Source of the DNA: Komagataeibacter melaceti
GTDB lineage: Bacteria; Pseudomonadota; Alphaproteobacteria; Acetobacterales; Acetobacteraceae
Assembly (NCBI RefSeq): GCF_003403295.1
Contig: NZ_QUWV01000049.1
Coordinates: 1-61,736 of the forward strand
Reading direction: 5' to 3'
Length of the DNA stretch: 61,736 nt
In this document: in pieces, positions 1 through 61,736 of the stretch
How positions within the stretch are numbered: position 1 is the stretch's first letter
How the letters are laid out: each line of letters starts with the position of its first letter
The notes under the pieces: model-generated
Told to the model about the DNA's origin: nothing
The model's input: only the letters and a program-made list of their open reading frames with translations
The model's database searches: none
Made by a program: the position numbers and the translations under genes

Positions 1-62
1 CACCTGAACTCCCCCGACCGGCCGGCCTGCGGCCCCACGCCCCACCGCGGAAGGACCATGCG

Positions 63-2147
63 ATGACGCTCCCCCCCAATCCCCGCAAGATACCCCGCAC
101 CATCACGCAGCTCGGCCGCACGCGGCAGGATGAATATGCGTGGATGAAGGACGACAACTGGCAGAACGTGCTGCGCGACCCGTCCCTGCTCCAGCCGGAA
201 ATTGCCGCGCACCTGCGGGCGGAAAACGCCTATACCGCCGCCATCCTGTCCGGCACGGAAGATGTGCAGGCCCGGCTCGTGGCGGAAATGAAGGGCCGGA
301 TGCAGCCCGATGAGACCTATCCCCCCGTACCGCATGGCCCCTACATGTACCAGACCGGCTACGCACCGGGCGCGCAGTATCCGGTTTACAGCCGCCATCT
401 AGCTGCCGACCCGCAGGCCGTGCAGGTGCTGCTGGATGTGAACGTGGCGGCACAGGGGCATGATTATTACGCCATCGCCACCGCCAGCCACAGCCCGGAC
501 CATACCCTGTTCGCCCATGCCGAGGACACGCAGGGATCAGAAATCTACCGCATCCACATCCGCCGGATCACCGGGGATGCCGCCCCCCTGCCGCCGGTTG
601 AGAACTGTAGCGGGGCCTTCGTCTTCTCACCGGACAGCCAGCACCTGTTCTGGGTCTGGCGCGACGAACATGGCCGCCCTGCCCGCGTCTATCGCCGCCG
701 CATCGGGGAAGATACGGATACGCTGGTCTATGAGGAAGCTGACCCCGGCTTCTTCGTTGGTGTCGAGGCCACGCGCTCGGGGGGCTGGATCATCATTTCC
801 AGCGGCAATCATGATACATCCGAATCCTGGCTGATCCCCGGCCACGACCCGCAGGCACAGCCCGTCTGCGCCGCCGCGCGGCAGACGGGACTCATGTACG
901 GCCTGTACCATCAGGCAGGGCACTTCATCATCCTGACCAATGCCGATGGCGCGCGTGACTTCAAGCTCATGATTACGCCCGACACCGCCCCCGGCCGCGC
1001 CAACTGGCGCGATCTCGTGGGCCATGAGCCGGGGCGCTACATTACGGAATGTGTGGTGTGGTCGGGCCATCTGGCATGGCGTGAGCGGCGTAACGCCAAT
1101 ACCCGCATCGTCATCCGTGACCTGCACGGCGCCACCCACGCGCTGGAGCCGGATGAAGCCGCCTATGACCTGACCTTCGCCAGCGGCTACGAATACGATA
1201 CGACCGAGCTGCGCTACATCTACCAGTCACCCACGACCCCGCGCGAATGGCATGCCCATGACATGGTGAGCCGCGCCGATAGCCTGCTCAAGCGGCAGAC
1301 CGTGCCATCGGGCCATGACCCGGCGCAGTACCGCTGCTGGCGGCTCATGGCGCAGGCCCCGGATGGGGAACAGGTGCCCGTAACCGTGCTGGGCCGGTGC
1401 GATACCCCCATTGATGGCTCCGCCCCGCTGCTGCTGTATGGCTACGGCGCGTATGGCCATGCCATTGACCCGGTCTTCTCCACCCGCGTGCTCAGCCTGG
1501 TGGACCGGGGCTGGTTTTACGCCATTGCCCATGTGCGCGGTGGCTCGGAAAAGGGATGGGACTGGTTCCTGGCGGGCCGGGGGCGCAACAAGCCCAATAC
1601 GTTCAGTGATTTCATCGCCTGCGCCGTGTCCCTGACCGAGGCGGGTTTTGGCGCGGCAGGTCGCATCGTGGCGGATGGCCGCTCCGCCGGTGGCATGGTG
1701 ATGGGTGCGATCGCGAACATGCGGCCCGACCTGTTTGCCGGTATCGTGGCGGTCGTGCCGTTCGTGGATGAGCTGAACACCATGTCCGATGCCTCCCTGC
1801 CGCTGACGCCGCCAGAATGGCCCGAATGGGGCAACCCGCTGGAGGACGAACAGGCCTATGACCTGATTGCCCGCTATGCCGCCTATGAACAGGTGGCCCC
1901 GCGCGCCTATCCGGCCATCCTGGCCATGGGCGGCCTGACGGACCCGCGCGTGACCTACTGGGAACCGGCAAAATGGGTGGCGCGCCTGCGTGAGCATACC
2001 CTCTCGACACGGCCCGTCATGCTGCGCACGAACATGGAGGCCGGGCACCGGGGGGCGACGGGGCGCTTCGACTCCCTGAAGGAAGCGGCCCTGATTCATG
2101 CTTTCGCCCTGTGGGCCATTGAAACCGCGGCCCCAACACGGGATTAA
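63..2147 (+). CDS. ptrB: S9 family oligopeptidase (oligopeptidase B-like)
   Basis: Serine peptidase of the prolyl-oligopeptidase clan that cleaves short peptides, probably in the cytoplasm because no signal peptide is visible. The 694 residues fit the family length: an N-terminal beta-propeller, then an alpha/beta-hydrolase domain in about the last 280 residues. The nucleophile is Ser541 in GRSAGG; Asp627 (GGLTDPRV) and His662 (EAGHRG) complete the triad. The wording around the Ser (MRPDLF, then VPFVDE) is typical of oligopeptidase B rather than prolyl endopeptidase, so cleavage after basic residues is the likely specificity (inference). The start follows GGAAGGA at the right distance; an ATG 5 bases earlier is out of frame and stops at once. 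The next gene begins about 65 bases after the stop. Confidence 0.9.
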   Translation: MTLPPNPRKIPRTITQLGRTRQDEYAWMKDDNWQNVLRDPSLLQPEIAAHLRAENAYTAAILSGTEDVQARLVAEMKGRMQPDETYPPVPHGPYMYQTGYAPGAQYPVYSRHLAADPQAVQVLLDVNVAAQGHDYYAIATASHSPDHTLFAHAEDTQGSEIYRIHIRRITGDAAPLPPVENCSGAFVFSPDSQHLFWVWRDEHGRPARVYRRRIGEDTDTLVYEEADPGFFVGVEATRSGGWIIISSGNHDTSESWLIPGHDPQAQPVCAAARQTGLMYGLYHQAGHFIILTNADGARDFKLMITPDTAPGRANWRDLVGHEPGRYITECVVWSGHLAWRERRNANTRIVIRDLHGATHALEPDEAAYDLTFASGYEYDTTELRYIYQSPTTPREWHAHDMVSRADSLLKRQTVPSGHDPAQYRCWRLMAQAPDGEQVPVTVLGRCDTPIDGSAPLLLYGYGAYGHAIDPVFSTRVLSLVDRGWFYAIAHVRGGSEKGWDWFLAGRGRNKPNTFSDFIACAVSLTEAGFGAAGRIVADGRSAGGMVMGAIANMRPDLFAGIVAVVPFVDELNTMSDASLPLTPPEWPEWGNPLEDEQAYDLIARYAAYEQVAPRAYPAILAMGGLTDPRVTYWEPAKWVARLREHTLSTRPVMLRTNMEAGHRGATGRFDSLKEAALIHAFALWAIETAAPTRD

Positions 2148-2212
2148 TGGCGTTGCAGGCACGTTCCCGTTACCGTCCGCACAGAGTCGAGCCCGTTTCC
2201 AGAGGAATGATC

Positions 2213-3361
2213 ATGACGGATCCCCACAACGCGGATCAGGACCGTCCGTATTGCCCCCTGCCGGGGGAACGGACCGATCCTCTATCCACGATGCGCAGTT
2301 TCCGTTCATTCCAGGAAACCCGGCGCACCCAGCGCATGGCCCGCGCGGCGCTGGCGCTGTTTTTCGTGCTGCTGGCGCTCTACACGGTCCGGGGCTTCCT
2401 GCCATCGCTGATATGGGGCTGCATTTTCGCCATCGCGTCATGGCCGCTCTATGTCCGCGCGCGGCGGCGGTGGCATGCGCGTGCGCACCGGATACTGCTG
2501 CCGCTGCTGTTCACGCTGGGCATCGCGCTCATCTTCCTCGGGCCGCTGGCACTGTTCGCCCTTGAGGCCGGGCGGGAGGCCGAAGGGGTGCTCCGGCTGC
2601 TCAATGATGCCCGCCATTCCGGCATCCCCCTGCCCCAGTGGACCAGCCGCCTGCCCTATGGCCGCGTGGCGGTGGAGACGTGGTGGAACGAGCACCTCAG
2701 GGACCCGGCCGATGTTTCCGCCCTGCTTGGCTCACTGAATATCGGGCGCGGGGTGCAGGTGACGCAGCAGGTGGGCACGCAGGTGCTGCACCGGGTGCTG
2801 CTGTTCGCCTTCGCCATCCTGACGGTGTTCTTCCTGCTCAAGGATGGCGATTCCGTCATCCGCCAGTCACTCAACGTCTCACGCCGCGCCTTTGGCAAAC
2901 GTGGCGAGCGGATCGCGCTCCAGATCATCGCCTCGGTCCACGGCTCGGTATCGGGACTGGTGCTGGTGGGAATCGGTGAAGGGATGCTGATGGGCGTGAC
3001 CTACCTGCTGGCGGGTGCGCCGCATCCCTTCCTGTTCGGGGTCATAACCGCCGTCGCCGCGATGATCCCGTTCTGCGCCATCATCGCCATCACCGGCGTC
3101 GCCCTGCTGGTGCTGTTCAATACCGGTGCGATGCTGACGGCCATCACCATCATCCTGCTGGGCATCGCCGTGATCCTTCTGGCGGACCATCTGGTCAGGC
3201 CCGCCGTTATCGGCGGCACGACGCAGCTCCCCTTCCTGTGGGTGCTGACGGGCATTCTGGGCGGGGCTGAAAGCTGGAGCCTGCTGGGCCTGTTCATGGG
3301 GCCCGCCATCATGTCGGTGCTGCACATGCTGTGGCTGAACTGGAGCCGGGCGCGCGAATAG
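2213..3361 (+). CDS. AI-2E/PerM family membrane transporter
   Basis: About 382-residue polytopic membrane protein of the AI-2E transporter (PerM/YdiK, DUF20) family. Hydrophobic stretches lie near the N terminus (LALFFVLLALYTV, then a second pair), a soluble middle part follows, and five or so helices fill the C-terminal half, with the conserved HPFLFGVITAVAAMIPF-type segment. Substrates in the family are disputed (autoinducer-2, ions or small solutes), so none is assigned. I start at 2213 because AGAGGA lies 6 bases upstream; an in-frame ATG at 2207 sits directly on that Shine-Dalgarno, and a third at 2147 overlaps the previous stop codon by one base without a visible ribosome site. It could be co-transcribed with the oligopeptidase. 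Confidence 0.85.
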   Translation: MTDPHNADQDRPYCPLPGERTDPLSTMRSFRSFQETRRTQRMARAALALFFVLLALYTVRGFLPSLIWGCIFAIASWPLYVRARRRWHARAHRILLPLLFTLGIALIFLGPLALFALEAGREAEGVLRLLNDARHSGIPLPQWTSRLPYGRVAVETWWNEHLRDPADVSALLGSLNIGRGVQVTQQVGTQVLHRVLLFAFAILTVFFLLKDGDSVIRQSLNVSRRAFGKRGERIALQIIASVHGSVSGLVLVGIGEGMLMGVTYLLAGAPHPFLFGVITAVAAMIPFCAIIAITGVALLVLFNTGAMLTAITIILLGIAVILLADHLVRPAVIGGTTQLPFLWVLTGILGGAESWSLLGLFMGPAIMSVLHMLWLNWSRARE

Positions 3362-3383
3362 CCGCGCGGGCATAAAACAGGCA

Positions 3384-3412
3384 TAAAAAAAAGCATCCCG
3401 GTCAGGATGCTT
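3384..3412 (-). terminator. intrinsic terminator after tRNA-Pro
   Basis: A 7-bp stem (AGCATCC / GGATGCT, 3392-3398 and 3405-3411) with a 6-base loop is followed on the minus strand by a run of T. It ends the tRNA transcript; on the plus strand the hairpin is followed only by TTTGTT, so it may weakly end the AI-2E-family gene too. Confidence 0.85.
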
Positions 3413-3440
3413 TGTTCAACCCAGATTAAAAAAGGTTTTT

Positions 3441-3542
3441 ATCGCAGACAGGGATATCGGGCAGGCGGGATTCGAACCCACGACCCCCAGTCCCCCAGAC
3501 TGATGCGCTACCAGGCTGCGCTACTGCCCGCCTGTCTGCGAT
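3441..3542. repeat. perfect 12-bp inverted repeat flanking tRNA-Pro
   Basis: ATCGCAGACAGG at 3441-3452 is the exact reverse complement of CCTGTCTGCGAT at 3531-3542, immediately outside the tRNA gene. In the precursor RNA the 5' leader and 3' trailer could pair and extend the acceptor stem by about 12 bp. Read directly from the sequence; any processing role is inference. Confidence 0.85.
3457..3530 (-). tRNA. tRNA-Pro (anticodon GGG)
   Basis: Full cloverleaf on the minus strand, 74 bases. Acceptor stem CGGGCAG / CTGCCCG, D stem GCGC / GCGC, anticodon stem TCAGT / ACTGG around the loop CTGGGGG, T arm GTGGG-TTCGAAT-CCCGC, discriminator A. The loop gives anticodon GGG, reading CCC and CCU proline codons. 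The 3' CCA is not encoded and must be added after transcription. It is the last gene after merR in this minus-strand group and has its own terminator. Confidence 0.96.
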
Positions 3543-3616
3543 GCGCAGGGTGTAGCAGGACGATGGGGGGACTGCAAGCCATGTTCTGGGCCAAATCTGA
3601 AAAAAAACCGGATAAA

Positions 3617-4285
3617 TCAGACCGGCACCATGGCGCGCAGGGCCTGCAGCTCCACCAGCACGCCGCGCAGGTTGTCCCGCAGCGCCGCGTTTTCCGCCTG
3701 AAGGCGCTCCAGCTCGATCATTACCATCTGTTCCAGCGGCTGCTGCGCGGCGTCTTCCCCGGCCTGTTCTTCCGCCGTTTCATCAAGTGCCGCCTGAATG
3801 GCGGATGCGGCTGTCGCGGCGAAGGATTCGATCTCGTCTTCCGCCTGCGTGCTGACAACCACCTCTTCCACCACAACGTCGGACACGTCGGCTTCGATCT
3901 GTTCGGGCTGCGCGGGTTCTTCCGGCTGTGCCGTGGCGGCTGCGGGCTGTGCGGGCGGCTCCTCGGCCCCGGCGGCAGGCAGGGCATTGTCCATGCCCGC
4001 CAGCACTGCCTGCGCTTCCGCTACGGACAGTTTACGGACATAGAGCAGGTCAGCAATCTGGCGCAGCACGGCGACATCATGCGGGCGGTAATAGCGCCGT
4101 CCGCCCTGCCCGCGCAGCGGCGCAAGCTGGGGGAATCGGGTCTCCCACATGCGCATGACATGCTGGGCCAGGCCGAGTTCACGCGCGACATCGTAAATGG
4201 GCAGGCTGTCCACGCCTGTCATCCCATTGGCCGCGGCTTCGTCATAGGTCTGACCGGATTCCGCCGGATCGTATTGCGCGCTCAT
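3617..4285 (-). CDS. MerR family transcriptional regulator
   Basis: 222-residue DNA-binding protein. The MerR winged helix-turn-helix lies at about residues 25-95: [10 protein letters not shown], then the characteristic MWETRFPQL and RRYYRPHDV. The remainder is acidic and rich in Ala, Glu and Pro, with a coiled-coil-like end ([15 protein letters not shown]) that may mediate dimerisation in place of a ligand domain. No metal-binding cysteines are present, so it is not a classical metal sensor. ATG overlaps the ihfA stop (ATGA), so the two are translationally coupled. This pair is a conserved alphaproteobacterial arrangement, but the regulon is unknown. Confidence 0.9.
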
Positions 4286-4605
4286 TCCCCGTCTCCTTCC
4301 GGCTGGTCCATGGTGCCGGACTGCCCGTTCACATGGGCACGGAGCAGTTGGCTGGGCCGGAAAACCAGAACGGAACGTGGCAGTATCGGCACTTCCACGC
4401 CGGTTTTCGGGTTACGGCCCGTACGCTGTCCCTTCTGCCGGACGGAGAACGTGCCGAATCCACTGATTTTCAGGGCATCGCCAGCCTCAAGGGTCCGTGC
4501 CATCCGCTCAAGGATATCCTCCAGGATATCGGCGGATTCATGGCGGGACAGGCCGACCTGATCATATATCTGTTCTGCCAGAGTGGCGCGCGTCACGGTG
4601 CTCAT
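4282..4605 (-). CDS. ihfA: integration host factor alpha subunit
   Basis: 107-residue HU/IHF-fold protein that, with IhfB, bends DNA at specific sites in transcription, replication and recombination. It has the alpha-subunit hallmarks: [17 protein letters not shown] at the N terminus and [24 protein letters not shown] in which RNPKTG is the DNA-intercalating beta-arm. I use the ATG at 4605; two codons earlier there is only a TTG. The C terminus carries about 10 extra acidic residues beyond the core. It lies between fabH and merR, where the family is usually found in acetic acid bacteria, and overlaps merR by 4 bases. Confidence 0.95.
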
Positions 4606-4705
4606 GCGCAAACGTTATGCATGCGCGCTGCCATCGTCAATTGAATGTCGTGAATGAAAGGCCGGTTTTATCGACCATTCATTGCAATGTTGCACCGAAA
4701 CGACA

Positions 4706-5677
4706 TTAGAGCCGGACCAGCGCGGAACCCCATGTCAGGCCGCCACCCAGCGCCTCCAGCAGCACAAGGTCACCCTTGTGGATGCGTCCGTCACGCACGG
4801 CCTCGTTCATGGCCAGCGGGATGGAGGCGGCCGAGGTATTGGCATGACGGTCCACCGTAATCACCACGCGTTCCGGCGGCAGCGCGAGCTTGCGAGCCAC
4901 GCCATCAATGATCCGCAGGTTGGCCTGGTGCGGCACCAGCCAGTTCACATCGGCATGGCTCAGGTTGTTGGCGGCCAGTGCCTCATCAACCGAGGAGGAC
5001 AGCTTGCCCACCGCATGGCGGAACACCTCGCGCCCCTGCATGCGCAGGTGGGCGGGCTTGTCATGCTGGCCGGTCGCGCCATCCACATAAAGCAGATCAC
5101 CATACTGGCCATCGGAATGCAGGTGCGTGGACAGGATGCCCGCACCGTCATCCGCAGGGCCTGCGGCGGTCAGGAAAACCGCGCCCGCACCGTCCCCAAA
5201 CAGGACGCAGGTGCCACGGTCGGACCAGTCAAGAATGCGTGAATAGACTTCGCTGCCGATCACCAGCGCGGAACGGGCCTGCCCGCAGCGAATCAGCGAA
5301 TCGGCCATGGACAGGGCATAGATGAACCCCGAACACGCCGCCGCCAGATCGAACCCGAAGCCCGAGGTCATGCCAAGTTCGGCCTGCACCCGTACTGCCG
5401 TGGACGGAAAAGCCTGATCCGGCGTGCTGGTGGCGACGATTATGGCATCGACATCATCCGGCGTGGCGCCTGCATAATCCAGCGCCTGCCGCGCCGCCCG
5501 CGCCGCCATGGAGACGGCGGTATCGCCTTCCCCCGCTATATGGCGCTGGGCGATTCCGGTGCGGCCACGAATCCATTCATCCGATGTATCGAGCCGCGAG
5601 GCGAGTTCATCATTAGTAACGATCCGCTCAGGCAGATAACCGCCGAACCCGGACAGAAGCGAGCGTTTCGCCGTCAT
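4706..5677 (-). CDS. fabH: 3-oxoacyl-[acyl-carrier-protein] synthase III
   Basis: KASIII, which starts fatty-acid synthesis by condensing acetyl-CoA with malonyl-ACP. The 323 residues are the normal length. The active-site Cys is in AACSGF, the His in VPHQANLR and the Asn in HANTSAAS, so the Cys-His-Asn triad is complete; DTSDEWIRGRTGI near the N terminus is also diagnostic. It follows plsX by 88 bases, the usual partnership linking acyl-phosphate formation and chain initiation. Confidence 0.97.
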   Translation of the reverse strand: MTAKRSLLSGFGGYLPERIVTNDELASRLDTSDEWIRGRTGIAQRHIAGEGDTAVSMAARAARQALDYAGATPDDVDAIIVATSTPDQAFPSTAVRVQAELGMTSGFGFDLAAACSGFIYALSMADSLIRCGQARSALVIGSEVYSRILDWSDRGTCVLFGDGAGAVFLTAAGPADDGAGILSTHLHSDGQYGDLLYVDGATGQHDKPAHLRMQGREVFRHAVGKLSSSVDEALAANNLSHADVNWLVPHQANLRIIDGVARKLALPPERVVITVDRHANTSAASIPLAMNEAVRDGRIHKGDLVLLEALGGGLTWGSALVRL

Positions 5678-5765
5678 GCCTGTTTTTCCACCACTCTCAT
5701 CTCACATACGCAGGTAGGTGGAGGCATGCACCGCGGCCTGCCCGCCATACCCGGATGTCACAGGG

Positions 5766-6857
5766 TCAGGATGCAGGAACCGCCTGCGGCTGATCCGGGT
5801 TAGCCTTGACCGACGTCAGGCTTTCCATACGGGCCAGACGCTCACGAATTCCATCATTGAAGCGATGCGTGACCATATCCATCGCCACGTCCACCGCGGC
5901 GGCGAAGCCTTCCGCGTCGGTGCCGCCATGTGACTTGACCACAACACCGTTCAGACCGACGAACACCGCACCATTGTATCGGCGCGGGTCGAGCCATTCC
6001 TTCATGCGCTCCAGACCGGGGCGGACAAGCAGATACCCGATCCGGCCCAGAAGGCTGGAGGTAAAGACCTGCCGCAGGAGGGTGAACGCCATTTTCAGCG
6101 CGCCCTCCCCGGTTTTCAGGGCCACATTTCCGGTAAAACCATCCGTCACCACCACATCGGTCGTGCCGGCGGTGATGTCGTGCCCTTCCACAAAACCGTG
6201 GAACTGCTTGGCCAGCGAACTGCCCCGCAGCACTTCCGCTGCCTGACGGAGCCGTTCGTCGCCCTTGAGCTCCTCCGACCCGACATTGAGCAGCCCGATG
6301 GTGGGCGCAGGCAGACCAAGCACCGCCTTGGCGAAGGCTTCGCCCATTACGGCGAATTCGACAAGGTTGCGCCAGTCACAGGCCATGTTGGCCCCGAGGT
6401 CGAGCATGACCACATCACCCCGCGTGGTGGGGCTGAGCGCCGCCATGGCGGGACGGGTGATGCCGGGCAGTGTCTTGACCACGATCTTGGCCAGCGCCAG
6501 CATCGCCCCGCTGTTACCGGCGGATACAACGCCCTGCGCCTCGCCCTGGGCTACGGCATCCATGGCCAGCCGCATGGACGAATCGCGCACCCGCAACGCG
6601 GCGGTTGGCTTCATGTCCATGGAAATGGCCGAACCGGCCGGACGGATTGTGCAGATGGCGGCCGCGCGTGGATGGCGGCTCAGGAGACCGGACAATTTCG
6701 CCTCGTCCCCCACCAGAAGGATTCTGGCCGAAGGATGTCGGTCCGCCGCAATCGCCAGTCCGGCCACCACAACTTCCGAGCCGCCATCTCCCCCCATGCC
6801 ATCAATGGCAAGGGTGTAAGACCCTGTCTCGGAAAAGGAGGAACCTGTCTCGCTCAT
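5766..6857 (-). CDS. plsX: phosphate acyltransferase PlsX
   Basis: Converts acyl-ACP to acyl-phosphate for the PlsY route to lysophosphatidate; peripheral membrane enzyme. The 363 residues carry the family signature LAIDGMGGDGG near residue 16, then SAGNSGAMLALAK and GFTGNVALKT-type motifs. The predicted N terminus has an odd duplication: SETGS occurs twice within the first 13 residues, encoded by a short direct repeat (GAGACAGG). No convincing ribosome site precedes the ATG at 6857, so the true start is a little uncertain. The gene lies between rpmF and fabH as in most bacteria. Confidence 0.96.
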   Translation of the reverse strand: MSETGSSFSETGSYTLAIDGMGGDGGSEVVVAGLAIAADRHPSARILLVGDEAKLSGLLSRHPRAAAICTIRPAGSAISMDMKPTAALRVRDSSMRLAMDAVAQGEAQGVVSAGNSGAMLALAKIVVKTLPGITRPAMAALSPTTRGDVVMLDLGANMACDWRNLVEFAVMGEAFAKAVLGLPAPTIGLLNVGSEELKGDERLRQAAEVLRGSSLAKQFHGFVEGHDITAGTTDVVVTDGFTGNVALKTGEGALKMAFTLLRQVFTSSLLGRIGYLLVRPGLERMKEWLDPRRYNGAVFVGLNGVVVKSHGGTDAEGFAAAVDVAMDMVTHRFNDGIRERLARMESLTSVKANPDQPQAVPAS

Positions 6858-7023
6858 GCTCGTCTTGTGCCGGGTAAGAAAGAAACGCGCAAGATCAGGC
6901 TATGCGGTTTGCAATGGCCGTGAGCCTGCGCACCCCGGGCGGGACGACCCGTGGGGCGTCCACCGGCGCGCGCCCTGCGGGAGCGCGCCGTTACCGGGTC
7001 ATGACGCCATAGGCGTGCTGTTA

Positions 7024-7227
7024 TCAGGTGCGGACCGCCGTCTTCAGCGCCTTGCCAGCGGACGCGACTTCACGCCCGTCGTAATGTCCGCAGTGGCTGC
7101 AGACGTGATGCGGGCGCTTCAGCTCACCGCAGTTGGAGCATTCCGCATGCGCCTGAACAGGCAGCGCAGCGTGGCTGCGACGCATGCCACGACGGGACGG
7201 CGAGGTTTTTCTCTTGGGTACAGCCAT
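7024..7227 (-). CDS. rpmF: 50S ribosomal protein L32
   Basis: 67-residue bL32 beginning [19 protein letters not shown], with the zinc-ribbon-like [18 protein letters not shown] containing four cysteines (CxxC ... CxxC). Length and sequence are diagnostic. It sits between yceD and plsX, the near-universal order. A 170-base gap separates it from yceD. Confidence 0.98.
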
Positions 7228-7397
7228 GGGCCCGGGCCCCTCCGATCTGGATCACAACCGGCAGGCACACCCTCGTGGCGATACACCGGTCAGTTATCAA
7301 TAATTGAGGGGGGCGCTCTAGCAGACGATTTACGTTTGCGCAAGGGATGATGCGCATCGGTCTGGCGAGTTTCCCCCTCCTCGGCCCCTTCCTTGCG

Positions 7398-7928
7398 TCA
7401 GTTCTGCTTTTTTTTCAACTCGGCCAGAGCGGAAAAAGGCTGCCTGCGCACGGTTTCCTCGGGGGCACCGTCTTCCGAGGGCACGAATTCCTGCGGAATG
7501 GTGCTGCCCGGCTTGTGCGGATACGGGTCAAGGGCGAGGGAAAGTTCTTCCGTCGCCAGTTCGCCCAGATCGATGGTGTCGCGCTCATAGGGCACTTCAT
7601 CAACGGTGAAGGGGTCGATCTCGTCATCCTCACGGAAGTTCTCGGCGGGGATGCAGCGCACGGTAAACGATTCCGCCAGCACGTCCTCGAACGCTTCAAG
7701 GCTTACGACACATTCCTGCGTCACATGCGCGGTCAGCCAGCCTTCGGCCAGCACCTCCCCATCGCGCCCCGGCTTGAGGCGGTAGCGGCAGGACAGGTTG
7801 CGCAGCCCCACGATCCCGAGCCGCTTCACCAGCCTGCGACATTCCTCGGCCGAGGCCTCGATCACGGTCTCCATGCCCTTGGCCGGGATGCGCCCCACGG
7901 CCAGGGGGCGGGAAAATTCTGCATCCAT
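7398..7928 (-). CDS. yceD: YceD/DUF177 family protein
   Basis: 176-residue member of the YceD family (DUF177), required in other bacteria for normal 23S rRNA accumulation and nearly always beside rpmF. Features include the conserved core CVVSLEAFEDVLAESFTVRC and the acidic IDLGELATEELSLALDPYP segment. I start at 7928 (MDAEFSRP) because AGGAG lies 7 bases upstream; an ATG two codons earlier is only one base from that site, and a much longer reading to 8012 has no support. It ends with a lysine-rich KKKQN. Confidence 0.9.
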   Translation of the reverse strand: MDAEFSRPLAVGRIPAKGMETVIEASAEECRRLVKRLGIVGLRNLSCRYRLKPGRDGEVLAEGWLTAHVTQECVVSLEAFEDVLAESFTVRCIPAENFREDDEIDPFTVDEVPYERDTIDLGELATEELSLALDPYPHKPGSTIPQEFVPSEDGAPEETVRRQPFSALAELKKKQN

Positions 7929-8082
7929 TGTCATACTCCTGCGCGTATATTCGCGGGCCTTGTCCCTGCCGGGGCCTGATGGCGATATGGCCCCGCCTGC
8001 GTGTTTTTCCACCGGCGGGGCGATCTGCGATTGACTTCATTTACCCAATCGGGCACCGGAAAGACGAACCGCATCACGCGCC

Positions 8083-8682
8083 ATGCCCTTATTTCAGGAT
8101 ATTTTCCGGACCATGAGGTCACCCAAGGCCAAGCAGCCCCGCTCCCGTTCATTACGCCTGTTTTCATGCGCTGTCATCGGGGCAGCGGTCGGGCTGTCGG
8201 GCTGCTCGCTGTTCAAGCCCTCCGTCCTGCAGCGCGGCTCGCTGGTGGAACCGGATGATTACAAGAAACTCAAGATCGGCGAGACCTCGCGCTCGGACAT
8301 AATGGACGCGATGGGCTCCCCCACCGCGCACGCCACGTTTGACGACAATACGTGGATCTATGCGTCCATGACGCAGGTGCTCGCCCCCATCAGCTTCCCG
8401 CGCATACGCAAGCAGGAAACGGTGGTGCTGACATTCGATCAGGACGGCATCCTGCGCAACATGCGTGTCCTGCACAAGAACGACGCCCGCTACGTCAGCA
8501 TGGCCCCGGGCGCCACTCCCACGCCGGGCACCAAGATCAACGTGATGCAGCAGATCCTGGGCAATGTCGGCCGCTACAACCCGCTCAGCCAGATGAGCAG
8601 CACCTATGGTGGCAGCACCGGCCCCATGAACAGCATGAATGGCGGACCGGGCCATGGGGGTCAGGGCAACTCCCTGCCCTGA
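8083..8682 (+). CDS. bamE: outer-membrane assembly lipoprotein BamE-like
   Basis: Lipoprotein of the SmpA/OmlA (BamE) family, an accessory part of the BAM complex that inserts outer-membrane beta-barrels. An N-terminal positively charged stretch and hydrophobic helix lead to the lipobox LSGC with Cys41. The domain then shows the typical LKIGETSRSDIMDAMGSPTA and a VVLTFDQDGILRNM strand. The C-terminal 50 residues are low-complexity Gly/Ser/Met and probably disordered. The start could also be ATG at 8113 (residue 11); neither has a strong ribosome site. It is transcribed divergently from yceD, with a 154-base shared upstream region. Confidence 0.9.
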   Translation: MPLFQDIFRTMRSPKAKQPRSRSLRLFSCAVIGAAVGLSGCSLFKPSVLQRGSLVEPDDYKKLKIGETSRSDIMDAMGSPTAHATFDDNTWIYASMTQVLAPISFPRIRKQETVVLTFDQDGILRNMRVLHKNDARYVSMAPGATPTPGTKINVMQQILGNVGRYNPLSQMSSTYGGSTGPMNSMNGGPGHGGQGNSLP

Positions 8683-8702
8683 GCCACGGCTTTCCTGAGC
8701 GC

Positions 8703-10094
8703 CTATTCCGGCAGGACGATCCTGACCCGCGCGCCCCCCAGCGGCCCCGTCTCGAGCGAGATATGGCCGCCATGGGCATGAATGATGTCACGCGCGATGG
8801 CGAGGCCGAGGCCGGTGCCCCCCTCCTTCCCGCTCTCGAACGGGCGGAACACGCTTTCGCGCCGCGATTCTTCCACCCCGCAGCCGTTATCATCAACGTA
8901 CAGGATCACCTGCCCGCGCGCGCGTTCGGCTGAAAGCTCGATGCGGCTGGCGTGGTTGCGCGCATTTTCCACCACGTTGTTCAGCACGCGGCGCAGGGCG
9001 TTGCTGCGGCCGGTAATGGTCAGGTCAGGCGGCATGACCATGCCGATGGTCATGTCCGTGCCCATGCGGCGCTGGGTCGTCCCGATCTCCTCGAACATTT
9101 CCTCGACACGGATCACCACAGGCACCTCGGCCCCCTCGCCGCGGGCGAAGGACAGGTAGCCCTCGATCATGCGCTCCATTTCCGCAATATCCCCGATCAT
9201 GTCGGTAATATCGGGCTGAAGGTCGGCCGCCTGGACCAGTCCCTTACGCGGGAACATGGCCAGCGAGAGGCGCAGGCGGGTCAGCGGGGTGCGCAGATCG
9301 TGCGAGACCCCGGCGAGGACCGTGGTGCGCTGCTCCACAAACCGGTTGATCCGGTCACGCATACGGTTGAAGGCGACGGCGGCCTTGCGTATTTCCTGCG
9401 CCCCTTCGGGCACGATGGGCACCGTGTCACGCCCGAGGCCGAACAGTTCCGCCGCCCGCGCCAGCCGCCGTATGGCGCGCACCTGATTGCGCATGAACAG
9501 CGCCGCGATCAGGAACAGCACCAGCGCGCTGCCCGACGCCCAGGCCACGAACAGCCACACCGGCGCCACGTCCAGCCGCTTGCGCAGGGCCACAACCTGC
9601 AGGATGCCACCGGGCACCTGCACCAGAATCACCATGTGCCGGTGGGGGCGCTTCCAGTCCACAAAACTGGGCCAGGGCACGTTATCGCGCAGGTCCCGCA
9701 CCAGATAATCGTCAATGGGGCCGAGCACGTGGTTCGTGCCGCTCCTCTGCAGGCTGGCGCCTTCATGCCATGTCATGACCATGTCGGCGCGCCTGCCCAT
9801 GTCATCGAGTATCCACTGCCGGTCCGCAGGTGACGGGTAGCGTTCGAGCATGTCCAGCGTCATGGAAATGGTGGTGACCATATTGCCCGACAGACGGCGG
9901 GAGACGATCTGGAGGTAATTGCCGTAAAACAGCTCCAGCGAGATGGCCTGCGTCACCAGCAGGGGGATGAACCCGATCAGCAGCATCCGTCCCAGCAGCG
10001 AACGCGGCAGGATGCGCCGGATCAGGCGTTCGCGTGCCCTGCGCCACCCCTGCCGGGCGAGTGGCCTGCTCTCATCACCATGCGCGGAGTCCAT
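8703..10094 (-). CDS. EnvZ-like sensor histidine kinase
   Basis: 463-residue inner-membrane sensor kinase. A first membrane helix lies near residues 35-57, a periplasmic domain of about 120 residues follows, and a second helix is near 175-200. A HAMP linker, the H box GVSHDLRTPLTRLRL, an N box (NVVENARNHA), and G boxes ([17 protein letters not shown]) follow, so all catalytic elements are present. It has a good GGAAGGA ribosome site. Its likely partner is the OmpR-type regulator at 12329, which lacks an adjacent kinase; the pairing is inference. The start lies only about 20 bases below the rpsU terminator, leaving little room for its own promoter. Confidence 0.9.
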   Translation of the reverse strand: MDSAHGDESRPLARQGWRRARERLIRRILPRSLLGRMLLIGFIPLLVTQAISLELFYGNYLQIVSRRLSGNMVTTISMTLDMLERYPSPADRQWILDDMGRRADMVMTWHEGASLQRSGTNHVLGPIDDYLVRDLRDNVPWPSFVDWKRPHRHMVILVQVPGGILQVVALRKRLDVAPVWLFVAWASGSALVLFLIAALFMRNQVRAIRRLARAAELFGLGRDTVPIVPEGAQEIRKAAVAFNRMRDRINRFVEQRTTVLAGVSHDLRTPLTRLRLSLAMFPRKGLVQAADLQPDITDMIGDIAEMERMIEGYLSFARGEGAEVPVVIRVEEMFEEIGTTQRRMGTDMTIGMVMPPDLTITGRSNALRRVLNNVVENARNHASRIELSAERARGQVILYVDDNGCGVEESRRESVFRPFESGKEGGTGLGLAIARDIIHAHGGHISLETGPLGGARVRIVLPE

Positions 10095-10113
10095 GTTTTA
10101 TCCTTCCGGACGC

Positions 10114-10148
10114 AAAAAAACCGGCTCCCTTGCAGAAGCCGGTTTTTT
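10114..10148 (-). terminator. intrinsic terminator after rpsU
   Basis: A symmetrical hairpin, AAACCGGCT / AGCCGG with flanking A and T runs on both sides (stem arms about 10117-10126 and 10137-10146), between rpsU and the downstream histidine kinase gene, both on minus. The pattern could act in either direction. Confidence 0.88.
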
Positions 10149-10181
10149 CTGGGTCAGACCCGTATTCCGATAACGCGTGGC

Positions 10182-10385
10182 TTAGAAGCCCTCGCGCTCC
10201 AGACGCTTGCGCTCCATCTTGCGGGCGCGGCGTACGGCTTCAGCGGCCTCACGCGCCTTGCGCTCGGACGGCTTTTCGTAATGACGGCGCAGCTTCATTT
10301 CGCGGAAGATGCCTTCACGCTGCATTTTTTTCTTGAGGGCCTTGAGGGCCTGATCAACATTGTTGTCACGAACGAGAACCTGCAC
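10182..10385 (-). CDS. rpsU: 30S ribosomal protein S21
   Basis: 67-residue bS21 starting at a GTG codon: (M)[19 protein letters not shown], followed by the conserved basic [21 protein letters not shown] and an Arg-rich tail. An AGGAG lies 11 bases upstream. A longer in-frame reading to 10451 adds residues not found in the family and is not adopted. The gene is divergent from def and the COQ9 gene, matching the known rpsU-divergent arrangement. Confidence 0.96.
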
Positions 10386-10622
10386 TGGGTCATCAACTCC
10401 TGGTCGGCCATCCGGTATGGGCGGCGCATGAAACTGAAACTTGGGGAACATCCGCCCGAGGCCATTCCCTTCGTGCGATTCCCAAACGGGCCGCAGCTAT
10501 ATCACACCTTTCCCCGGCAACACAAATCATTCCCGCATGCCTGCGCAAACGAATTTCACATGCCCCTGCCCGCCCCCGCGGGTACGGGGGCTACCGCGTA
10601 ACAGATGGAGGCCATTTCCCGC

Positions 10623-11153
10623 ATGACGCTGCTCAAGATCGCCCGGATGGGCCATCCGGTCCTGCTCCAGCCCGCGCAGGCGGTGCCCGACCCGCTGGCG
10701 CCGTCCATCCGCACCCTGGTGGCCGACATGATCGAAACCATGCTGGACGCGGGCGGCGTGGGGCTGGCCGCCCCGCAGGTACACCAGAGCCTGCGGCTGT
10801 TCGTGTACCATATCCCCACCAGTCGCAGCAGTGGCCCGAAGTCTCCCCCCTGCCCGCCATCCGTCCTGATCAACCCGAGCCTGGAGCCCGTTGATGACCA
10901 GATGGTGGACCGGATGGAGGGCTGCCTGTCCATTCCGGGGCTGCGTGGCTGGGTGCCGCGCTACGAACGCATTGCCTATAGCGGCGTGAATGAACAGGGT
11001 GATGAAATCCGTGGCATTGCATCTGGCTTTCTGGCCAATGTATTCCAGCATGAATATGACCACCTGAACGGTATCCTGTACCCCATGCGGATGACGGATC
11101 TGGGCCGGATGGGATTTGACACCGAAATGGCGCGTTACGGAGAACCCGCATGA
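10623..11153 (+). CDS. def: peptide deformylase
   Basis: Removes the N-formyl group from nascent proteins; cytosolic metalloenzyme. All three motifs are present: GVGLAAPQ, EGCLSIPG (metal Cys) and QHEYDHLNG (two metal His and the catalytic Glu). The third motif has Tyr in place of the usual Leu/Met/Phe, a conservative variation. A start at 10623 places GGAGG 11 bases upstream; an ATG six codons earlier (10605) contains that site and is less likely. Not next to fmt here. Its last codon overlaps the start of the COQ9 gene (ATGA). Confidence 0.95.
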   Translation: MTLLKIARMGHPVLLQPAQAVPDPLAPSIRTLVADMIETMLDAGGVGLAAPQVHQSLRLFVYHIPTSRSSGPKSPPCPPSVLINPSLEPVDDQMVDRMEGCLSIPGLRGWVPRYERIAYSGVNEQGDEIRGIASGFLANVFQHEYDHLNGILYPMRMTDLGRMGFDTEMARYGEPA

Positions 11154-11773
11154 ATCTTTCAGTTCTGGTCGCGGCGGCGACGTCCGCGCTCCATCCCCCG
11201 GCCCCGGCCCATTCACCGCAACGTGATGCGCTGCTGCGCCGGTTCCTGGCCGACCCGCGCGCAGGCAGCCAGCCATGGACGCCCACCCTGCTGAAACAGT
11301 GCGTGAGCGCCGAGGCCGACCTCCTTTTCCCCGATGGCGTGGCGCAGGTGGCGGAAGCCTGCTTCGACCTCATGGACCGTGAGATGCTGGCGGCGACGGA
11401 CCAGTTCCGCAGCCGCAGGATCAGCCGCCGCGTGCGCGCCGCCATCATGTTCCGGCTGGAGGCCGCCACCCCGCACCGGGCCGCCATCCGGCAGGCGCTT
11501 GCAGTGCTGCTGGTGCCCACCCACGCCCGAATCCTTGCCCGCACGCTGGGGCGGAGCGTGAACGCCATATGGGAGGCGGCGGGCGATACCTCCACCGGCT
11601 TCACCTTCGTGACCAAGCGCGTCACGCTGGCCGGGGTCTATATCTCCACCCTCCTGTTCTGGCTGACACGCGGCGGCAATCCGGCATCGGTCGAGCAGTT
11701 CCTTGACCGCCGCCTGGCCGAAGTCGGGCGCATTACGCGCCTGCGCAACCGCCTGACCGGCCGCATTGCCTGA
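11150..11773 (+). CDS. COQ9 family protein (rpsU-divergently transcribed type)
   Basis: 207-residue protein of the COQ9 family, in eukaryotes a lipid-binding TetR-like protein needed for ubiquinone (Coq7) hydroxylation; bacterial members were described as rpsU-divergently transcribed proteins, which is the arrangement here. Recognisable core: AVLLVPTHARILARTLGRSVNAIWEAAGDTSTGFTFVTKR, followed by the hydrophobic ITLAG-type helix (AGVYISTLLFWL). Role in ubiquinone synthesis is inferred from the family. It is coupled to def by a 4-base overlap and to the MarR gene downstream. Confidence 0.88.
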   Translation: MNLSVLVAAATSALHPPAPAHSPQRDALLRRFLADPRAGSQPWTPTLLKQCVSAEADLLFPDGVAQVAEACFDLMDREMLAATDQFRSRRISRRVRAAIMFRLEAATPHRAAIRQALAVLLVPTHARILARTLGRSVNAIWEAAGDTSTGFTFVTKRVTLAGVYISTLLFWLTRGGNPASVEQFLDRRLAEVGRITRLRNRLTGRIA

Positions 11774-12332
11774 AAACAGCACGAAGGTGACTGTCCCCGT
11801 CCGTCCCTCCCCCACCCGCCACCAGCCCGCAGGGGCCGGGGTGGAACTGCTGTTTCTGCGCGATGAAGACATGCGGCAGGCGCAGGAACTGCTCATGCTG
11901 GCCTGCCGGTCCTTCACCGGGATGATTGACGCAGCCCTGCAGGAATACGGGCTGGGGCATGCGCATCACCGCATGATGCAGGTGGTGGCGCTGCAGCCCG
12001 GCATCGCCGTGGGTGCGCTGCTCGAGACGCTGGGCATTACCAAGCAGAGCATGAGCCGCGTGCTGGGTGAACTGCAGGCAAAGGACATCATACGGCAGGA
12101 AACCGCCCCCGAAGACCGGCGGCGGCGGCGGCTTTACCTGAGCCCGCGCGGGGCGGAGATTGAAAACCGGCTGTTTTCCCTGCAACGTGAGGTCCTGCTC
12201 CGGGTGTACCGCAAGGCGGGCGGCAAGGCCGTGGACGGGTTCCGCCGGGTCATGCGGGGCCTGATAGACGAATCGGACGCCACCGGCCTATCCACCGGAG
12301 CCCTTCACCCTCCACAGCGGAGTTCGACATGA
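11766..12332 (+). CDS. MarR family transcriptional regulator (PetP-like)
   Basis: About 188 residues with a MarR winged helix: a dimerisation helix around MRQAQELLMLACRSF, then VGALLETLGITKQSMSRVLGEL (recognition region) and the wing EDRRRRRLYLSPRG. The start is uncertain: the open frame begins at a TTG at 11766 overlapping the COQ9 gene, and GTG codons a few residues on are alternatives; the folded domain begins after residue 25. It overlaps the response-regulator gene by 4 bases. A MarR protein coupled to an OmpR-type regulator resembles petP-petR of Rhodobacter; that equivalence is inference. Confidence 0.85.
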   Translation: MPENSTKVTVPVRPSPTRHQPAGAGVELLFLRDEDMRQAQELLMLACRSFTGMIDAALQEYGLGHAHHRMMQVVALQPGIAVGALLETLGITKQSMSRVLGELQAKDIIRQETAPEDRRRRRLYLSPRGAEIENRLFSLQREVLLRVYRKAGGKAVDGFRRVMRGLIDESDATGLSTGALHPPQRSST

Positions 12333-13066
12333 TCCAGACAGCCTGCGAGACATCCCTGCCCCATGACAGCATGATCGTGGACGCCCATGTGGTGGTGGTG
12401 GATGACGACCCCAGGCTGCGCCGCCTGCTGCAACGCTACCTGAGCGAACAGGGCTTTCGTGTCAGCGCCGCCTCATCCGCGCAGGAGGCACGGCAGGTGC
12501 TGGGCTTCATGCAGCCCGATGCGCTGGTGCTGGACATTACCATGCCGGGGGAAAACGGGCTGGAACTGACACGGGAATTACGGCGCGAAAAGCTGGATTT
12601 CCCCATCCTGCTGCTGACCGCGCGGGGCGAGCCGGAAGACCGGATCATCGGGCTGGAAGCCGGGGCGGATGATTATCTGGCCAAGCCGTTCGAGCCGCGT
12701 GAACTGCTGCTGCGGCTCAAGGCCCATCTGCGCCACTTCGTGCCGCCCGCGCCCAGCAACAACCTGCGTATCGTGCGGCTGGGGGATCTGGAATTCGACC
12801 CGGTGCGGGGGCTGCTGTCCAATGCGGAGGGCGTGGTCCACCTGACGGGTGGCGAATCGGCGCTGCTTTCGGTTCTGGCGCGCCATCCCAACGAGATCCT
12901 CTCACGCACCGACATCGCCGCCACGCTGGACATGGAAGAAATCGGGGAACGCGCCGTGGATGTGCAGGTCACCCGCCTGCGCCGCCGGATCGAGCCGGAC
13001 CCGCGCGAACCGCGTTTCCTGCAGACCGTGCGCGGCAAGGGCTATGTCCTGAAACCCGGCCTGTAA
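12329..13066 (+). CDS. OmpR family response regulator (PetR-like)
   Basis: 245-residue two-component regulator. The receiver domain (about residues 15-130) has the acidic pair VVDDDPRL, phosphoacceptor Asp in LVLDITMPGENG, Thr in LLLTARGE and Lys in LAKPFEPRE. The C-terminal winged helix has the OmpR pattern (LTGGESALLSVLARHPNEILSR, DVQVTRLRRRIEPDPREP, VRGKGYVL). Translationally coupled to the MarR gene. No kinase gene adjoins it on this strand; the EnvZ-like kinase at 8703-10094 is the nearest candidate. An intrinsic terminator lies downstream. Confidence 0.93.
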   Translation: MIQTACETSLPHDSMIVDAHVVVVDDDPRLRRLLQRYLSEQGFRVSAASSAQEARQVLGFMQPDALVLDITMPGENGLELTRELRREKLDFPILLLTARGEPEDRIIGLEAGADDYLAKPFEPRELLLRLKAHLRHFVPPAPSNNLRIVRLGDLEFDPVRGLLSNAEGVVHLTGGESALLSVLARHPNEILSRTDIAATLDMEEIGERAVDVQVTRLRRRIEPDPREPRFLQTVRGKGYVLKPGL

Positions 13067-13110
13067 GCGCGCATCAAGGCCCATCCGCTAAACACCGCGC
13101 GAATCAACGA

Positions 13111-13143
13111 AAAGTTTTTGGTGAAGCTTTTTTCAAAAAGCTT
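13111..13143 (+). repeat. palindromic intergenic element, copy A
   Basis: AAAGTTTTTGGTG followed by the palindrome AAGCTTTTT-TC-AAAAAGCTT (13124-13143), 45 bases after the response-regulator stop and in its sense direction. The same arrangement with a different but still self-complementary stem occurs at 45594-45630 on the minus strand. Probably a dispersed repeat of this lineage. Confidence 0.7.
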
Positions 13144-13197
13144 GAGATAACGCCTGCCCTTTATCAACAGGTTCGCAGGCCACCACCCGGAATCAGA

Positions 13198-13233
13198 ACG
13201 GGCTGACATGGAAACCATGCCAGCCCGTTTTTT
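13198..13233 (+). terminator. intrinsic terminator of the def-COQ9-marR-ompR group
   Basis: ACGGGCTG-A-CATGG, loop AAA, CCATG-C-CAGCCCGT (13198-13228) followed by six T. A long GC-rich stem with one internal mismatch. On the minus strand the T run is missing, so it chiefly serves the plus-strand operon even though leuB ends 24 bases beyond it. Confidence 0.9.
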
Positions 13234-13256
13234 CATCAGCTTTATCCGTGCCCGGT

Positions 13257-14375
13257 TCAGGCAGCGGCGTTCAGCCGCTCAAGCTCGGCCAGCACGGCGC
13301 TGCCCATGCCATCGGTGTTCACTTCCGTCCTGCCCGCACTCATGATGTCAGGCGTGCGCAGGCCCTTGTCCAGCACGTTGGAGACAGCGGTCTCGATCAG
13401 CGCCGCCTCGTCCTGCATGTCGAAGGAATAACGGAGCAGCATGGCAAAGGAGAGAATCTGCGCCAGCGGATTGGCCTTGCCCTGCCCCGCGATGTCGGGC
13501 GCGCTGCCATGGATCGGCTCGTACAGCGCAGGCAGGCGACCGTCCTCGCCCCGTGCGCCCAGCGTGGCGGAGGGCAGCATGCCAAGGCTGCCGGTCAGCA
13601 TCGACGCCAGATCGGACAGCAGGTCGCCAAACAGGTTGCCCGTCACGATCACATCGAACTGGCGCGGGTTACGCACCATCTGCATCGCGCAGTTGTCAGC
13701 CAGCATGTGGGTCAGTTCCACATCCGCGTATTCACGGGCATGGAGGGCGGTCACGACCTCTTTCCACAGCAGGCCGCTTTCCATCACGTTGCATTTTTCA
13801 ACCGAACACACCCGGTTGTCGCGCTTGCGGGCCAGATCAAAGGCAACACGGGCCACACGCTCGATCTCCGCCGTGGTATAGACCTCGGTATTGATGCCGC
13901 GGCGCGAGCCATCAGGCAGGGTCTCGATGCCACGCGGCGTGCCGAAATAGATGCCGCCCACCGTTTCACGCACGATCATGATGTCCAGCCCACGCACCAC
14001 CTCGGGCTTGAGCGTGCTGGCATCCGCCAGCGAGTCGAACACCTTGGCCGGGCGCAGGTTGGCGAACAGGCCCAGTTCCTGACGCAGCTTGAGAATGGCG
14101 ATTTCGGGGCGGCGGTCGAACCCGGCAGATGCCCATTTCGGATCACCGACCGAGCCGAACAGCACCGCATCCGCCGCCCGCGCGGCATCAATCACTTCCT
14201 GCGTGATGGGCTGGCCATGCACCGCCAGCGATGCGCCCCCCACCAGGTCCTCGCTCACATCAAAGCGGATGCCGCGCGCCTGCGCCATCCAGTCCATGAT
14301 GCGGCGGACCTCGTGCATGATTTCAGGCCCGATGCCATCACCAGGCAGGACCAGGAGCTTCTTGGGTGCGGACAT
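13257..14375 (-). CDS. leuB: 3-isopropylmalate dehydrogenase
   Basis: NAD-dependent oxidative decarboxylation of 3-isopropylmalate in leucine synthesis. About 372 residues, normal for the family. Starts [19 protein letters not shown]; further marks are the substrate-binding [13 protein letters not shown]-type segment, [20 protein letters not shown] (catalytic Lys) and the metal-binding [21 protein letters not shown] prefer ATG at 14375; an ATG four codons upstream is possible. Third gene in the leuC-leuD-leuB run. Confidence 0.97.
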
Positions 14376-14450
14376 GACGTTTCCCATCCGGATAATCTGT
14401 GTGTTGACTGAAACTGTTCCGTAATGCGGGCGGCACCGGCCGCCCGGTTC

Positions 14451-15074
14451 CTAATCCAGAACGATACGGGGAATCCACGGCTGCGCCTGCGCGCGTTCCG
14501 TCTCAAAGGTCTCGATCGCCTTTTCATGCTGCAGGGTCTGGCCAATGTCATCCAGCCCCTCCAGCAACAGTTTCTTGCGCAGGGGATCGACTTCAAAGGG
14601 GACTTCGCTGCCATCGGGGCGGATGACCACCTGCCGGGGCAGGTCGATCGTAAGCCGTGCGTTTCCGCCCATGCGGGCGTCCGCCATCAGCTGTTCGCAC
14701 ACCGGGCGCGGCAGCACGATGGGCAGGATGCCGTTCTTGAAGCAGTTATTATGGAAAATATCGGCAAAGGAAGGCGCGATCACGCAGCGGATGCCAAAAT
14801 CCAGCAGCGCCCACGGCGCATGCTCGCGCGATGAACCGCAGCCCAGGTTATCGAACGTGATCAGGATCTGCGCCTTGCGATACGGCTCCTGATTCAGCAC
14901 GAAATCCGGGTTTTCCGAGCCATCGGCACGGTAACGCATGCTGTCAAAGGCGTTGACCCCAAGGCCGGAACGCTTGGTGGTTTTCAGGAACCGCGCCGGA
15001 ATGATCTTGTCGGTATCTATATTCTCTTCCGGCAGGGCGGCCGCGATGCCGGTAAGAACGGTGAATTTATCCAT
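14451..15074 (-). CDS. leuD: 3-isopropylmalate dehydratase small subunit
   Basis: 207-residue swivelling subunit of isopropylmalate isomerase, working with LeuC. Diagnostic segments: [15 protein letters not shown] near residue 20, [16 protein letters not shown], and [17 protein letters not shown]. It starts one base after the leuC stop codon, so the two subunits are made together. Confidence 0.97.
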
Positions 15075-15075
15075 A

Positions 15076-16479
15076 TCAGATCAGCTCCCGCACGTCGGTC
15101 AGGCATCCGGTCACGGCCGCGGCCGCAGCCATGGCGGGGGACAGCAGGTGCGTGCGCCCGCCGGGGCCCTGCCTGCCCTCGAAATTACGATTGGATGTGG
15201 AGGCACAGCGCTGCCCCGGTGTCAGGCGGTCGGGGTTCATGCCAAGGCACATGGAACATCCCGCCTCGCGCCATTCAAAACCGGCCTCAAGGAATACCTT
15301 GTCCAGCCCTTCCTCTTCCGCCTGCGCCTTCACGATGCCCGATCCGGGCACGATCATCGCGCGCACGCCAGGCGCGACCTTGCGCCCGGCGGCAATGCTG
15401 GCGGCGGCGCGCAGGTCCTCGATCCGGCTGTTGGTGCATGAGCCGATGAACACGACATCAACCGGCGTGCCCGCAATCTTCTGTCCCGCTTCCAGTCCCA
15501 TGTAATCCAGCATGCGCTGCATCTGCTTGCGGCGGGCGGGGTCGGTCTCCTTCGCCGGGTCAGGTACGTTGCCGGTTACGGGAATGACGGTTTCGGGGCT
15601 GGTGCCCCATGTCAGGACGGGGGTGATGTCCTCGGCGCGCAGTTCGACCACGCGGTCGTAATGGGCGCCCTCGTCCGAAGCCAGCGTCTTCCAGTAGGCA
15701 ACGGCTTCATCAAACGCCTCGCCCTTGGGCGCGAAGGGGCGGCCACGCACATATTCGAACGTGGTCTCGTCCGGCGCGACCAGACCGGCGCGTGCCCCGG
15801 CCTCGATCGACATGTTGCACAGCGTCATGCGGCCCGCCATGTCGAGGTCACGGATGGCGGAACCTGCGAACTCGATCACATGCCCCGTGCCACCCGCCGT
15901 GCCGATATGGCCGATGATGGCCAGCATGATGTCCTTGGCGGTCACGCCGGGGCCAACCTGCCCCTCGACCACCACCTTCATGTTCTTTGCCGGCTTCTGC
16001 AGGATGGTCTGGGTCGCCATCACATGCTCGACCTCGGACGTGCCGATGCCGAATGCCAGCGCGCCCATCGCGCCATGGGTGGAGGTATGGCTGTCACCAC
16101 ACACGATGGTCATGCCCGGCAGGGAAATGCCCTGCTCCGGCCCGACCACATGCACGATCCCCTGCCGCGCGGACAACAGCGGGAAATACGGCACGCCGAA
16201 TTCCTTCACGTTGCGTTCCAGCGTCTCGATCTGGTTGCGGCTTTCGGCCTCCGCAATCGGCTGGGTGCGGTCGGATGTGGGCACGTTGTGGTCCACCACC
16301 GCGATTGTCGCATCCGGGTGGCGCAGGCGGCGGCCGCTCAGGCGCAGCCCCTCGAACGCCTGCGGGCTTGTGACCTCATGCACAAGGTGGCGGTCAATAT
16401 AGAGAATGGCCGTCTTGTCCGGGAGTGTTTCGACCACATGGCTGTCCCATATCTTGTCGAACAATGTACGCGGGGCCAT
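15076..16479 (-). CDS. leuC: 3-isopropylmalate dehydratase large subunit
   Basis: Aconitase-family 4Fe-4S subunit of isopropylmalate isomerase, 467 residues. The cluster cysteines are seen in [14 protein letters not shown] and in [36 protein letters not shown] is the family hallmark. I start at [11 protein letters not shown] (16479), preceded by GGAGAGGAAAA; a frame extending to 16533 adds 18 residues without support. It lies below the rplS terminator, so the leu genes probably have their own promoter between about 16480 and 16560. Confidence 0.97.
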
Positions 16480-16559
16480 TCTATTTTCCTCTCCCGGACG
16501 GAAACAGGCCGCCATCACGCGCGGGACGGGCACGTAACGGGCAGCCAGAAATTCTCAGG

Positions 16560-16607
16560 TAAAAAGCGGTTCGCCCGTTTCCACCATGACAGTGGGAAAC
16601 GGGCGAA
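16560..16607 (-). terminator. intrinsic terminator after rplS
   Basis: TTCGCCCGTTTCC pairs with GGAAACGGGCGAA (about 16572-16584 and 16592-16604) around a short loop, and the minus strand continues into CGCTTTTTACC. It separates the ribosomal/tRNA-modification group from leuCDB. Confidence 0.88.
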
Positions 16608-16618
16608 GGGTCGGCGTA

Positions 16619-17014
16619 TTACTCGGCTGCGGCGGTGGCTGCGGGTGCCGCAACCTCACGCTTGCGCTCGGCGATACGGGCGGACTTGCCGCGACGGCCA
16701 CGCAGGTAGTACAGCTTCGCGCGACGGACCACACCACGGCGCACGACCTTGATTTCGGCGATGGTGGGGGAATACAGCGGGAACACACGCTCCACGCCTT
16801 CACCGTTGGAAATCTTGCGCACGGTGAAGTTGCTGTTCAGGCCCTTGTTGGAGCGGGCAATCACGACGCCTTCGTAGTTCTGCACGCGCTTGCGGGTGCC
16901 TTCAACCACCTCGACGCCAACGCGCACGGTGTCGCCCGGCGCGAATTCCGGCACCGCGCGGATGGCTGTCAGGCGGGCAATTTCTTCCGCCTCGTACTTC
17001 TGGATGATGTTCAT
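16619..17014 (-). CDS. rplS: 50S ribosomal protein L19
   Basis: 131-residue bL19, identified by [31 protein letters not shown], the [22 protein letters not shown] core and [19 protein letters not shown] short Ala-rich tail ([10 protein letters not shown]) extends beyond the core, common in this order. Follows trmD by 31 bases. Confidence 0.98.
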
Positions 17015-17045
17015 GATCCGGTCCTCGTTCGATAGGATTTCATGT

Positions 17046-17792
17046 TCAGTTCAGCCGGTCCGCATCGGCACACGGGCCTGCGGTCCGGGGAATGTCTTGA
17101 CCTGCGCCCGCCCGGTAGGCGGCCCACAGATCCGGCCGACGCGCCTGCGTCACCGTCTCGGATGCCGCGCGTCGCCATTGGGCGATCGCGGCATGATGAC
17201 CGGACAGCAGGACCTCGGGCACGTCGCGCCCGTCCCATTGTGCCGGCTTGGTATAAAGCGGATATTCAAGCAGACCATCGGCAAAGCTTTCCTCCTCCGC
17301 GCTCTCGCCAGACCCCATCACGCCCGGCAGCAGCCGCACGCAGGCATCCAGCAGCACGGTGGCCGCCACTTCCCCACCCGACAGGATGTAATCTCCGATC
17401 GAGACCTGTTCGGCACCCGTGGCTTCGAGCACGCGCTCATCCACCCCTTCGTAGCGCCCGCACAGCACCACCACACCGGGACCCGCCGCATACCGGCGCA
17501 CATCCGCCTGTGTCAGCCGCCGCCCGCGCGGGGTGGGATAAACCAGCGGTCGCCCCGCAAGGTCGGTATCGGCAACCGCCGCGGCCACGACATCAGGGCG
17601 CATGACCATGCCGGCCCCGCCGCCAAAGGGGGTGTCATCCACCACCCGGTGCCGCCCCAGCCCGTAGGCGCGCATGTCCCGCGCATCCAGTGACCAGATG
17701 CCACGTTCCAGCGCCCGCCCGGCCAGTGACTGCCCCAGCGTGCCGGGGAACATGTCCGGAAACAGCGTAAGCGCCGTCGCCCGCCATGTCAT
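17046..17792 (-). CDS. trmD: tRNA (guanine-37-N1)-methyltransferase
   Basis: Methylates G37 of tRNAs reading CNN codons, preventing frameshifts. 248 residues with the knotted SPOUT fold; signatures [34 protein letters not shown] and [12 protein letters not shown] plus [10 protein letters not shown]. The start at 17792 is fixed by a 4-base overlap with the rimM stop and an AGGGAGA site; the frame extends 12 codons further upstream inside rimM, without support. Confidence 0.97.
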
Positions 17793-18340
17793 GGCCCGTC
17801 TCCCTGCGCAGCAGTGCCGGGAAAGCACTCGACCGGAACCTCGATCTCATCGGGCGGGCAGACGGCAATGTACCCGCCACGCACATCCACCACAGGCACG
17901 CAGGCCCGGGTGAACGGCAGCAGGAGATTACCCCCCTCGCCGTCGATTTCGAGGCTGGTGCCCGCGCCATAGTCATGCACGGCGGCCACGCGGCCAATCA
18001 CCCGCGCCGTCTCATGCGCACGCACATCAAGCCCTACCAGATCGGCGAAGTAGAATTCGTCCTCATCCGGTTCGGGCAGGCTGGCGCGCGGCACGTACAG
18101 CTTGCGGTTGACCATCTGCTGCGCGGCTTCGCGGTTATCAATGGCATTGCCCTGCGCATCGCACAGCCGTGCGACGCCATTGCCCTGCCACGACAGCCGC
18201 CACGGACGCCCCAGGTCATCGACCAGCCCGGCATAGGTGGCCAGGTCTTCCGCCACGGCGGTATAGCTGTGCACATGCACAAGCCCCCGCACGCCATGCG
18301 GACGACCTACCACACCCATAAGGACATGATCGTGATTCAT
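17789..18340 (-). CDS. rimM: ribosome maturation factor RimM
   Basis: 183-residue 16S rRNA processing factor that binds S19 during 30S assembly. The N-terminal RimM domain shows [20 protein letters not shown], and the PRC-barrel-like half shows [14 protein letters not shown] and [22 protein letters not shown]. Lies between rpsP and trmD in the standard order, 40 bases after rpsP. Confidence 0.96.
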
Positions 18341-18380
18341 GGAAGGACGGCCCTGCCTTTCTGCCTGTCTATCGCGTTAC

Positions 18381-18725
18381 TTACGCTGCGGCTGCGGCGG
18401 CAGCGGCGGCGGCACGTTCCTGCGCACGCTTCTTGGGCGCGGACTTCTTCGGCTGCTCGTTCCAGGTCGGCTTGGGCGCCAGGCCGGCGTTACCCAGGAA
18501 GCGGGCCACGCGGTCGGTCGGCTGCGCGCCGTTGGACAGCCAGTGGGTGATGCGCTCGGCAACCAGACGCACGCGGTCGGCATGGTCGGAGGGCAGCATC
18601 GGGTTGTAGGAACCAACGCGCTCGATGAAGCGGCCGTCACGCGGGGAGCGGCTGTCCGCCACGACAATGTGGTAGTACGGACGCTTTTTCGCACCGGCGC
18701 GGGCGAGACGGATCTTGAGGCTCAT
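18381..18725 (-). CDS. rpsP: 30S ribosomal protein S16
   Basis: 114-residue bS16: [34 protein letters not shown]-type start and [10 protein letters not shown] are diagnostic. The C terminus is an alanine tract of about 10 residues after a Lys-rich stretch ([13 protein letters not shown]), longer than in E. coli and usual in this order. The Ala tract is encoded by a GC-rich near-repeat, prone to length change. Confidence 0.97.
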
Positions 18726-18781
18726 TTAGGACTTCTCCAGACAGTAAAAAAGACAAAGGAAAACGGGAACGACGTTCAGGG

Positions 18782-20176
18782 TCAGCCAAAAGGCGGACGC
18801 CCGCCGCCGCCGGGGGGGCGTCCCCCCTTTGGCATGAGTGCGGACAGACCCTGACGCATCAGTCCCTTCACTCCCAACTTGCTGAACCGCTTCATCATGG
18901 AGGCCATCGCGTCATACTGCTTGAGCAGACGGTTGATCTCCTGCACGGTCGTACCGGACCCGGCGGCGATGCGCTTCTTGCGCGAGGCCTTGATGATGGA
19001 GGGCGTGCGCCGCTCCTTGCGGGTCATGGATGAAATGATGGCCTGATGGCGCTGGAGCACGGAGGTATCGAGTTCCTTGTCCCCCAGTGCCTCCTTGAGC
19101 TTGCCCATGCCCGGCAGCATGCCGAGGATGCCGGAAATGGAGCCCATCTTGTTGATCTGGCGGATCTGCGCCGCGTAATCATCAAGATCGAACTTGCCCT
19201 GCATCATCTTGAGGGCGAGCTTCTCGCTTTCCTCATGATCCAGGGTGTCGGACGCCTTCTCGACCAGCCCCGCGATGTCACCCAGGCCAAGGATACGGCC
19301 CGCGACACGTTCGGGGTGGAATTCCTCCAGCGCGTCCAGCTTCTCGCCCGAGCCGGTCAGCTTGATCGGCGCGCCGGTAATCGCGCGCATGGACAGGGCG
19401 GCGCCACCACGGGCGTCACCATCCATACGGGTCATGACAACGCCGGTCACGCCCACGGCCTCGTTGAACGCCTTGGCGGTGTTGACCGCGTCCTGCCCGG
19501 TCATGGCATCGACCACCAGCAGCGTTTCCGCCGGGCTGGTCTCGGCACGGATGGCCCGCACCTCGTCCATCAGGGCTTCGTCGATCGACAGGCGGCCCGC
19601 GGTATCGAGGATGACGATGTCATACCCCTCGCGCCGCCCCGTCTCCATCGCGCGCTTCGCAATCTCGACCGGGGTCTGCCCCGCGATGATGGGCAGCGAA
19701 GCGACACCCGCGCGCTCGGCCAACTGGGCAAGCTGCAACTGGGCGGCAGGACGCTGGGTATCAAGGCTGGCCAGCAGCACCTTCTTGCGCTCACGCAGCG
19801 CCAGGCGGCGCGCGATCTTGCCCGATGTGGTGGTCTTGCCCGAACCCTGAAGCCCGACCATCAGGATGGGCACCGGCGGCACGGCGTTCAGGTTGAGCGG
19901 TACGGCGCCCGCGCCGCCCAGGGCGTCGATCAGGGCGTCGTTGACGATCTTGGCGACGGCCTGACCGGGAGAGATGCTTTCCAGCACCTCATGCCCGACG
20001 GCGCGTTCACGGACCTTGTTGACGAAATCCTTGACGACAGGCAGCGCCACGTCGGCGTCGAGCATAGCCAGACGCACTTCGCGCATGGCTTCCGTGACGT
20101 CCGCCTCCGACAGTGCCCCGCGCTTGGCAAGGCCATCGAACACACCGGAAAGTTTGCCTGACAGGGTCTCGAACAA
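18782..20176 (-). CDS. ffh: signal recognition particle protein Ffh
   Basis: 464-residue SRP54 GTPase that, with 4.5S RNA, targets inner-membrane proteins to FtsY and the translocon. N domain (MFETLSGKLSGVFDGLAKRG), G domain with GLQGSGKTTTSGKIA, DTAGR and TRMDGDARGG, then the methionine-rich M domain with IIKASRKKRIAAGSG and the RNA-binding helices. The last 15 residues are a Gly/Pro-rich tail. First gene of the rpsP-rimM-trmD-rplS group. Confidence 0.98.
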   Translation of the reverse strand: MFETLSGKLSGVFDGLAKRGALSEADVTEAMREVRLAMLDADVALPVVKDFVNKVRERAVGHEVLESISPGQAVAKIVNDALIDALGGAGAVPLNLNAVPPVPILMVGLQGSGKTTTSGKIARRLALRERKKVLLASLDTQRPAAQLQLAQLAERAGVASLPIIAGQTPVEIAKRAMETGRREGYDIVILDTAGRLSIDEALMDEVRAIRAETSPAETLLVVDAMTGQDAVNTAKAFNEAVGVTGVVMTRMDGDARGGAALSMRAITGAPIKLTGSGEKLDALEEFHPERVAGRILGLGDIAGLVEKASDTLDHEESEKLALKMMQGKFDLDDYAAQIRQINKMGSISGILGMLPGMGKLKEALGDKELDTSVLQRHQAIISSMTRKERRTPSIIKASRKKRIAAGSGTTVQEINRLLKQYDAMASMMKRFSKLGVKGLMRQGLSALMPKGGRPPGGGGRPPFG

Positions 20177-20296
20177 CGTATTTCCCCAAAAGAGGACGCG
20201 CCACTGCGCGAACCCTCGCGAAGTGACGTGCCTGATTGTCGGGCGGATTTATCCCGCGCACCGCCCGAAGTCAAGCACGGGCTATGTGCGCGACAT

Positions 20297-20334
20297 AAAA
20301 AACGGCTGCCCGGCAATGCCGGGCAGCCGCCCCT
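20297..20334 (-). terminator. intrinsic terminator after the LTXXQ protein gene
   Basis: GGCTGCCCGGCA pairs with TGCCGGGCAGCC in a nearly perfect 12-bp stem with almost no loop; the minus strand then runs into six T. It ends the 20370-20882 transcript before the ffh operon upstream region. Confidence 0.92.
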
Positions 20335-20369
20335 GAACCTGCACCGCACGTGGCGGTGATGGTGCGATC

Positions 20370-20882
20370 TTACTTGTGGTCGTCATCCGACGGCGGCGGC
20401 GGAGCCGTCAGCGCGCGGAGCTGCTCATGCAGGCTCGCGACCTTGTCCTGCGTCTCACGGATCTGGTTGAGCTGGTCCGCGGTCAGGATGTCATGGATGC
20501 GGATGGCCGTCTGCAGGTGTGCGGCCTCATGCTGCTGGTGCAGGGTCTCGATCTGCTGCTGGAGGCTGGTGATGCGGGCTTCATCCACCTTGCCCGGCGT
20601 GGCCAGCAGGTCCTGGATCTGCTTGTGAAGCTGGTGCTCCTGCTCCATGTCCGCATGGAAGTCGGGATGGCTGTCCTTCAGGATGGCCTTGAGCTTCTTC
20701 TGCTGCGCAGAGGTCAGCTGCACGTTGGAAAGGAACGGCATGCCGCCCATGCCCATGCCACCCGGCCCACCGGGAAAGCAGCCCGGACCCGACTGGGGAG
20801 CATGATGCGCGGCAAGAGCCTGCCCGGACAGGCCCGCGATGCCACCGACGAGGGTGGCGGCCAGAATCATTTTCTTCATCAT
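20370..20882 (-). CDS. periplasmic Spy/CpxP-like LTXXQ protein
   Basis: About 170 residues with a clear signal peptide (MMKKMILAATLVGGIAGLSGQALA, cleavage after ALA). The mature part is almost wholly helical and has two LTXXQ motifs, LTSAQQKKL and LTADQLNQI, as in the Spy/CpxP family of envelope-stress chaperones. A Gly/Met/Pro-rich segment follows the signal, and the tail is acidic and His-containing (PPPPSDDDHK), which might bind metal. I use the ATG at 20882; the longer frame begins at TTG. It is monocistronic with its own terminator. Chaperone function is inferred from the family. Confidence 0.8.
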   Translation of the reverse strand: MMKKMILAATLVGGIAGLSGQALAAHHAPQSGPGCFPGGPGGMGMGGMPFLSNVQLTSAQQKKLKAILKDSHPDFHADMEQEHQLHKQIQDLLATPGKVDEARITSLQQQIETLHQQHEAAHLQTAIRIHDILTADQLNQIRETQDKVASLHEQLRALTAPPPPSDDDHK

Positions 20883-21034
20883 GGGAACCAAGTCTACTCC
20901 TGTTATAACTTACTTCATACCCTGCCCGTCCCCGTAAGGTCATGCAAGGCCTGTAAACATAACGCTACAGCAGCCGGTTCGTTCAATGTGGGCAGACTTG
21001 CTACAAATTGTAAGGAAGCCCGCCGCCTGTGCCC

Positions 21035-21820
21035 TCAGCCAAAGCGGCCGGTAATATAATCCTGAGTGCGCTTTTCACGCGGGGCGGTGAACATGCGGTC
21101 GGCGCTGTCCACCTCCACCACCTCGCCCATGTAGAAGAAGGCGACCTGATCGGCACAGCGCGCAGCCTGCTGCAGGTTGTGGGTGACGATGGCGATGGTG
21201 AAATCGGCCTTCAGTTCATCCAGCAGCTCCTCGATCCGCGCGGTCGAGACGGGATCAAGCGCGCTGGTGGGTTCATCAAGCAGCACCACCTCGGGCCGGG
21301 TGGCGATGGTGCGCGCGATGCACAGCCGCTGCTGCTGCCCGCCGGACAGGGCGGCGGCCGAATCGTGCAGCCGGTCGCGCACCTCGGGCCACAGGGCGAC
21401 ACGACGCAGCACGTCTTCCACCCGCGCGTCCATCGCGCTGCGGTCGAGGCGTTCATGCAGCCGCACGCCAAAGGCGATGTTGTCATAGATCGACATGGGG
21501 AACGGCGTGGGTTTCTGGAACACCATACCCACGCGTGAGCGCAGAACGTTCAGGTTCACCTTGGGGCCGAGGATGTTGCAGCCGTCAAAGATGACCTCCC
21601 CCGTCGCGCGCTGGCCGGGATAGAGGTCGTACATCCGGTTCAGCACACGCAGCAGGGTGGACTTGCCACAGCCGGACGGGCCGATCATGCCCGTGACCTG
21701 CCCGTGTGGAAAATCAATGGAGATGTTCTTGAGCGCATGATTCGCGCCGTAATAGAAATCCAGGTTACGCACGGCAATCGCCGCGGGCGCCTGGTTCTTT
21801 TCCGAGACTGTCATATTCAT
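21035..21820 (-). CDS. pstB: phosphate ABC transporter ATP-binding protein
   Basis: 261-residue ATPase of the high-affinity phosphate importer. Walker [21 protein letters not shown], signature [13 protein letters not shown] and Walker [14 protein letters not shown]; the spacing and the [16 protein letters not shown] segment are PstB-specific. Overlaps pstA by 4 bases; a second ATG two codons in (21814) has a better-spaced AGGAA. Neither phoU nor phoB follows. Confidence 0.96.
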
Positions 21821-22728
21821 TTCCTGTTACGTCCCAGCCCCAGCCGCACGGTTATGTTGATCATGAGGATGCCCGTGGTAATCAGCAGCGCGCCGGTCCA
21901 GGCCAGTGCCGTCCAGTCCGCATAGGCAGCACCTGCGTACTGATAGATCGTCACCGGCAGGCTGGCCATGGGGGCCGTGGGCGAGACCGACCAGTTCATG
22001 TTCCCAAGCGAGGTGAACAGCAGCGGCGCCGTCTCGCCCGATACGCGGGCCAGCGCCAGCAGGATGCCGGTGGCCACCCCGTCACGCGCCGCGCGCAGGC
22101 AGACGGACAGGATCACCCGCCACCGGGGCGCGCCAAGGGCGAACGCGGCCTCACGCATGGAAAGCGGGACAAGGCGCAGCATGTCCTCCGTAGTGCGCAC
22201 CACGACCGGCACCACAAGGATGGACAGGGCCAGCGCCCCCGCCAGGCCGGAAAAATGCCCCGTCGGCACCACCACGATCATATAGATGAACAGCCCCACC
22301 AGAATGGAGGGGGCGGACAGCAGCAGGTCGGACACAAAGCGGACGGCATTGATCAGCCGCCCGTCCGTCGCGGTGAATTCGGCAAGGTAGATGCCGGTCA
22401 GCAGCCCCACGGGTGCGCCGATCAGCACGGCCAGCCCGGTCTGGATCAGGCTGCCCACAATGGCGTTGGCAAGCCCGCCATCCTGCCCCGGCGGCAGGGT
22501 GACATGCACGAACGTGACCCAGCGCAGCCCGCTGATCCCGTTGCGCACCAGCACGAACAGGATGGAAAACAGCATGAGCAGCACCAGCACGGTCGCCGCC
22601 CAGCACAGGCCGGTAGCAACCCGGTCCACCATGCGCCTGCGCATGTCGGACAGGCTGTTGCCCTGCCAGCGCCCCGATGTGCACGGCGTATCCACTGCCG
22701 TGGCCGCCTGACTGTCGTGCCCGGCCAT
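21817..22728 (-). CDS. pstA: phosphate ABC transporter permease PstA
   Basis: 303-residue inner-membrane permease, six predicted helices, with the cytoplasmic [26 protein letters not shown] loop that contacts PstB. The first 30 residues are a cytoplasmic extension. It begins right after the pstC stop and overlaps pstB. Other family marks: [29 protein letters not shown] and [14 protein letters not shown]. Confidence 0.95.
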
Positions 22729-23691
22729 CTAGCGGCCCGCCGCCTTGCTGCGCAGCAACAGCCGCGAGCAGACCAGTGTCCCGAGCGAAATGAGCATGAG
22801 CAGGAAGCCCACCGCCATCAGGGACGAGAATTTCAGGCTGCCCACCGCGCTTTCGGGAAATTCGAGCGCGATCAGCGAAGCGATCGTGTTGCCCGGTGAA
22901 AACAGCGACCAGCCGATATGGTTGGCGTTGCCGATGACAAAGGTAATCGCCATCGTCTCCCCCAGCGCGCGCCCCAGCCCGAGCATGATTCCGCCCACAA
23001 CGGATGTGCGCGACCATGGCAGGATGATGCGCCGCACGACTTCCCACCGGGTCATGCCAAGGCCGTAGGCACTTTCCTTAAGCACGGCAGGCATGGACAG
23101 GAACACATCGCGCATGACGGCGGAGATGAAGGGCGTGATCATGACCGCCAGGATCATGCCCCCGGTCAGGAACCCGGTGCCGTAGGGCGCGCCACGGAAC
23201 AGCGTGCCAACCACGGGAAGCCGCCCCAGCGTATGGGCCGCCATCGGTTCAACGTAATGCGCCATGAACGGCACCAGCACCGCAAATCCCCACATGCCGA
23301 AAATGATGGAAGGCACCGCCGCCAGAAGCTGGATCAGCGTGCCGATCACACCCGCGATGCGCGATGACGCGATTTCGGTCAGCCACACCGCGATGCCGAA
23401 GGCCAGCGGCACCGCCATGGCGATGGCCAGCAGCGACGTGACCAGCGTGCCGAACATGGGCGCGGCCGCGCCGAAATGCTGGGTGACGGGGTTCCATGCC
23501 TTGTCGAACAGGAAACCGAGGCCAAACCTGCCGAACGCGCCGCGCGCGCCCCACGCCATGACCGCCACCATCCCGCCCAGCCCGAGCAGGATCAGGACCG
23601 CGCTGCAACGGACAATGGTGGCAAACACGGCATCACCGTTCCCCCTGACCGCCCCCGTCAGGGCTGAAGGAGATGTTGCAGACCGATCCAT
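22729..23691 (-). CDS. pstC: phosphate ABC transporter permease PstC
   Basis: About 320-residue partner permease of PstA. Hydrophobic helices throughout, with the coupling loop KESAYGLGMTRWEVVRRIILPWSRTSVVGG and a phosphate-permease motif GRALGETMAITFVIGN. I start at 23691 (MDRSATSP), which has GGAGG 8 bases upstream; a frame extending 35 codons earlier lacks support. No pstS binding-protein gene lies upstream, where it is normally found; the 164 bases between here and the nucleoside-hydrolase-like gene hold nothing recognisable. Confidence 0.94.
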   Translation of the reverse strand: MDRSATSPSALTGAVRGNGDAVFATIVRCSAVLILLGLGGMVAVMAWGARGAFGRFGLGFLFDKAWNPVTQHFGAAAPMFGTLVTSLLAIAMAVPLAFGIAVWLTEIASSRIAGVIGTLIQLLAAVPSIIFGMWGFAVLVPFMAHYVEPMAAHTLGRLPVVGTLFRGAPYGTGFLTGGMILAVMITPFISAVMRDVFLSMPAVLKESAYGLGMTRWEVVRRIILPWSRTSVVGGIMLGLGRALGETMAITFVIGNANHIGWSLFSPGNTIASLIALEFPESAVGSLKFSSLMAVGFLLMLISLGTLVCSRLLLRSKAAGR

Positions 23692-23854
23692 ACAGAAGAC
23701 CTCCGTGCCGCCACACGTATCAGAATTGTCAACATTCGCGCCCGCAGGCACACCGGATTGCCGGGACCAATACTGGACGGGAAGCAGGTTCCGCAACCGT
23801 CATGAGCGCCGATGGGCAAAGTTTGCACCATATCGTTGTATTTTTACGCGCCCC

Positions 23855-24766
23855 TCAGGCCTCGGCCCCCTGCCCCGCCAGCAGCAGTTCACGCAGCACG
23901 CCGCGCCCTGCCTCGACCGACATGCGCTCCAGAACCAGCGCGTTGGGCTGCACGCCGCCCATGCCGATATGCCGGGCCACCGTCATGCCGCGCGTGAACG
24001 TGCCATGACATTCCACATCCACATGCGCCAGATGCCCGCAGAAGATGCCGGGGCTGAGCAACGCCAGCAGCGGGGCCGCCGCGCGCAGCGAAATATCCAC
24101 CCCGCTGCCCCGCGCGCCGCCGGTGCGGGCGGCCGCCAGCAGGGCATGCACATGCCCCGCGACGGAGGCGGGCATGACCCCCATGGGGGCAAGCCCTTCC
24201 ATCCACACGGCATCGGCATTCAGGCGGGCGGTGCAGTCAAGCGGGATCAGGGTGACGGGCACGCCCATGGCCAGCACCGTGGCTGCTGCCTCCGGGTCCG
24301 CCGCGATGTTGCGCTCCGCCACCGCCGTTGCATCACCGGGGGAGAACAGTGCACCGCCGCTCACGATCACCCCATGCAGGTGCGTGCGCACATCCGGGGC
24401 CTGTATCAGCGCCAGCGCCAGCGTGGTGAGCGGGCCGGAGCAGCACAGGGTCACGCTGTCCGGCGGGCAGGCCCGAATCGCTTCCACCAGATATTGCGCG
24501 CCCAGACCTTCCGCGCCCTGCGCCACGGGGGCGGGCGCGTGTGTCGCGACCAGCGCGCCGGGACTGCCCGCATGCACTTCCACCCCCGCCACGCCGCACT
24601 GGCGCAGCAGGTCGCGCGCCTGCGTGATGGCCGTGGCGACCTGTGCGGCCGCGCCACTGAACAGCACCAGCACCGGACGGACATGATCGGGAGCCTGCAC
24701 GGCAGCGAACAGGGTCGCCATGCCCTGCGCATCAGGTGTCAGATCAAGAATGATGGGCCGTGTCAT
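23855..24766 (-). CDS. nucleoside-hydrolase-fold protein lacking catalytic residues
   Basis: About 303 residues with the overall pattern of inosine-uridine nucleoside hydrolases: SGPLTTLALAL, GVIVSGGALF, RNIAADPEAAATV and VDVECHGTFTRGMTV align with conserved family blocks. The calcium and catalytic residues are missing: the DxDPGxDD start is DLTPDAQG here, so three of the four Asp are lost, and the C-terminal His-Asp pair is replaced (SLRAAAPLLALLSPG). It is therefore unlikely to hydrolyse nucleosides by the usual mechanism and may bind a ligand or regulate. It lies 60 bases after an ABC permease gene, apparently the last gene of the ispH operon. Start chosen at MTRPIILD. Confidence 0.75.
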   Translation of the reverse strand: MTRPIILDLTPDAQGMATLFAAVQAPDHVRPVLVLFSGAAAQVATAITQARDLLRQCGVAGVEVHAGSPGALVATHAPAPVAQGAEGLGAQYLVEAIRACPPDSVTLCCSGPLTTLALALIQAPDVRTHLHGVIVSGGALFSPGDATAVAERNIAADPEAAATVLAMGVPVTLIPLDCTARLNADAVWMEGLAPMGVMPASVAGHVHALLAAARTGGARGSGVDISLRAAAPLLALLSPGIFCGHLAHVDVECHGTFTRGMTVARHIGMGGVQPNALVLERMSVEAGRGVLRELLLAGQGAEA

Positions 24767-24826
24767 GAGCATCCCGTCCTGCATGGTTGCGCGGTTTCAT
24801 GATGGGTGGTGACCCGTTGTAACAGT

Positions 24827-25606
24827 TCAGTCAATATCCTCATGCCGGGGCTGCCAGTACAACGCGCGCGCCAGCAACCGGTCCACGCCCCACCACAGCA
24901 GCACCGTCATGGCCGCCAGCACAGCCAGCGCCGCGAACATGAGATCCGTCTGGAAACGGGTATTCGCCGTCTGCATGAGGAAGCCCAGCCCCGAGGACGC
25001 GCCAACCCACTCCCCCACCACCGCCCCGATGGGCGCGATGGCCGTCGCCATCCGCACGCCCGATGCAAAGGACGGCATGGCGGCAGGCAGGCGCACATGC
25101 AGCAGGACCCGCAAGCGGGTCGCCCCCATGGTGCGGGCCAGGTCCATCCACCCCGCCTCGGTCTGGCGCAGGCCGTCGCCCAGCGCGGAAGTGACGGGAA
25201 AGAAGATGACCAGCACCGCCATGACCACCTTGGACGCCATGCCGAATCCGAACCACAGCACCAACAGCGGCGCCAGCGCGAAAACCGGCACGGCCTGACT
25301 GAACAGCACCATGGGCATGACCCACCGCCGCAGCGGCGCCCATAGCGCCATGGCCACGGCCAGCGCGCTCCCCGCCCCGATCCCCAGTGCGAGGCCAAGC
25401 AGCGTTTCCTCGCCCGTGGTCAGTGCGGCAGGCAGCAGTTGCGCGCGCCCCGTCCAGAGCGCGCGCGCCACGGCATCGGGCGGGGGCAGCATGTAAGGCG
25501 GGATGCCGCCCCAGCGCCCCAGCCCCCACCACAGGACCACCAGCCCGGCAAGGGTGGCGAGCGGGCGCAGGAACATCCCCGCGCGGGCGGCGGTTACACG
25601 GGTCAT
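24827..25606 (-). CDS. ABC transporter permease (NitT/TauT/ThiX type)
   Basis: 259-residue permease with about six helices and the coupling loop DLARTMGATRLRVLLHVRLPAAMPS, belonging to the BPD_transp_1 group that imports nitrate, taurine, sulfonates, riboflavin or the thiamine precursor hydroxymethylpyrimidine. Best general resemblance is to ThiX-like permeases (SSGLGFLMQTANTRFQTDLMFA), but substrate cannot be fixed. Coupled to the ATPase gene by a 4-base overlap. No solute-binding protein gene is present in the operon. Confidence 0.85.
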   Translation of the reverse strand: MTRVTAARAGMFLRPLATLAGLVVLWWGLGRWGGIPPYMLPPPDAVARALWTGRAQLLPAALTTGEETLLGLALGIGAGSALAVAMALWAPLRRWVMPMVLFSQAVPVFALAPLLVLWFGFGMASKVVMAVLVIFFPVTSALGDGLRQTEAGWMDLARTMGATRLRVLLHVRLPAAMPSFASGVRMATAIAPIGAVVGEWVGASSGLGFLMQTANTRFQTDLMFAALAVLAAMTVLLWWGVDRLLARALYWQPRHEDID

Positions 25607-26328
25607 TGCAGCATCCGCCGCAGCAAAGCGGATTGCGTGGCGAGGACGGAGGGATCATCCACCGCCCGGGGCACCTGTCCGTCGGGCACGGCAATCGCGC
25701 TGATCGTGGCCGGGTGGCCCGCCATGAGCAGCATGCTGTCAGCCAGGCGGCAGGCTTCCAGCGGGTCATGTGTGATCAGCACCACGGTGCGCCCGGCCAG
25801 CATGCGCCCGGCAAGGTCCTGCATGCGCGCGCGGGTTACGCTATCGAGTGCGGAAAACGGTTCATCCATCAGAATAACCGGACGGTCCTCATACAGCACG
25901 CGGGCCAGCGCCGCGCGCTGCCGCATGCCACCGGACAGGGTGGCGGGCAGTGCCGCGGCATGGGCCGCCAGCCCCACGCAGTCCAGCAGGTGGCCCATGC
26001 GCGCGCGATCGGGCGACTCACCACGCAGGCGTGCGCCCAGCATGACGTTATCGGCAATGCTGGCCCATGGCAGCAACAGGTCCTGCTGTCCCATCCATGC
26101 AATGCGGCCCGCAAGCGGCAGGCCGTCACCCGCGACGATGCACCCCCGGTCGGGCGCGGCCAGCCCCCCCAGCATGCGCAGCAGCGAGGTCTTGCCCACG
26201 CCACTCGCCCCCAGCAGGACGGTCATGATCCCGCCGCCGATCTTCAGGTCCAGATCGTGGAACAGGGGGGCGGACCCGAAATCCAGCCCGACGCCTTCAA
26301 GATGGAGGGCAGGCGCCGCCTGCATCAT
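25603..26328 (-). CDS. ABC transporter ATP-binding protein
   Basis: 241-residue ATPase partner of the downstream permease. Walker [15 protein letters not shown], signature [13 protein letters not shown], Walker [14 protein letters not shown] and the switch His in VLITHD. The N-terminal '[22 protein letters not shown]' arrangement (shortened here: [11 protein letters not shown]) is of the NitT/TauT/ThiZ class. Its ATG overlaps the rnhA stop codon, so the transporter has been joined to the ispH-thrB-rnhA operon. Confidence 0.88.
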
Positions 26329-26825
26329 TTCCTGCGGGTGGGATAGGGAATACCCAGCGCGTCACGCGCGCTGGTGGCCAGACGGTCCACGCGCTCGTTA
26401 TTCTCATCGCCGGAATGGCCACGTACCCATTTCCACTCGACGTCGTGCTTCGCACTCACGTCAAGCAGGCGACGCCACAGGTCCATGTTGGCCACCGGGT
26501 CGCCCGAGGCATTGCGCCAGTTACGCCGGACCCAGCCCGTGCTCCAGCGCATGATGCCGTTGCGCACATATTCGCTGTCGGTATGCAGCACCACGCGGCA
26601 CGGGCGCTTGAGGGCTTCCAGCGCCTCGGCCGCGGCGGTAAGTTCCATGCGGTTGTTGGTTGTTTCCGCCTCGCCGCCCGAAAGCTCGCGCTCCTGCCCC
26701 CGGCAGCACAGCAGCGCCCCCCAGCCGCCCGGGCCGGGATTGGGCTTGCAGCCGCCATCGGTCCAGATCTCGACCACATCGCTGGCCGTGGGCTGGGTCT
26801 CCACCGTGGTCGTGTTCTCGCTCAT
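26325..26825 (-). CDS. rnhA: ribonuclease HI
   Basis: 166-residue RNase H that degrades RNA in RNA-DNA hybrids. The four acidic active-site residues are visible: Asp in [12 protein letters not shown], Glu in NNRMELTAA, Asp in [10 protein letters not shown] and Asp in ERVDRLA; the loop His is in [12 protein letters not shown]. About 18 extra N-terminal residues precede the fold. Overlaps thrB by 4 bases and the ABC ATPase by 4 bases. Confidence 0.97.
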
Positions 26826-27793
26826 GGCAGAAACCTCTCGCCCATGCGGGCAGCGCAGAATTCCATCCGCGCCACGTAGTCCAGCGGGTCCTTGCGCGTG
26901 ACCAGCGCATCGGCCGGGGTGTTGATCCAGTCATACAGCCGCGTCAGCGTAAAGCGCAGGGCCGCACCGGTGGCGAGGGTGGCCAGAGCTGCCTCCTCCG
27001 CCAGTTCCAGCGGGCGGACGCCATTATACCCCGCCACCATGGCCTGCGCACGCGCGGGCACGAAACGCCGCGTATCATCAAAGCACCAGGCGTTGATGCC
27101 GATGGCCAGGTCATAGGCGTACCAGTCGGTACAGGCGAAATAGAAGTCGATCAGACCCGACAGCCTGCCATCGCGGAAGAAGACGTTATCAGGGAACAGG
27201 TCGGCATGGATCTGCCCGCGCGGCAGGGTGGGATTGTTGCCCGTACCCGGCCATGCGGGCAGGACGCGGGCCAGCACATCACCAATCTCGCGCACCAGCC
27301 CGGGGCGCACTTCATCGCCCCGCGCACGGCAGGAATCCAGCAGCCCCGCCCATGACTGCGGCCCCATGGAGTTGGGGCGTTCGGCCACGTATCCCTCACC
27401 CAGCAGGTGCAGCCGCGCCATGGCGGCCCCCACCTGCGCGCACATGTCCACATCCACCCGCCGCGACCATGCGCCGGGCAGGAAGGTGGTGATGGCGGCG
27501 GGCCGGCCCGAAAGCGTGCCCAGCGTGCGCCCCTGCCGGTCAGCCACCGGCAGCGGGCAGGACAGTCCATGCTTGGCCAGATACTGCATGAGCCCGAGGA
27601 ACCACGGCAGTTCATCGGGGTTCACGCGCCGCTCATACAGCGTCAGGATAAAGGTGGCCCGGGTGGTCTTCAGCAGGAAATTGCTGTTTTCCACCCCTTC
27701 CGCAATGCCCTGGCAGGCGACGGGCCTGCCGATGTCATAGCCTTCGAGAAACGCGGCAAGCGCTTCGTCCGGCACTTCGGTATAGACTGCCAT
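26822..27793 (-). CDS. thrB: homoserine kinase (APH/ThrB type II)
   Basis: Phosphorylates homoserine in threonine synthesis. 323 residues of the aminoglycoside-phosphotransferase-like fold used by alphaproteobacteria: N-terminal [13 protein letters not shown], catalytic [11 protein letters not shown] and metal-binding [17 protein letters not shown]. Sits between ispH and rnhA, the conserved order for this type. Starts 14 bases after ispH. Confidence 0.95.
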
Positions 27794-27806
27794 GCCCTGA
27801 TACGGT

Positions 27807-28808
27807 TCAGCCCAGCGGTGCCGGAAGGCGGAAGGCCACGTTTTCTTCCTTTACGGTGATTTCCTCGATTTCAAGCGTGAAACGCTTGGCAAGGGCGGCC
27901 ACCATTTCCTGCACCAGCGATTCCGGCGCGGATGCCCCGGCGGTGATGCCCAGCGTGCCCACCCCGTCCAGCGCCGACCAGTCCAGCGCGTTGAGCCGGG
28001 GCACCAGCAGCGCACGCGGCGCGCCGCTGCGCTCGGCCACTTCACGCAGGCGCTGGGAGTTGGAGGAGTTGGGGGAGCCGATCACGATAACCAGGTCACA
28101 GCCGGGCGCGATCGCCTTGACCGCTTCCTGCCGGTTGGTCGTGGCGTAGCAGATATCCTCCCGCCGGGGCCCCTCGATCAGGGGGAAGCGGTCACGCAGG
28201 ATGTCAACGATCTCAGCCGTGTCATCGACCGAAAGCGTGGTCTGGGTGATGAAGGCCAGCCGCGTGGGGTCGGCGGGCTGCACGGTGCGGGCTTCCTCCG
28301 CATCGTTGATCAGGGTGACGGCGCCGACCGGGAGCTGGCCCATCGTGCCGACCACCTCCGGGTGGCCCGCATGGCCGATCATCAGGATATGGCGGCTTTC
28401 CGGCCCGCCATCGGCAAAGTGGCGTTCTGCCTCCCGGTGTACCTTTGACACCAGCGGGCAGGTCGCATCCAGATAGAGCAGGTTGCGGCGCTCGGCCTCG
28501 GCCGGGACGGTCTTGGGCACGCCATGGGCGGAAAAGACCACGTGGCCATCGGCCGGCACTTCATCGAGTTCCTCGACAAAGATCGCGCCCTGCGCCTCAA
28601 GGGCTTCGACCACGGTGCGGTTATGGACAATCTCGTGGCGCACATAGACGGGCGCGCCATAGCGGCGGATCGCTTCCTCCACCACGCGGATGGCGCGATC
28701 GACACCGGCGCAGAACCCGCGCGGGCCTGCGAGCAGTACTTTCAGGACACGGGGCGGTGCCTCGGCGGGGGCAGTGTTATCGGGTGTATGAATCATCTGG
28801 TCGGGCAT
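27807..28808 (-). CDS. ispH: 4-hydroxy-3-methylbut-2-enyl diphosphate reductase
   Basis: Last enzyme of the MEP isoprenoid route, giving IPP and DMAPP. About 333 residues; the three 4Fe-4S cysteines are in [24 protein letters not shown] and [11 protein letters not shown], and the catalytic Glu lies in the conserved HNRTVVE/HEIVHN neighbourhood. I start at ATG 28808; the longer frame opens with TTG. First gene of the minus-strand operon ending at 23855. Isoprenoid supply is also relevant to hopanoid formation (hpnR at 43703). Confidence 0.97.
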
Positions 28809-29057
28809 GGTGTTCCCCAAACGTCCGGCGAGCGGTATAGGATACGGACCGCGATCTGCTAGAGTTCCGGCGCCGGTATCCCGTGCGATGGTCCGGCCCT
28901 ACGCAAACCGTGGCAATGACGCAAGCCATTTTCCCGTTGACCCTAACGTATTCTGCCATGCCTGTCCTCCCCCGTTACCGCGCCACCTGCCCGTCGCCGC
29001 CCGCCACATCCGGCCCGGCGGGTTTTCCCCCACCCCAGAACCACCCGGAATAGCTGC

Positions 29058-29636
29058 ATGAGTCCTGCCCGTCCGCTGGCGCGCCTGCGCCGCATGGCCC
29101 TGAAATTCTGCATGGTGCCCACACTCGCCGCGGTTGGCGGGTGCTCCGGCGCAAGCGATTCGATTGATTTCGCGCCCGCCTGTCCCGTTGTGGAAATTCC
29201 CAGCGAGGCAGCCGATTATTACCAGTATTCCGGCAATGACCACGACATCACCCACCTGATCGCCCGCGCCAGCCTGACGCGCGTGGTCGGCTCGTGCGAG
29301 GCCGGGACGCAACGTAATGTGATTACGGGGCTGAAAATCGGCCTGCATGTGGAGCGCGGGCCTGCCTCGCAAGTCAATTTCGTCAACATCCCCTATTTCG
29401 TGGCCGTCGTGTTCAACGGGGAGATCAAGAGCAAGAAGGAATTCGTGGCCCACGTCTCCTTCGAGGACGGGCGGATGCAGGACCTGACCCATACCGGCAA
29501 TATTCCCATCGCCCTTCCCATCTCGCGCCGCGTGCATAGCGACCAGTACCATATCGAGATCGGCTTCCAGCTGACCAAGGCGCAGCTTGACTTCAACCGC
29601 GCCCACCTGGTCATGCCCACGTTCCACAAGATGTAG
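29058..29636 (+). CDS. conserved lipoprotein of unknown function
   Basis: 192 residues. A basic start, hydrophobic helix and lipobox VGGC (Cys29) mark an outer-membrane-type lipoprotein. The mature domain begins CPVVEIPSEA and has alternating hydrophobic strands (VNIPYFVAVVF, KKEFVAHVSF), suggesting a beta-sandwich; GLKIGLHVERGPA is a conserved-looking centre. Two additional Cys (CPVVE, GSCEAG) might form a disulfide. I recognise it only as an alphaproteobacterial type without known role. It ends 12 bases before the OPT transporter. Confidence 0.75.
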   Translation: MSPARPLARLRRMALKFCMVPTLAAVGGCSGASDSIDFAPACPVVEIPSEAADYYQYSGNDHDITHLIARASLTRVVGSCEAGTQRNVITGLKIGLHVERGPASQVNFVNIPYFVAVVFNGEIKSKKEFVAHVSFEDGRMQDLTHTGNIPIALPISRRVHSDQYHIEIGFQLTKAQLDFNRAHLVMPTFHKM

Positions 29637-29647
29637 GGCGCAGCCTT

Positions 29648-31597
29648 TTGGCCCCGCACCTGCCCCCACGGGAACTGACATGGCGCGGCGTGGTGATTGG
29701 CGCGCTGATTACGGTCGTCTTCACCGCGTCCAATGTCTATCTCGGCCTGCGGATCGGGCTGACGGTCGCCACATCCATTCCGGCGGCGGTCATTTCCATG
29801 GCCGTGCTGCGGCTGCTGGGCGGCGGCACGGTGCTGGAGAACAACCTGGTCCAGACCCAGGCATCGGCGGCGGGTACGCTGGCCTGCGTGTTCGCAAGCC
29901 TGCCTGCCCTGATCATGGCCGGAGTCTGGCAGCATTTCCCCTATATCCAGACCGCATTGCTGACCGCGGCGGGCGGCATGACCGGGGTGCTGTTCACCAT
30001 CCCGCTGCGCCGGGTCATGCTGGATGATCCCGAACTCCCCTTTCCCGAGGGGGTAGCGGCGGCCGAAATCCTGCGTGCGGGGGCTGGCCGGGAAAATCCC
30101 GGTGGCATCCGCGCGCTGCTGCAGGGCGGTATCCTCGCGGCACTCCTCACCTTCGCTTCCGCCGGGCTGCGCGTGCTGGGCGATGGCATAAGTGCCACCG
30201 CCACGTGGGGGCTGTCGGCCTTCCGCCTGTCGCTGGGGTTTTCGCCCGCCCTGCTGGGGGCGGGGTATCTGGTCGGCCTGCCCGGTGGGATCGCCATGGT
30301 CGCGGGCGCGCTGCTGACGTGGGAGGTGGCCATTCCCGTCATGGCGCAGCTCCTGCCGCACCCCACGGGCATGGATGCAGGGGATTTCGCCACCCATATC
30401 TGGAAGGACAAGGCCCGTTTCATCGGCGCGGGGCTGATCGGGGTCGCCGCCATCTGGACGGTGCTGCGCATGGGCCGCCCGCTCCTGCACAGCGTGCGTG
30501 CGCTGCTGGCGCGCCCCGGCGCGCACGATCATGCCGAACGCACCGAAACCGATCTTTCCCCGCGTGTGATACGCACCATTGCCGCAGGCGTGATGGTCGT
30601 GATCGGGGCCATGTTCTACCTGTTCGCAACCGGCAGCGTCACACCCCTGCCTGCACTGGTTGCCGCACTGGCAGGGGTGGCGTGGTGCGCGGGGCTGGGG
30701 CTGTTCGTGGCGGCGGCGTGCGGGTACATGGCGGGGCTGGTGGGGTCATCGTCCTCCCCCATTTCAGGGGTGACAATCCTTGCGGCCATCGGGCTGTCAT
30801 GCCTGTTCGTGCTGATCCGGGCGACGGGACTGTTTGCCGGGGTATCGGGGCAGCATTTCGCCATTGCCTTCTGCCTTTATGCGCTGACGGCAGTTACCGC
30901 CTCCGCCGCAATCGCCAATGACAACCTGCAGGACCTCAAGACCGGCAGGCTGGTGGGCGCGACGCCATGGAAGCAGGAAGCCGCCCTGCTGATCGGCTGC
31001 GTGAGCGGGGCCATTGTCATCCCGCCGGTGCTGAACGTGCTGTACCAGACCTATGGCTTTGTCGGCGCCATGCCCCGTGCGGGCATGGATGTGACACAGG
31101 CGCTGGCCGCACCGCAGCCCGCGCTCATGCTCATGATCACGTCGGGCATTTTCCTCCATCAGCTTGACTGGGGCATGCTCATGCTGGGCGTGGGGGCGGG
31201 ATGCATGCTGATCGGGCTGGATGCCGCCCTGCGCCGCGCCGGACGGGGCGCGCTGCCGCCACTGGCCGTGGGCATTGGCATCTACCTGCCCATGAGCATT
31301 TCCATGACACTGGCCACCGGCGCGATCCTTGGGCACATCGTAAACCGCCTGAGCGGGGGCGCATCGGGGCATCGCGGCACCATGCTCGCCTCCGGTCTGA
31401 TCGTGGGGGAAAGCCTGACGGGGGTGGCGCTGGCCTGCCTTTCCGCGCTGAGCGGACGCGACGCGCCGCTTGCGCTCCTGCCCGCCAGCATGGGCGCGGT
31501 GGCGCAGACTGCCGGGCTTGTCGCCTTTGGCGCGCTGTGCCTCTGGTTCTGTCGCACGCAGTTGAAGTCACGCCCCGTACACAAGCACGGCAGATAA
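29648..31597 (+). CDS. OPT family oligopeptide transporter
   Basis: 649-residue inner-membrane transporter of the OPT/YSL superfamily, driven by the proton gradient, importing small peptides or metal chelates. About 14-16 hydrophobic segments; the N terminus shows the OPT hallmark ASNVYLGLRIGLTVATSIPAAVISM, followed by ENNLVQTQASAAG, and SSSPISGVTILA later. The frame opens at TTG 29648; no ATG occurs before the first helix, so TTG or a nearby GTG is the start. An M3 oligopeptidase follows in the same direction, suggesting uptake followed by digestion of peptides. Confidence 0.9.
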   Translation: MAPHLPPRELTWRGVVIGALITVVFTASNVYLGLRIGLTVATSIPAAVISMAVLRLLGGGTVLENNLVQTQASAAGTLACVFASLPALIMAGVWQHFPYIQTALLTAAGGMTGVLFTIPLRRVMLDDPELPFPEGVAAAEILRAGAGRENPGGIRALLQGGILAALLTFASAGLRVLGDGISATATWGLSAFRLSLGFSPALLGAGYLVGLPGGIAMVAGALLTWEVAIPVMAQLLPHPTGMDAGDFATHIWKDKARFIGAGLIGVAAIWTVLRMGRPLLHSVRALLARPGAHDHAERTETDLSPRVIRTIAAGVMVVIGAMFYLFATGSVTPLPALVAALAGVAWCAGLGLFVAAACGYMAGLVGSSSSPISGVTILAAIGLSCLFVLIRATGLFAGVSGQHFAIAFCLYALTAVTASAAIANDNLQDLKTGRLVGATPWKQEAALLIGCVSGAIVIPPVLNVLYQTYGFVGAMPRAGMDVTQALAAPQPALMLMITSGIFLHQLDWGMLMLGVGAGCMLIGLDAALRRAGRGALPPLAVGIGIYLPMSISMTLATGAILGHIVNRLSGGASGHRGTMLASGLIVGESLTGVALACLSALSGRDAPLALLPASMGAVAQTAGLVAFGALCLWFCRTQLKSRPVHKHGR

Positions 31598-31646
31598 GTC
31601 GCGCGGGGCATGGACGCAGGGCGCGCTCCCGTGGCACCCTGCGGGC

Positions 31647-33320
31647 ATGTCCCGCCATTTTGACAGTCTTGTTTTTCCACGCCCCACGCAGGAGTCCCTC
31701 GCCCTGCGTTTCGGGCAGGTTTCGACCCTGCTGGACCAGGGCAACGTGCCGGATGCCGCCCGCCTGTTCGATGCGATCCGCCGCGATTATGAAAGCTGGT
31801 CCGCGCTGGTCGGCCTGCGCTTCGCACAGGATACCACCAGCCCCGAAGCCCGGGCCGAACGTGATTATGCCGATGCCCTGACCCCGCATGTCACGGCGCA
31901 TGAAGTGACACTCAAACGCAGGCTGCTGGAATATCCCGACCCGGCGGCGGTGGCGCAGGCCATCACACCGCACACGCTTGAGTTGTGGCGCACCGACATC
32001 ACCACCTTCGACCCCCGCATTGCGGATGCGCTGGAGGAGGAAGCCCGGCTGAGCGGTACCTACACCGCGCTGCTGGCCAGCGCGCGGCTGGAGATCGGGG
32101 GGAAAAGCGTCAACCTGTCCGGCCTCGCCCCCTATGCCGAAAGCACGGACCGCACGGTGCGGCGGGAGGCGGAACGGGTCCGCTGGGCTTTTTTTGAACG
32201 TAACGCCACCCAGCTTGATACCCTGTTTGACCAGATGGTCCACCTGCGCCACGGCATGGCGCGGACGCTGGGCTATGAATCCTACATCCCGCTGGCCTAT
32301 CGCCGCATGCGGCGTTCCGATTACGGCCCGGCCGATGTAGCGCGCTTTCGTGAGGATGTGCTGACCCATGTCGTCCCGCTGGTGCATGACATCCTGCGCC
32401 AGCGTTGCGAAACCATGGGGTGGGAAGTCCTGTATTCATGGGATGAACCGCTGATCGACCCCCACGGCAACCCGCGCCCGGCGGGCGGGCACGACCTGCT
32501 CATGGCCCGCGCACAGACCATGTTCGACCGCATGGGGGGTGATCTGGGCGCGTTTTTCGGCCTGATGCGTGATGGGGGCTATCTTGACCTGATGAACCGG
32601 CCCGACAAGGCGGGGGGCGGGTTCTGCACTTCCTTCCCCACGGTGGGCATGCCGTTCATCTTCGCCAACTTCAACGGCACGCATCATGACGTGAATGTCT
32701 TCACCCATGAAATGGGGCATGCCTACCAGAACTGGAAAAGCCGCGACCTGCCCGCCATTGACCTGTTATGGCCGACCATGGACGCGGCCGAGGTCAATTC
32801 CATGGCGCTGGAGTTCCTCACATGGCCGCATATCGACCTCATGGTCGAACCCGGCCAGGGGGAACGCTTCCGCCAGATGCACCTGATCTCCTCGCTGTCG
32901 TTCCTGCCCTATGGCGTGTGTGTCGATCACTTCCAGCACGAAATCTATGCCCACCCCGACATGACCCCCGCCCAGCGGCATGAAACATGGCGCAGGCTGG
33001 AGCGGCGCTACCTGCCATGGCGCGATTATGGCGGCCTGCCGCACCCCACGCAGGGCGGCCGGTGGCAGGCGCAGGGGCATATCTACCGCTCCCCGTTCTA
33101 CTACATAGATTACGCACTGGCGCTGTGCTGCGCCATGCAGTTCTGGATCCGCAGCCGCAGCGACCCGCAGGGTGCAATGGCGGCCTATGTCGCGCTGTGC
33201 GCACAGGGCGGCGCGCAACCTTTTACGCGGCTGGTCCGTTCAGCAGGGCTTGCCTCCCCCTTCCAGCCGGGCGTGCTGGCCGATGTGGTCCGCACCGCGC
33301 GTGATATCCTGAACACCTGA
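31647..33320 (+). CDS. pepF: M3 family oligoendopeptidase
   Basis: 557-residue zinc metallopeptidase. HEMGHAY supplies two zinc His and the catalytic Glu, and the third ligand is Glu in EVNSMALEFL. Flanking features (NFNGTHHDVNVFTHEMGH and SFPTVGMPF) match the PepF/M3 oligoendopeptidase group. No signal peptide, so cytoplasmic. It follows the OPT transporter by 49 bases. The family hydrolyses peptides of roughly 6-20 residues; substrates here are inferred. Confidence 0.92.
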   Translation: MSRHFDSLVFPRPTQESLALRFGQVSTLLDQGNVPDAARLFDAIRRDYESWSALVGLRFAQDTTSPEARAERDYADALTPHVTAHEVTLKRRLLEYPDPAAVAQAITPHTLELWRTDITTFDPRIADALEEEARLSGTYTALLASARLEIGGKSVNLSGLAPYAESTDRTVRREAERVRWAFFERNATQLDTLFDQMVHLRHGMARTLGYESYIPLAYRRMRRSDYGPADVARFREDVLTHVVPLVHDILRQRCETMGWEVLYSWDEPLIDPHGNPRPAGGHDLLMARAQTMFDRMGGDLGAFFGLMRDGGYLDLMNRPDKAGGGFCTSFPTVGMPFIFANFNGTHHDVNVFTHEMGHAYQNWKSRDLPAIDLLWPTMDAAEVNSMALEFLTWPHIDLMVEPGQGERFRQMHLISSLSFLPYGVCVDHFQHEIYAHPDMTPAQRHETWRRLERRYLPWRDYGGLPHPTQGGRWQAQGHIYRSPFYYIDYALALCCAMQFWIRSRSDPQGAMAAYVALCAQGGAQPFTRLVRSAGLASPFQPGVLADVVRTARDILNT

Positions 33321-33383
33321 CGCCACGCGTTTGCCACCCCACCCGCAACCTGCACCCGACACCTTGCACCCATGGGGAAGAAC

Positions 33384-33689
33384 ATGACCACACCACCCGA
33401 CCGGACGCAGTCAGTCGCGCGCACGCTCTACAAGACGCTGGGCGTGGTGGTGCTGACCGCGCTTTTCATGCTCAGCCTGCGGTTCAGCGCCACGGTGGCG
33501 GGCCTGGTGGACCGGCTGGCGGGCACCGGCCTGTGGCTGGCGGTCTATCGCCTGGCCGGGGCCAATGACGCCACCGGACAGGAGCGGCTGATCGTGATGG
33601 CCGTCGCCCTTGTATGCTGCCTGCTGGCCGTTGCCGTAGTGGAAGGGGTGGACCGGCTGGTCAACCGCCGCAGGACATCCGCATCATGA
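33384..33689 (+). CDS. small membrane protein, unknown
   Basis: About 101 residues (MTTPPDRTQSV start; an ATG four codons upstream at 33372 is an alternative). Two hydrophobic helices are predicted, TLGVVVLTALFMLSL and LIVMAVALVCCLLAVAVVEGV, with short charged ends (NRRRTS). No recognised domain. It lies after pepF by about 60 bases and its end overlaps the convergent methyltransferase gene by a few bases, so transcription units meet here. Confidence 0.65.
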   Translation: MTTPPDRTQSVARTLYKTLGVVVLTALFMLSLRFSATVAGLVDRLAGTGLWLAVYRLAGANDATGQERLIVMAVALVCCLLAVAVVEGVDRLVNRRRTSAS

Positions 33690-34637
33690 CGGGTCACGCT
33701 GCCAGAAGAATGTCAGCTCATGCTTGTTGTGCCACAGGTGCAGCACATGGCCACCGGGAATGGCGGCGAAGGCCTCCGCCGTGTCGTGGTCGGTCTCGCC
33801 CTGGAATTTGATGGTCATGACAATGCGCGCCGCCCGCCCCGATGTGATCCAGCGCCGCGCCAGCGCCAGCAGGCGCGCGGGATAGGCGATAATATCGGAA
33901 AACAGCCAGTCCACCGGCGCGCAGCTTTCGGGGTCAAGCCCGAAGGCGCTTTCATACCGGCAGGTGACGTTGGGCAGGTCCGCCACATTCTGCGCCAGTG
34001 GTGAGCGGTCAATGGCCGTGACATGCGCCCCGCAACTTGCGGCCACCCATGTCCACCCACCGGGACAGGCCCCGAGGTCGAGGCAGGTCTCCCCCGCGAC
34101 CGGCCACCGGCCAAGGCGCAGCAGAGCTTCCCACAGCTTGAGATAGGCGCGTGAGGGGGGATCGGTGCGGTTTTCGATAAAAGGCACCTCCCCGTTCACA
34201 AAAGGCGAGGACTTGGTGCGTGAAAACAGCATCCGGTCCGCCGCCAGCAGGGTCCATGCCCCCAGATGCGCCTCGGGCGCCGTGGCGGGAAAGGTGAAGG
34301 GCCGTGGCCGCAGCGGGGGCAGCGCCGCCGTGATCAGGGCGCTGCGCCGGTGCAGCATGGGCACATACCCCGCCCAGTTGCGCTGCACCGCACGCAGGAT
34401 GCGCGCCGCCCCCTTGATGGACGGGACATCATGCACTTCCGGCTCATCCCACACCTCAAGCGCCCACAGGCAGGGCACCGGCGACATGGCGGACAGGGCC
34501 AGGCGGCCATGCCAGCACAGCGCTCCCGCCCCCTTTCGCGCCAGTTCCTGCTCCATGATCTCCTCGAACCCGGGGGGCGCCAGATAGGCCGCGCGCACGG
34601 GCCATGGGGGCTGCGTACATTCCACCTGTTGCGTCAT
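33684..34637 (-). CDS. rlmM: RlmM-like rRNA methyltransferase (FtsJ fold)
   Basis: 317-residue SAM-dependent methyltransferase. The N-terminal THUMP-like part (YLAPPGFEEIMEQELARKGA) precedes a Rossmann domain with SAM motif DLGACPGGWTWVA, then AIDRSPL and the FSDIIAYPARLL segment; Lys in MTIKFQGETD and the first conserved Lys make the K-D-K set typical of 2'-O-methyltransferases. E. coli RlmM modifies C2498 of 23S rRNA; this assignment follows the family. Start fixed at 34637 by a 4-base overlap with the DUF423 gene; the 75-codon upstream extension is an artefact inside it. Confidence 0.85.
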   Translation of the reverse strand: MTQQVECTQPPWPVRAAYLAPPGFEEIMEQELARKGAGALCWHGRLALSAMSPVPCLWALEVWDEPEVHDVPSIKGAARILRAVQRNWAGYVPMLHRRSALITAALPPLRPRPFTFPATAPEAHLGAWTLLAADRMLFSRTKSSPFVNGEVPFIENRTDPPSRAYLKLWEALLRLGRWPVAGETCLDLGACPGGWTWVAASCGAHVTAIDRSPLAQNVADLPNVTCRYESAFGLDPESCAPVDWLFSDIIAYPARLLALARRWITSGRAARIVMTIKFQGETDHDTAEAFAAIPGGHVLHLWHNKHELTFFWQRDPS

Positions 34638-35011
34638 GACCGGATCACACCCACCGCCAGCAGCAGCCATGCCAGCATGAGCATGCTGCCCCCGCTGGGC
34701 GCGATCGGGCCGGGATGGATGCCCCAGAACGCGGTCAGCCCCACACCCACGCTGAACAGTACGGTCCCCACCGCCATCAGGCACCCGGCAACGGAAATGC
34801 AGGCCCGGCACCCCTGCTGGATCATCAGCACCGAAATCCCGATCAGGGCCAGTGCGTGCCACATCTGCATCTGCACGGCCTGTCGCGCCATGTCACGCCC
34901 GCCCTCGGCAAAGAACTGGTCGGGCAGATGGGTGGTCAGTGCCCCCCCCATGACGGCGGTCAACGCGGCCAGCGCCGCAAAGAACAGAAGGAACCTGACA
35001 ACAGTAGGCAT
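34634..35011 (-). CDS. DUF423 family membrane protein
   Basis: About 125 residues, four predicted helices, starting MPTVVRFLLFFAALAALTAVMGGALTTH; this is the DUF423 pattern, in which a Gly-Ala-x-x-x-H turn follows the first helix. The conserved QMWHALALI block is present. Function unknown. ATG at 35011 chosen because the longer reading (to 35131) adds an unrelated N terminus. Coupled to the methyltransferase gene by ATGA. Confidence 0.82.
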   Translation of the reverse strand: MPTVVRFLLFFAALAALTAVMGGALTTHLPDQFFAEGGRDMARQAVQMQMWHALALIGISVLMIQQGCRACISVAGCLMAVGTVLFSVGVGLTAFWGIHPGPIAPSGGSMLMLAWLLLAVGVIRS

Positions 35012-35502
35012 TCGGGGTATCCGCAAAACATGATGACAACCCGCGGGGAACGCGGGCGGCCACCCTACCCTCACCACCGGCCCATCGTATAGGCCAGTGG
35101 CGCGCAATGCCGCCCTGACCGGAGCTGTCATGCCCGCGTATTAAATCACTGCGCTCGCGGGGCCTGCTGTCGGGTTTCGCGTTATTTCCGTAAATCCTGA
35201 CGAATTTCGGCGGCTTCATCATCCTGCAGGAAACTTCAGCAATAATGCGGATTATTTACTCACATGCCGGGATCATTGTTAAATATTATACATCAAACGT
35301 GATGCATCATTATTCCCAATGTATGTCCGCACACACACTCACGGACTATACGATTGATATTAAATGATTTTTAATTCATTAAAAATGCCTGTCCGGGTGC
35401 CTTCCGGCACGGGGATCGCCTTTGTATGGCCGCGCAAAACTGATAAACTGCTTCCGCGATCAGTAAAACAGTCCGATTTTCACCCGTTAGGAAGACGATG
35501 AC
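35012..35502. other. 491-base gene-free region upstream of DUF4142 gene
   Basis: Shared upstream region of the divergent DUF423-rlmM and DUF4142 genes. From about 35240 to 35390 it is much richer in A and T than its surroundings. It contains the palindrome TGATGCATCA (35300-35309), a TTAAATGA ... TCATTAA imperfect inverted repeat (35361-35383), and CTGAT ... ATCAG near 35440-35463. No open frame or RNA structure I can name. The AT-rich part is a likely promoter area. Confidence 0.5.
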
Positions 35503-36048
35503 ATGAGAAATTGCGCAGCCCTGTTCCTTTTTGCGTCTGTTAGCCTTCTTCCTGTCCTGGGCATGGCCGCCCCCGCGCCCAACACGGCCGAACCCGAACT
35601 GCCGCCGCTGACGGATTCCGATTCCACCTTTGCCGGGAATGTCTCGGCGCTGAACAGTTTTGAAATCACCATTTCCAAAATGGCGACAACACACGCCAAA
35701 CGCCGCAAGGTGCAGGAACTGGCGGAAAAACTGCTGAAAGAACACACCGCCAACCAGAAAACCCTCTCTGCCCTCACCCTCAAACACGGCCTCGCCCTGC
35801 ATGAGGAAATGAGTTCGGACGAGCAGCAGATCGCAGAGCATCTCGAGACCGAAAACGGTTCAAAATTTGAACGTGACTACCTCGACCTGCAGGCGCAGGC
35901 CTCAAGCGATGCGCTGGCCATGTTCCAGAACGAGGCAGAATCCGCCTCCGACCCTGACCTGAAGGCCTATGCCTCCGCCACGGCAGATAACCTGCAGACG
36001 CAACTGACCGATACGATGAAGCTTGGCGCGAACAAGCCAAGCCGCTGA
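35503..36048 (+). CDS. DUF4142 family periplasmic protein
   Basis: 181 residues with a signal peptide (MRNCAALFLFASVSLLPVLGMAA) followed by an acidic linker and a four-helix domain of the DUF4142 type: EITISKMATTHAKRRKVQELAEKLLKEHTANQKTL with later KFERDYLDLQAQASSDALAMFQNEA. The family resembles ferritin-like bundles and is often in stress-linked loci, but function is unknown. TAGGAAGACGATGAC provides the ribosome site. The adenosyltransferase gene starts 20 bases after its stop and may be co-transcribed. Confidence 0.85.
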   Translation: MRNCAALFLFASVSLLPVLGMAAPAPNTAEPELPPLTDSDSTFAGNVSALNSFEITISKMATTHAKRRKVQELAEKLLKEHTANQKTLSALTLKHGLALHEEMSSDEQQIAEHLETENGSKFERDYLDLQAQASSDALAMFQNEAESASDPDLKAYASATADNLQTQLTDTMKLGANKPSR

Positions 36049-36067
36049 AACCGCACGGGAGCCTGCA

Positions 36068-36631
36068 ATGACCATCCGTATCGACCGTATCGTGACCCGT
36101 GGCGGGGATACGGGCCAGACATCGCTGGGCAATAGTGACCGCGTGGCCAAGGATTCCACACGGATCGAGGCACTGGGCGCACTGGATGAGGCCAATGCGG
36201 TCATCGGCCTGCTGCGCACCACCCTGCCCGTGGGACGCAATGCGACATTCATCGCGTGGGTTCAGGGGCTGTTATTTGATATTGGCGGTGTCATCTGCAT
36301 GCCCGCCACGCCACCGCCGCCCCTGCCGCATGCGGCCACGGCGCTGGAGGCCATGGAAAACGAGATCGCGCGCCTGCGTGATGGCGTGCCCCCGCTGCGC
36401 AGTTTCGTCCTGCCGGGCGGCACGGTGCCGGCGGCCCATGCCCATCTGGCGCGTACGGTAGTGCGCCGGGCCGAACGGCGGCTGACAACGCTGGCGCGGC
36501 AGGAGGATATCGGCACCGACATTCCCGCCTGCATGAACCGCCTGTCGGATTACCTGTTCGTGCTGGGCCGTCACCTTAATGATGACGGGGCGAAAGACCT
36601 GACATGGCAACCTGCCTCTCCCCCGCCCTGA
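36068..36631 (+). CDS. cob(I)alamin adenosyltransferase (PduO type)
   Basis: 187-residue ATP:corrinoid adenosyltransferase that makes adenosylcobalamin. Family blocks: TRGGDTGQTSLGNSDRV (ATP-binding), EALGALDEANAVIGLLR, FVLPGGTVPAAHAHLARTVVRRAERR, and NRLSDYLFVLGR. The start at 36068 follows GGAG; a frame opening earlier at 36023 overlaps the DUF4142 gene and is not used. A 7-bp hairpin (36620-36639, CCCCCGC/GCGGGGG) overlaps its stop, without a T run. Relevant to the B12-dependent radical-SAM enzyme HpnR only indirectly (inference). Confidence 0.93.
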   Translation: MTIRIDRIVTRGGDTGQTSLGNSDRVAKDSTRIEALGALDEANAVIGLLRTTLPVGRNATFIAWVQGLLFDIGGVICMPATPPPPLPHAATALEAMENEIARLRDGVPPLRSFVLPGGTVPAAHAHLARTVVRRAERRLTTLARQEDIGTDIPACMNRLSDYLFVLGRHLNDDGAKDLTWQPASPPP

Positions 36632-36649
36632 AGCGGGGGCACGCGGCCC

Positions 36650-37225
36650 TTAGCCCGGCAGGCGGGACAGGTGATCGCAGGCCAGTTCGGCCAGTTCTTC
36701 CTGCGGGGCGGTGACATCGAGTTCCAGCACCACCTCATCCTTCATGTCCGGCTCCTCCAGCGTTGCGAACTGGCTGTCGAGCATGGTGGCGGGCATGAAA
36801 TGGCCGGTCCGTTCACGCAGGCGCGGTGCAATATCGTCCTTGCTGCCCTTGAGATAGACAAAGCATACATCCGCGCTGCCACCGGCAATACGCTCACGAT
36901 ACTTCCGCTTGAGCGAAGAACAGGTCACGATACCGCACTGCCCCTGTTCACCCCAGGCACGGACCTGCGCGGCGATACGGTCCAGCCATGGCGCACGGTC
37001 GGCATCGGTCAGGGGAACGCCCTGGCTCATGCGCGCAATGTTGTTGGCCGGGTGCAGGTCATCGCCTTCGATCAGGGGCCAGCCAAGACGGTCGGCAATA
37101 AGCTGGGCCACGGTGCTCTTGCCACAGCCTGAAACGCCCATGACGATCAGGACACAGGGTCTGCCTGCCTTCCTGAGGCGGTGCGAGAGGGAAACCGAAG
37201 CCGTATTCTGCTGTGTATCACACAT
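36650..37225 (-). CDS. gntK: gluconokinase
   Basis: 191-residue small P-loop kinase converting gluconate to 6-phosphogluconate. P-loop GVSGCGKSTVA, then the gluconate-kinase blocks EGDDLHPANNIARMSQGVPLTDADRAPWL and CSSLKRKYRERI. A 20-residue N-terminal extension precedes the fold. In acetic acid bacteria this returns gluconate, made by periplasmic glucose oxidation, to the pentose phosphate pathway (family knowledge). Convergent with the adenosyltransferase gene; no neighbouring gluconate transporter. Confidence 0.95.
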   Translation of the reverse strand: MCDTQQNTASVSLSHRLRKAGRPCVLIVMGVSGCGKSTVAQLIADRLGWPLIEGDDLHPANNIARMSQGVPLTDADRAPWLDRIAAQVRAWGEQGQCGIVTCSSLKRKYRERIAGGSADVCFVYLKGSKDDIAPRLRERTGHFMPATMLDSQFATLEEPDMKDEVVLELDVTAPQEELAELACDHLSRLPG

Positions 37226-37639
37226 TCCGTATCTGCCGGATAATGTCAGGGAAATCGATATCTCCCCTTATCTGGACCACAGGACGGGATGAATGCAAGT
37301 CCATGCCCCGATCAGGGCGGAAAAGGCGGCTGGTGGAAATCAATATATACGGGATGATTAAAAAATATTTTCATCGCGGCCATGAAAGTTCCCCTCCGGC
37401 ACTTCCGGGGACCATCATGGCCACGCATTTTATTTGAAAAAACATTATGTCACGATAACTGGAGCAGCTATTTACTGACAACCGGCCCCTACCCCTTGCA
37501 TTACGCAAGGAAAGGGCGTTATATCCCGAATTAATTATCAGAAAACAGCGCCATTAGAATATCGGGCATAGGAATAGATTCCTAAAATACGATTTTAGCC
37601 GCATTCCTCATGGCGCATTGAGTTATCGAGAGTTCTGCT
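37226..37639. other. 414-base gene-free region between gntK and coiled-coil gene
   Basis: Divergent upstream region. Contains a perfect 7-2-7 inverted repeat, TAGGAAT-AG-ATTCCTA (37569-37584), about 56 bases before the coiled-coil gene, a candidate operator; a small hairpin CCTTGC/GCAAGG (37495-37511); and an AT-rich stretch near 37340-37375. No open frame or named RNA seen. Confidence 0.5.
37569..37584. promoter_or_regulatory. candidate operator: 7-2-7 inverted repeat
   Basis: TAGGAATAGATTCCTA is perfectly symmetrical and lies in the only promoter-sized space upstream of the gene at 37640. The dyad shape suits a dimeric regulator; which one is unknown. Confidence 0.4.
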
Positions 37640-38302
37640 GTGTCATCTTATAACGATTTTCTTTCCTTGCCCAAGGAAGAAGACCAGACCTCCCATCGGG
37701 ATGAAGTAAATGAATCAGCATTCCGCCAGGCCCTTGAGCGGTTAGGCAAGGGGAAGTCCGCGCCCCGCAATGCAGATGGCGCGAAAAATCCCCAGGCCAA
37801 GACACGCGCCCCCCGTCAGGCCGACCCCGCGCAGCGCCGCCGAAAATTCGTGCAGGATGGGGATGTGCGGGTCGAACACCACTCCCTCGCCACGGGTCGC
37901 GCCACGCCGCGCGTCCTGCATGCCCAGCAGGAAGACCGGAGCGAGACCGAACACCTGCGCCACAAGGTACAGTTCGAACTGAAGCTGCGCGAACAGGCGG
38001 AACTTCGCCTATCCGAAGCGCAGAACCAGATCCGGTCGCTGACCACCCGTATCGGCCATGCCGATGTGATCGCGGCCGAGCAGAAGGAAAAGCTGGCCAG
38101 TCAGGCAAGCGAAATGCTGGCCCTGCGCGCAGAACTGTTCAACGCGCGGGAAGAAAACAACCAGCTGCGTGATGAACTGAACCGCCAGAAGACGAAGCTG
38201 CGTACAACCGAAACCCGCACGCGGCCCGCAGAAGACAAAACGGCGGACACCACGGATGCTGCACAGGACGAGCCGGAGCCCGTCAAGTGGTGGCTGCGCT
38301 GA
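37640..38302 (+). CDS. coiled-coil protein of unknown function
   Basis: 220 residues starting at GTG. A hydrophilic, basic N-terminal half (SESAFRQALERL-type helix and a KTRAPRQADPAQRRRKFV patch) leads to a long predicted coiled coil at about residues 100-190 (heptad-like EHLRHKVQFELKLREQAELRLSE and beyond). The last residues, EPVKWWLR, form a distinctive Trp-Trp motif at the extreme C terminus. No signal peptide or membrane helix. I do not recognise a domain; a structural or scaffolding role is possible only as inference. A small membrane protein gene follows by about 45 bases. Confidence 0.6.
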   Translation: MSSYNDFLSLPKEEDQTSHRDEVNESAFRQALERLGKGKSAPRNADGAKNPQAKTRAPRQADPAQRRRKFVQDGDVRVEHHSLATGRATPRVLHAQQEDRSETEHLRHKVQFELKLREQAELRLSEAQNQIRSLTTRIGHADVIAAEQKEKLASQASEMLALRAELFNAREENNQLRDELNRQKTKLRTTETRTRPAEDKTADTTDAAQDEPEPVKWWLR

Positions 38303-38349
38303 TATCCGTAACACCACCCTGCCGCCACGGCCGCCGGTAATACGCCCCC

Positions 38350-38829
38350 ATGGATTCCAGTGATTCCCGGCCCAACCCTGCCGCGCGCCAGCGCCAGATC
38401 GGCCTTGTCATTGTCGCGACCTCCACCAGCGCCAGCCTGGCGCTGCTGGTGCTGCTGCCGCTGGCAAGCGGGCTGATCAACCTGCTGCGCGATATACTGG
38501 GGGTTCTGATCCTGCCCTTTTCCTTCATGTTCGGGCTGGGCGGCCAGATGGGGCAATCGCCCGCGCTGCTGCGCCTCCTGTCCGACATGGGCATGCAGAC
38601 ACAGATGCACCCGTGGCGGCTGGGCATTGCCGCCGTGCTGGAACTGCTGGCGGTTTTCCTGTTTGTCATTGCCGAGCGGCTGGGCGGCCGTATCGGCTAT
38701 ACGGGCGCGTGCCTGACAACCGCCGGGGCCATTGGCCTGTCCGGCCTGCCGCTGGGCATGATGCTGATCCCCGCCATCGTGACGGAGGGGGTTTTCCTGC
38801 TCTGCCCCCCCACGCCCGAGCCGGACTGA
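38350..38829 (+). CDS. conserved membrane protein, unknown
   Basis: 159 residues, mainly hydrophobic with about four predicted helices: SLALLVLLPLASGLINLL, ILGVLILPFSFMFGL, AAVLELLAVFLFVIAERL and a C-terminal GLSGLPLGMMLIPAIVTEGVFLL. A polar N terminus (SSDSRPNPAARQRQ) faces the cytoplasm by the positive-inside rule. No domain recognised. Convergent with the aminotransferase gene; only 7 bases separate the stops. Confidence 0.65.
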   Translation: MDSSDSRPNPAARQRQIGLVIVATSTSASLALLVLLPLASGLINLLRDILGVLILPFSFMFGLGGQMGQSPALLRLLSDMGMQTQMHPWRLGIAAVLELLAVFLFVIAERLGGRIGYTGACLTTAGAIGLSGLPLGMMLIPAIVTEGVFLLCPPTPEPD

Positions 38830-38836
38830 CCGGCCC

Positions 38837-40063
38837 TCAGTTCAACCCTTCAACAAACCGTGCGATACGCGCGCAGGCTTCCTTCAGGATTTCATCGCTT
38901 GTGGCATAGGACAGACGCAGATACGGCCCCTGCCCGAATGCACTGCCATGCACCACGGCCACATGCTGTTCCGCCAGCAGGGCAATGGCGAAATCCTCGT
39001 CCGTTTCCAGCAACTGCCCCCCGGCGGTCGTGCGCCCCATGCACCCGGCCACGCCGGGATAGGCATAGAACGCCCCATGCGGCATGGCACAGGTCAGCCC
39101 CGGTATGCACCGCAGGGTCGAGACCACCAGTTCGCGCCGCCGGGCATAGACCGCGCGCATCTGCGCGATGATATCCGCAGGCCCGTCCAGCGCCGCCGCA
39201 GCCGCCGCCTGGCTTATGGAGCAGATGCCCGACGTGGCGCTGCCCTGAATGGCGGTCATGGCGCGGATAAGGGGCTGTGGGCCGCCCACATACCCCACGC
39301 GCCATCCGGTCATGGCATAGGCTTTCGACACGCCGTTCAATGTCAGGATGCGATCCTTCAGGTCGGGCGCGACCGCCGCGAGCGAGACATGCTGCGCCCC
39401 GCCGTAGATCAGGTGCTCATATATCTCGTCCGACAGGACATGCACCTGCGGGTGGCGGCGCAGCACCTCGGCCACCTCCTCAAGATCCTTCCGCCCCATG
39501 GTGCCGCCGGTCGGATTGTTGGGGAAATTGAGCACGAGCCATTTGGTGCGGGGCGTGATGGCTGCTTCCAGCGCGGCGGGGGTCAGGCGGAAGTCATCAG
39601 CCTCCAGACAGTCGGCATAAACCGGCGTGCCGCCAAATATACGCACGATCAGCGGGTAGCTGACCCAGTACGGCCGGGGGATGACAACCTCGTCCCCCTG
39701 CTGGACGGTGGCCATGAACGCATTGAAAATGACCTGCTTGCCGCCATTGGACACCATGATTTCGGCTGGCGTGTAGTCCAGCGCGTTCTCACGGGCGAAT
39801 TTGCGGATGATGGCGGCCTTGAGCGCGGGCGTGCCATCAACGGGCGGATATTTTGTCTGCCCGTCCAGCGCGGCCCGGTGGGCGGCCTCGATCACGGCGG
39901 CAGGAGTCGCGAAATCAGGCTCGCCCAACGCAAGCGAGAGCACCTTTTCCCCCTGCGCGCGCAGGTTGCGCGCGCGCTGGGCCATGGCGATGGTGGCGGG
40001 AACGCCCAGCCGCCCCATCCGCCGCGCGAACAGCGGGTGGGCGCCGTCCCCTTCTTTTGGCAT
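38837..40063 (-). CDS. class I aminotransferase (AspC-like), copy 1
   Basis: 408-residue PLP enzyme of the aspartate/aromatic aminotransferase family. Recognisable: LSLALGEPDFATP, PRPYWVSYP, NFPNNPTGG, the PLP Lys in [12 protein letters not shown], and the terminal SYATSDEILKEACARI. Substrate unknown. The gene is next to a second family member (40076) on the same strand, 12 bases after its stop codon; the two share most motifs ([19 protein letters not shown]) and clearly arose by duplication. Has an N-terminal extension HPLFARRMGRL. Confidence 0.9.
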   Translation of the reverse strand: MPKEGDGAHPLFARRMGRLGVPATIAMAQRARNLRAQGEKVLSLALGEPDFATPAAVIEAAHRAALDGQTKYPPVDGTPALKAAIIRKFARENALDYTPAEIMVSNGGKQVIFNAFMATVQQGDEVVIPRPYWVSYPLIVRIFGGTPVYADCLEADDFRLTPAALEAAITPRTKWLVLNFPNNPTGGTMGRKDLEEVAEVLRRHPQVHVLSDEIYEHLIYGGAQHVSLAAVAPDLKDRILTLNGVSKAYAMTGWRVGYVGGPQPLIRAMTAIQGSATSGICSISQAAAAAALDGPADIIAQMRAVYARRRELVVSTLRCIPGLTCAMPHGAFYAYPGVAGCMGRTTAGGQLLETDEDFAIALLAEQHVAVVHGSAFGQGPYLRLSYATSDEILKEACARIARFVEGLN

Positions 40064-40075
40064 ATCCCTGCCCCC

Positions 40076-42224
<2,149 letters not shown>

Positions 42225-42438
42225 GCCAAAACAGGTATATAGCAGAAAAACACCCGTATTTCCTCTTTTCATAGGGGCGCAGGCAGGCGCCCATGGCCCG
42301 GCTGGCATGGGTTGCCACGTCAGGCGGGGTCTGCAATTAATCTGGAAGTTACCTGACGACGACGCACTTCTACAGGCGTTCGCTTCGGAACAGAGTATGC
42401 CTGAGAACCGTGCGTCGGCATTCGGAAAGGAATGCGTC

Positions 42439-42999
42439 GTGCCCTGTGACAGTCAATACCTGCCCGCCCTGGTCCTGAACGCTGATTTCAGGCCGCTTTC
42501 CTATTATCCACTTTCCCTATGGTCATGGCAGGATACGATCCGCGCCGTATGGCTCGACCGCGTATCGGTGCTGAGCGAATATGACACGGTTGTCCGCTCC
42601 CCCACCCAGAGCCTGCGCCTGCCCAGCGTGATCGCGCTGAAGGACTATATCCCCACCGCCCGCAAACCCGCCTTCACGCGCTTCAACGTCTTCCTGCGCG
42701 ACAATTTTTCGTGCCAGTACTGCAACACCCGCTTCCCCACGCAGGAACTCACGTTCGACCACGTCATTCCCCGCAGCAAGGGCGGGCGCACCAGTTGGGA
42801 AAATGTCGTGACCGCATGCAGCCCGTGCAACCTGATAAAGGGGTCGTACATGCCGCACCAGATCCGCATGTACCCCAGCCGCACGCCTGCCCGCCCCTCC
42901 AGCCGCAGGTTGCAGGAAAACGGCCGCGCCTTCCCCCCCAACTACCTGCATGAAAGCTGGCGCGACTATCTGTACTGGGATACCGAGCTGGAAAACTAG
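42439..42999 (+). CDS. HNH endonuclease family protein
   Basis: About 186 residues. The HNH region has CQYCNTRFPTQELTFDHVIPRSKGGRTSWENVV, with CxxC and a second pair CSPCN, i.e. zinc-bound treble-clef fold, and the catalytic His in FDHV. The N-terminal half ALVLNADFRPLSYYPLSLWSW is the conserved leader of a common bacterial family whose role is unknown; it is not part of a restriction system here. I prefer GTG 42439, which has AAAGGA 7 bases upstream; an in-frame ATG at 42397 gives 14 more residues. Convergent with the next lipoprotein gene. Confidence 0.85.
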   Translation: MPCDSQYLPALVLNADFRPLSYYPLSLWSWQDTIRAVWLDRVSVLSEYDTVVRSPTQSLRLPSVIALKDYIPTARKPAFTRFNVFLRDNFSCQYCNTRFPTQELTFDHVIPRSKGGRTSWENVVTACSPCNLIKGSYMPHQIRMYPSRTPARPSSRRLQENGRAFPPNYLHESWRDYLYWDTELEN

Positions 43000-43007
43000 G
43001 CGGCAGC

Positions 43008-43319
43008 CTATCTGGTGTAGCTGTAGTTGTACTGGTCCGCCAGCTTCTGCAGGTCCGGCGCGCCACGCAGGTTGAGCGGCAGCGGATGCGTGTTCTTGTT
43101 CGTGGCGAAGATGACGTTGTGGTCGCTCATGCGCTGGCAGGTATTGGCGGCGATGGGAAAGCTGAGCTGCATGGCCGTGCCCATCTGCTCACGCAGGCAT
43201 TTTACGTCGCTCTGGAACGGTTTACGCCCGATTTCCGGTGTGCATGCGCCCAGCACAACCAGGCCGCATGCCAGCAGCCCGAGCCGGACGGGCAGTTTTT
43301 CCACAAGTTTCAGCTTCAT
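43008..43319 (-). CDS. small lipoprotein of unknown function
   Basis: 103 residues. A hydrophobic helix (LGLLACGLVVLGAC) ends in a lipobox LGAC at about residue 26. The mature domain has three further Cys (CLRE, TCQRM) and a Tyr-rich end (YNYSYTR). No recognised domain. Its stop lies 8 bases from the HNH gene's stop on the opposite strand. Confidence 0.65.
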   Translation of the reverse strand: MKLKLVEKLPVRLGLLACGLVVLGACTPEIGRKPFQSDVKCLREQMGTAMQLSFPIAANTCQRMSDHNVIFATNKNTHPLPLNLRGAPDLQKLADQYNYSYTR

Positions 43320-43702
43320 CTCGACCCCGTCGCTTAAGCGGCCACGACACTGCCACGAAAGTGCCCGCCGCGATAGGGGACATGACCACGGTGTCCGCGC
43401 CGCCGTGCCTGTAATGCATGGGTGCCTTACGTGAAATGCCGGTTACGGAAATCGGTCCAGACCGAAAGGAAATACAACAATCCGTGCATAGGTATTATCT
43501 GACTGCATAGGTGATATTACCGTGAGCCGGATGACAGATGGCGGTTATATTGCCACCCTCACTCGTTATTCTGATTTTTTTTAAATCATGCGTGATATAT
43601 AAGAATTACAAATACAGGACCACCTGACTGTAAATTTGCTTCAGGATTGCGTATGCCTGTCGCGCATTGTCACCGTCCCCCATCGATGCCTGAGGTAGAA
43701 GA
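43320..43702. other. 383-base gene-free region upstream of hpnR
   Basis: Divergent upstream region between the small lipoprotein and hpnR. Contains two copies of TGCATAGGT at 43485-43493 and 43504-43512, 19 bases apart, each followed by an AT-rich tail (ATTAT / GATATTAC). An AT-rich segment with a run of T follows at 43570-43620. TGAGGTAGAAGA precedes the hpnR start as ribosome site. No open frame or RNA gene seen. Confidence 0.5.
43485..43512. promoter_or_regulatory. candidate operator: direct repeat upstream of hpnR
   Basis: TGCATAGGT occurs twice with a 19-base repeat interval, about two helical turns, the arrangement expected for a regulator binding one DNA face. About 190-220 bases before the hpnR start, so distance to a promoter is unclear. 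Unknown regulator. Confidence 0.35.
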
Positions 43703-45247
43703 ATGAGATTACTGGCCGTCCATCCAAGCTCACTCATGTACACAAAGGTCTTCCTGCGTCTTGAACCGCTGGGGCTTGAACTGGTTGCCGGTGCCGCGCG
43801 CAACAAGGGACATGAGGTGGACATCATCGACCTGCAGGTCGAAAACCACGCGGATTACTGGGAGCGCATCGAGAAGTTCCGGCCGCACGCGGTCTGCTTC
43901 TCGGGCAACTACCTTGCCAACGTCCCCGAAATCATTGACCTGTGCAAGGAAACCCGCCGCCGCCTGCCCAATGTGTTCCTGTTCATGGGCGGACATTCCA
44001 TCTCGTTCATCGCGCGCGATGTGCTCTCCCTGTCCGACGGGGCGGTCAACTGCGTCCTGAAGGGTGAAGGCGACGCCACGGTCGGCCTGCTGCTTGAGGC
44101 ATGGGAACAGGGCCGCGACCTGACCACCGTGCCCGGCGTGGTGACCATGGATGGCGAAGGCCCGCCGCCGATCTTTGTTGAGACGCTGGATGAAGTCCGC
44201 CCCGCGCGTGACCTGCTGCGCCACCGCCGCAAATACTTCATCGGCACGCTGGACCCGGCGGCCTCCATCGAGTTCGCCCGTGGCTGCCCGTGGGACTGCA
44301 CGTTCTGTAGCGCATGGACGTTCTATGGCCGCTCCTACCGCACCGCCAGCGCCGAGGTGATTGGCGAGGAACTGCAGGAAATCAAGGAACCCGGCATCTT
44401 CATCGTGGATGACGTGGCCTTCGTTCATGCCGAACACGGGCTGGCCATCGCCAACGAGATCAAGCGCCGCAACATCCAGAAGGAATATTACCTTGAAACC
44501 CGCGCGGACGTTCTGCTGCGCAACAAGGAAGTCTTCCGCGTCTGGAAGGAAATCGGGCTTAGCTACATCTTCATCGGGCTGGAAGCGGTGGATGCCGAGG
44601 GGCTGAAGCGGTTCCGCAAGCGTGTCTCGATGGATCGCAACTTCGAGGCGCTGGATTACGCCCGCTCGCTGGACCTGATCGTGGCGATCAACCTGATTGC
44701 CGACCCGTCATGGGACCGCGAACGCTTTGAGGTGATCCGCCAGTGGTGCCTCGAGATTCCGGACATCGTGAACATCTCCGTCACCACCCCCTATCCCGGC
44801 ACCGAGATCTGGGAGAGCGAGTCCCGCAAGCTCACCACGCGTGACTACCGCCTGTTTGACATCCAGCATGCCGTGATGCCGACCACCCTGCCGCTGCAGG
44901 AGTTCTATGAGGAACTGGTCAAGACCCAGCAGATCCTGAACAACAAGCATCTGGGCTGGAGCGCGATCAAGGACACGCTTGGCATTGCACTGCGCCTGGC
45001 GCTGCGCGGGCAGACCAACTTCCTGACCATGATCTGGAAGTTCAATTCGGTCTTCAACCCGAAGCTGCAGATGGCCGACCACGCGCAGAAGCCGAAATAT
45101 GAAATGCCGCTGAAGCCGGAAGGCACCGACCAGAAGGTCGATCGCAAGACGCTGTATGTGCATGGCCCGGCTGGCCGCAAGTCGCGCAAGCTGGATGATG
45201 ATACCGAAAAGTTCGTGGATGAAACCCGCATGAGCACGGTTGACTGA
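43703..45247 (+). CDS. hpnR: hopanoid C-3 methylase
   Basis: B12-binding radical SAM methylase that makes 3-methylhopanoids, lipids that stiffen membranes in acetic acid bacteria. 514 residues: an N-terminal cobalamin-binding domain (AVHPSSLMYTKVFLRLEPLGLE, then IDLQVENHADYW), and a radical SAM core with the 4Fe-4S triad CxxxCxxC at Cys195, Cys199 and Cys202. A C-terminal extension of about 120 residues is typical of the family. Substrate assignment rests on close family resemblance to HpnR. It stands alone with its own promoter area and terminator; the other hpn genes are not in this window. Confidence 0.88.
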   Translation: MRLLAVHPSSLMYTKVFLRLEPLGLELVAGAARNKGHEVDIIDLQVENHADYWERIEKFRPHAVCFSGNYLANVPEIIDLCKETRRRLPNVFLFMGGHSISFIARDVLSLSDGAVNCVLKGEGDATVGLLLEAWEQGRDLTTVPGVVTMDGEGPPPIFVETLDEVRPARDLLRHRRKYFIGTLDPAASIEFARGCPWDCTFCSAWTFYGRSYRTASAEVIGEELQEIKEPGIFIVDDVAFVHAEHGLAIANEIKRRNIQKEYYLETRADVLLRNKEVFRVWKEIGLSYIFIGLEAVDAEGLKRFRKRVSMDRNFEALDYARSLDLIVAINLIADPSWDRERFEVIRQWCLEIPDIVNISVTTPYPGTEIWESESRKLTTRDYRLFDIQHAVMPTTLPLQEFYEELVKTQQILNNKHLGWSAIKDTLGIALRLALRGQTNFLTMIWKFNSVFNPKLQMADHAQKPKYEMPLKPEGTDQKVDRKTLYVHGPAGRKSRKLDDDTEKFVDETRMSTVD

Positions 45248-45269
45248 CCGCGCGGACCACACTGAATAG

Positions 45270-45304
45270 AAAAAGGCCGGTTGCCCATGCACCGGCCTTT
45301 TTTC
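45270..45304 (+). terminator. intrinsic terminator after hpnR
   Basis: AAAGGCCGGT and ACCGGCCTTT (45272-45281 and 45291-45300) form a perfect 10-bp stem with a 9-base loop, followed by more T. Also symmetrical enough to act on the minus strand. Confidence 0.93.
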
Positions 45305-45593
45305 TTGTCTGGCATCCGGGTGGAGTCCTGAAGGGGGAGGCCACTGGCCTTTCCCCGATACCGGTGGAAGGAACTGGCTCCCTTCCCCCGGTTATGGCCT
45401 GCGGATAAAATCCGATGGCGGTTCAATCCGTTCATCTATGCTCCCGGCACGGGTCGCCTCGCCCCGTAGTTACAGAAACATCACGTTGTTTTTGTATAAG
45501 GGGCGATAATATAAATGAACGGGATACGGTTCAGGTGGCAGGCTGTCTGGAAAACCTGCACGTGGGAACTTTTTCAGGAACGCACCGGGTAAC

Positions 45594-45630
45594 GCCGCCT
45601 TTTTGAAAAAGGCGGCACCCAAAAACTTCT
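45594..45630 (-). repeat. palindromic intergenic element, copy B
   Basis: On the minus strand AGAAGTTTTTGGGT is followed by GCCGCCTTTTT-C-AAAAAGGCGGC, an 11-bp perfect stem. It parallels copy A at 13111-13143: same leader AAGTTTTTGG, same T run, C and A run, but different outer stem bases that still pair. Located 32 bases after the sufE stop, in its sense direction, as copy A is to its gene. Confidence 0.7.
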
Positions 45631-45661
45631 ATTTTTTATCAGCGAGTTGTTTCTGCGTGTC

Positions 45662-46111
45662 TTATGAGACCGGCAACGCCGCCGCGGCCTTGCGGATGGC
45701 CTGCGCCATGGCTTCCACCCCGTTGCCGCGGTTGGTGGACAGCGCCTGCACCAGCCCCAGATCCCGCAGGAAATTCGGGTCGGTAGCCAGTATTTCCTCA
45801 CGGCTGCGACCGGAATAGACCCGCAGCAACAACGCCACCAGCCCGGACACGATGGCCGCATCCGACGCCCCGGCCAGGTACAAAAGACCATCCCTGGGCT
45901 GCACTTCCATCCACACCTGACTCTGGCAGCCCGGCACGCGATGGGCGTCGTCCTGCCACTGTGGCGGGAAAGGCGGCAGCTTGCGGCCCAGTTCTATGAT
46001 GTACTGGTAGCGCTGCATCCAGTCATCAAACAGGGCCAGTTCATCACCAATCTCGGCAATGGCATCAGCGGCGGTATCATCCTCGGGCTTTACGAAGGGA
46101 TCGGTCATCAT
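45662..46111 (-). CDS. sufE: SufE family sulfur acceptor protein
   Basis: 149 residues. SufE receives persulfide sulfur from SufS for Fe-S cluster assembly. The acceptor Cys is in VPGCQSQVW; other family blocks are QYIIELGRKLPPFP and LVALLLRVYSGRSREEIL. It follows hslU by 71 bases on the same strand, without sufS nearby. Confidence 0.93.
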   Translation of the reverse strand: MMTDPFVKPEDDTAADAIAEIGDELALFDDWMQRYQYIIELGRKLPPFPPQWQDDAHRVPGCQSQVWMEVQPRDGLLYLAGASDAAIVSGLVALLLRVYSGRSREEILATDPNFLRDLGLVQALSTNRGNGVEAMAQAIRKAAAALPVS

Positions 46112-46182
46112 CTTTCCTGTTACGCATGAGATCGGTCCGGGCAGGGAATACGCCCCGCCCGGCCATGGCCCAGCCTGCCGCC

Positions 46183-47496
46183 TTACAGGATAAAGCGGCT
46201 CAGATCACCCTTGCTGGCCAGTGGGGCGACCTTCTCGCGCACATCGGCCACATCAATGACCACGGCCTGCCCCGCACGGTCGGCGGCGGTGAAGGAGACC
46301 TCTTCCAGCAGGCGCTCCAGCACCGTGGCAAGACGCCGCGCACCGATATTCTCGACACGCTCATTGATGTCCGCCGCCAGTTCCGCCAGCGCGTCAATCG
46401 CATCATCGCTGAAGGACAGCGTGACCTTTTCCGTGCCCAGCAGTGCCACGTACTGCTGCAGCAGCGAATGTTCCGGCTCGGTCAGGATGCGGCGCAGGTC
46501 TTCCCGCGTCAGCGATGCCAGTTCCACACGGATCGGCAGGCGGCCCTGCAGTTCGGGCAGCAGGTCGGACGGCTTGGCGATATGGAACGCGCCGGATGCG
46601 ATGAACAGGATATGGTCCGTGCGCACGGGGCCGTATTTGGTGGAAACGGTCGTCCCCTCGATCAGCGGCAGCAGGTCGCGCTGCACCCCTTCACGCGATA
46701 CATCCCCACCCCGCGTGCCCCCTTCGGACGCGCGGGCGCAGACCTTGTCGATCTCATCAAGGAAGACAATGCCATGGTCCTGCGCATGGATGACGGCCTC
46801 GCGCGTCAGCGCATCGGTATCGAGCATCTTGTCCGCTTCCTGCCGGATCAGGGCGGCGCGGGCGGCGGCGACCGTCATGCGGCGCTGCTGCGGCATGCGG
46901 TTCATGAAGCCCTTCATCATGTCGGAAAAATTGATGACGGTACCCGGCGTCATGTTCGGCATGTCGGAAGGTGACGGGCCACCGGCCTCGGCAATCGAGA
47001 TCTCGACTTCCTTGTTCTCAAGCTCGCCCGCGCGGAGCATGCGCCGGAACTTGTTCTTCGTCTCGGCGGAAGCCCCCTCGCCCACCAGCGCGTCCAGCAG
47101 CAGGTTTTCGGCAGCCAGTTCGGCCTTGGCCTCCACATCCTTGCGGCGCAGGTCGCGCAGCATGTTGATCGAGACTTCCACCAGGTCGCGCACGATGCTT
47201 TCCACATCGCGGCCCACATATCCCACTTCGGTAAACTTGGTGGCCTCGACCTTCAGGAACGGGGCCTGCGCCAGCTTGGCCAGGCGGCGCGCAATCTCGG
47301 TCTTGCCGCAGCCGGTCGGCCCGATCATCAGGATGTTCTTGGGCACGACTTCTTCACGCATCGCATCGGGCAGTTGCGCGCGCCGCCAGCGGTTGCGCAG
47401 CGCGATGGCGACGGCACGCTTGGCGTCCGTCTGGCCGATGATGTAGCGGTCGAGTTCGGATACGATCTCACGCGGGGAATGATTGGGAATTTCCAT
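46183..47496 (-). CDS. hslU: HslU ATPase of HslUV protease
   Basis: 437-residue AAA+ unfoldase (ClpY) that feeds substrates to HslV. Walker [15 protein letters not shown], Walker [12 protein letters not shown], a large I domain in the middle (residues about 110-240), and sensor motifs [15 protein letters not shown] and [15 protein letters not shown]. The C terminus ends LSRFIL, the tail that docks into HslV. Overlaps the hslV stop by one base. Confidence 0.97.
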
Positions 47497-48089
47497 TACG
47501 CCGCTCCCTCCTGCGTGTCCGTGCCCAGTGTCTCCACAATGACGGAATGGTTGGTATAGACACAGATATCACCGGCGATTTTCATGGACCGGCGTGCGAT
47601 ATCCACCGCCCCGAGTCCCTCGATCCCCAGCAGCGCGCGCGCGGCGGACAGCGCGTAATTGCCGCCCGAGCCTATGGCGATGATGCCATCCTCCGGCTCC
47701 AGCACGTCACCATTGCCGGTCAGCGTAAAGGAACGCTCGGCATCCGCCACGGCCATCATGGCTTCCAGCCGCCGCAGATAGCGGTCGGTGCGCCAGTCCT
47801 TGGCCAGTTCGACACAGGCGCGTTCAAGCTGGTTGGGATAGCGTTCAAGCTTGTTTTCAAGCCGTTCCAGCAGGGTAAAGGCATCTGCCGTGGCCCCCGC
47901 GAAACCCGCCAGTATCTGCCCCGTGGGGCCGATCCGGCGCACCTTGCGCGCATTGCCCTTGATAACGGTGGCGCCCAGCGTCACCTGTCCATCGCCAGCC
48001 ATGGCCACCTGGCCTGCGCGCCGGACACACAGAATGGTCGTACCATGCCACCCGATCGGGTCATGGGAGGATGAATGATGATCTTGCAT
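47496..48089 (-). CDS. hslV: HslV peptidase of HslUV protease
   Basis: 197-residue threonine protease (ClpQ), a double hexamer with HslU. The catalytic Thr is predicted at Thr17 in [10 protein letters not shown], giving a 16-residue propeptide; DGQVTLG and [14 protein letters not shown] are conserved. I start at 48089 ([11 protein letters not shown]); ATG four or more codons upstream are possible but lie beyond the family's normal N terminus. Starts 64 bases after the sensor-kinase stop. Confidence 0.95.
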
Positions 48090-48142
48090 GGTGATAGAGA
48101 TAAAACCTTCTCCTGACAGCGCAAGGGGCATCCGCCCCATGC

Positions 48143-48160
48143 AGGCATGTCCTCATGCCT
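48143..48160. other. short hairpin at the end of the chemosensory operon
   Basis: AGGCATG and CATGCCT (48143-48149 and 48154-48160) with a 4-base loop span the stop codon of the hybrid kinase. No T run, so it is not a clear terminator; it may protect or slow the transcript between the operon and hslV. Confidence 0.4.
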
Positions 48161-50120
48161 CCTGCGCGGTACGGTTCATGATCCGGTCGATATGGGTGGC
48201 AAGGTCGGCGCGGGTGAAGGGTTTGTGCATGACATCGGCGCTGCCCGCGGGCAATGCGCCCGCATTGGCGTAGCCGGTCAGGTACAGCACGCGCAGGCCG
48301 GGGCGCAGGGCCTGCAGGCGATGCGCCGTCTCGAGTCCGCCCATGCCCGGCATCATGACATCCATGATCACGAGGTCGATCGGCCCCACGCCCTCCTCCA
48401 TGGCGCGCACGGCCTCGGCGCCGCTGGCATATTCACGCACGTCATGCCCGCGCGCACGCAGGAACCCTGCCGTTACCGCCCGCACCCCCGGTTCGTCATC
48501 CACCACCATCACGTGCAATACCCGGTCCGTCTCCCCCTCGCCCGCGACGGCAGGGCTGGTGGCAGCCGAAGTGTCATTTTCCACCGCACCGGCCTGCACG
48601 GGCAGGCACAGGTCAACCCGCGTACCCTCTCCCGGCTGGCTGCGCACCTGTACCTCGCCACCCACATGGCGGATGAAGCCATAGATCATGGACAGCCCCA
48701 GCCCCGTGCCACGGCCCACATCCTTAGTGGTGAAGAACGGCTCGAACACCCGCGCCAGCGTCTCGGGCGACATGCCAACGCCCTGATCTGTCACGGAAAC
48801 CATGACATACCTGCCGGGCACAAGGTTGGTGCCCGCCACGATTTCCTTCACCCGTTTCAGCCCGGTGGAAACCCGGATCACGCCGCCACCGGGCATGGCG
48901 TCCACCGCGTTGATGCACAGGTTGAGCACCGCCAGTTCAAGCTGGCCCGCATCCGTATTGACCGGCGGCAACATCCCGTCCGATGCGGCGGTATCCACCA
49001 CGATGGTACATGGCGCGCCACCATCCTTGCCCTGCCGGGACACAACCGTCTGGGCCAGCAGGTCCTTCATGCCGTGCAGCAGGGCATTCACATCCACCGG
49101 CTCAAGGCTCAGGTCACGCGGACGGCTGAAATTGAGCAGCCGCCGTGTCAATGACGCCCCGCGCTGGGCGGCGGCGGCGGCATTGTCCAGAAGCCGCGCC
49201 ATCGGTCCGTCTTCCGGTCCCATGTCGCGCACCAGTTCGAGCGACCCCAGCACGGCGGTCAGCAGGTTGTTGAAATCATGCGCGATCCCGCCCGCCAGCG
49301 TGCCCAGCGCCTGCATTTTCTCCGCCTGGCGCAGCCGGGCCGCCATTTCCTGCTGGCGCGTGACGTCGCGGTTGATCACGACGGAGCATGCCGTGCCATC
49401 CCCCAGCGCGCCCAGCACCACGCGCGTAATCTCACGCCACCGCCCCTGCGCGCCACCGCGTATGTGGGCGGGCAGTTCAAAAGTCTCCTCGTCCCGTCCC
49501 TCGGCCAGCAGGCGTTCCTGTGCTGCGCGGATGATGGGCAGGAGTTCGGCGTCGCACAGTTCCTCCTCCGTGCGGCCCAGACAGGCGGCGATGTCGCGGC
49601 CATAGAAATCGGCCGCCTGCTGGTTGATGCGGATGAACCGGCCCTGCGCGTCCTTGAACCCCAGCCCCGAGCGCAGGTTGTCCAGCAGCCCGTGCAGCAG
49701 CATGCGCTCGGTGCGCAGTTCACGTTCCAGCCGGTGGTAATCCGCCGCCTGCACGATCATGGCGCGCAGGGCGTCGGGGTCCCATGGCTTGTGGGAATAG
49801 AATGAAATCCGCCCCTGGTTCAGCGCCGCCGCCACCGCGCCGATATCGGCATAGCCCGTGAGCAGGATCGCCTGCGCGTCACAGGTCTCCCGCGCGCGCG
49901 CCAGCATGACATCTCCCCCCATCTCGGGCATGCGCTGGTCGGATACGATCACGTCCACATCATTGCGGGTGGACAGGATTTCCAGCGCCGCGATGGGCGA
50001 TGTGGTGGACAGGACGGTAAACGTATCTTCAAGCAGGTCCGTCAGAGCGACAAGGATTTCCGCCTCGTCATCCACCAGCAGCACAACGGGGCGCGGCTGT
50101 ACCGCAGGTTCGGTATTCAT
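48153..50120 (-). CDS. hybrid histidine kinase REC-PAS-HK-REC
   Basis: 655-residue soluble sensor kinase, last gene of the chemosensory operon. N-terminal receiver (about 10-125) with Asp61 in VSDQRMPEMGG; PAS domain (about 140-260, FKDAQGRFIRINQ-type); HisKA with His281 in GGIAHDFNN; HATPase with [26 protein letters not shown] and GTGLGLSM; C-terminal receiver with Asp587 in IMDVMMPGMGG. No membrane helix. Its ATG overlaps the upstream kinase's stop codon. The first receiver could accept phosphate from the operon's CheA (inference). Confidence 0.88.
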   Translation of the reverse strand: MNTEPAVQPRPVVLLVDDEAEILVALTDLLEDTFTVLSTTSPIAALEILSTRNDVDVIVSDQRMPEMGGDVMLARARETCDAQAILLTGYADIGAVAAALNQGRISFYSHKPWDPDALRAMIVQAADYHRLERELRTERMLLHGLLDNLRSGLGFKDAQGRFIRINQQAADFYGRDIAACLGRTEEELCDAELLPIIRAAQERLLAEGRDEETFELPAHIRGGAQGRWREITRVVLGALGDGTACSVVINRDVTRQQEMAARLRQAEKMQALGTLAGGIAHDFNNLLTAVLGSLELVRDMGPEDGPMARLLDNAAAAAQRGASLTRRLLNFSRPRDLSLEPVDVNALLHGMKDLLAQTVVSRQGKDGGAPCTIVVDTAASDGMLPPVNTDAGQLELAVLNLCINAVDAMPGGGVIRVSTGLKRVKEIVAGTNLVPGRYVMVSVTDQGVGMSPETLARVFEPFFTTKDVGRGTGLGLSMIYGFIRHVGGEVQVRSQPGEGTRVDLCLPVQAGAVENDTSAATSPAVAGEGETDRVLHVMVVDDEPGVRAVTAGFLRARGHDVREYASGAEAVRAMEEGVGPIDLVIMDVMMPGMGGLETAHRLQALRPGLRVLYLTGYANAGALPAGSADVMHKPFTRADLATHIDRIMNRTAQEA

Positions 50121-52033
50121 TGGTCTGTAACTCCCTGCCCCTGCGCGGGACGCGGTGGTTCATGCGGTGCCCGGCCGGCCGGGTCGGACGGTGGCGGCCC
50201 CGGCGGCAGGCTCTCACCGCTCGGGCCGGGGTTCCACGGTACGGAAATGGTGAAGCGCGCGCCACCCTGCGGCGCCCGCCCTACCGAAAGGCTGCCATGA
50301 TGCGCCTGCACCACACTGTAGGCGATGGCCAGCCCCAGCCCGGTTCCCGCACCCACCGGCTTGGTTGTAAAGAACGGCTCGAAAATACGTTCCTGCACAT
50401 CGGGCGCGATGCCGGGGCCGCTGTCGGTAATGACGAAGACATAACTGTCCTGCCCGCCTTCTTTGTGCGCAAGGAAGGTATGGATCTCGATTTCCCCCTC
50501 CGCGATGCCGCTGCGGGCGGACATGTCCTCGGGCTGGGCGGCCAGGATGGCATCGGCGGCGTTGCTGATGATGTTCATGATGACCTGATTGAGCAGCGCC
50601 GCCTGACAGTACAGCCGCTCCGGCGCTTCATAACGCCGCCGGACCACGATGCCGCTGCCCAGCTTCTGGGTCAGGAGCGCCATGACCGTTTCCAGCGCTT
50701 CGGGCACGTCGATCAGCTGGAACAGCCCTTCATCCAGCCGGGAGAATTTGCGCAGGTTCAGCACAAGGTTCTGGATGCGCCGCAGCCCCATGTTCATGGA
50801 ACCCACGCGGTCACGGCACTTGTTCAGTATGGCCTCGCGCTCCGGCTGGCCCGCATCGGTGCAGGTGGCCTCCATGTCCTTCAGCCGTTCCAGCCCGCGC
50901 GCCACCGTATCCTTGTGCGCAAGGATGAAGGCGAGCGGGTTGTTGATCTCATGCGCGATCCCGGCCACCAGTTCACCCAAGGACGCCATCTTGGCGGTCT
51001 GCACCAGCTTGCCCTGTGTCTCGATCAGTTTGCGGTTGGCGTCGGCCAGTTCGCGGTTGGCCTGTTCCAGCGCCTCCGCCAGCGATGCCTTGGAGGCAAT
51101 GGCTGCCGCCTGCGCGCGTGCGCTCCGGACCGCGACCTCACGCGCCTGGCGCTCCATCTCGATCCGGCGCACGTCATCCTGCAGCAGCTTGCGCCGCACC
51201 AGCACGCGGATGCGCAGCGCAAGCGCCGCAGGCCCCACATCGCGTGAGACGAGATCATCTATCCCCGCCTCGAACACGCGGGCCGAAAACGCGCGCGCAT
51301 CCGGCCGGGGGCCGCCATCCACCCCGAGTATGCGCGGCGGCACGTTGCCCGAGAGCAGGTCTTCCTGCCGCCATCCATCCAGCCTGCGGCAGACTTCCAG
51401 CCCGTCGAATTCATGGCATGCCAGATCAATCACCACGCAGTCGGGCATGTGGTCGGGGTCATGCAGCAGGGAGGGCTCCAGCCGCTCGGGGTCATGGCAG
51501 AGCGTGACGATATGCCCGTCACGCCGCAACTGCCCGATCAGTTCCGGCACCGCCTGCTGCTGTGCGGGTTCGGGGGCGATGACCATGATGCGTGCGCGGC
51601 GGAAGACACGTTCGGGCCGCAGGCTGGGCGCATGGGCCGCGTGCTCGCGCAAAAGCGCGCGGATGCGGAAGACGATCAGTGCGGGGTCCGAGGATTTGGG
51701 GATGTAGGCATCCGCCCCGCTCTCCAGCCCTTCACGCTCCAGACCCGGCTCGATCCCCTCCGTCAGGATCAGGACGGGGATGGTGCGCGTCACCGCGTTC
51801 ATGCGCAACTGGCGGGCAAGCTGGCCGCCATTCATGCCCGGCAGGTGATAGTCCGCGATCACCAGCCCCGGCAGGCGCTCATCCAGCGTATCAAGCGCTT
51901 CCTCGCCACTGGCCACGCGATGGACGTGAAAGCCGTGCCCTTCCAGCATGCGGCGGATGCGCAGCGCCTGCGTGTCCGAATCCTCGACCAGCAGCAGCGT
52001 GTCCGGGTCATCCTTTCCATTGGTCAGGGACAT
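50117..52033 (-). CDS. REC-REC-histidine kinase
   Basis: About 638 residues. A canonical receiver (about 10-130) has Asp61 in [11 protein letters not shown]; a second, divergent receiver-like domain (about 148-280) keeps an Asp (203) in [12 protein letters not shown] but has lost several conserved positions. A coiled coil (about 285-350) leads to a kinase with His361 in [13 protein letters not shown] and HATPase motifs FEPFFTTKP and GTGLGLAI. Tandem receivers in front of an effector recall PleD, with the diguanylate cyclase replaced by a kinase. Start set at 52033, 10 bases after the cheB stop. Soluble, no membrane helix. Confidence 0.85.
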
Positions 52034-52043
52034 GGGGAGGTCA

Positions 52044-53135
52044 TCATCCTTCCTGAAGTCTGTCGGCCGGTGTCTGGCCGCCTGCCAGAAGCCGGAGGAT
52101 ATGCGGGCCGATTTCATGCACCGGCAGGCTTATGCACGCGGCCCCTGCCTGCTCGGCGGCGCCGGGCATGCCGTGGATGACCGAGGTACTGCGGTCTTCC
52201 GCAATCGTGTAGCCACCGCGTGCGCGGATGCGGCCCAGCCCCTCCACGCCGTCTTCCCCCATGCCGGTCAGCAGCACGCCGAGGCCATCGGCCCCGAATA
52301 CGCGGGCAACGGAGGAAAACAGCACATCGGCCGAAGGGCGCTGCCCCTGCACCTGCGCTTCATCATGCAGCACGACCTCGCCGCGCGTGCCCACCGTCAT
52401 GTGCCGGTTGCCCGGGGCCACCAGCACCCGCCCGCGCGCCAGCGGCGTTCCGTGCCGCGCCAGCATGACCGGCATGGGCACCTGCTGGTCCAGCCACTGG
52501 GCGAAACCTTCCATGAAAGGTTCGCCCATATGCTGCACCAGCACCACCGGCAGCGCGAAATCGGCCGGCAGGTCACCCAGCACGCGCGCAAAGGCGGTCG
52601 GCCCGCCGGTGGAGGCGGCAAGGGCAAGGATACGGGGGTGGATATCAAGCGGGCGGGTCCAGACATCTGGCCGGGGCGATGGTTCGGCCTGCACCATGCG
52701 GCGGCGGATGACCGGCACCTGGCTCATGATATAGAGCTGCGTCGCAATGCCCTGCGCCGTGGCCCCCGTGCCCCCGCTTGAGAGGCCCTGCGGCTTCTCG
52801 ACAACCGCCAGCGCGCCCGAGCGCAGCGCGTTCATGGAAACCTTGGTGGCCTCATTCCCCACCGTATCGCTGACAATCACGATGGGCGTGGGAAAATGCG
52901 CCATGATCTGCCGCGTGGCTTCCAGCCCGTCCATGCCGGGCAGGCAGATATCCATGGAGATCACATCGGGGCGCAGGTGCGGGACAAGGCGCAGGGCTTC
53001 TTCCGCCGTTTCCACGGCCTGAAGCAGTTCAAGGCGCGGGTCGCTGGCCACCACGCGCATGAGCAGGTGGCGCAGCACCGCCGAATCTTCCACGATCAGC
53101 ACGCGGCGCGGGGGCTGGGGCGTGAGCGTGCTCAC
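52044..53135 (-). CDS. cheB: chemosensory methylesterase CheB
   Basis: 363-residue response regulator that removes methyl groups from receptor glutamates, adapting the signalling. Receiver with Asp62 in ISMDICLPGMDG; methylesterase with Ser175 (AASTGGP), His202 (VQHMGE) and Asp295 (GMGEDG), so the catalytic triad is intact. Its start is inside the end of cheA (4-base overlap). It corresponds in position to WspF. Confidence 0.95.
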   Translation of the reverse strand: MSTLTPQPPRRVLIVEDSAVLRHLLMRVVASDPRLELLQAVETAEEALRLVPHLRPDVISMDICLPGMDGLEATRQIMAHFPTPIVIVSDTVGNEATKVSMNALRSGALAVVEKPQGLSSGGTGATAQGIATQLYIMSQVPVIRRRMVQAEPSPRPDVWTRPLDIHPRILALAASTGGPTAFARVLGDLPADFALPVVLVQHMGEPFMEGFAQWLDQQVPMPVMLARHGTPLARGRVLVAPGNRHMTVGTRGEVVLHDEAQVQGQRPSADVLFSSVARVFGADGLGVLLTGMGEDGVEGLGRIRARGGYTIAEDRSTSVIHGMPGAAEQAGAACISLPVHEIGPHILRLLAGGQTPADRLQEG

Positions 53136-55237
53136 AAAAGTCCCCTTATGGTGTCGATCAGTTCGCCCTGATCAAATTTCTGCTTGGTCAGGTAGGCACG
53201 CGCGCCCCCTTCCATGCCCCGGCGCACGTCCTCGCCCTCGTCACGCGATGTCATGAGCACCACCGGAATATCCGCCAGATGCGGATCGGCCCGCATGGCC
53301 GCCAGCAGGGCGAAGCCATCCATGCGCGGCATTTCCACATCCGTCACCACCACATCGACATGCCGCGTGGACTGCTGGAGCTGCGCCAGCGCCTCCTCCC
53401 CATCCACCGCAAGGCAGACATCATAACCATGGGACTGGAGGATCGTTTTCTGCAATGTCCGGGTCGTGATCGAGTCATCCACCACCATGACCAGCGGCGC
53501 ATGGCGCACCGGGGTCACGCGGGCGGCCTCGTCCACATCGCTGAAGCGCACCGTCCCGCCATTGCCGCGCAGCCGCCAGCGCGCGAACAGCCGGTCGGGG
53601 CTGAGGACAAAGACCGGCTGGTCCTCCCGCGGCCACGCGATGCCGGGGACCAGTTCACTATCAAGCCCCACCGCCGTGGCATCCGACACCAGCAGGGTGC
53701 GCACGTCCACCATGCGCTCGACCGCAAAGCCGCAGCGCACGCCATCAACCTCCATCACCGCGACGCTGACCGCACCGTCGCGCACCGGCAGGGGCGCGTC
53801 CTCATCACCCACAAAGGCCATGAGCGGGACCAGCGGCACCAGTTCTTCCGCCTGCTGCGTGGCCTCGGGCGCAGGCCGGACCCCATCGGGCGGGTGCGGC
53901 ACCACGCCAAAGGGCAGGCCATTGAGCATGCGGATGTCCTCGCGCCGGATGCGCAGCAGGTGGCGGATGACCCGCCCCGGCAGGCCCAGCGTCTGGCCCG
54001 CGTTTTCCACCAGCAGCACCGTGCGCTGCCGCTGCGAGACCGGCACGGTCAGCGTGACCGTGGTGCCGGCGGGCTGGCGCTGTTCCATGCGCACGGTGCC
54101 GTGCAGCGCGCGCGCCGCCTCGGCCACGACCGACAGGCCCACCCCGCGCCCGGCCAGGCTGTCGGCCTGCCCGCGGGTGGAAAACCCCGGTTCGAACACA
54201 CGCGCCAGCAACTGCCGCGCATCTAGCGGCGCATCGGCATGGACCAGCCCCTGCCCCGCCGCGCGCGCGGCAATGGCGCGCAGGTCCGGCCCGCGCCCGT
54301 CATCACTGACCGCGACCTGAAGCCGCACCCCGGTCAGGGTGACGGAAATGGTGATGTTGAGGCGTTCCGACTTGCCCGCCTTCAGCCGCTGGGCGCGTGT
54401 CTCGTACCCATGGACGATGGCATTACGCACAAGGTGGATGACCGGGTCGCGCAGCGCCTGCATCACGCGCCGTTCGGTCTGCACGCCCATGCCGTGCATA
54501 TGCACGTCCACCCCGGCTTCCGGCCCGCCATGCTCACGCGCGATGCGCCGCGCCATGGGGGCAAGCGAGCCGAACACGCTTTCCGCCGGGACAAGGGTGA
54601 CGGCATGCACTTCCTCCCCCAGCCGCAGGAGCGCGCGGTCGATCTGGCCCGCCATGAGTTCACGCTCACGCCCCACCGCCATGAGCCTGCGTGTCATCCT
54701 GCCGAATTCGGCCACCGGGTCGGCGCGCATGCGTTCGGGCGCGTGCATGACGGCGCGTGAATCCGCCAGCAGGTCCATCACCCGCGCCCACAGCCGCTCG
54801 TGCCGGTCCGCCACCGACATGAGGTCATGCACGGCCGAGGCCAGCGCATCGAGCCGTGCGACAGGCACCTGCACATAGGCCGCGTTATCGGCCGGTGCGG
54901 GCGCTTCGGGGCGTGTGTCCTCCTCCGGCGGCGCCGATGTCATGATCAGGTCGATCTCATCAAGCGTGTCGGTAATGGCCCTGAGGTCATCCGCATCCGG
55001 CAGGGCGCTGGCGGCCAGCAGGGCGGACAGGCGGTTTTCCAGCGTGTGCGCCACGGTTTCGACTGCGGGCAGTTCCACCGCGCGGGCCGCGCCCTTGAGC
55101 GAATGGACACGGCGGAATATTTCCGCCACGTCGCGCCGGTCCGCGCAGCCGGACGCCACCACGGCCCTGATGGCGCGCAGGTGGTCGCGATATTCCGCGT
55201 CAAATACCGCCAGCAGTTCGTCCCGAAGGCTTTCCAC
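53132..55237 (-). CDS. cheA: chemosensory kinase CheA fused to receiver
   Basis: 701-residue CheA-REC. Hpt domain with His45 in RRVHSLKGAAR; a linker (about 110-130); dimer and kinase part with the N box VRNAIVHGYE and G boxes VSDDGRGPD and GRGVGLSVV; CheW-like domain (RTVLLVENAGQTLGLPG...); C-terminal receiver with Asp633 in VVTDVEMPRMDG. WspE has the same Hpt-HATPase-CheW-REC order. No P2 domain is obvious, as in WspE. Fused receivers usually act as a phosphate sink or relay. Confidence 0.93.
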   Translation of the reverse strand: MESLRDELLAVFDAEYRDHLRAIRAVVASGCADRRDVAEIFRRVHSLKGAARAVELPAVETVAHTLENRLSALLAASALPDADDLRAITDTLDEIDLIMTSAPPEEDTRPEAPAPADNAAYVQVPVARLDALASAVHDLMSVADRHERLWARVMDLLADSRAVMHAPERMRADPVAEFGRMTRRLMAVGRERELMAGQIDRALLRLGEEVHAVTLVPAESVFGSLAPMARRIAREHGGPEAGVDVHMHGMGVQTERRVMQALRDPVIHLVRNAIVHGYETRAQRLKAGKSERLNITISVTLTGVRLQVAVSDDGRGPDLRAIAARAAGQGLVHADAPLDARQLLARVFEPGFSTRGQADSLAGRGVGLSVVAEAARALHGTVRMEQRQPAGTTVTLTVPVSQRQRTVLLVENAGQTLGLPGRVIRHLLRIRREDIRMLNGLPFGVVPHPPDGVRPAPEATQQAEELVPLVPLMAFVGDEDAPLPVRDGAVSVAVMEVDGVRCGFAVERMVDVRTLLVSDATAVGLDSELVPGIAWPREDQPVFVLSPDRLFARWRLRGNGGTVRFSDVDEAARVTPVRHAPLVMVVDDSITTRTLQKTILQSHGYDVCLAVDGEEALAQLQQSTRHVDVVVTDVEMPRMDGFALLAAMRADPHLADIPVVLMTSRDEGEDVRRGMEGGARAYLTKQKFDQGELIDTIRGLL

Positions 55238-55247
55238 GGCCTTGCCG

Positions 55248-56930
55248 TCAGGTCCGGTAACGTGCGGAGATGGTCAGCAACTGCTTGGACAGCTTGCCAA
55301 GGTTGCTGGCCGAGACCTCCAGGTTACGGGTGCCGGCCGATGTCTGCTGGCTGGCCTGGCGGATGCTCTGCAGCGCCGTCATAACCTGTTCGATCCCGAT
55401 CTGCTGCTGGTTGGTCGAAGCCACGATCTGCTGGAAGGCATGCACCCCTTCCTCGATGCCGCCGGTCATGCGCTCGATGGTGCGGTAGGCGATGTCGGTC
55501 CGTTCCCGACCGGCGGAAACGCGCTTGACCGCCTCCTCCGTCAGCATGACGGAGGTGTTGATGCCGCGCTGGATGTCACCCAGTATGGCGCGGACATTCT
55601 GCGTCGCGTCACGCGACTGGTCGGCCAGGATCTTCATCTCGGCCGCCACCACGGCAAAGGAGCGGCCATGCTCGCCCGCCGCAGCCGCCTCGATCGCGGC
55701 GTTGAGCGCGAGCAGGTGCGAACGCTCCGACAGGTCATTGACAGTGGCGATGATCTCGCTGATCGCCTCGGTCCGTTCGGACAGCGCCACGATGTTCGAG
55801 GCCACGGCCTCGGCCCCGTCATGGGTATGGGCCATGGCGCGCGCGGTTTCCTCCACCGCCTCAAGCCCGCTGGCGGAGCTGTGGACGATCACCTCCGCCG
55901 AGGAAATCACCTCCCGCGCGCGCTTGCTGATCTGCGCGCCCGAATGGGTGATCTCGTCCACCGTGGCCGCCGTTTCCTGCACGGCGGCGAACTGTTCTTC
56001 CACGCTTGCGGCCTGCTGCTGCGTGGAGGCGCGGATCTCGGCCACCGCCGTATCAAGGTTCTGCGTCACCTCGCCACTCTGCCGCGCGATTTCACGCAGG
56101 CCGTCGATCATGCGGTTCAGGCCCGCGGCAAGACGGGCGACCTCGTCACGTTCCTCGCCCATGCCGCCCACCTTGGCGCGCGTGGCCAGGTCACCCTGCC
56201 CCACGCGCTCCATCACGTGCATGATGGAGGAAATCGGCTCCATAATGGAGCGCCGTGTCCAGAACGTGACGATCAGCGCCACGACAACCGCCAGCCCCAT
56301 GCCGATGGCAAGCGAGCGGCGGCTGTAGTCATAGGATGCGGCCCCCTGCGTTTCCGCCACCTGCACGCCGTGGTCCAGCAGGGAGGCCGCCCGGCTGACC
56401 AGCAGGTCGATGGACTGTTCACGGCTGTCTATGCGTGACGCCTGTTCGCGCACGCTGGCGTCATTGGCCGCGCGCATGGCCTGGAACAACATGCCCGCCG
56501 CACGCGTATCCATCTGGAACTGGCCGGAAATATCGCGCAACTGCGCAGCGACGGTATTGAACATGTCGCGCTGGTCATCGCTGCGCGCCAGGCGTCCGGC
56601 TTCCTCCGCGCGGGACAGCACGCCCGCCAGCAGGCCCTCGGCCTCACGCGCCTTTTCATCCCATGCGGCAATGGCGTCTTCCAGCACGGCGGGCGCGGTT
56701 TCGAAATCATGCGCGTAGTAATGCGCAAGGATGGCGAGGCGGCGCGCCACCAGGTCGTTCTCGTTGGCGCGGATATGCGTCAGTTCGCGATAGACCGACA
56801 GATCGCGCGTGACGATGAGGGTCATTTCATCACGCACCTCACGGATCTGCCCCAGTGCGTAGATCCCCAGCGAGACCAGCAGCAGGACACCGACCATGAA
56901 GCCGAACAGCAGGCGATTGGCGATTGTCAC
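55248..56930 (-). CDS. methyl-accepting chemotaxis protein
   Basis: 560-residue receptor. First membrane helix near 6-27, a helical periplasmic domain of about 175 residues without PAS or Cache features (four-helix-bundle style), second helix about 206-224, HAMP to about 280, then the long coiled-coil signalling domain. The hairpin tip reads HLLALNAAIEAAAAGEHGRSFAVVAAEMKILADQS, close to the highly conserved tip with minor changes (AAAAGEHGRS). No C-terminal pentapeptide for CheR tethering. Equivalent to WspA in gene position. Confidence 0.93.
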   Translation of the reverse strand: MTIANRLLFGFMVGVLLLVSLGIYALGQIREVRDEMTLIVTRDLSVYRELTHIRANENDLVARRLAILAHYYAHDFETAPAVLEDAIAAWDEKAREAEGLLAGVLSRAEEAGRLARSDDQRDMFNTVAAQLRDISGQFQMDTRAAGMLFQAMRAANDASVREQASRIDSREQSIDLLVSRAASLLDHGVQVAETQGAASYDYSRRSLAIGMGLAVVVALIVTFWTRRSIMEPISSIMHVMERVGQGDLATRAKVGGMGEERDEVARLAAGLNRMIDGLREIARQSGEVTQNLDTAVAEIRASTQQQAASVEEQFAAVQETAATVDEITHSGAQISKRAREVISSAEVIVHSSASGLEAVEETARAMAHTHDGAEAVASNIVALSERTEAISEIIATVNDLSERSHLLALNAAIEAAAAGEHGRSFAVVAAEMKILADQSRDATQNVRAILGDIQRGINTSVMLTEEAVKRVSAGRERTDIAYRTIERMTGGIEEGVHAFQQIVASTNQQQIGIEQVMTALQSIRQASQQTSAGTRNLEVSASNLGKLSKQLLTISARYRT

Positions 56931-56936
56931 GGGATT

Positions 56937-57476
56937 TCACACTCCGACATAACGGGAAGAGAACAGGCGCGCGGGGTCGATAACGGTCAGGCTGCGCCCA
57001 TCGGGCAGGCGCGCCTGTGGAAAGCCCGAGGGCGTGAGCGGGGTGGGCGTGCCCGCGATTTCCACCGTGCCGGTGGCCGCCGTGGCCAGCAGGGCGATCC
57101 GCCCCAGCGGGATGCTGGAGACCGAACGCAGCAGCAGCATCACCCCCGGCCTGTCCAGCCGCGCGCCCCCCAGCAGTACCGACAGGTCGAACACCGTATA
57201 CAGGTCACCCTGATAGCCATGCACGCCCTGCACGCCGGGCGGGCAGTCGGGCCTGCGCGGCATGTCGCTCCAGACCGGGTCGGTCACGCGCAGCACGGCA
57301 TGCAGGTCCACCCCGCAGCACTGCCCGGCAAGGTCGAGCATGACCAGCGGGCGGCGGGTCGTGGCCTGCGTATCATCCTGCCCGCGTGCGGCCATGATGC
57401 GCGCGCGTTCGCGAAGCACGCGCCGTGCAAAGGCGTCACTGCTGCCCGTGGGGCGTTCTATGCCACCGGCCGTCAT
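56937..57476 (-). CDS. cheW: CheW-like coupling protein 2
   Basis: 179 residues with an Arg-rich N-terminal helix (about 40 residues) then a CheW fold: PLVMLDLAGQCCGVDLHAVLRVTD, QGVHGYQGDLYTVFDLSVLLGG. Links receptor to CheA. It overlaps the cheR stop and precedes the receptor gene by 6 bases. Two CheW proteins flanking a CheR occur in Wsp operons (WspB and WspD). Confidence 0.88.
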   Translation of the reverse strand: MTAGGIERPTGSSDAFARRVLRERARIMAARGQDDTQATTRRPLVMLDLAGQCCGVDLHAVLRVTDPVWSDMPRRPDCPPGVQGVHGYQGDLYTVFDLSVLLGGARLDRPGVMLLLRSVSSIPLGRIALLATAATGTVEIAGTPTPLTPSGFPQARLPDGRSLTVIDPARLFSSRYVGV

Positions 57477-58855
57477 GATGAAATCCGTGCAGCCCGGATG
57501 GCGGGCGCATCGCCAATCTGGCGTACAAGCCGCAGCAGGCCGCCTGCCGTCAGCCCGTCACCATCAGGCAGGACCATGTCCGGCGGGCAGCGGCGGACAA
57601 GATCGACCATCTGCTGGCGCAGCCTGCGCGCCTGCGCCCATCCGCCACTTTCCTCTAGCATGCGCGACAGGTAGCAGCGCGCCATGACATGGTCACGGCA
57701 CAGGTAGATGACGCGGCGAAACGACTCCTCGGCCTGCAGGAGCGACCCCTCGCCCCACGCCAGCACGGCAAACAGGAAATGGATGCGGGCATCGACCGGG
57801 TGGCGGGCAAGGTAGTCGCGGCACATCTCCATACCACGCCGTACATGGCCGCTATCCGCCACGCGGCGGATCTCGGTGGCGATGGTTGTGCTGTCCACCA
57901 CCGGGGCGGGTGGCAGGGCCGGAACGGGGGCGCGGCGTGGCGCGGCGGGCGGCCCCGCCAGCACGGGCTGCCGGGCCACATCCTGCCGGGGGCCGGAGCG
58001 GGGGGCGCAAAAGGCCAGCGTGCCGGGCAGGCGCACGGTGTCAAGAAACGGGCTGAAATCGGATACCGGCTCCGAATGCCCCTGCAGCAGCCAGCCTTCG
58101 GGGGCAAGGCGGTCCGCCATGGCGCGCACCAGACCTACCGCCTGCGCCTGCGCGAAATAGATCAGCACGTTGCGGCACAGGATCAGGTCGAACGGACCGG
58201 CGGGACCGCCATCGGGGCGCAGCAGGTCAAGGATGTTGCCGTAGCTGAAGCTGACCATGCGGCGGTAGCGTTCGTGCAGCCGCCATGCGCGCCCGCCCGC
58301 CGGGACAAACCATTCCTGCCGCTGCCCGGGCGGAATGTCGCGCAGGGTCCACGCACTGAATTCCGCCCGCCGCGCCTGTTCAAGGGCGCGCGTGCTGATA
58401 TCGGTGCCCAGGATTTCGATATGCCAGTCCGCCACCGTCATGCCTGCCTCCTCCAGCAGGCGTGTCAGCACGATGGCGATGGAATAGGGTTCGGCCCCGT
58501 TGGAGCAGCCGACACTCCATACCCGCAGATGCCGCGTCGCCTCCGCCCGGCGGATCAGCCGTGGCAGGATGGTATGCTCCAGCGCCTGGAACTGCTCGGC
58601 ATAGCGGAAGAAGAAAGTCTCACCGATGGTGATGGCCGATTCCAGTTCACGCCATTCGGCATCACCCCGCACATCATCGGACAGCAGGGCGAGATAGTCG
58701 TGGCAGGTCAGGCAGCCATGCAGGCGCATGCGCGCACCCACCACCTGCTGGAGCAGGTCGGTCTTGTCCACATAGTAATGCAGGCCCGTGCGCATGGTCA
58801 CGGCATTGACCAGCCGCCGGAAACCGGCGGGCGGAAAGGCCCCCGGCCCGGTCAT
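57473..58855 (-). CDS. cheR: CheR methyltransferase with C-terminal TPR-like region
   Basis: 460 residues. CheR methyltransferase (about 1-280): ITIGETFFFRYAEQF, SAM motif VGCSNGAEPYSIAIVL, and FDLILCRNVLIYF. A Pro/Ala linker follows (about 300-325), then helix pairs resembling TPRs (RRGMEMCRDYLARHPVDARIHFLFAVLAWGEG, etc.). WspC and FrzF have the same CheR-TPR layout. Methylates glutamates of the operon's receptor. Overlaps both neighbours by 4 bases. Confidence 0.9.
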   Translation of the reverse strand: MTGPGAFPPAGFRRLVNAVTMRTGLHYYVDKTDLLQQVVGARMRLHGCLTCHDYLALLSDDVRGDAEWRELESAITIGETFFFRYAEQFQALEHTILPRLIRRAEATRHLRVWSVGCSNGAEPYSIAIVLTRLLEEAGMTVADWHIEILGTDISTRALEQARRAEFSAWTLRDIPPGQRQEWFVPAGGRAWRLHERYRRMVSFSYGNILDLLRPDGGPAGPFDLILCRNVLIYFAQAQAVGLVRAMADRLAPEGWLLQGHSEPVSDFSPFLDTVRLPGTLAFCAPRSGPRQDVARQPVLAGPPAAPRRAPVPALPPAPVVDSTTIATEIRRVADSGHVRRGMEMCRDYLARHPVDARIHFLFAVLAWGEGSLLQAEESFRRVIYLCRDHVMARCYLSRMLEESGGWAQARRLRQQMVDLVRRCPPDMVLPDGDGLTAGGLLRLVRQIGDAPAIRAARISS

Positions 58856-59385
58856 GGACGGTCCTCCCCCTCACCCACGTTTTCCGCCCACAGGGCCGCG
58901 CGGGCGCGGGTGCGCGCCGCAAGGGCGTCGAGCCGCAGGCGCTCGCCATGTGTCAGGATGTCGGCCATGCGCAACATGAAGGCAATGCTGCCATCCTTCA
59001 GTTCCAGTTCCTGCCCCGCACACTCCACCTCCGGCCCTGCGCCGTCAACCGTGCCGGGCCGCAATACGCCCTGATGCGTAACCTCCAGCGCGCCATCGAC
59101 CAGCAGCGCCACATGCCCGCCCCCATCCAGATTGCACAGGAGCAGCGGGCGATAGAGCAGGTCCACCGGCTGGGTGACCGCGTGCAGCCGCTCCCCCAGC
59201 AGCACCCCCAGGTCGAGCACCACCACCATGGCCCCGCCCAGCCTGAACCAGCCCGACACATGCGGCAGCGTCACCGCCAGTGGCAGCAGTTCGGGCACCG
59301 GCATGCATTCGCGCACGACCTGCCCCGCGGGCAAGCCATAAAGCCGCGCGCCCACGCGAAAGATCATGACCGGCGCGATTTCCAT
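58852..59385 (-). CDS. cheW: CheW-like coupling protein 1
   Basis: 177 residues, first gene of the chemosensory operon. CheW-fold strands: VMIFRVGARLYGLPAG, VSGWFRLGGAMVVVLDLGVLLGE and PLLLCNLDGGGHVALLVDGALEV. A C-terminal helix of about 40 residues (LRLDALAARTRARAALWAE) extends the fold. I start at 59385 because GGAGG lies 7 bases upstream; the frame continues to 59466 without a good site. Confidence 0.85.
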   Translation of the reverse strand: MEIAPVMIFRVGARLYGLPAGQVVRECMPVPELLPLAVTLPHVSGWFRLGGAMVVVLDLGVLLGERLHAVTQPVDLLYRPLLLCNLDGGGHVALLVDGALEVTHQGVLRPGTVDGAGPEVECAGQELELKDGSIAFMLRMADILTHGERLRLDALAARTRARAALWAENVGEGEDRP

Positions 59386-59566
59386 CCGCGCGCCTCCGGC
59401 CGCGTTACCGCCAGATGATGTGGCGTGATCCATGGGGTTGCACAACCTGCTGTTTACCATATGCACAAGGCAGAAGTTTGCATTTAATACAAGCCATCGC
59501 TACCTCGGGCAGGAATGCGTTTCCTTCAATTCGGGGAAGCTGCCCCACGGCCGGAGTCTTGTTTCA

Positions 59567-59965
59567 ATGGACAGTCCCATTTCCAACCCCTCGCAGGAAC
59601 GCCCGCCCGCCACGGCAGGCCGTGGCATCAGCGTGGCCCGCATCCTGCGGGTGACGGTATGGTCGGTTTTCTATTTCCTGTTCTATCTGGTCCAGCAGAT
59701 CTCCGAACTTGTTGCCCCGCTTGTCCTGATCCTTGGCATCGGCTGGAGCCTGCTGCCCCATATCATGGGCATCGCCACCAATGCCGCCGGCAGCGACCCG
59801 CAGACGCGTGACGTGATCGCAAAGGTGGCCCATTCCATTCCCGACCACCTTGAGGTGGGCACGCACCTGCTCACCCCCTCCGCACTGGTGTTTGACGGGC
59901 TTGCGCTCATGGCCGCGGCGGCGCTGTGCGCCACGCTGTCCACCATCGCCGCGCGCACCATGTAA
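59567..59965 (+). CDS. small membrane protein before ftsE
   Basis: About 132 residues; GGAG lies 11 bases before ATG 59567. One long hydrophobic segment near residues 28-58 (FYFLFYLVQQISELVAPLVLILGIGW), a helical loop, and a second near the C terminus (FDGLALMAAAALCATLSTIA). The 25-base gap to ftsE makes co-transcription likely. No domain known to me. Divergent from the chemosensory operon with about 180 bases between. Confidence 0.65.
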   Translation: MDSPISNPSQERPPATAGRGISVARILRVTVWSVFYFLFYLVQQISELVAPLVLILGIGWSLLPHIMGIATNAAGSDPQTRDVIAKVAHSIPDHLEVGTHLLTPSALVFDGLALMAAAALCATLSTIAARTM

Positions 59966-59990
59966 AAAAGGACGGGATGGACCCAGCCGC

Positions 59991-60662
59991 ATGTTCCGCC
60001 TGCACGATGTCAGTTACGCCTATGGCGACAGCCGCACGGGACAGGCCGCGCTGTCGCATGTGAGCCTGGATGTGCCGCAGGGCGGGTTCCGCTGGCTGCT
60101 GGGGCCATCGGGGGCGGGCAAGTCGTCGCTGCTGTCCATCCTCTCGCTTGAGGCACGGGCCAGCGCGGGAATGGTCGAGATACTGGGCGTGCCGGTCATG
60201 CAGGCGCGGCGTGGCGCGCTGGCCCGCCTGCGCAGGCGCATCGGCAGCGTGCACCAGGACTTCCGGCTGCTGGCGGACCTGAACGTATTTGACAACGTGG
60301 CCCTGCCCCTGCGGCTGCAGCACCGCGCGGAAGCCGAGATCAGCCACGAGGTCCATGCCATCATGAAATGGGTGGGGCTGGAAAACCGCCTCGACGCGCT
60401 GCCGCCGCAGCTTTCGGGGGGGGAGCAGCAGCGGGTTGCGATCGCACGCGCCGTGATCTACCGCCCCGCCCTGCTGGTGGCCGATGAACCGACCAACGCG
60501 CTGGATGAACGGCAGGCCGCGCGCCTGCTCATGATGTTCCACCGGCTGGCCGAACTGGGCACGACCATTGTGGTTGCGACCCATAACGACGCGATCGTGC
60601 GCAAATACCCCGCCCCCGCCATTGAACTGGCGCGGGGCCATCTGGTGCGGGATTATACCTGA
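59991..60662 (+). CDS. ftsE: cell division ATP-binding protein FtsE
   Basis: 223 residues, normal FtsE length. Walker A GPSGAGKSSLLSILS, Q loop SVHQDFRLL typical of FtsE, signature LSGGEQQRVAIARAV and Walker B LLVADEPTNALDE. With FtsX it controls peptidoglycan hydrolases at the septum. I start at 59991 (MFRLHDVSYAYG); the frame extends upstream into the preceding gene. Overlaps ftsX by one base. Confidence 0.95.
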   Translation: MFRLHDVSYAYGDSRTGQAALSHVSLDVPQGGFRWLLGPSGAGKSSLLSILSLEARASAGMVEILGVPVMQARRGALARLRRRIGSVHQDFRLLADLNVFDNVALPLRLQHRAEAEISHEVHAIMKWVGLENRLDALPPQLSGGEQQRVAIARAVIYRPALLVADEPTNALDERQAARLLMMFHRLAELGTTIVVATHNDAIVRKYPAPAIELARGHLVRDYT

Positions 60663-61618
60663 TGGCGCGCCAGCGCTACCATGACGGGCTGGCCCTGCGC
60701 CAGGCGCTGCCGGGGCGGTTCCTGCCCTTTCTTGTCGGGGCCATGTCCTTTCTGGCGGCGCTGGCGCTGGCGGGCGGCATCGCGGCACATTCCCTCTCCC
60801 AGCGCTGGACGCATGGCGCGGGCACGGTCACGACCATGCAGGTGCCAGCGCCTGACGACCCGGCCAGCCGCCCGGCCACGCCCGCCCCGTCCTCCGGCCC
60901 GCCGCCCACGCGCATTGCGGTGGTGCTGGACCTGCTGGCCACCACGCCGGGCATTGTCAGCGCCCACCGGCTGACCGATGCGGAACTGCGCGCCCTGCTG
61001 GCCCCGTGGATTGAGCAGACCGGTGAGCAGACACTCCCCCTGCCCGCCGTGATCGAGGTACGCGCCCTGCCCGGCCACAACCCGGCACCCGACCTGCTGG
61101 CGCAGTTGCAGGCCCGCGTGCCCGGCGTGGTGATGGAACATGACAGCGTATGGAGCGACCGGCTGGCCGCCCTTGCCGGAAGTCTTCAGGGCTGCGCGCT
61201 GCTGGCGGTGCTGATCGTGATGACGGTGGCGGTATGCGTGGTCATGGCCGCGACCCGCGCCGGGTTGCAGACCCGGCGGCAGGCCATTGCGCTGATCCAT
61301 TCACTGGGGGCGACGGATGGCTATATTTCCGGCCGCTTCGCCTCCCGCGTGACACTGCTTGCACTGGGCGGCGGGCTGTGCGGCAGCGTGCTGGCCCTGC
61401 CGATGCTGCTGGTCATGTCGCAGCTTGCCGCCCCGTTCAGCGCGCTGGGCGATCCGGCCGCCACCGCACCCATGGACTGGCATGACCCGTTAAGCCGCAT
61501 CGACGCCCTGCCGCATGCGCTGTTATGGGTGCTGCTGGCCCTGCCGCCTGCGGCGGGGCTGACCGGCTGGATCACGACACAGATGACCGTGCGCGCCTGG
61601 CTGCGCCGCCTGCCATGA
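60662..61618 (+). CDS. ftsX: cell division protein FtsX
   Basis: 318-residue membrane partner of FtsE. First helix near 20-45 (FLPFLVGAMSFLAALALAGG), a periplasmic domain of about 130 residues (with a Pro-rich linker, PATPAPSSGPPP), then three C-terminal helices around SLQGCALLAVLIVMTVAVCVVMAA, LLALGGGLCGSVLALPMLL and ALLWVLLALPPAAGL. The cytoplasmic loop RRQAIALIHSLGATDGYI is the FtsE contact. Coupled to the next gene. Confidence 0.93.
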   Translation: MARQRYHDGLALRQALPGRFLPFLVGAMSFLAALALAGGIAAHSLSQRWTHGAGTVTTMQVPAPDDPASRPATPAPSSGPPPTRIAVVLDLLATTPGIVSAHRLTDAELRALLAPWIEQTGEQTLPLPAVIEVRALPGHNPAPDLLAQLQARVPGVVMEHDSVWSDRLAALAGSLQGCALLAVLIVMTVAVCVVMAATRAGLQTRRQAIALIHSLGATDGYISGRFASRVTLLALGGGLCGSVLALPMLLVMSQLAAPFSALGDPAATAPMDWHDPLSRIDALPHALLWVLLALPPAAGLTGWITTQMTVRAWLRRLP

Positions 61619-61736
61619 AACGATCCCGCCACCGCCTGCGGGTCCGCGCGCGCTGGCGCTGCCGCGTGCTGCGCGCCTGCCTGCTGGCCATGGGCGTGGC
61701 ATGGGGCATGGGACTGGCGTGGTTCGTGCGCGACGC
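61615..61736 (+). CDS. YdcF-like protein, start only (runs off the window)
   Basis: First 40 codons of a gene whose ATG overlaps the ftsX stop (ATGA). Basic start (MKRSRHRLRVRARWRCRVLR) followed by a hydrophobic helix LLAMGVAWGMGLAWFV. Position directly after ftsEX matches the YdcF/DUF218 protein found there in other Alphaproteobacteria; the visible part is too short to prove it. Confidence 0.5.
   Translation, partial: MKRSRHRLRVRARWRCRVLRACLLAMGVAWGMGLAWFVRD

Follow-up and report, generated by a model that had tools for sequence, protein, structure and literature searches.

An operon of eight genes in a Komagataeibacter genome (positions 48153-59385 of the 61,736-nucleotide stretch that we analyzed, hereafter the window) probably encodes a non-motility (ACF) chemosensory pathway that resembles the Che3 system and belongs to an alphaproteobacterial lineage of its own, and in which CheA would gate two soluble histidine kinases, HK1 and HK2, through their N-terminal receivers. 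The operon is a conserved variant of a known chemosensory kind, with a putative function predicted from its sequence.

Eight genes and their surroundings

The genes lie head to tail on the (-) strand, and their open reading frames and Pfam domains give the order CheW, CheR with a TPR-like tail, CheW, MCP, CheA-REC, CheB, REC-REC-HK (HK1) and REC-PAS-HK-REC (HK2). With the likely starts (Table 1), the gaps between them measure -4, -4, 6, 10, -4, 10 and -4 bases, and the order, shared strand and tight packing agree with an earlier, sequence-only reading of this DNA. That reading had also described receiver-bearing kinases instead of direct c-di-GMP synthesis; indeed, two kinases follow cheB, and a search for GGDEF or EAL proteins returned no match anywhere in the window. 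Its claim that no flagellar gene is nearby holds for the immediate neighbors, namely a co-oriented hslV/hslU pair downstream and a divergent ftsE/ftsX pair upstream (the FtsE and FtsX model matches are below their cut-offs). A REC profile found no stand-alone receiver in the window, and scans for promoters and terminators gave matches at or below the number expected by chance.

Table 1. Genes of the operon in order of transcription, with domains, key residues and likely starts
Gene	Coordinates	Strand	Domains and key residues	Evidence	Start
CheW-like coupling protein 1	58852..59385	(-)		PF01584, 5.9e-11	ORF open to 59466 (GTG); likely ATG 59385
CheR methyltransferase	57473..58855	(-)	C-terminal TPR-like region	PF01739, 1.3e-46	
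CheW-like coupling protein 2	56937..57476	(-)		PF01584, 1.2e-6	
Methyl-accepting receptor (MCP)	55248..56930	(-)		PF00015, PF00672, partial PF12729	
CheA hybrid	53132..55237	(-)	Hpt (H45), ATPase core, CheW-like domain, C-terminal receiver (D633)	Pfam	
CheB	52044..53135	(-)	receiver + methylesterase; S175, H202, D295	PF01339, 7e-57	
HK1	50117..52033	(-)	receiver 1 (D89), degenerate receiver 2, coiled-coil-like helix, histidine kinase (H389)	Pfam	ORF open to 52117, likely ATG 52033; residue numbers count from 52117
HK2	48153..50120	(-)	receiver (D61), PAS_4, histidine kinase (H281), C-terminal receiver (D587)	Pfam	

Of the 46 distinct loci long enough to judge, the window among them, 45 retain both kinases, so the gene arrangement goes beyond chance. 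This count excludes L058 and L059, which have no CheA core, and L055 and L079, which fall outside the clade; L062, L063 and L070 were removed as duplicates of L051, L050 and L052, and of the 49 remaining loci L040, L049 and L066 end too soon. L071, a clade member, has cheA and cheB, with neither kinase in the 7.7 kb examined downstream.

The CheR tail matches TPR_16 at E 0.028, under the Pfam cut-off; the tail of a WspC-type protein is likewise under the cut-off (TPR_2, 8e-5), and a profile cut from the CheR tail of the window also matches the CheR tails of WspR-type operons. The MCP has TM-like segments at 7-25 and 207-225, a periplasmic stretch, HAMP and a signaling hairpin of 140 + 140 residues. 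In a PDB search all of its matches lay over the HAMP or signaling part, and none matched the periplasmic part alone.

Conserved sites and a candidate phosphorelay

Sites were counted in 41 chosen loci (L033, L037, L039, L040, L049, L050, L052, L062, L063, L066 and L071 were left out). CheA H45 is present in 40 of these (one gap) and D633 in all 41. The first receiver of HK1 is intact in 40/41, with L054 as the odd row, and the HK1 phospho-acceptor His, the HK2 His and the Asp of the first HK2 receiver are each kept in 41/41. A CheB domain is present in 40 loci; 27 could be aligned (13 were present but missed through ORF choice, and L069 has none), and all 27 keep the catalytic residues.

The kinase architectures in the sequence-only reading stood, except that the second HK1 receiver is degenerate and goes unscored by Pfam, which scores a single one. 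It is detected by a REC profile in many orthologues and is receiver-like in an AlphaFold model, with a Foldseek match to PleD. Its Asp is mostly kept (32/41) but other pocket residues are lost: both acids are kept in 6/41 loci, Thr/Ser in none and Lys in at most 6, a pattern that predicts an inactive receiver. HK1 matches HisKA/HATPase_c, and Pfam finds no PAS domain in it at E 0.001; neither kinase has a TM-like segment. The Asp of the C-terminal HK2 receiver is kept in 36/36 loci that have this receiver, which is absent in five relatives. Two of them (L067 and L077) instead have a stand-alone receiver next in line, adjoining HK2, whose best match among the six window receivers is that of HK2; the other three have no stand-alone receiver in the stretches searched, indicating that the terminal receiver of HK2 is not essential everywhere.

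We infer every phosphotransfer step, as well as the sign of control, in the pathway that we propose from these features. The membrane receptor would control CheA, with the two CheWs as couplers and with CheR and CheB adjusting the receptor. Part of the phosphate on CheA would drain to the C-terminal receiver of the same protein; otherwise CheA~P would phosphorylate the intact N-terminal receivers of HK1 and HK2, with receiver phosphorylation rather than a periplasmic sensor serving as the kinase switch. The second HK1 receiver would be structural, a PleD-like adaptor, and the HK2 PAS domain would supply a second, cytoplasmic input. The output would lie in whether HK1 and HK2 work as kinases or as phosphatases: HK2 would pass phosphate to the receiver at its own C-terminus, which corresponds to the stand-alone CheY3 in the Che3 system of Rhodospirillum centenum, and alternatively or additionally both kinases may act on an unlinked response regulator.

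A bolder version of this scheme is conceivable, though we hold it rather doubtful: the operon may represent a distinct, effector-less class in which one CheA gates the soluble kinase pair in a closed circuit, integrating a membrane signal (through the MCP) with a cytoplasmic one (at the PAS domain, or c-di-GMP at the CckA-like kinase cores) and not switching c-di-GMP synthesis. Three sampled acetic acid bacteria with no flagellin match, G135 (genus Komagataeibacter), G073 and G142, have a single MCP and a single Pfam Hpt, all within the operon, which is the only chemoreceptor pathway found in them. As the CheA Hpt is thus their sole Pfam Hpt, the HK2 terminal receiver could pass phosphate only to CheA, or act by protein contact. 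Not every member fits such a closed circuit: in G016, another carrier without a flagellin match, five MCPs and six Hpt matches were counted. For the same reason that their operon stands alone, the three genomes are a clean place to seek a non-motility chemosensory output.

Alternatively, CheA could act on CheB and its own receiver only, with HK1 and HK2 forming a co-encoded but separate two-component pathway. Co-encoding is no proof of phosphotransfer and HK2 has a PAS domain of its own; however, both kinases lack TM-like segments and begin with conserved receivers in need of a donor. Furthermore, L069 has the same flanks, ftsEX and hslVU, but retains between them only MCP, CheA and the two kinases; searches there for CheW, CheR and CheB found none, suggesting that the kinases outlast the adaptation genes. 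We therefore consider a separate pathway unlikely and favor gating of the kinases by CheA.

Possible cell-cycle, c-di-GMP and cellulose connections

HK2 could also be a CckA-like kinase-receiver hybrid that feeds the CtrA homologue of this genome (a CtrA-like regulator scores 313 of 350 bits). Among solved structures HK2 comes nearest to the CckA kinase core (5idj, 9.3e-45), and its best NCBIfam match is CckA (7.7e-100), albeit far below the cut-off at 335 of 1000 bits, but PRK13557, a model for another hybrid kinase, does nearly as well at 324 bits. Moreover, a route to CtrA through a ChpT-type phosphotransferase was rejected, as PF10090 has no match in the genome (the control search matched in Caulobacter only). 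Taken with these results, a cell-cycle route is quite improbable.

The genome encodes 11 GGDEF proteins, 0/11 with a Pfam receiver, and on this count output via an unlinked diguanylate cyclase with its own receiver was rejected. As for c-di-GMP acting on the kinases, two CckA residues were mapped onto the kinase cores of HK1 and HK2. The Tyr that corresponds to Y514, the one of the two named in PMC5189948, is kept in 34/41 HK2 and 40/41 HK1 sequences, whereas the second, a residue from CckA structure work, is not kept. Because the residue mapping is tentative, c-di-GMP binding by these cores may be taken as a weak lead.

Komagataeibacter is a known maker of bacterial cellulose. BcsB is found in 14/20 genomes that carry the operon and in 37/130 others (p = 0.0006); counted by genus, the figures are 7/12 and 28/90 (p = 0.10), which is not convincing. 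Since the co-occurrence is significant by genome and not by genus, we regard a cellulose link as no more than possible. Shared ancestry can generate co-occurrence of this kind.

Relation to Wsp and other known chemosensory systems

In a CheA tree of 50 chosen rows, a subset of the loci, the 31 rows labelled HK1+HK2 form one clade (100/99), and WspR-type REC-GGDEF operons fall in a separate one (100/100), the WspE clade being recognized by these operons and not by a named WspE. A WspR-type operon occurs separately in the same family, in another genome (G138, L079). The WspR-type order is MCP-CheW-CheR-CheW-CheA-CheB-WspR in L154 and L156, also in L158 with one small extra ORF, and in L150 and L157 with one CheW slot unrecognized; the MCP thus comes first in these operons versus fourth in the window. 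Compared with the WspA-type receptor in L154, the two signaling arms of the window receptor show 23% and 19% identity; within the lineage, the figures are 52-74% and 57-78% outside the acetic acid bacteria (L031-L057).

The sequence-only reading had taken the operon for a Wsp system with its diguanylate cyclase replaced and had matched the first six genes to WspB/C/D-A-E-F. The match stands for gene content, which is that of the Wsp core with CheA-REC and two CheWs, and extends to a receptor C-terminal arm of 140 residues (143 in L158). It fails for gene order and for the REC-GGDEF gene that Wsp carries after cheB. For the CheR tail, Pfam gives weak TPR matches in the window and in a WspC-type protein alike. 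Identity as Wsp with WspR replaced is rejected on the CheA tree, the gene order and the receptor sequence. Replacement of WspR by a kinase does occur in the Burkholderia Wsp H-system, where WspH takes the place of the GGDEF output and the wrinkly phenotype is reported as apparently c-di-GMP independent (PMC8552884); like the window, it is a chemosensory operon with receiver-kinase output and no GGDEF protein. It has, however, one short REC-HK 5' of the MCP, whereas the window has two kinases 3' of cheB. We took L160 to represent the H-system by architecture, since its REC-HK gene lies 5' of the MCP in the manner reported for Burkholderia. The CheA of L160 falls inside the WspE clade, whereas that of the window falls outside, and the L160 WspH-like protein resembles HK1 and HK2 no more than receivers or kinases do in general (at best 29% over 132 aa, 9e-12). 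That this is a true Wsp system in which WspR gave way to kinases, as with WspH, and which still feeds c-di-GMP indirectly is thus very improbable; annotating the operon as Wsp, or presuming that it raises c-di-GMP, should be avoided.

A role in taxis or motility, with the kinases as auxiliaries, is the least credible reading of all: flagellin is found in 15/20 carriers, and besides the operon the genome encodes a second CheA set, of flagellar type, and three more MCPs, but 5/20 carriers have no flagellin match, the operon MCP is the sole MCP in G135, G073, G142 and G130, and the stand-alone receiver sought in the window is missing. Flagella are not needed for retention of the operon. ACF pathways are described as having multidomain response regulators and no flagellar output (PMC3447774); the operon encodes multidomain regulators by Pfam and is kept in the five carriers without flagellin.

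The kind of operon is already known, from Che3 and from Burkholderia WspH, and the gene set is in print for Komagataeibacter xylinus E25, where H845_2129-2136 comprise the same eight gene kinds, as listed in the introduction of PMC4686702. There, H845_2135 is noted for a possible ethylene response and called a putative MCP; by its place it is CheR. The passages of PMC4686702 seen contain no mutant or biochemistry of the E25 operon, and we found no report of a mutant in the part of the literature searched, which left most subscription journals outside.

In the Rhodospirillum centenum Che3 system, CheA3-CheS3-CheY3 serves cyst formation, and a CheA-REC was shown biochemically to act on REC1 of a kinase with a REC-REC(inactive) start, which acts in turn on a single receiver (PMC3868531). 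The likeness that we draw is to this architecture as published: both systems have eight genes, including an MCP, two CheWs, CheR and CheB, a hybrid CheA with a receiver, a REC-REC-kinase with an inactive second receiver (predicted so for HK1), and a non-motility output (putative in the window). Che3 differs in having one downstream kinase, of the HWE type with PAS, and the stand-alone CheY3, whereas the window has two HisKA-type kinases, with PAS on the second and the terminal receiver fused to HK2. At receiver 2, CheS3 has another residue in place of the Asp, which HK1 sequences mostly keep. Since HK1 is HisKA-type without PAS and CheS3 is HWE with PAS, the analogy may be convergent. The operon thus allows one to ask whether the CheA-to-kinase wiring of R. 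centenum is a wider alphaproteobacterial design.

Organization and conservation of the operon

The operon lies on contig C202 of a Komagataeibacter assembly (G000; 3.49 Mb in 248 contigs), and its genes encode, in order of transcription, CheW, CheR (with a TPR-like tail whose TPR match is weak), CheW, MCP, CheA (with a C-terminal receiver), CheB, and the kinases HK1 and HK2. This eight-gene order and the tight packing claimed by the sequence-only reading were confirmed: with likely starts assumed, the junctions are -4, -4, 6, 10, -4, 10, and -4 bases, all overlaps or gaps of at most 10 bases. No GGDEF or EAL match was found in the window, as that reading had also stated. Downstream on the same strand are hslV and hslU, which directly follow the operon in Komagataeibacter, Novacetimonas, and Gluconacetobacter loci; upstream and divergent are ftsE and ftsX (model matches below cut-offs). 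A small ORF sits between the operon and ftsE, as does one of similar size in many Komagataeibacter loci; a Pfam scan of it begun at 59531 returned no family.

Features with coordinates
Feature	Sequence	Coordinates	Strand
Eight-gene operon	Window	48153-59385	minus
hslV-hslU	Window	46183-48140	minus
Small ORF	Window	59432-59965	
Reduced operon	L069 (genome G048)	6810-14451	
Locus lacking both kinases	L071 (genome G021)	1-8770	
WspR-type operon	L079 (genome G138)	4578-5849	
REC-EAL gene	L148	4235-5431	
Receiver-cyclase-Ser/Thr kinase gene	L153	1148-3301	
REC-HK gene	L160 (genome G822)	2565-3698	

The window CheA shares 95% identity with its counterpart in G060, a genome of the same genus, and 90% with the K. 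saccharivorans protein; the genus was assigned from these relatives. Of 150 genomes of the family, 45 gave a CheA match at 1e-30, and 20 of these (own genome included) reached at least 40% identity and are called carriers here. A named-genome scan gave 29 loci, chiefly from Komagataeibacter (a genus with a cellulose habit), Novacetimonas, and Gluconacetobacter; Alsobacter soli is one of the outliers. Class-wide (1e-40) and phylum-wide CheA searches matched 8 of 385 and 108 of 398 genomes, and neighbourhoods were fetched for 20 of these matches.

The sequence-only reading had proposed comparing gene order across Acetobacteraceae; in this comparison HK1 and HK2 are both kept in 45 of 49 clade loci (window included, duplicates removed). 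Among the four without both, the sequence ends too soon in L040, L049, and L066, and L071 has neither kinase and no GGDEF gene in 7.7 kb downstream, though cheA and cheB are present. The gene after cheB in L071 reads like a GTPase. A GGDEF gene occurs in the fetched stretch of one of the 49 loci (L144); it lies upstream of the first cheW, and its product carries no receiver. CheB was found in 40 of the 41 loci used for site counts; the exception, L069, is reduced to MCP, CheA, HK1, and HK2 between ftsEX and hslVU, and a profile search there for CheW, CheR, and CheB found none. This stripped operon offers a natural way to learn which components are indispensable. CheR and CheW are absent from a few other loci of this set, where the contig starts late. 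We conclude that the operon is a real, well conserved, predicted non-motility chemosensory system.

The available text of PMC4686702 lists the same kinds of gene for K. xylinus E25 (H845_2129-2136) and offers an ethylene role for them as speculation. No mutant or biochemical study of the operon was seen among the papers that the literature searches listed, and a main-text term search of two transcriptome papers gave no match for chemotaxis or histidine kinase.

Relation to Wsp systems

For comparison we used the Wsp gene names and order. In a CheA tree of 50 rows (midpoint-rooted, with L069 on a long branch and six rows of unusual composition), 31 rows labelled HK1+HK2, together with L066 and L071, share one side of a branch (support 100/99). 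WspR-type operons form a separate clade of nine rows (100/100), seven with a REC-GGDEF gene, the remaining two being L151 and L160. Outside both clades fall L055, a Rhodospirillales operon encoding a REC-REC-HisKA kinase; L148 (REC-PAS-HK-REC beside REC-EAL); L153 (REC-PAS-HK beside a fusion of receiver, nucleotide cyclase, and Ser/Thr kinase); L155 (a REC-GAF-PAS-GGDEF-EAL-REC protein); L149 (a single receiver at the contig end); L152 and L161 (each with REC-REC-GGDEF); and L098, the own genome's flagellar-type CheA. Because REC-REC-GGDEF and similar outputs fall outside the WspR-type clade, more than one CheA lineage has GGDEF outputs (two label changes). Judged from the related operons L148 and L153, different output modules accompany one and the same core.

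Compared with the window MCP, the two receptor arms are 52-74% and 57-78% identical in the lineage outside acetic acid bacteria loci L031-L057, 52% and 58% in L055, close to the lower end of that range, and 23% and 19% in the WspA-type receptor of L154. The CheA tree leads us to reject the earlier claim of a Wsp operon with its diguanylate cyclase replaced, and the diverged receptor arms agree. The periplasmic part is 90-92% identical in Komagataeibacter, 53-69% in neighbouring genera, and 17-38% beyond; set against the kept arms, this drop shows that the input varies while the signalling part stays. Receptors with 280-residue hairpins bear the label 40H.

A WspR-type operon does occur in the same family: in L079, CheA and CheB are followed by REC-GGDEF, and the CheA groups with the WspE clade. 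In L160 a 377-aa REC-HK gene lies just 5' of the MCP, a layout that fits the description of the Burkholderia WspH system, and its CheA falls inside the WspE clade; kinase outputs therefore most likely arose more than once.

Genomic context of the output

No flagellin match was found in five of the 20 carriers. In three of these five, G135, G073, and G142, the operon encodes the sole MCP and, in CheA, the sole Pfam Hpt; G130, likewise without a flagellin match, has one MCP and three Hpt matches (one below cut-off). This pattern is no general rule, as G016, which lacks flagellin, counts against it with five MCPs and six Hpt matches. For the own genome the counts are two Hpt, four MCPs, and 30 receiver matches (one below cut-off), and no match to a ChpT-type protein was found. 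None of its 11 GGDEF proteins carries a Pfam receiver. To the extent that Pfam can recognize receivers, this excludes direct control of a diguanylate cyclase through a receiver of its own, upholding the earlier view that direct c-di-GMP synthesis is not the output; control by an indirect path may still occur.

Kinase architecture and comparison with Che3

Sites were counted in 41 orthologues. The catalytic His and N-box Asn are invariant in HK1 and HK2, neither of which has a TM-like segment. Receiver 1 of HK1 is intact in all but L054 (40 of 41), and the degenerate receiver 2 retains both acids in 6, Asp in 32, Lys in at most 6, and Thr/Ser in none. The first receiver of HK2 has Asp and Lys in all 41, plus Thr or Ser; its terminal receiver, present in 36, has Asp and Lys in every case. 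Five relatives lack the latter: in L067 and L077 the gene after HK2 encodes a stand-alone receiver, most similar among six window receivers to the HK2 terminal one (27-32% identity), while the CheA receiver ranks second; no stand-alone receiver was found in the stretch searched in L068, L070, and L072. The L070 CheA (genome G053) has two C-terminal receiver matches by profile scan, which may be one split receiver.

Modelled with AlphaFold (mean pLDDT 68.7, pTM 0.35), HK1 has two receiver-like folds in series; because the model's confidence is middling, we took domain folds alone from it. The first six Foldseek matches are chains of the receiver-kinase LvrB (best 7.5e-22), followed by PleD structures (5.6e-16, ~290 columns); by sequence, PleD matches HK1 residues 41-318 at 5.6e-17.

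In the available text of PMC3447774, a kinase module is present in about 40% of those response regulators from CheR-TPR clusters that were considered, and kinase outputs are therefore a known kind. The operon is ordinary in kind; what is unusual is its two serially encoded kinases and lack of an effector. By analogy, the best guide to its mechanism would be Rhodospirillum centenum Che3, where, in the available text of PMC3868531, the receiver of CheA3 is a phosphate sink and CheS3, a REC-REC(inactive)-kinase, is phosphorylated by CheA3 on its receiver 1 and then ceases phosphorylating CheY3. A CheS3-like receiver pair is found in HK1 of the window, while the terminal receiver is borne by HK2.
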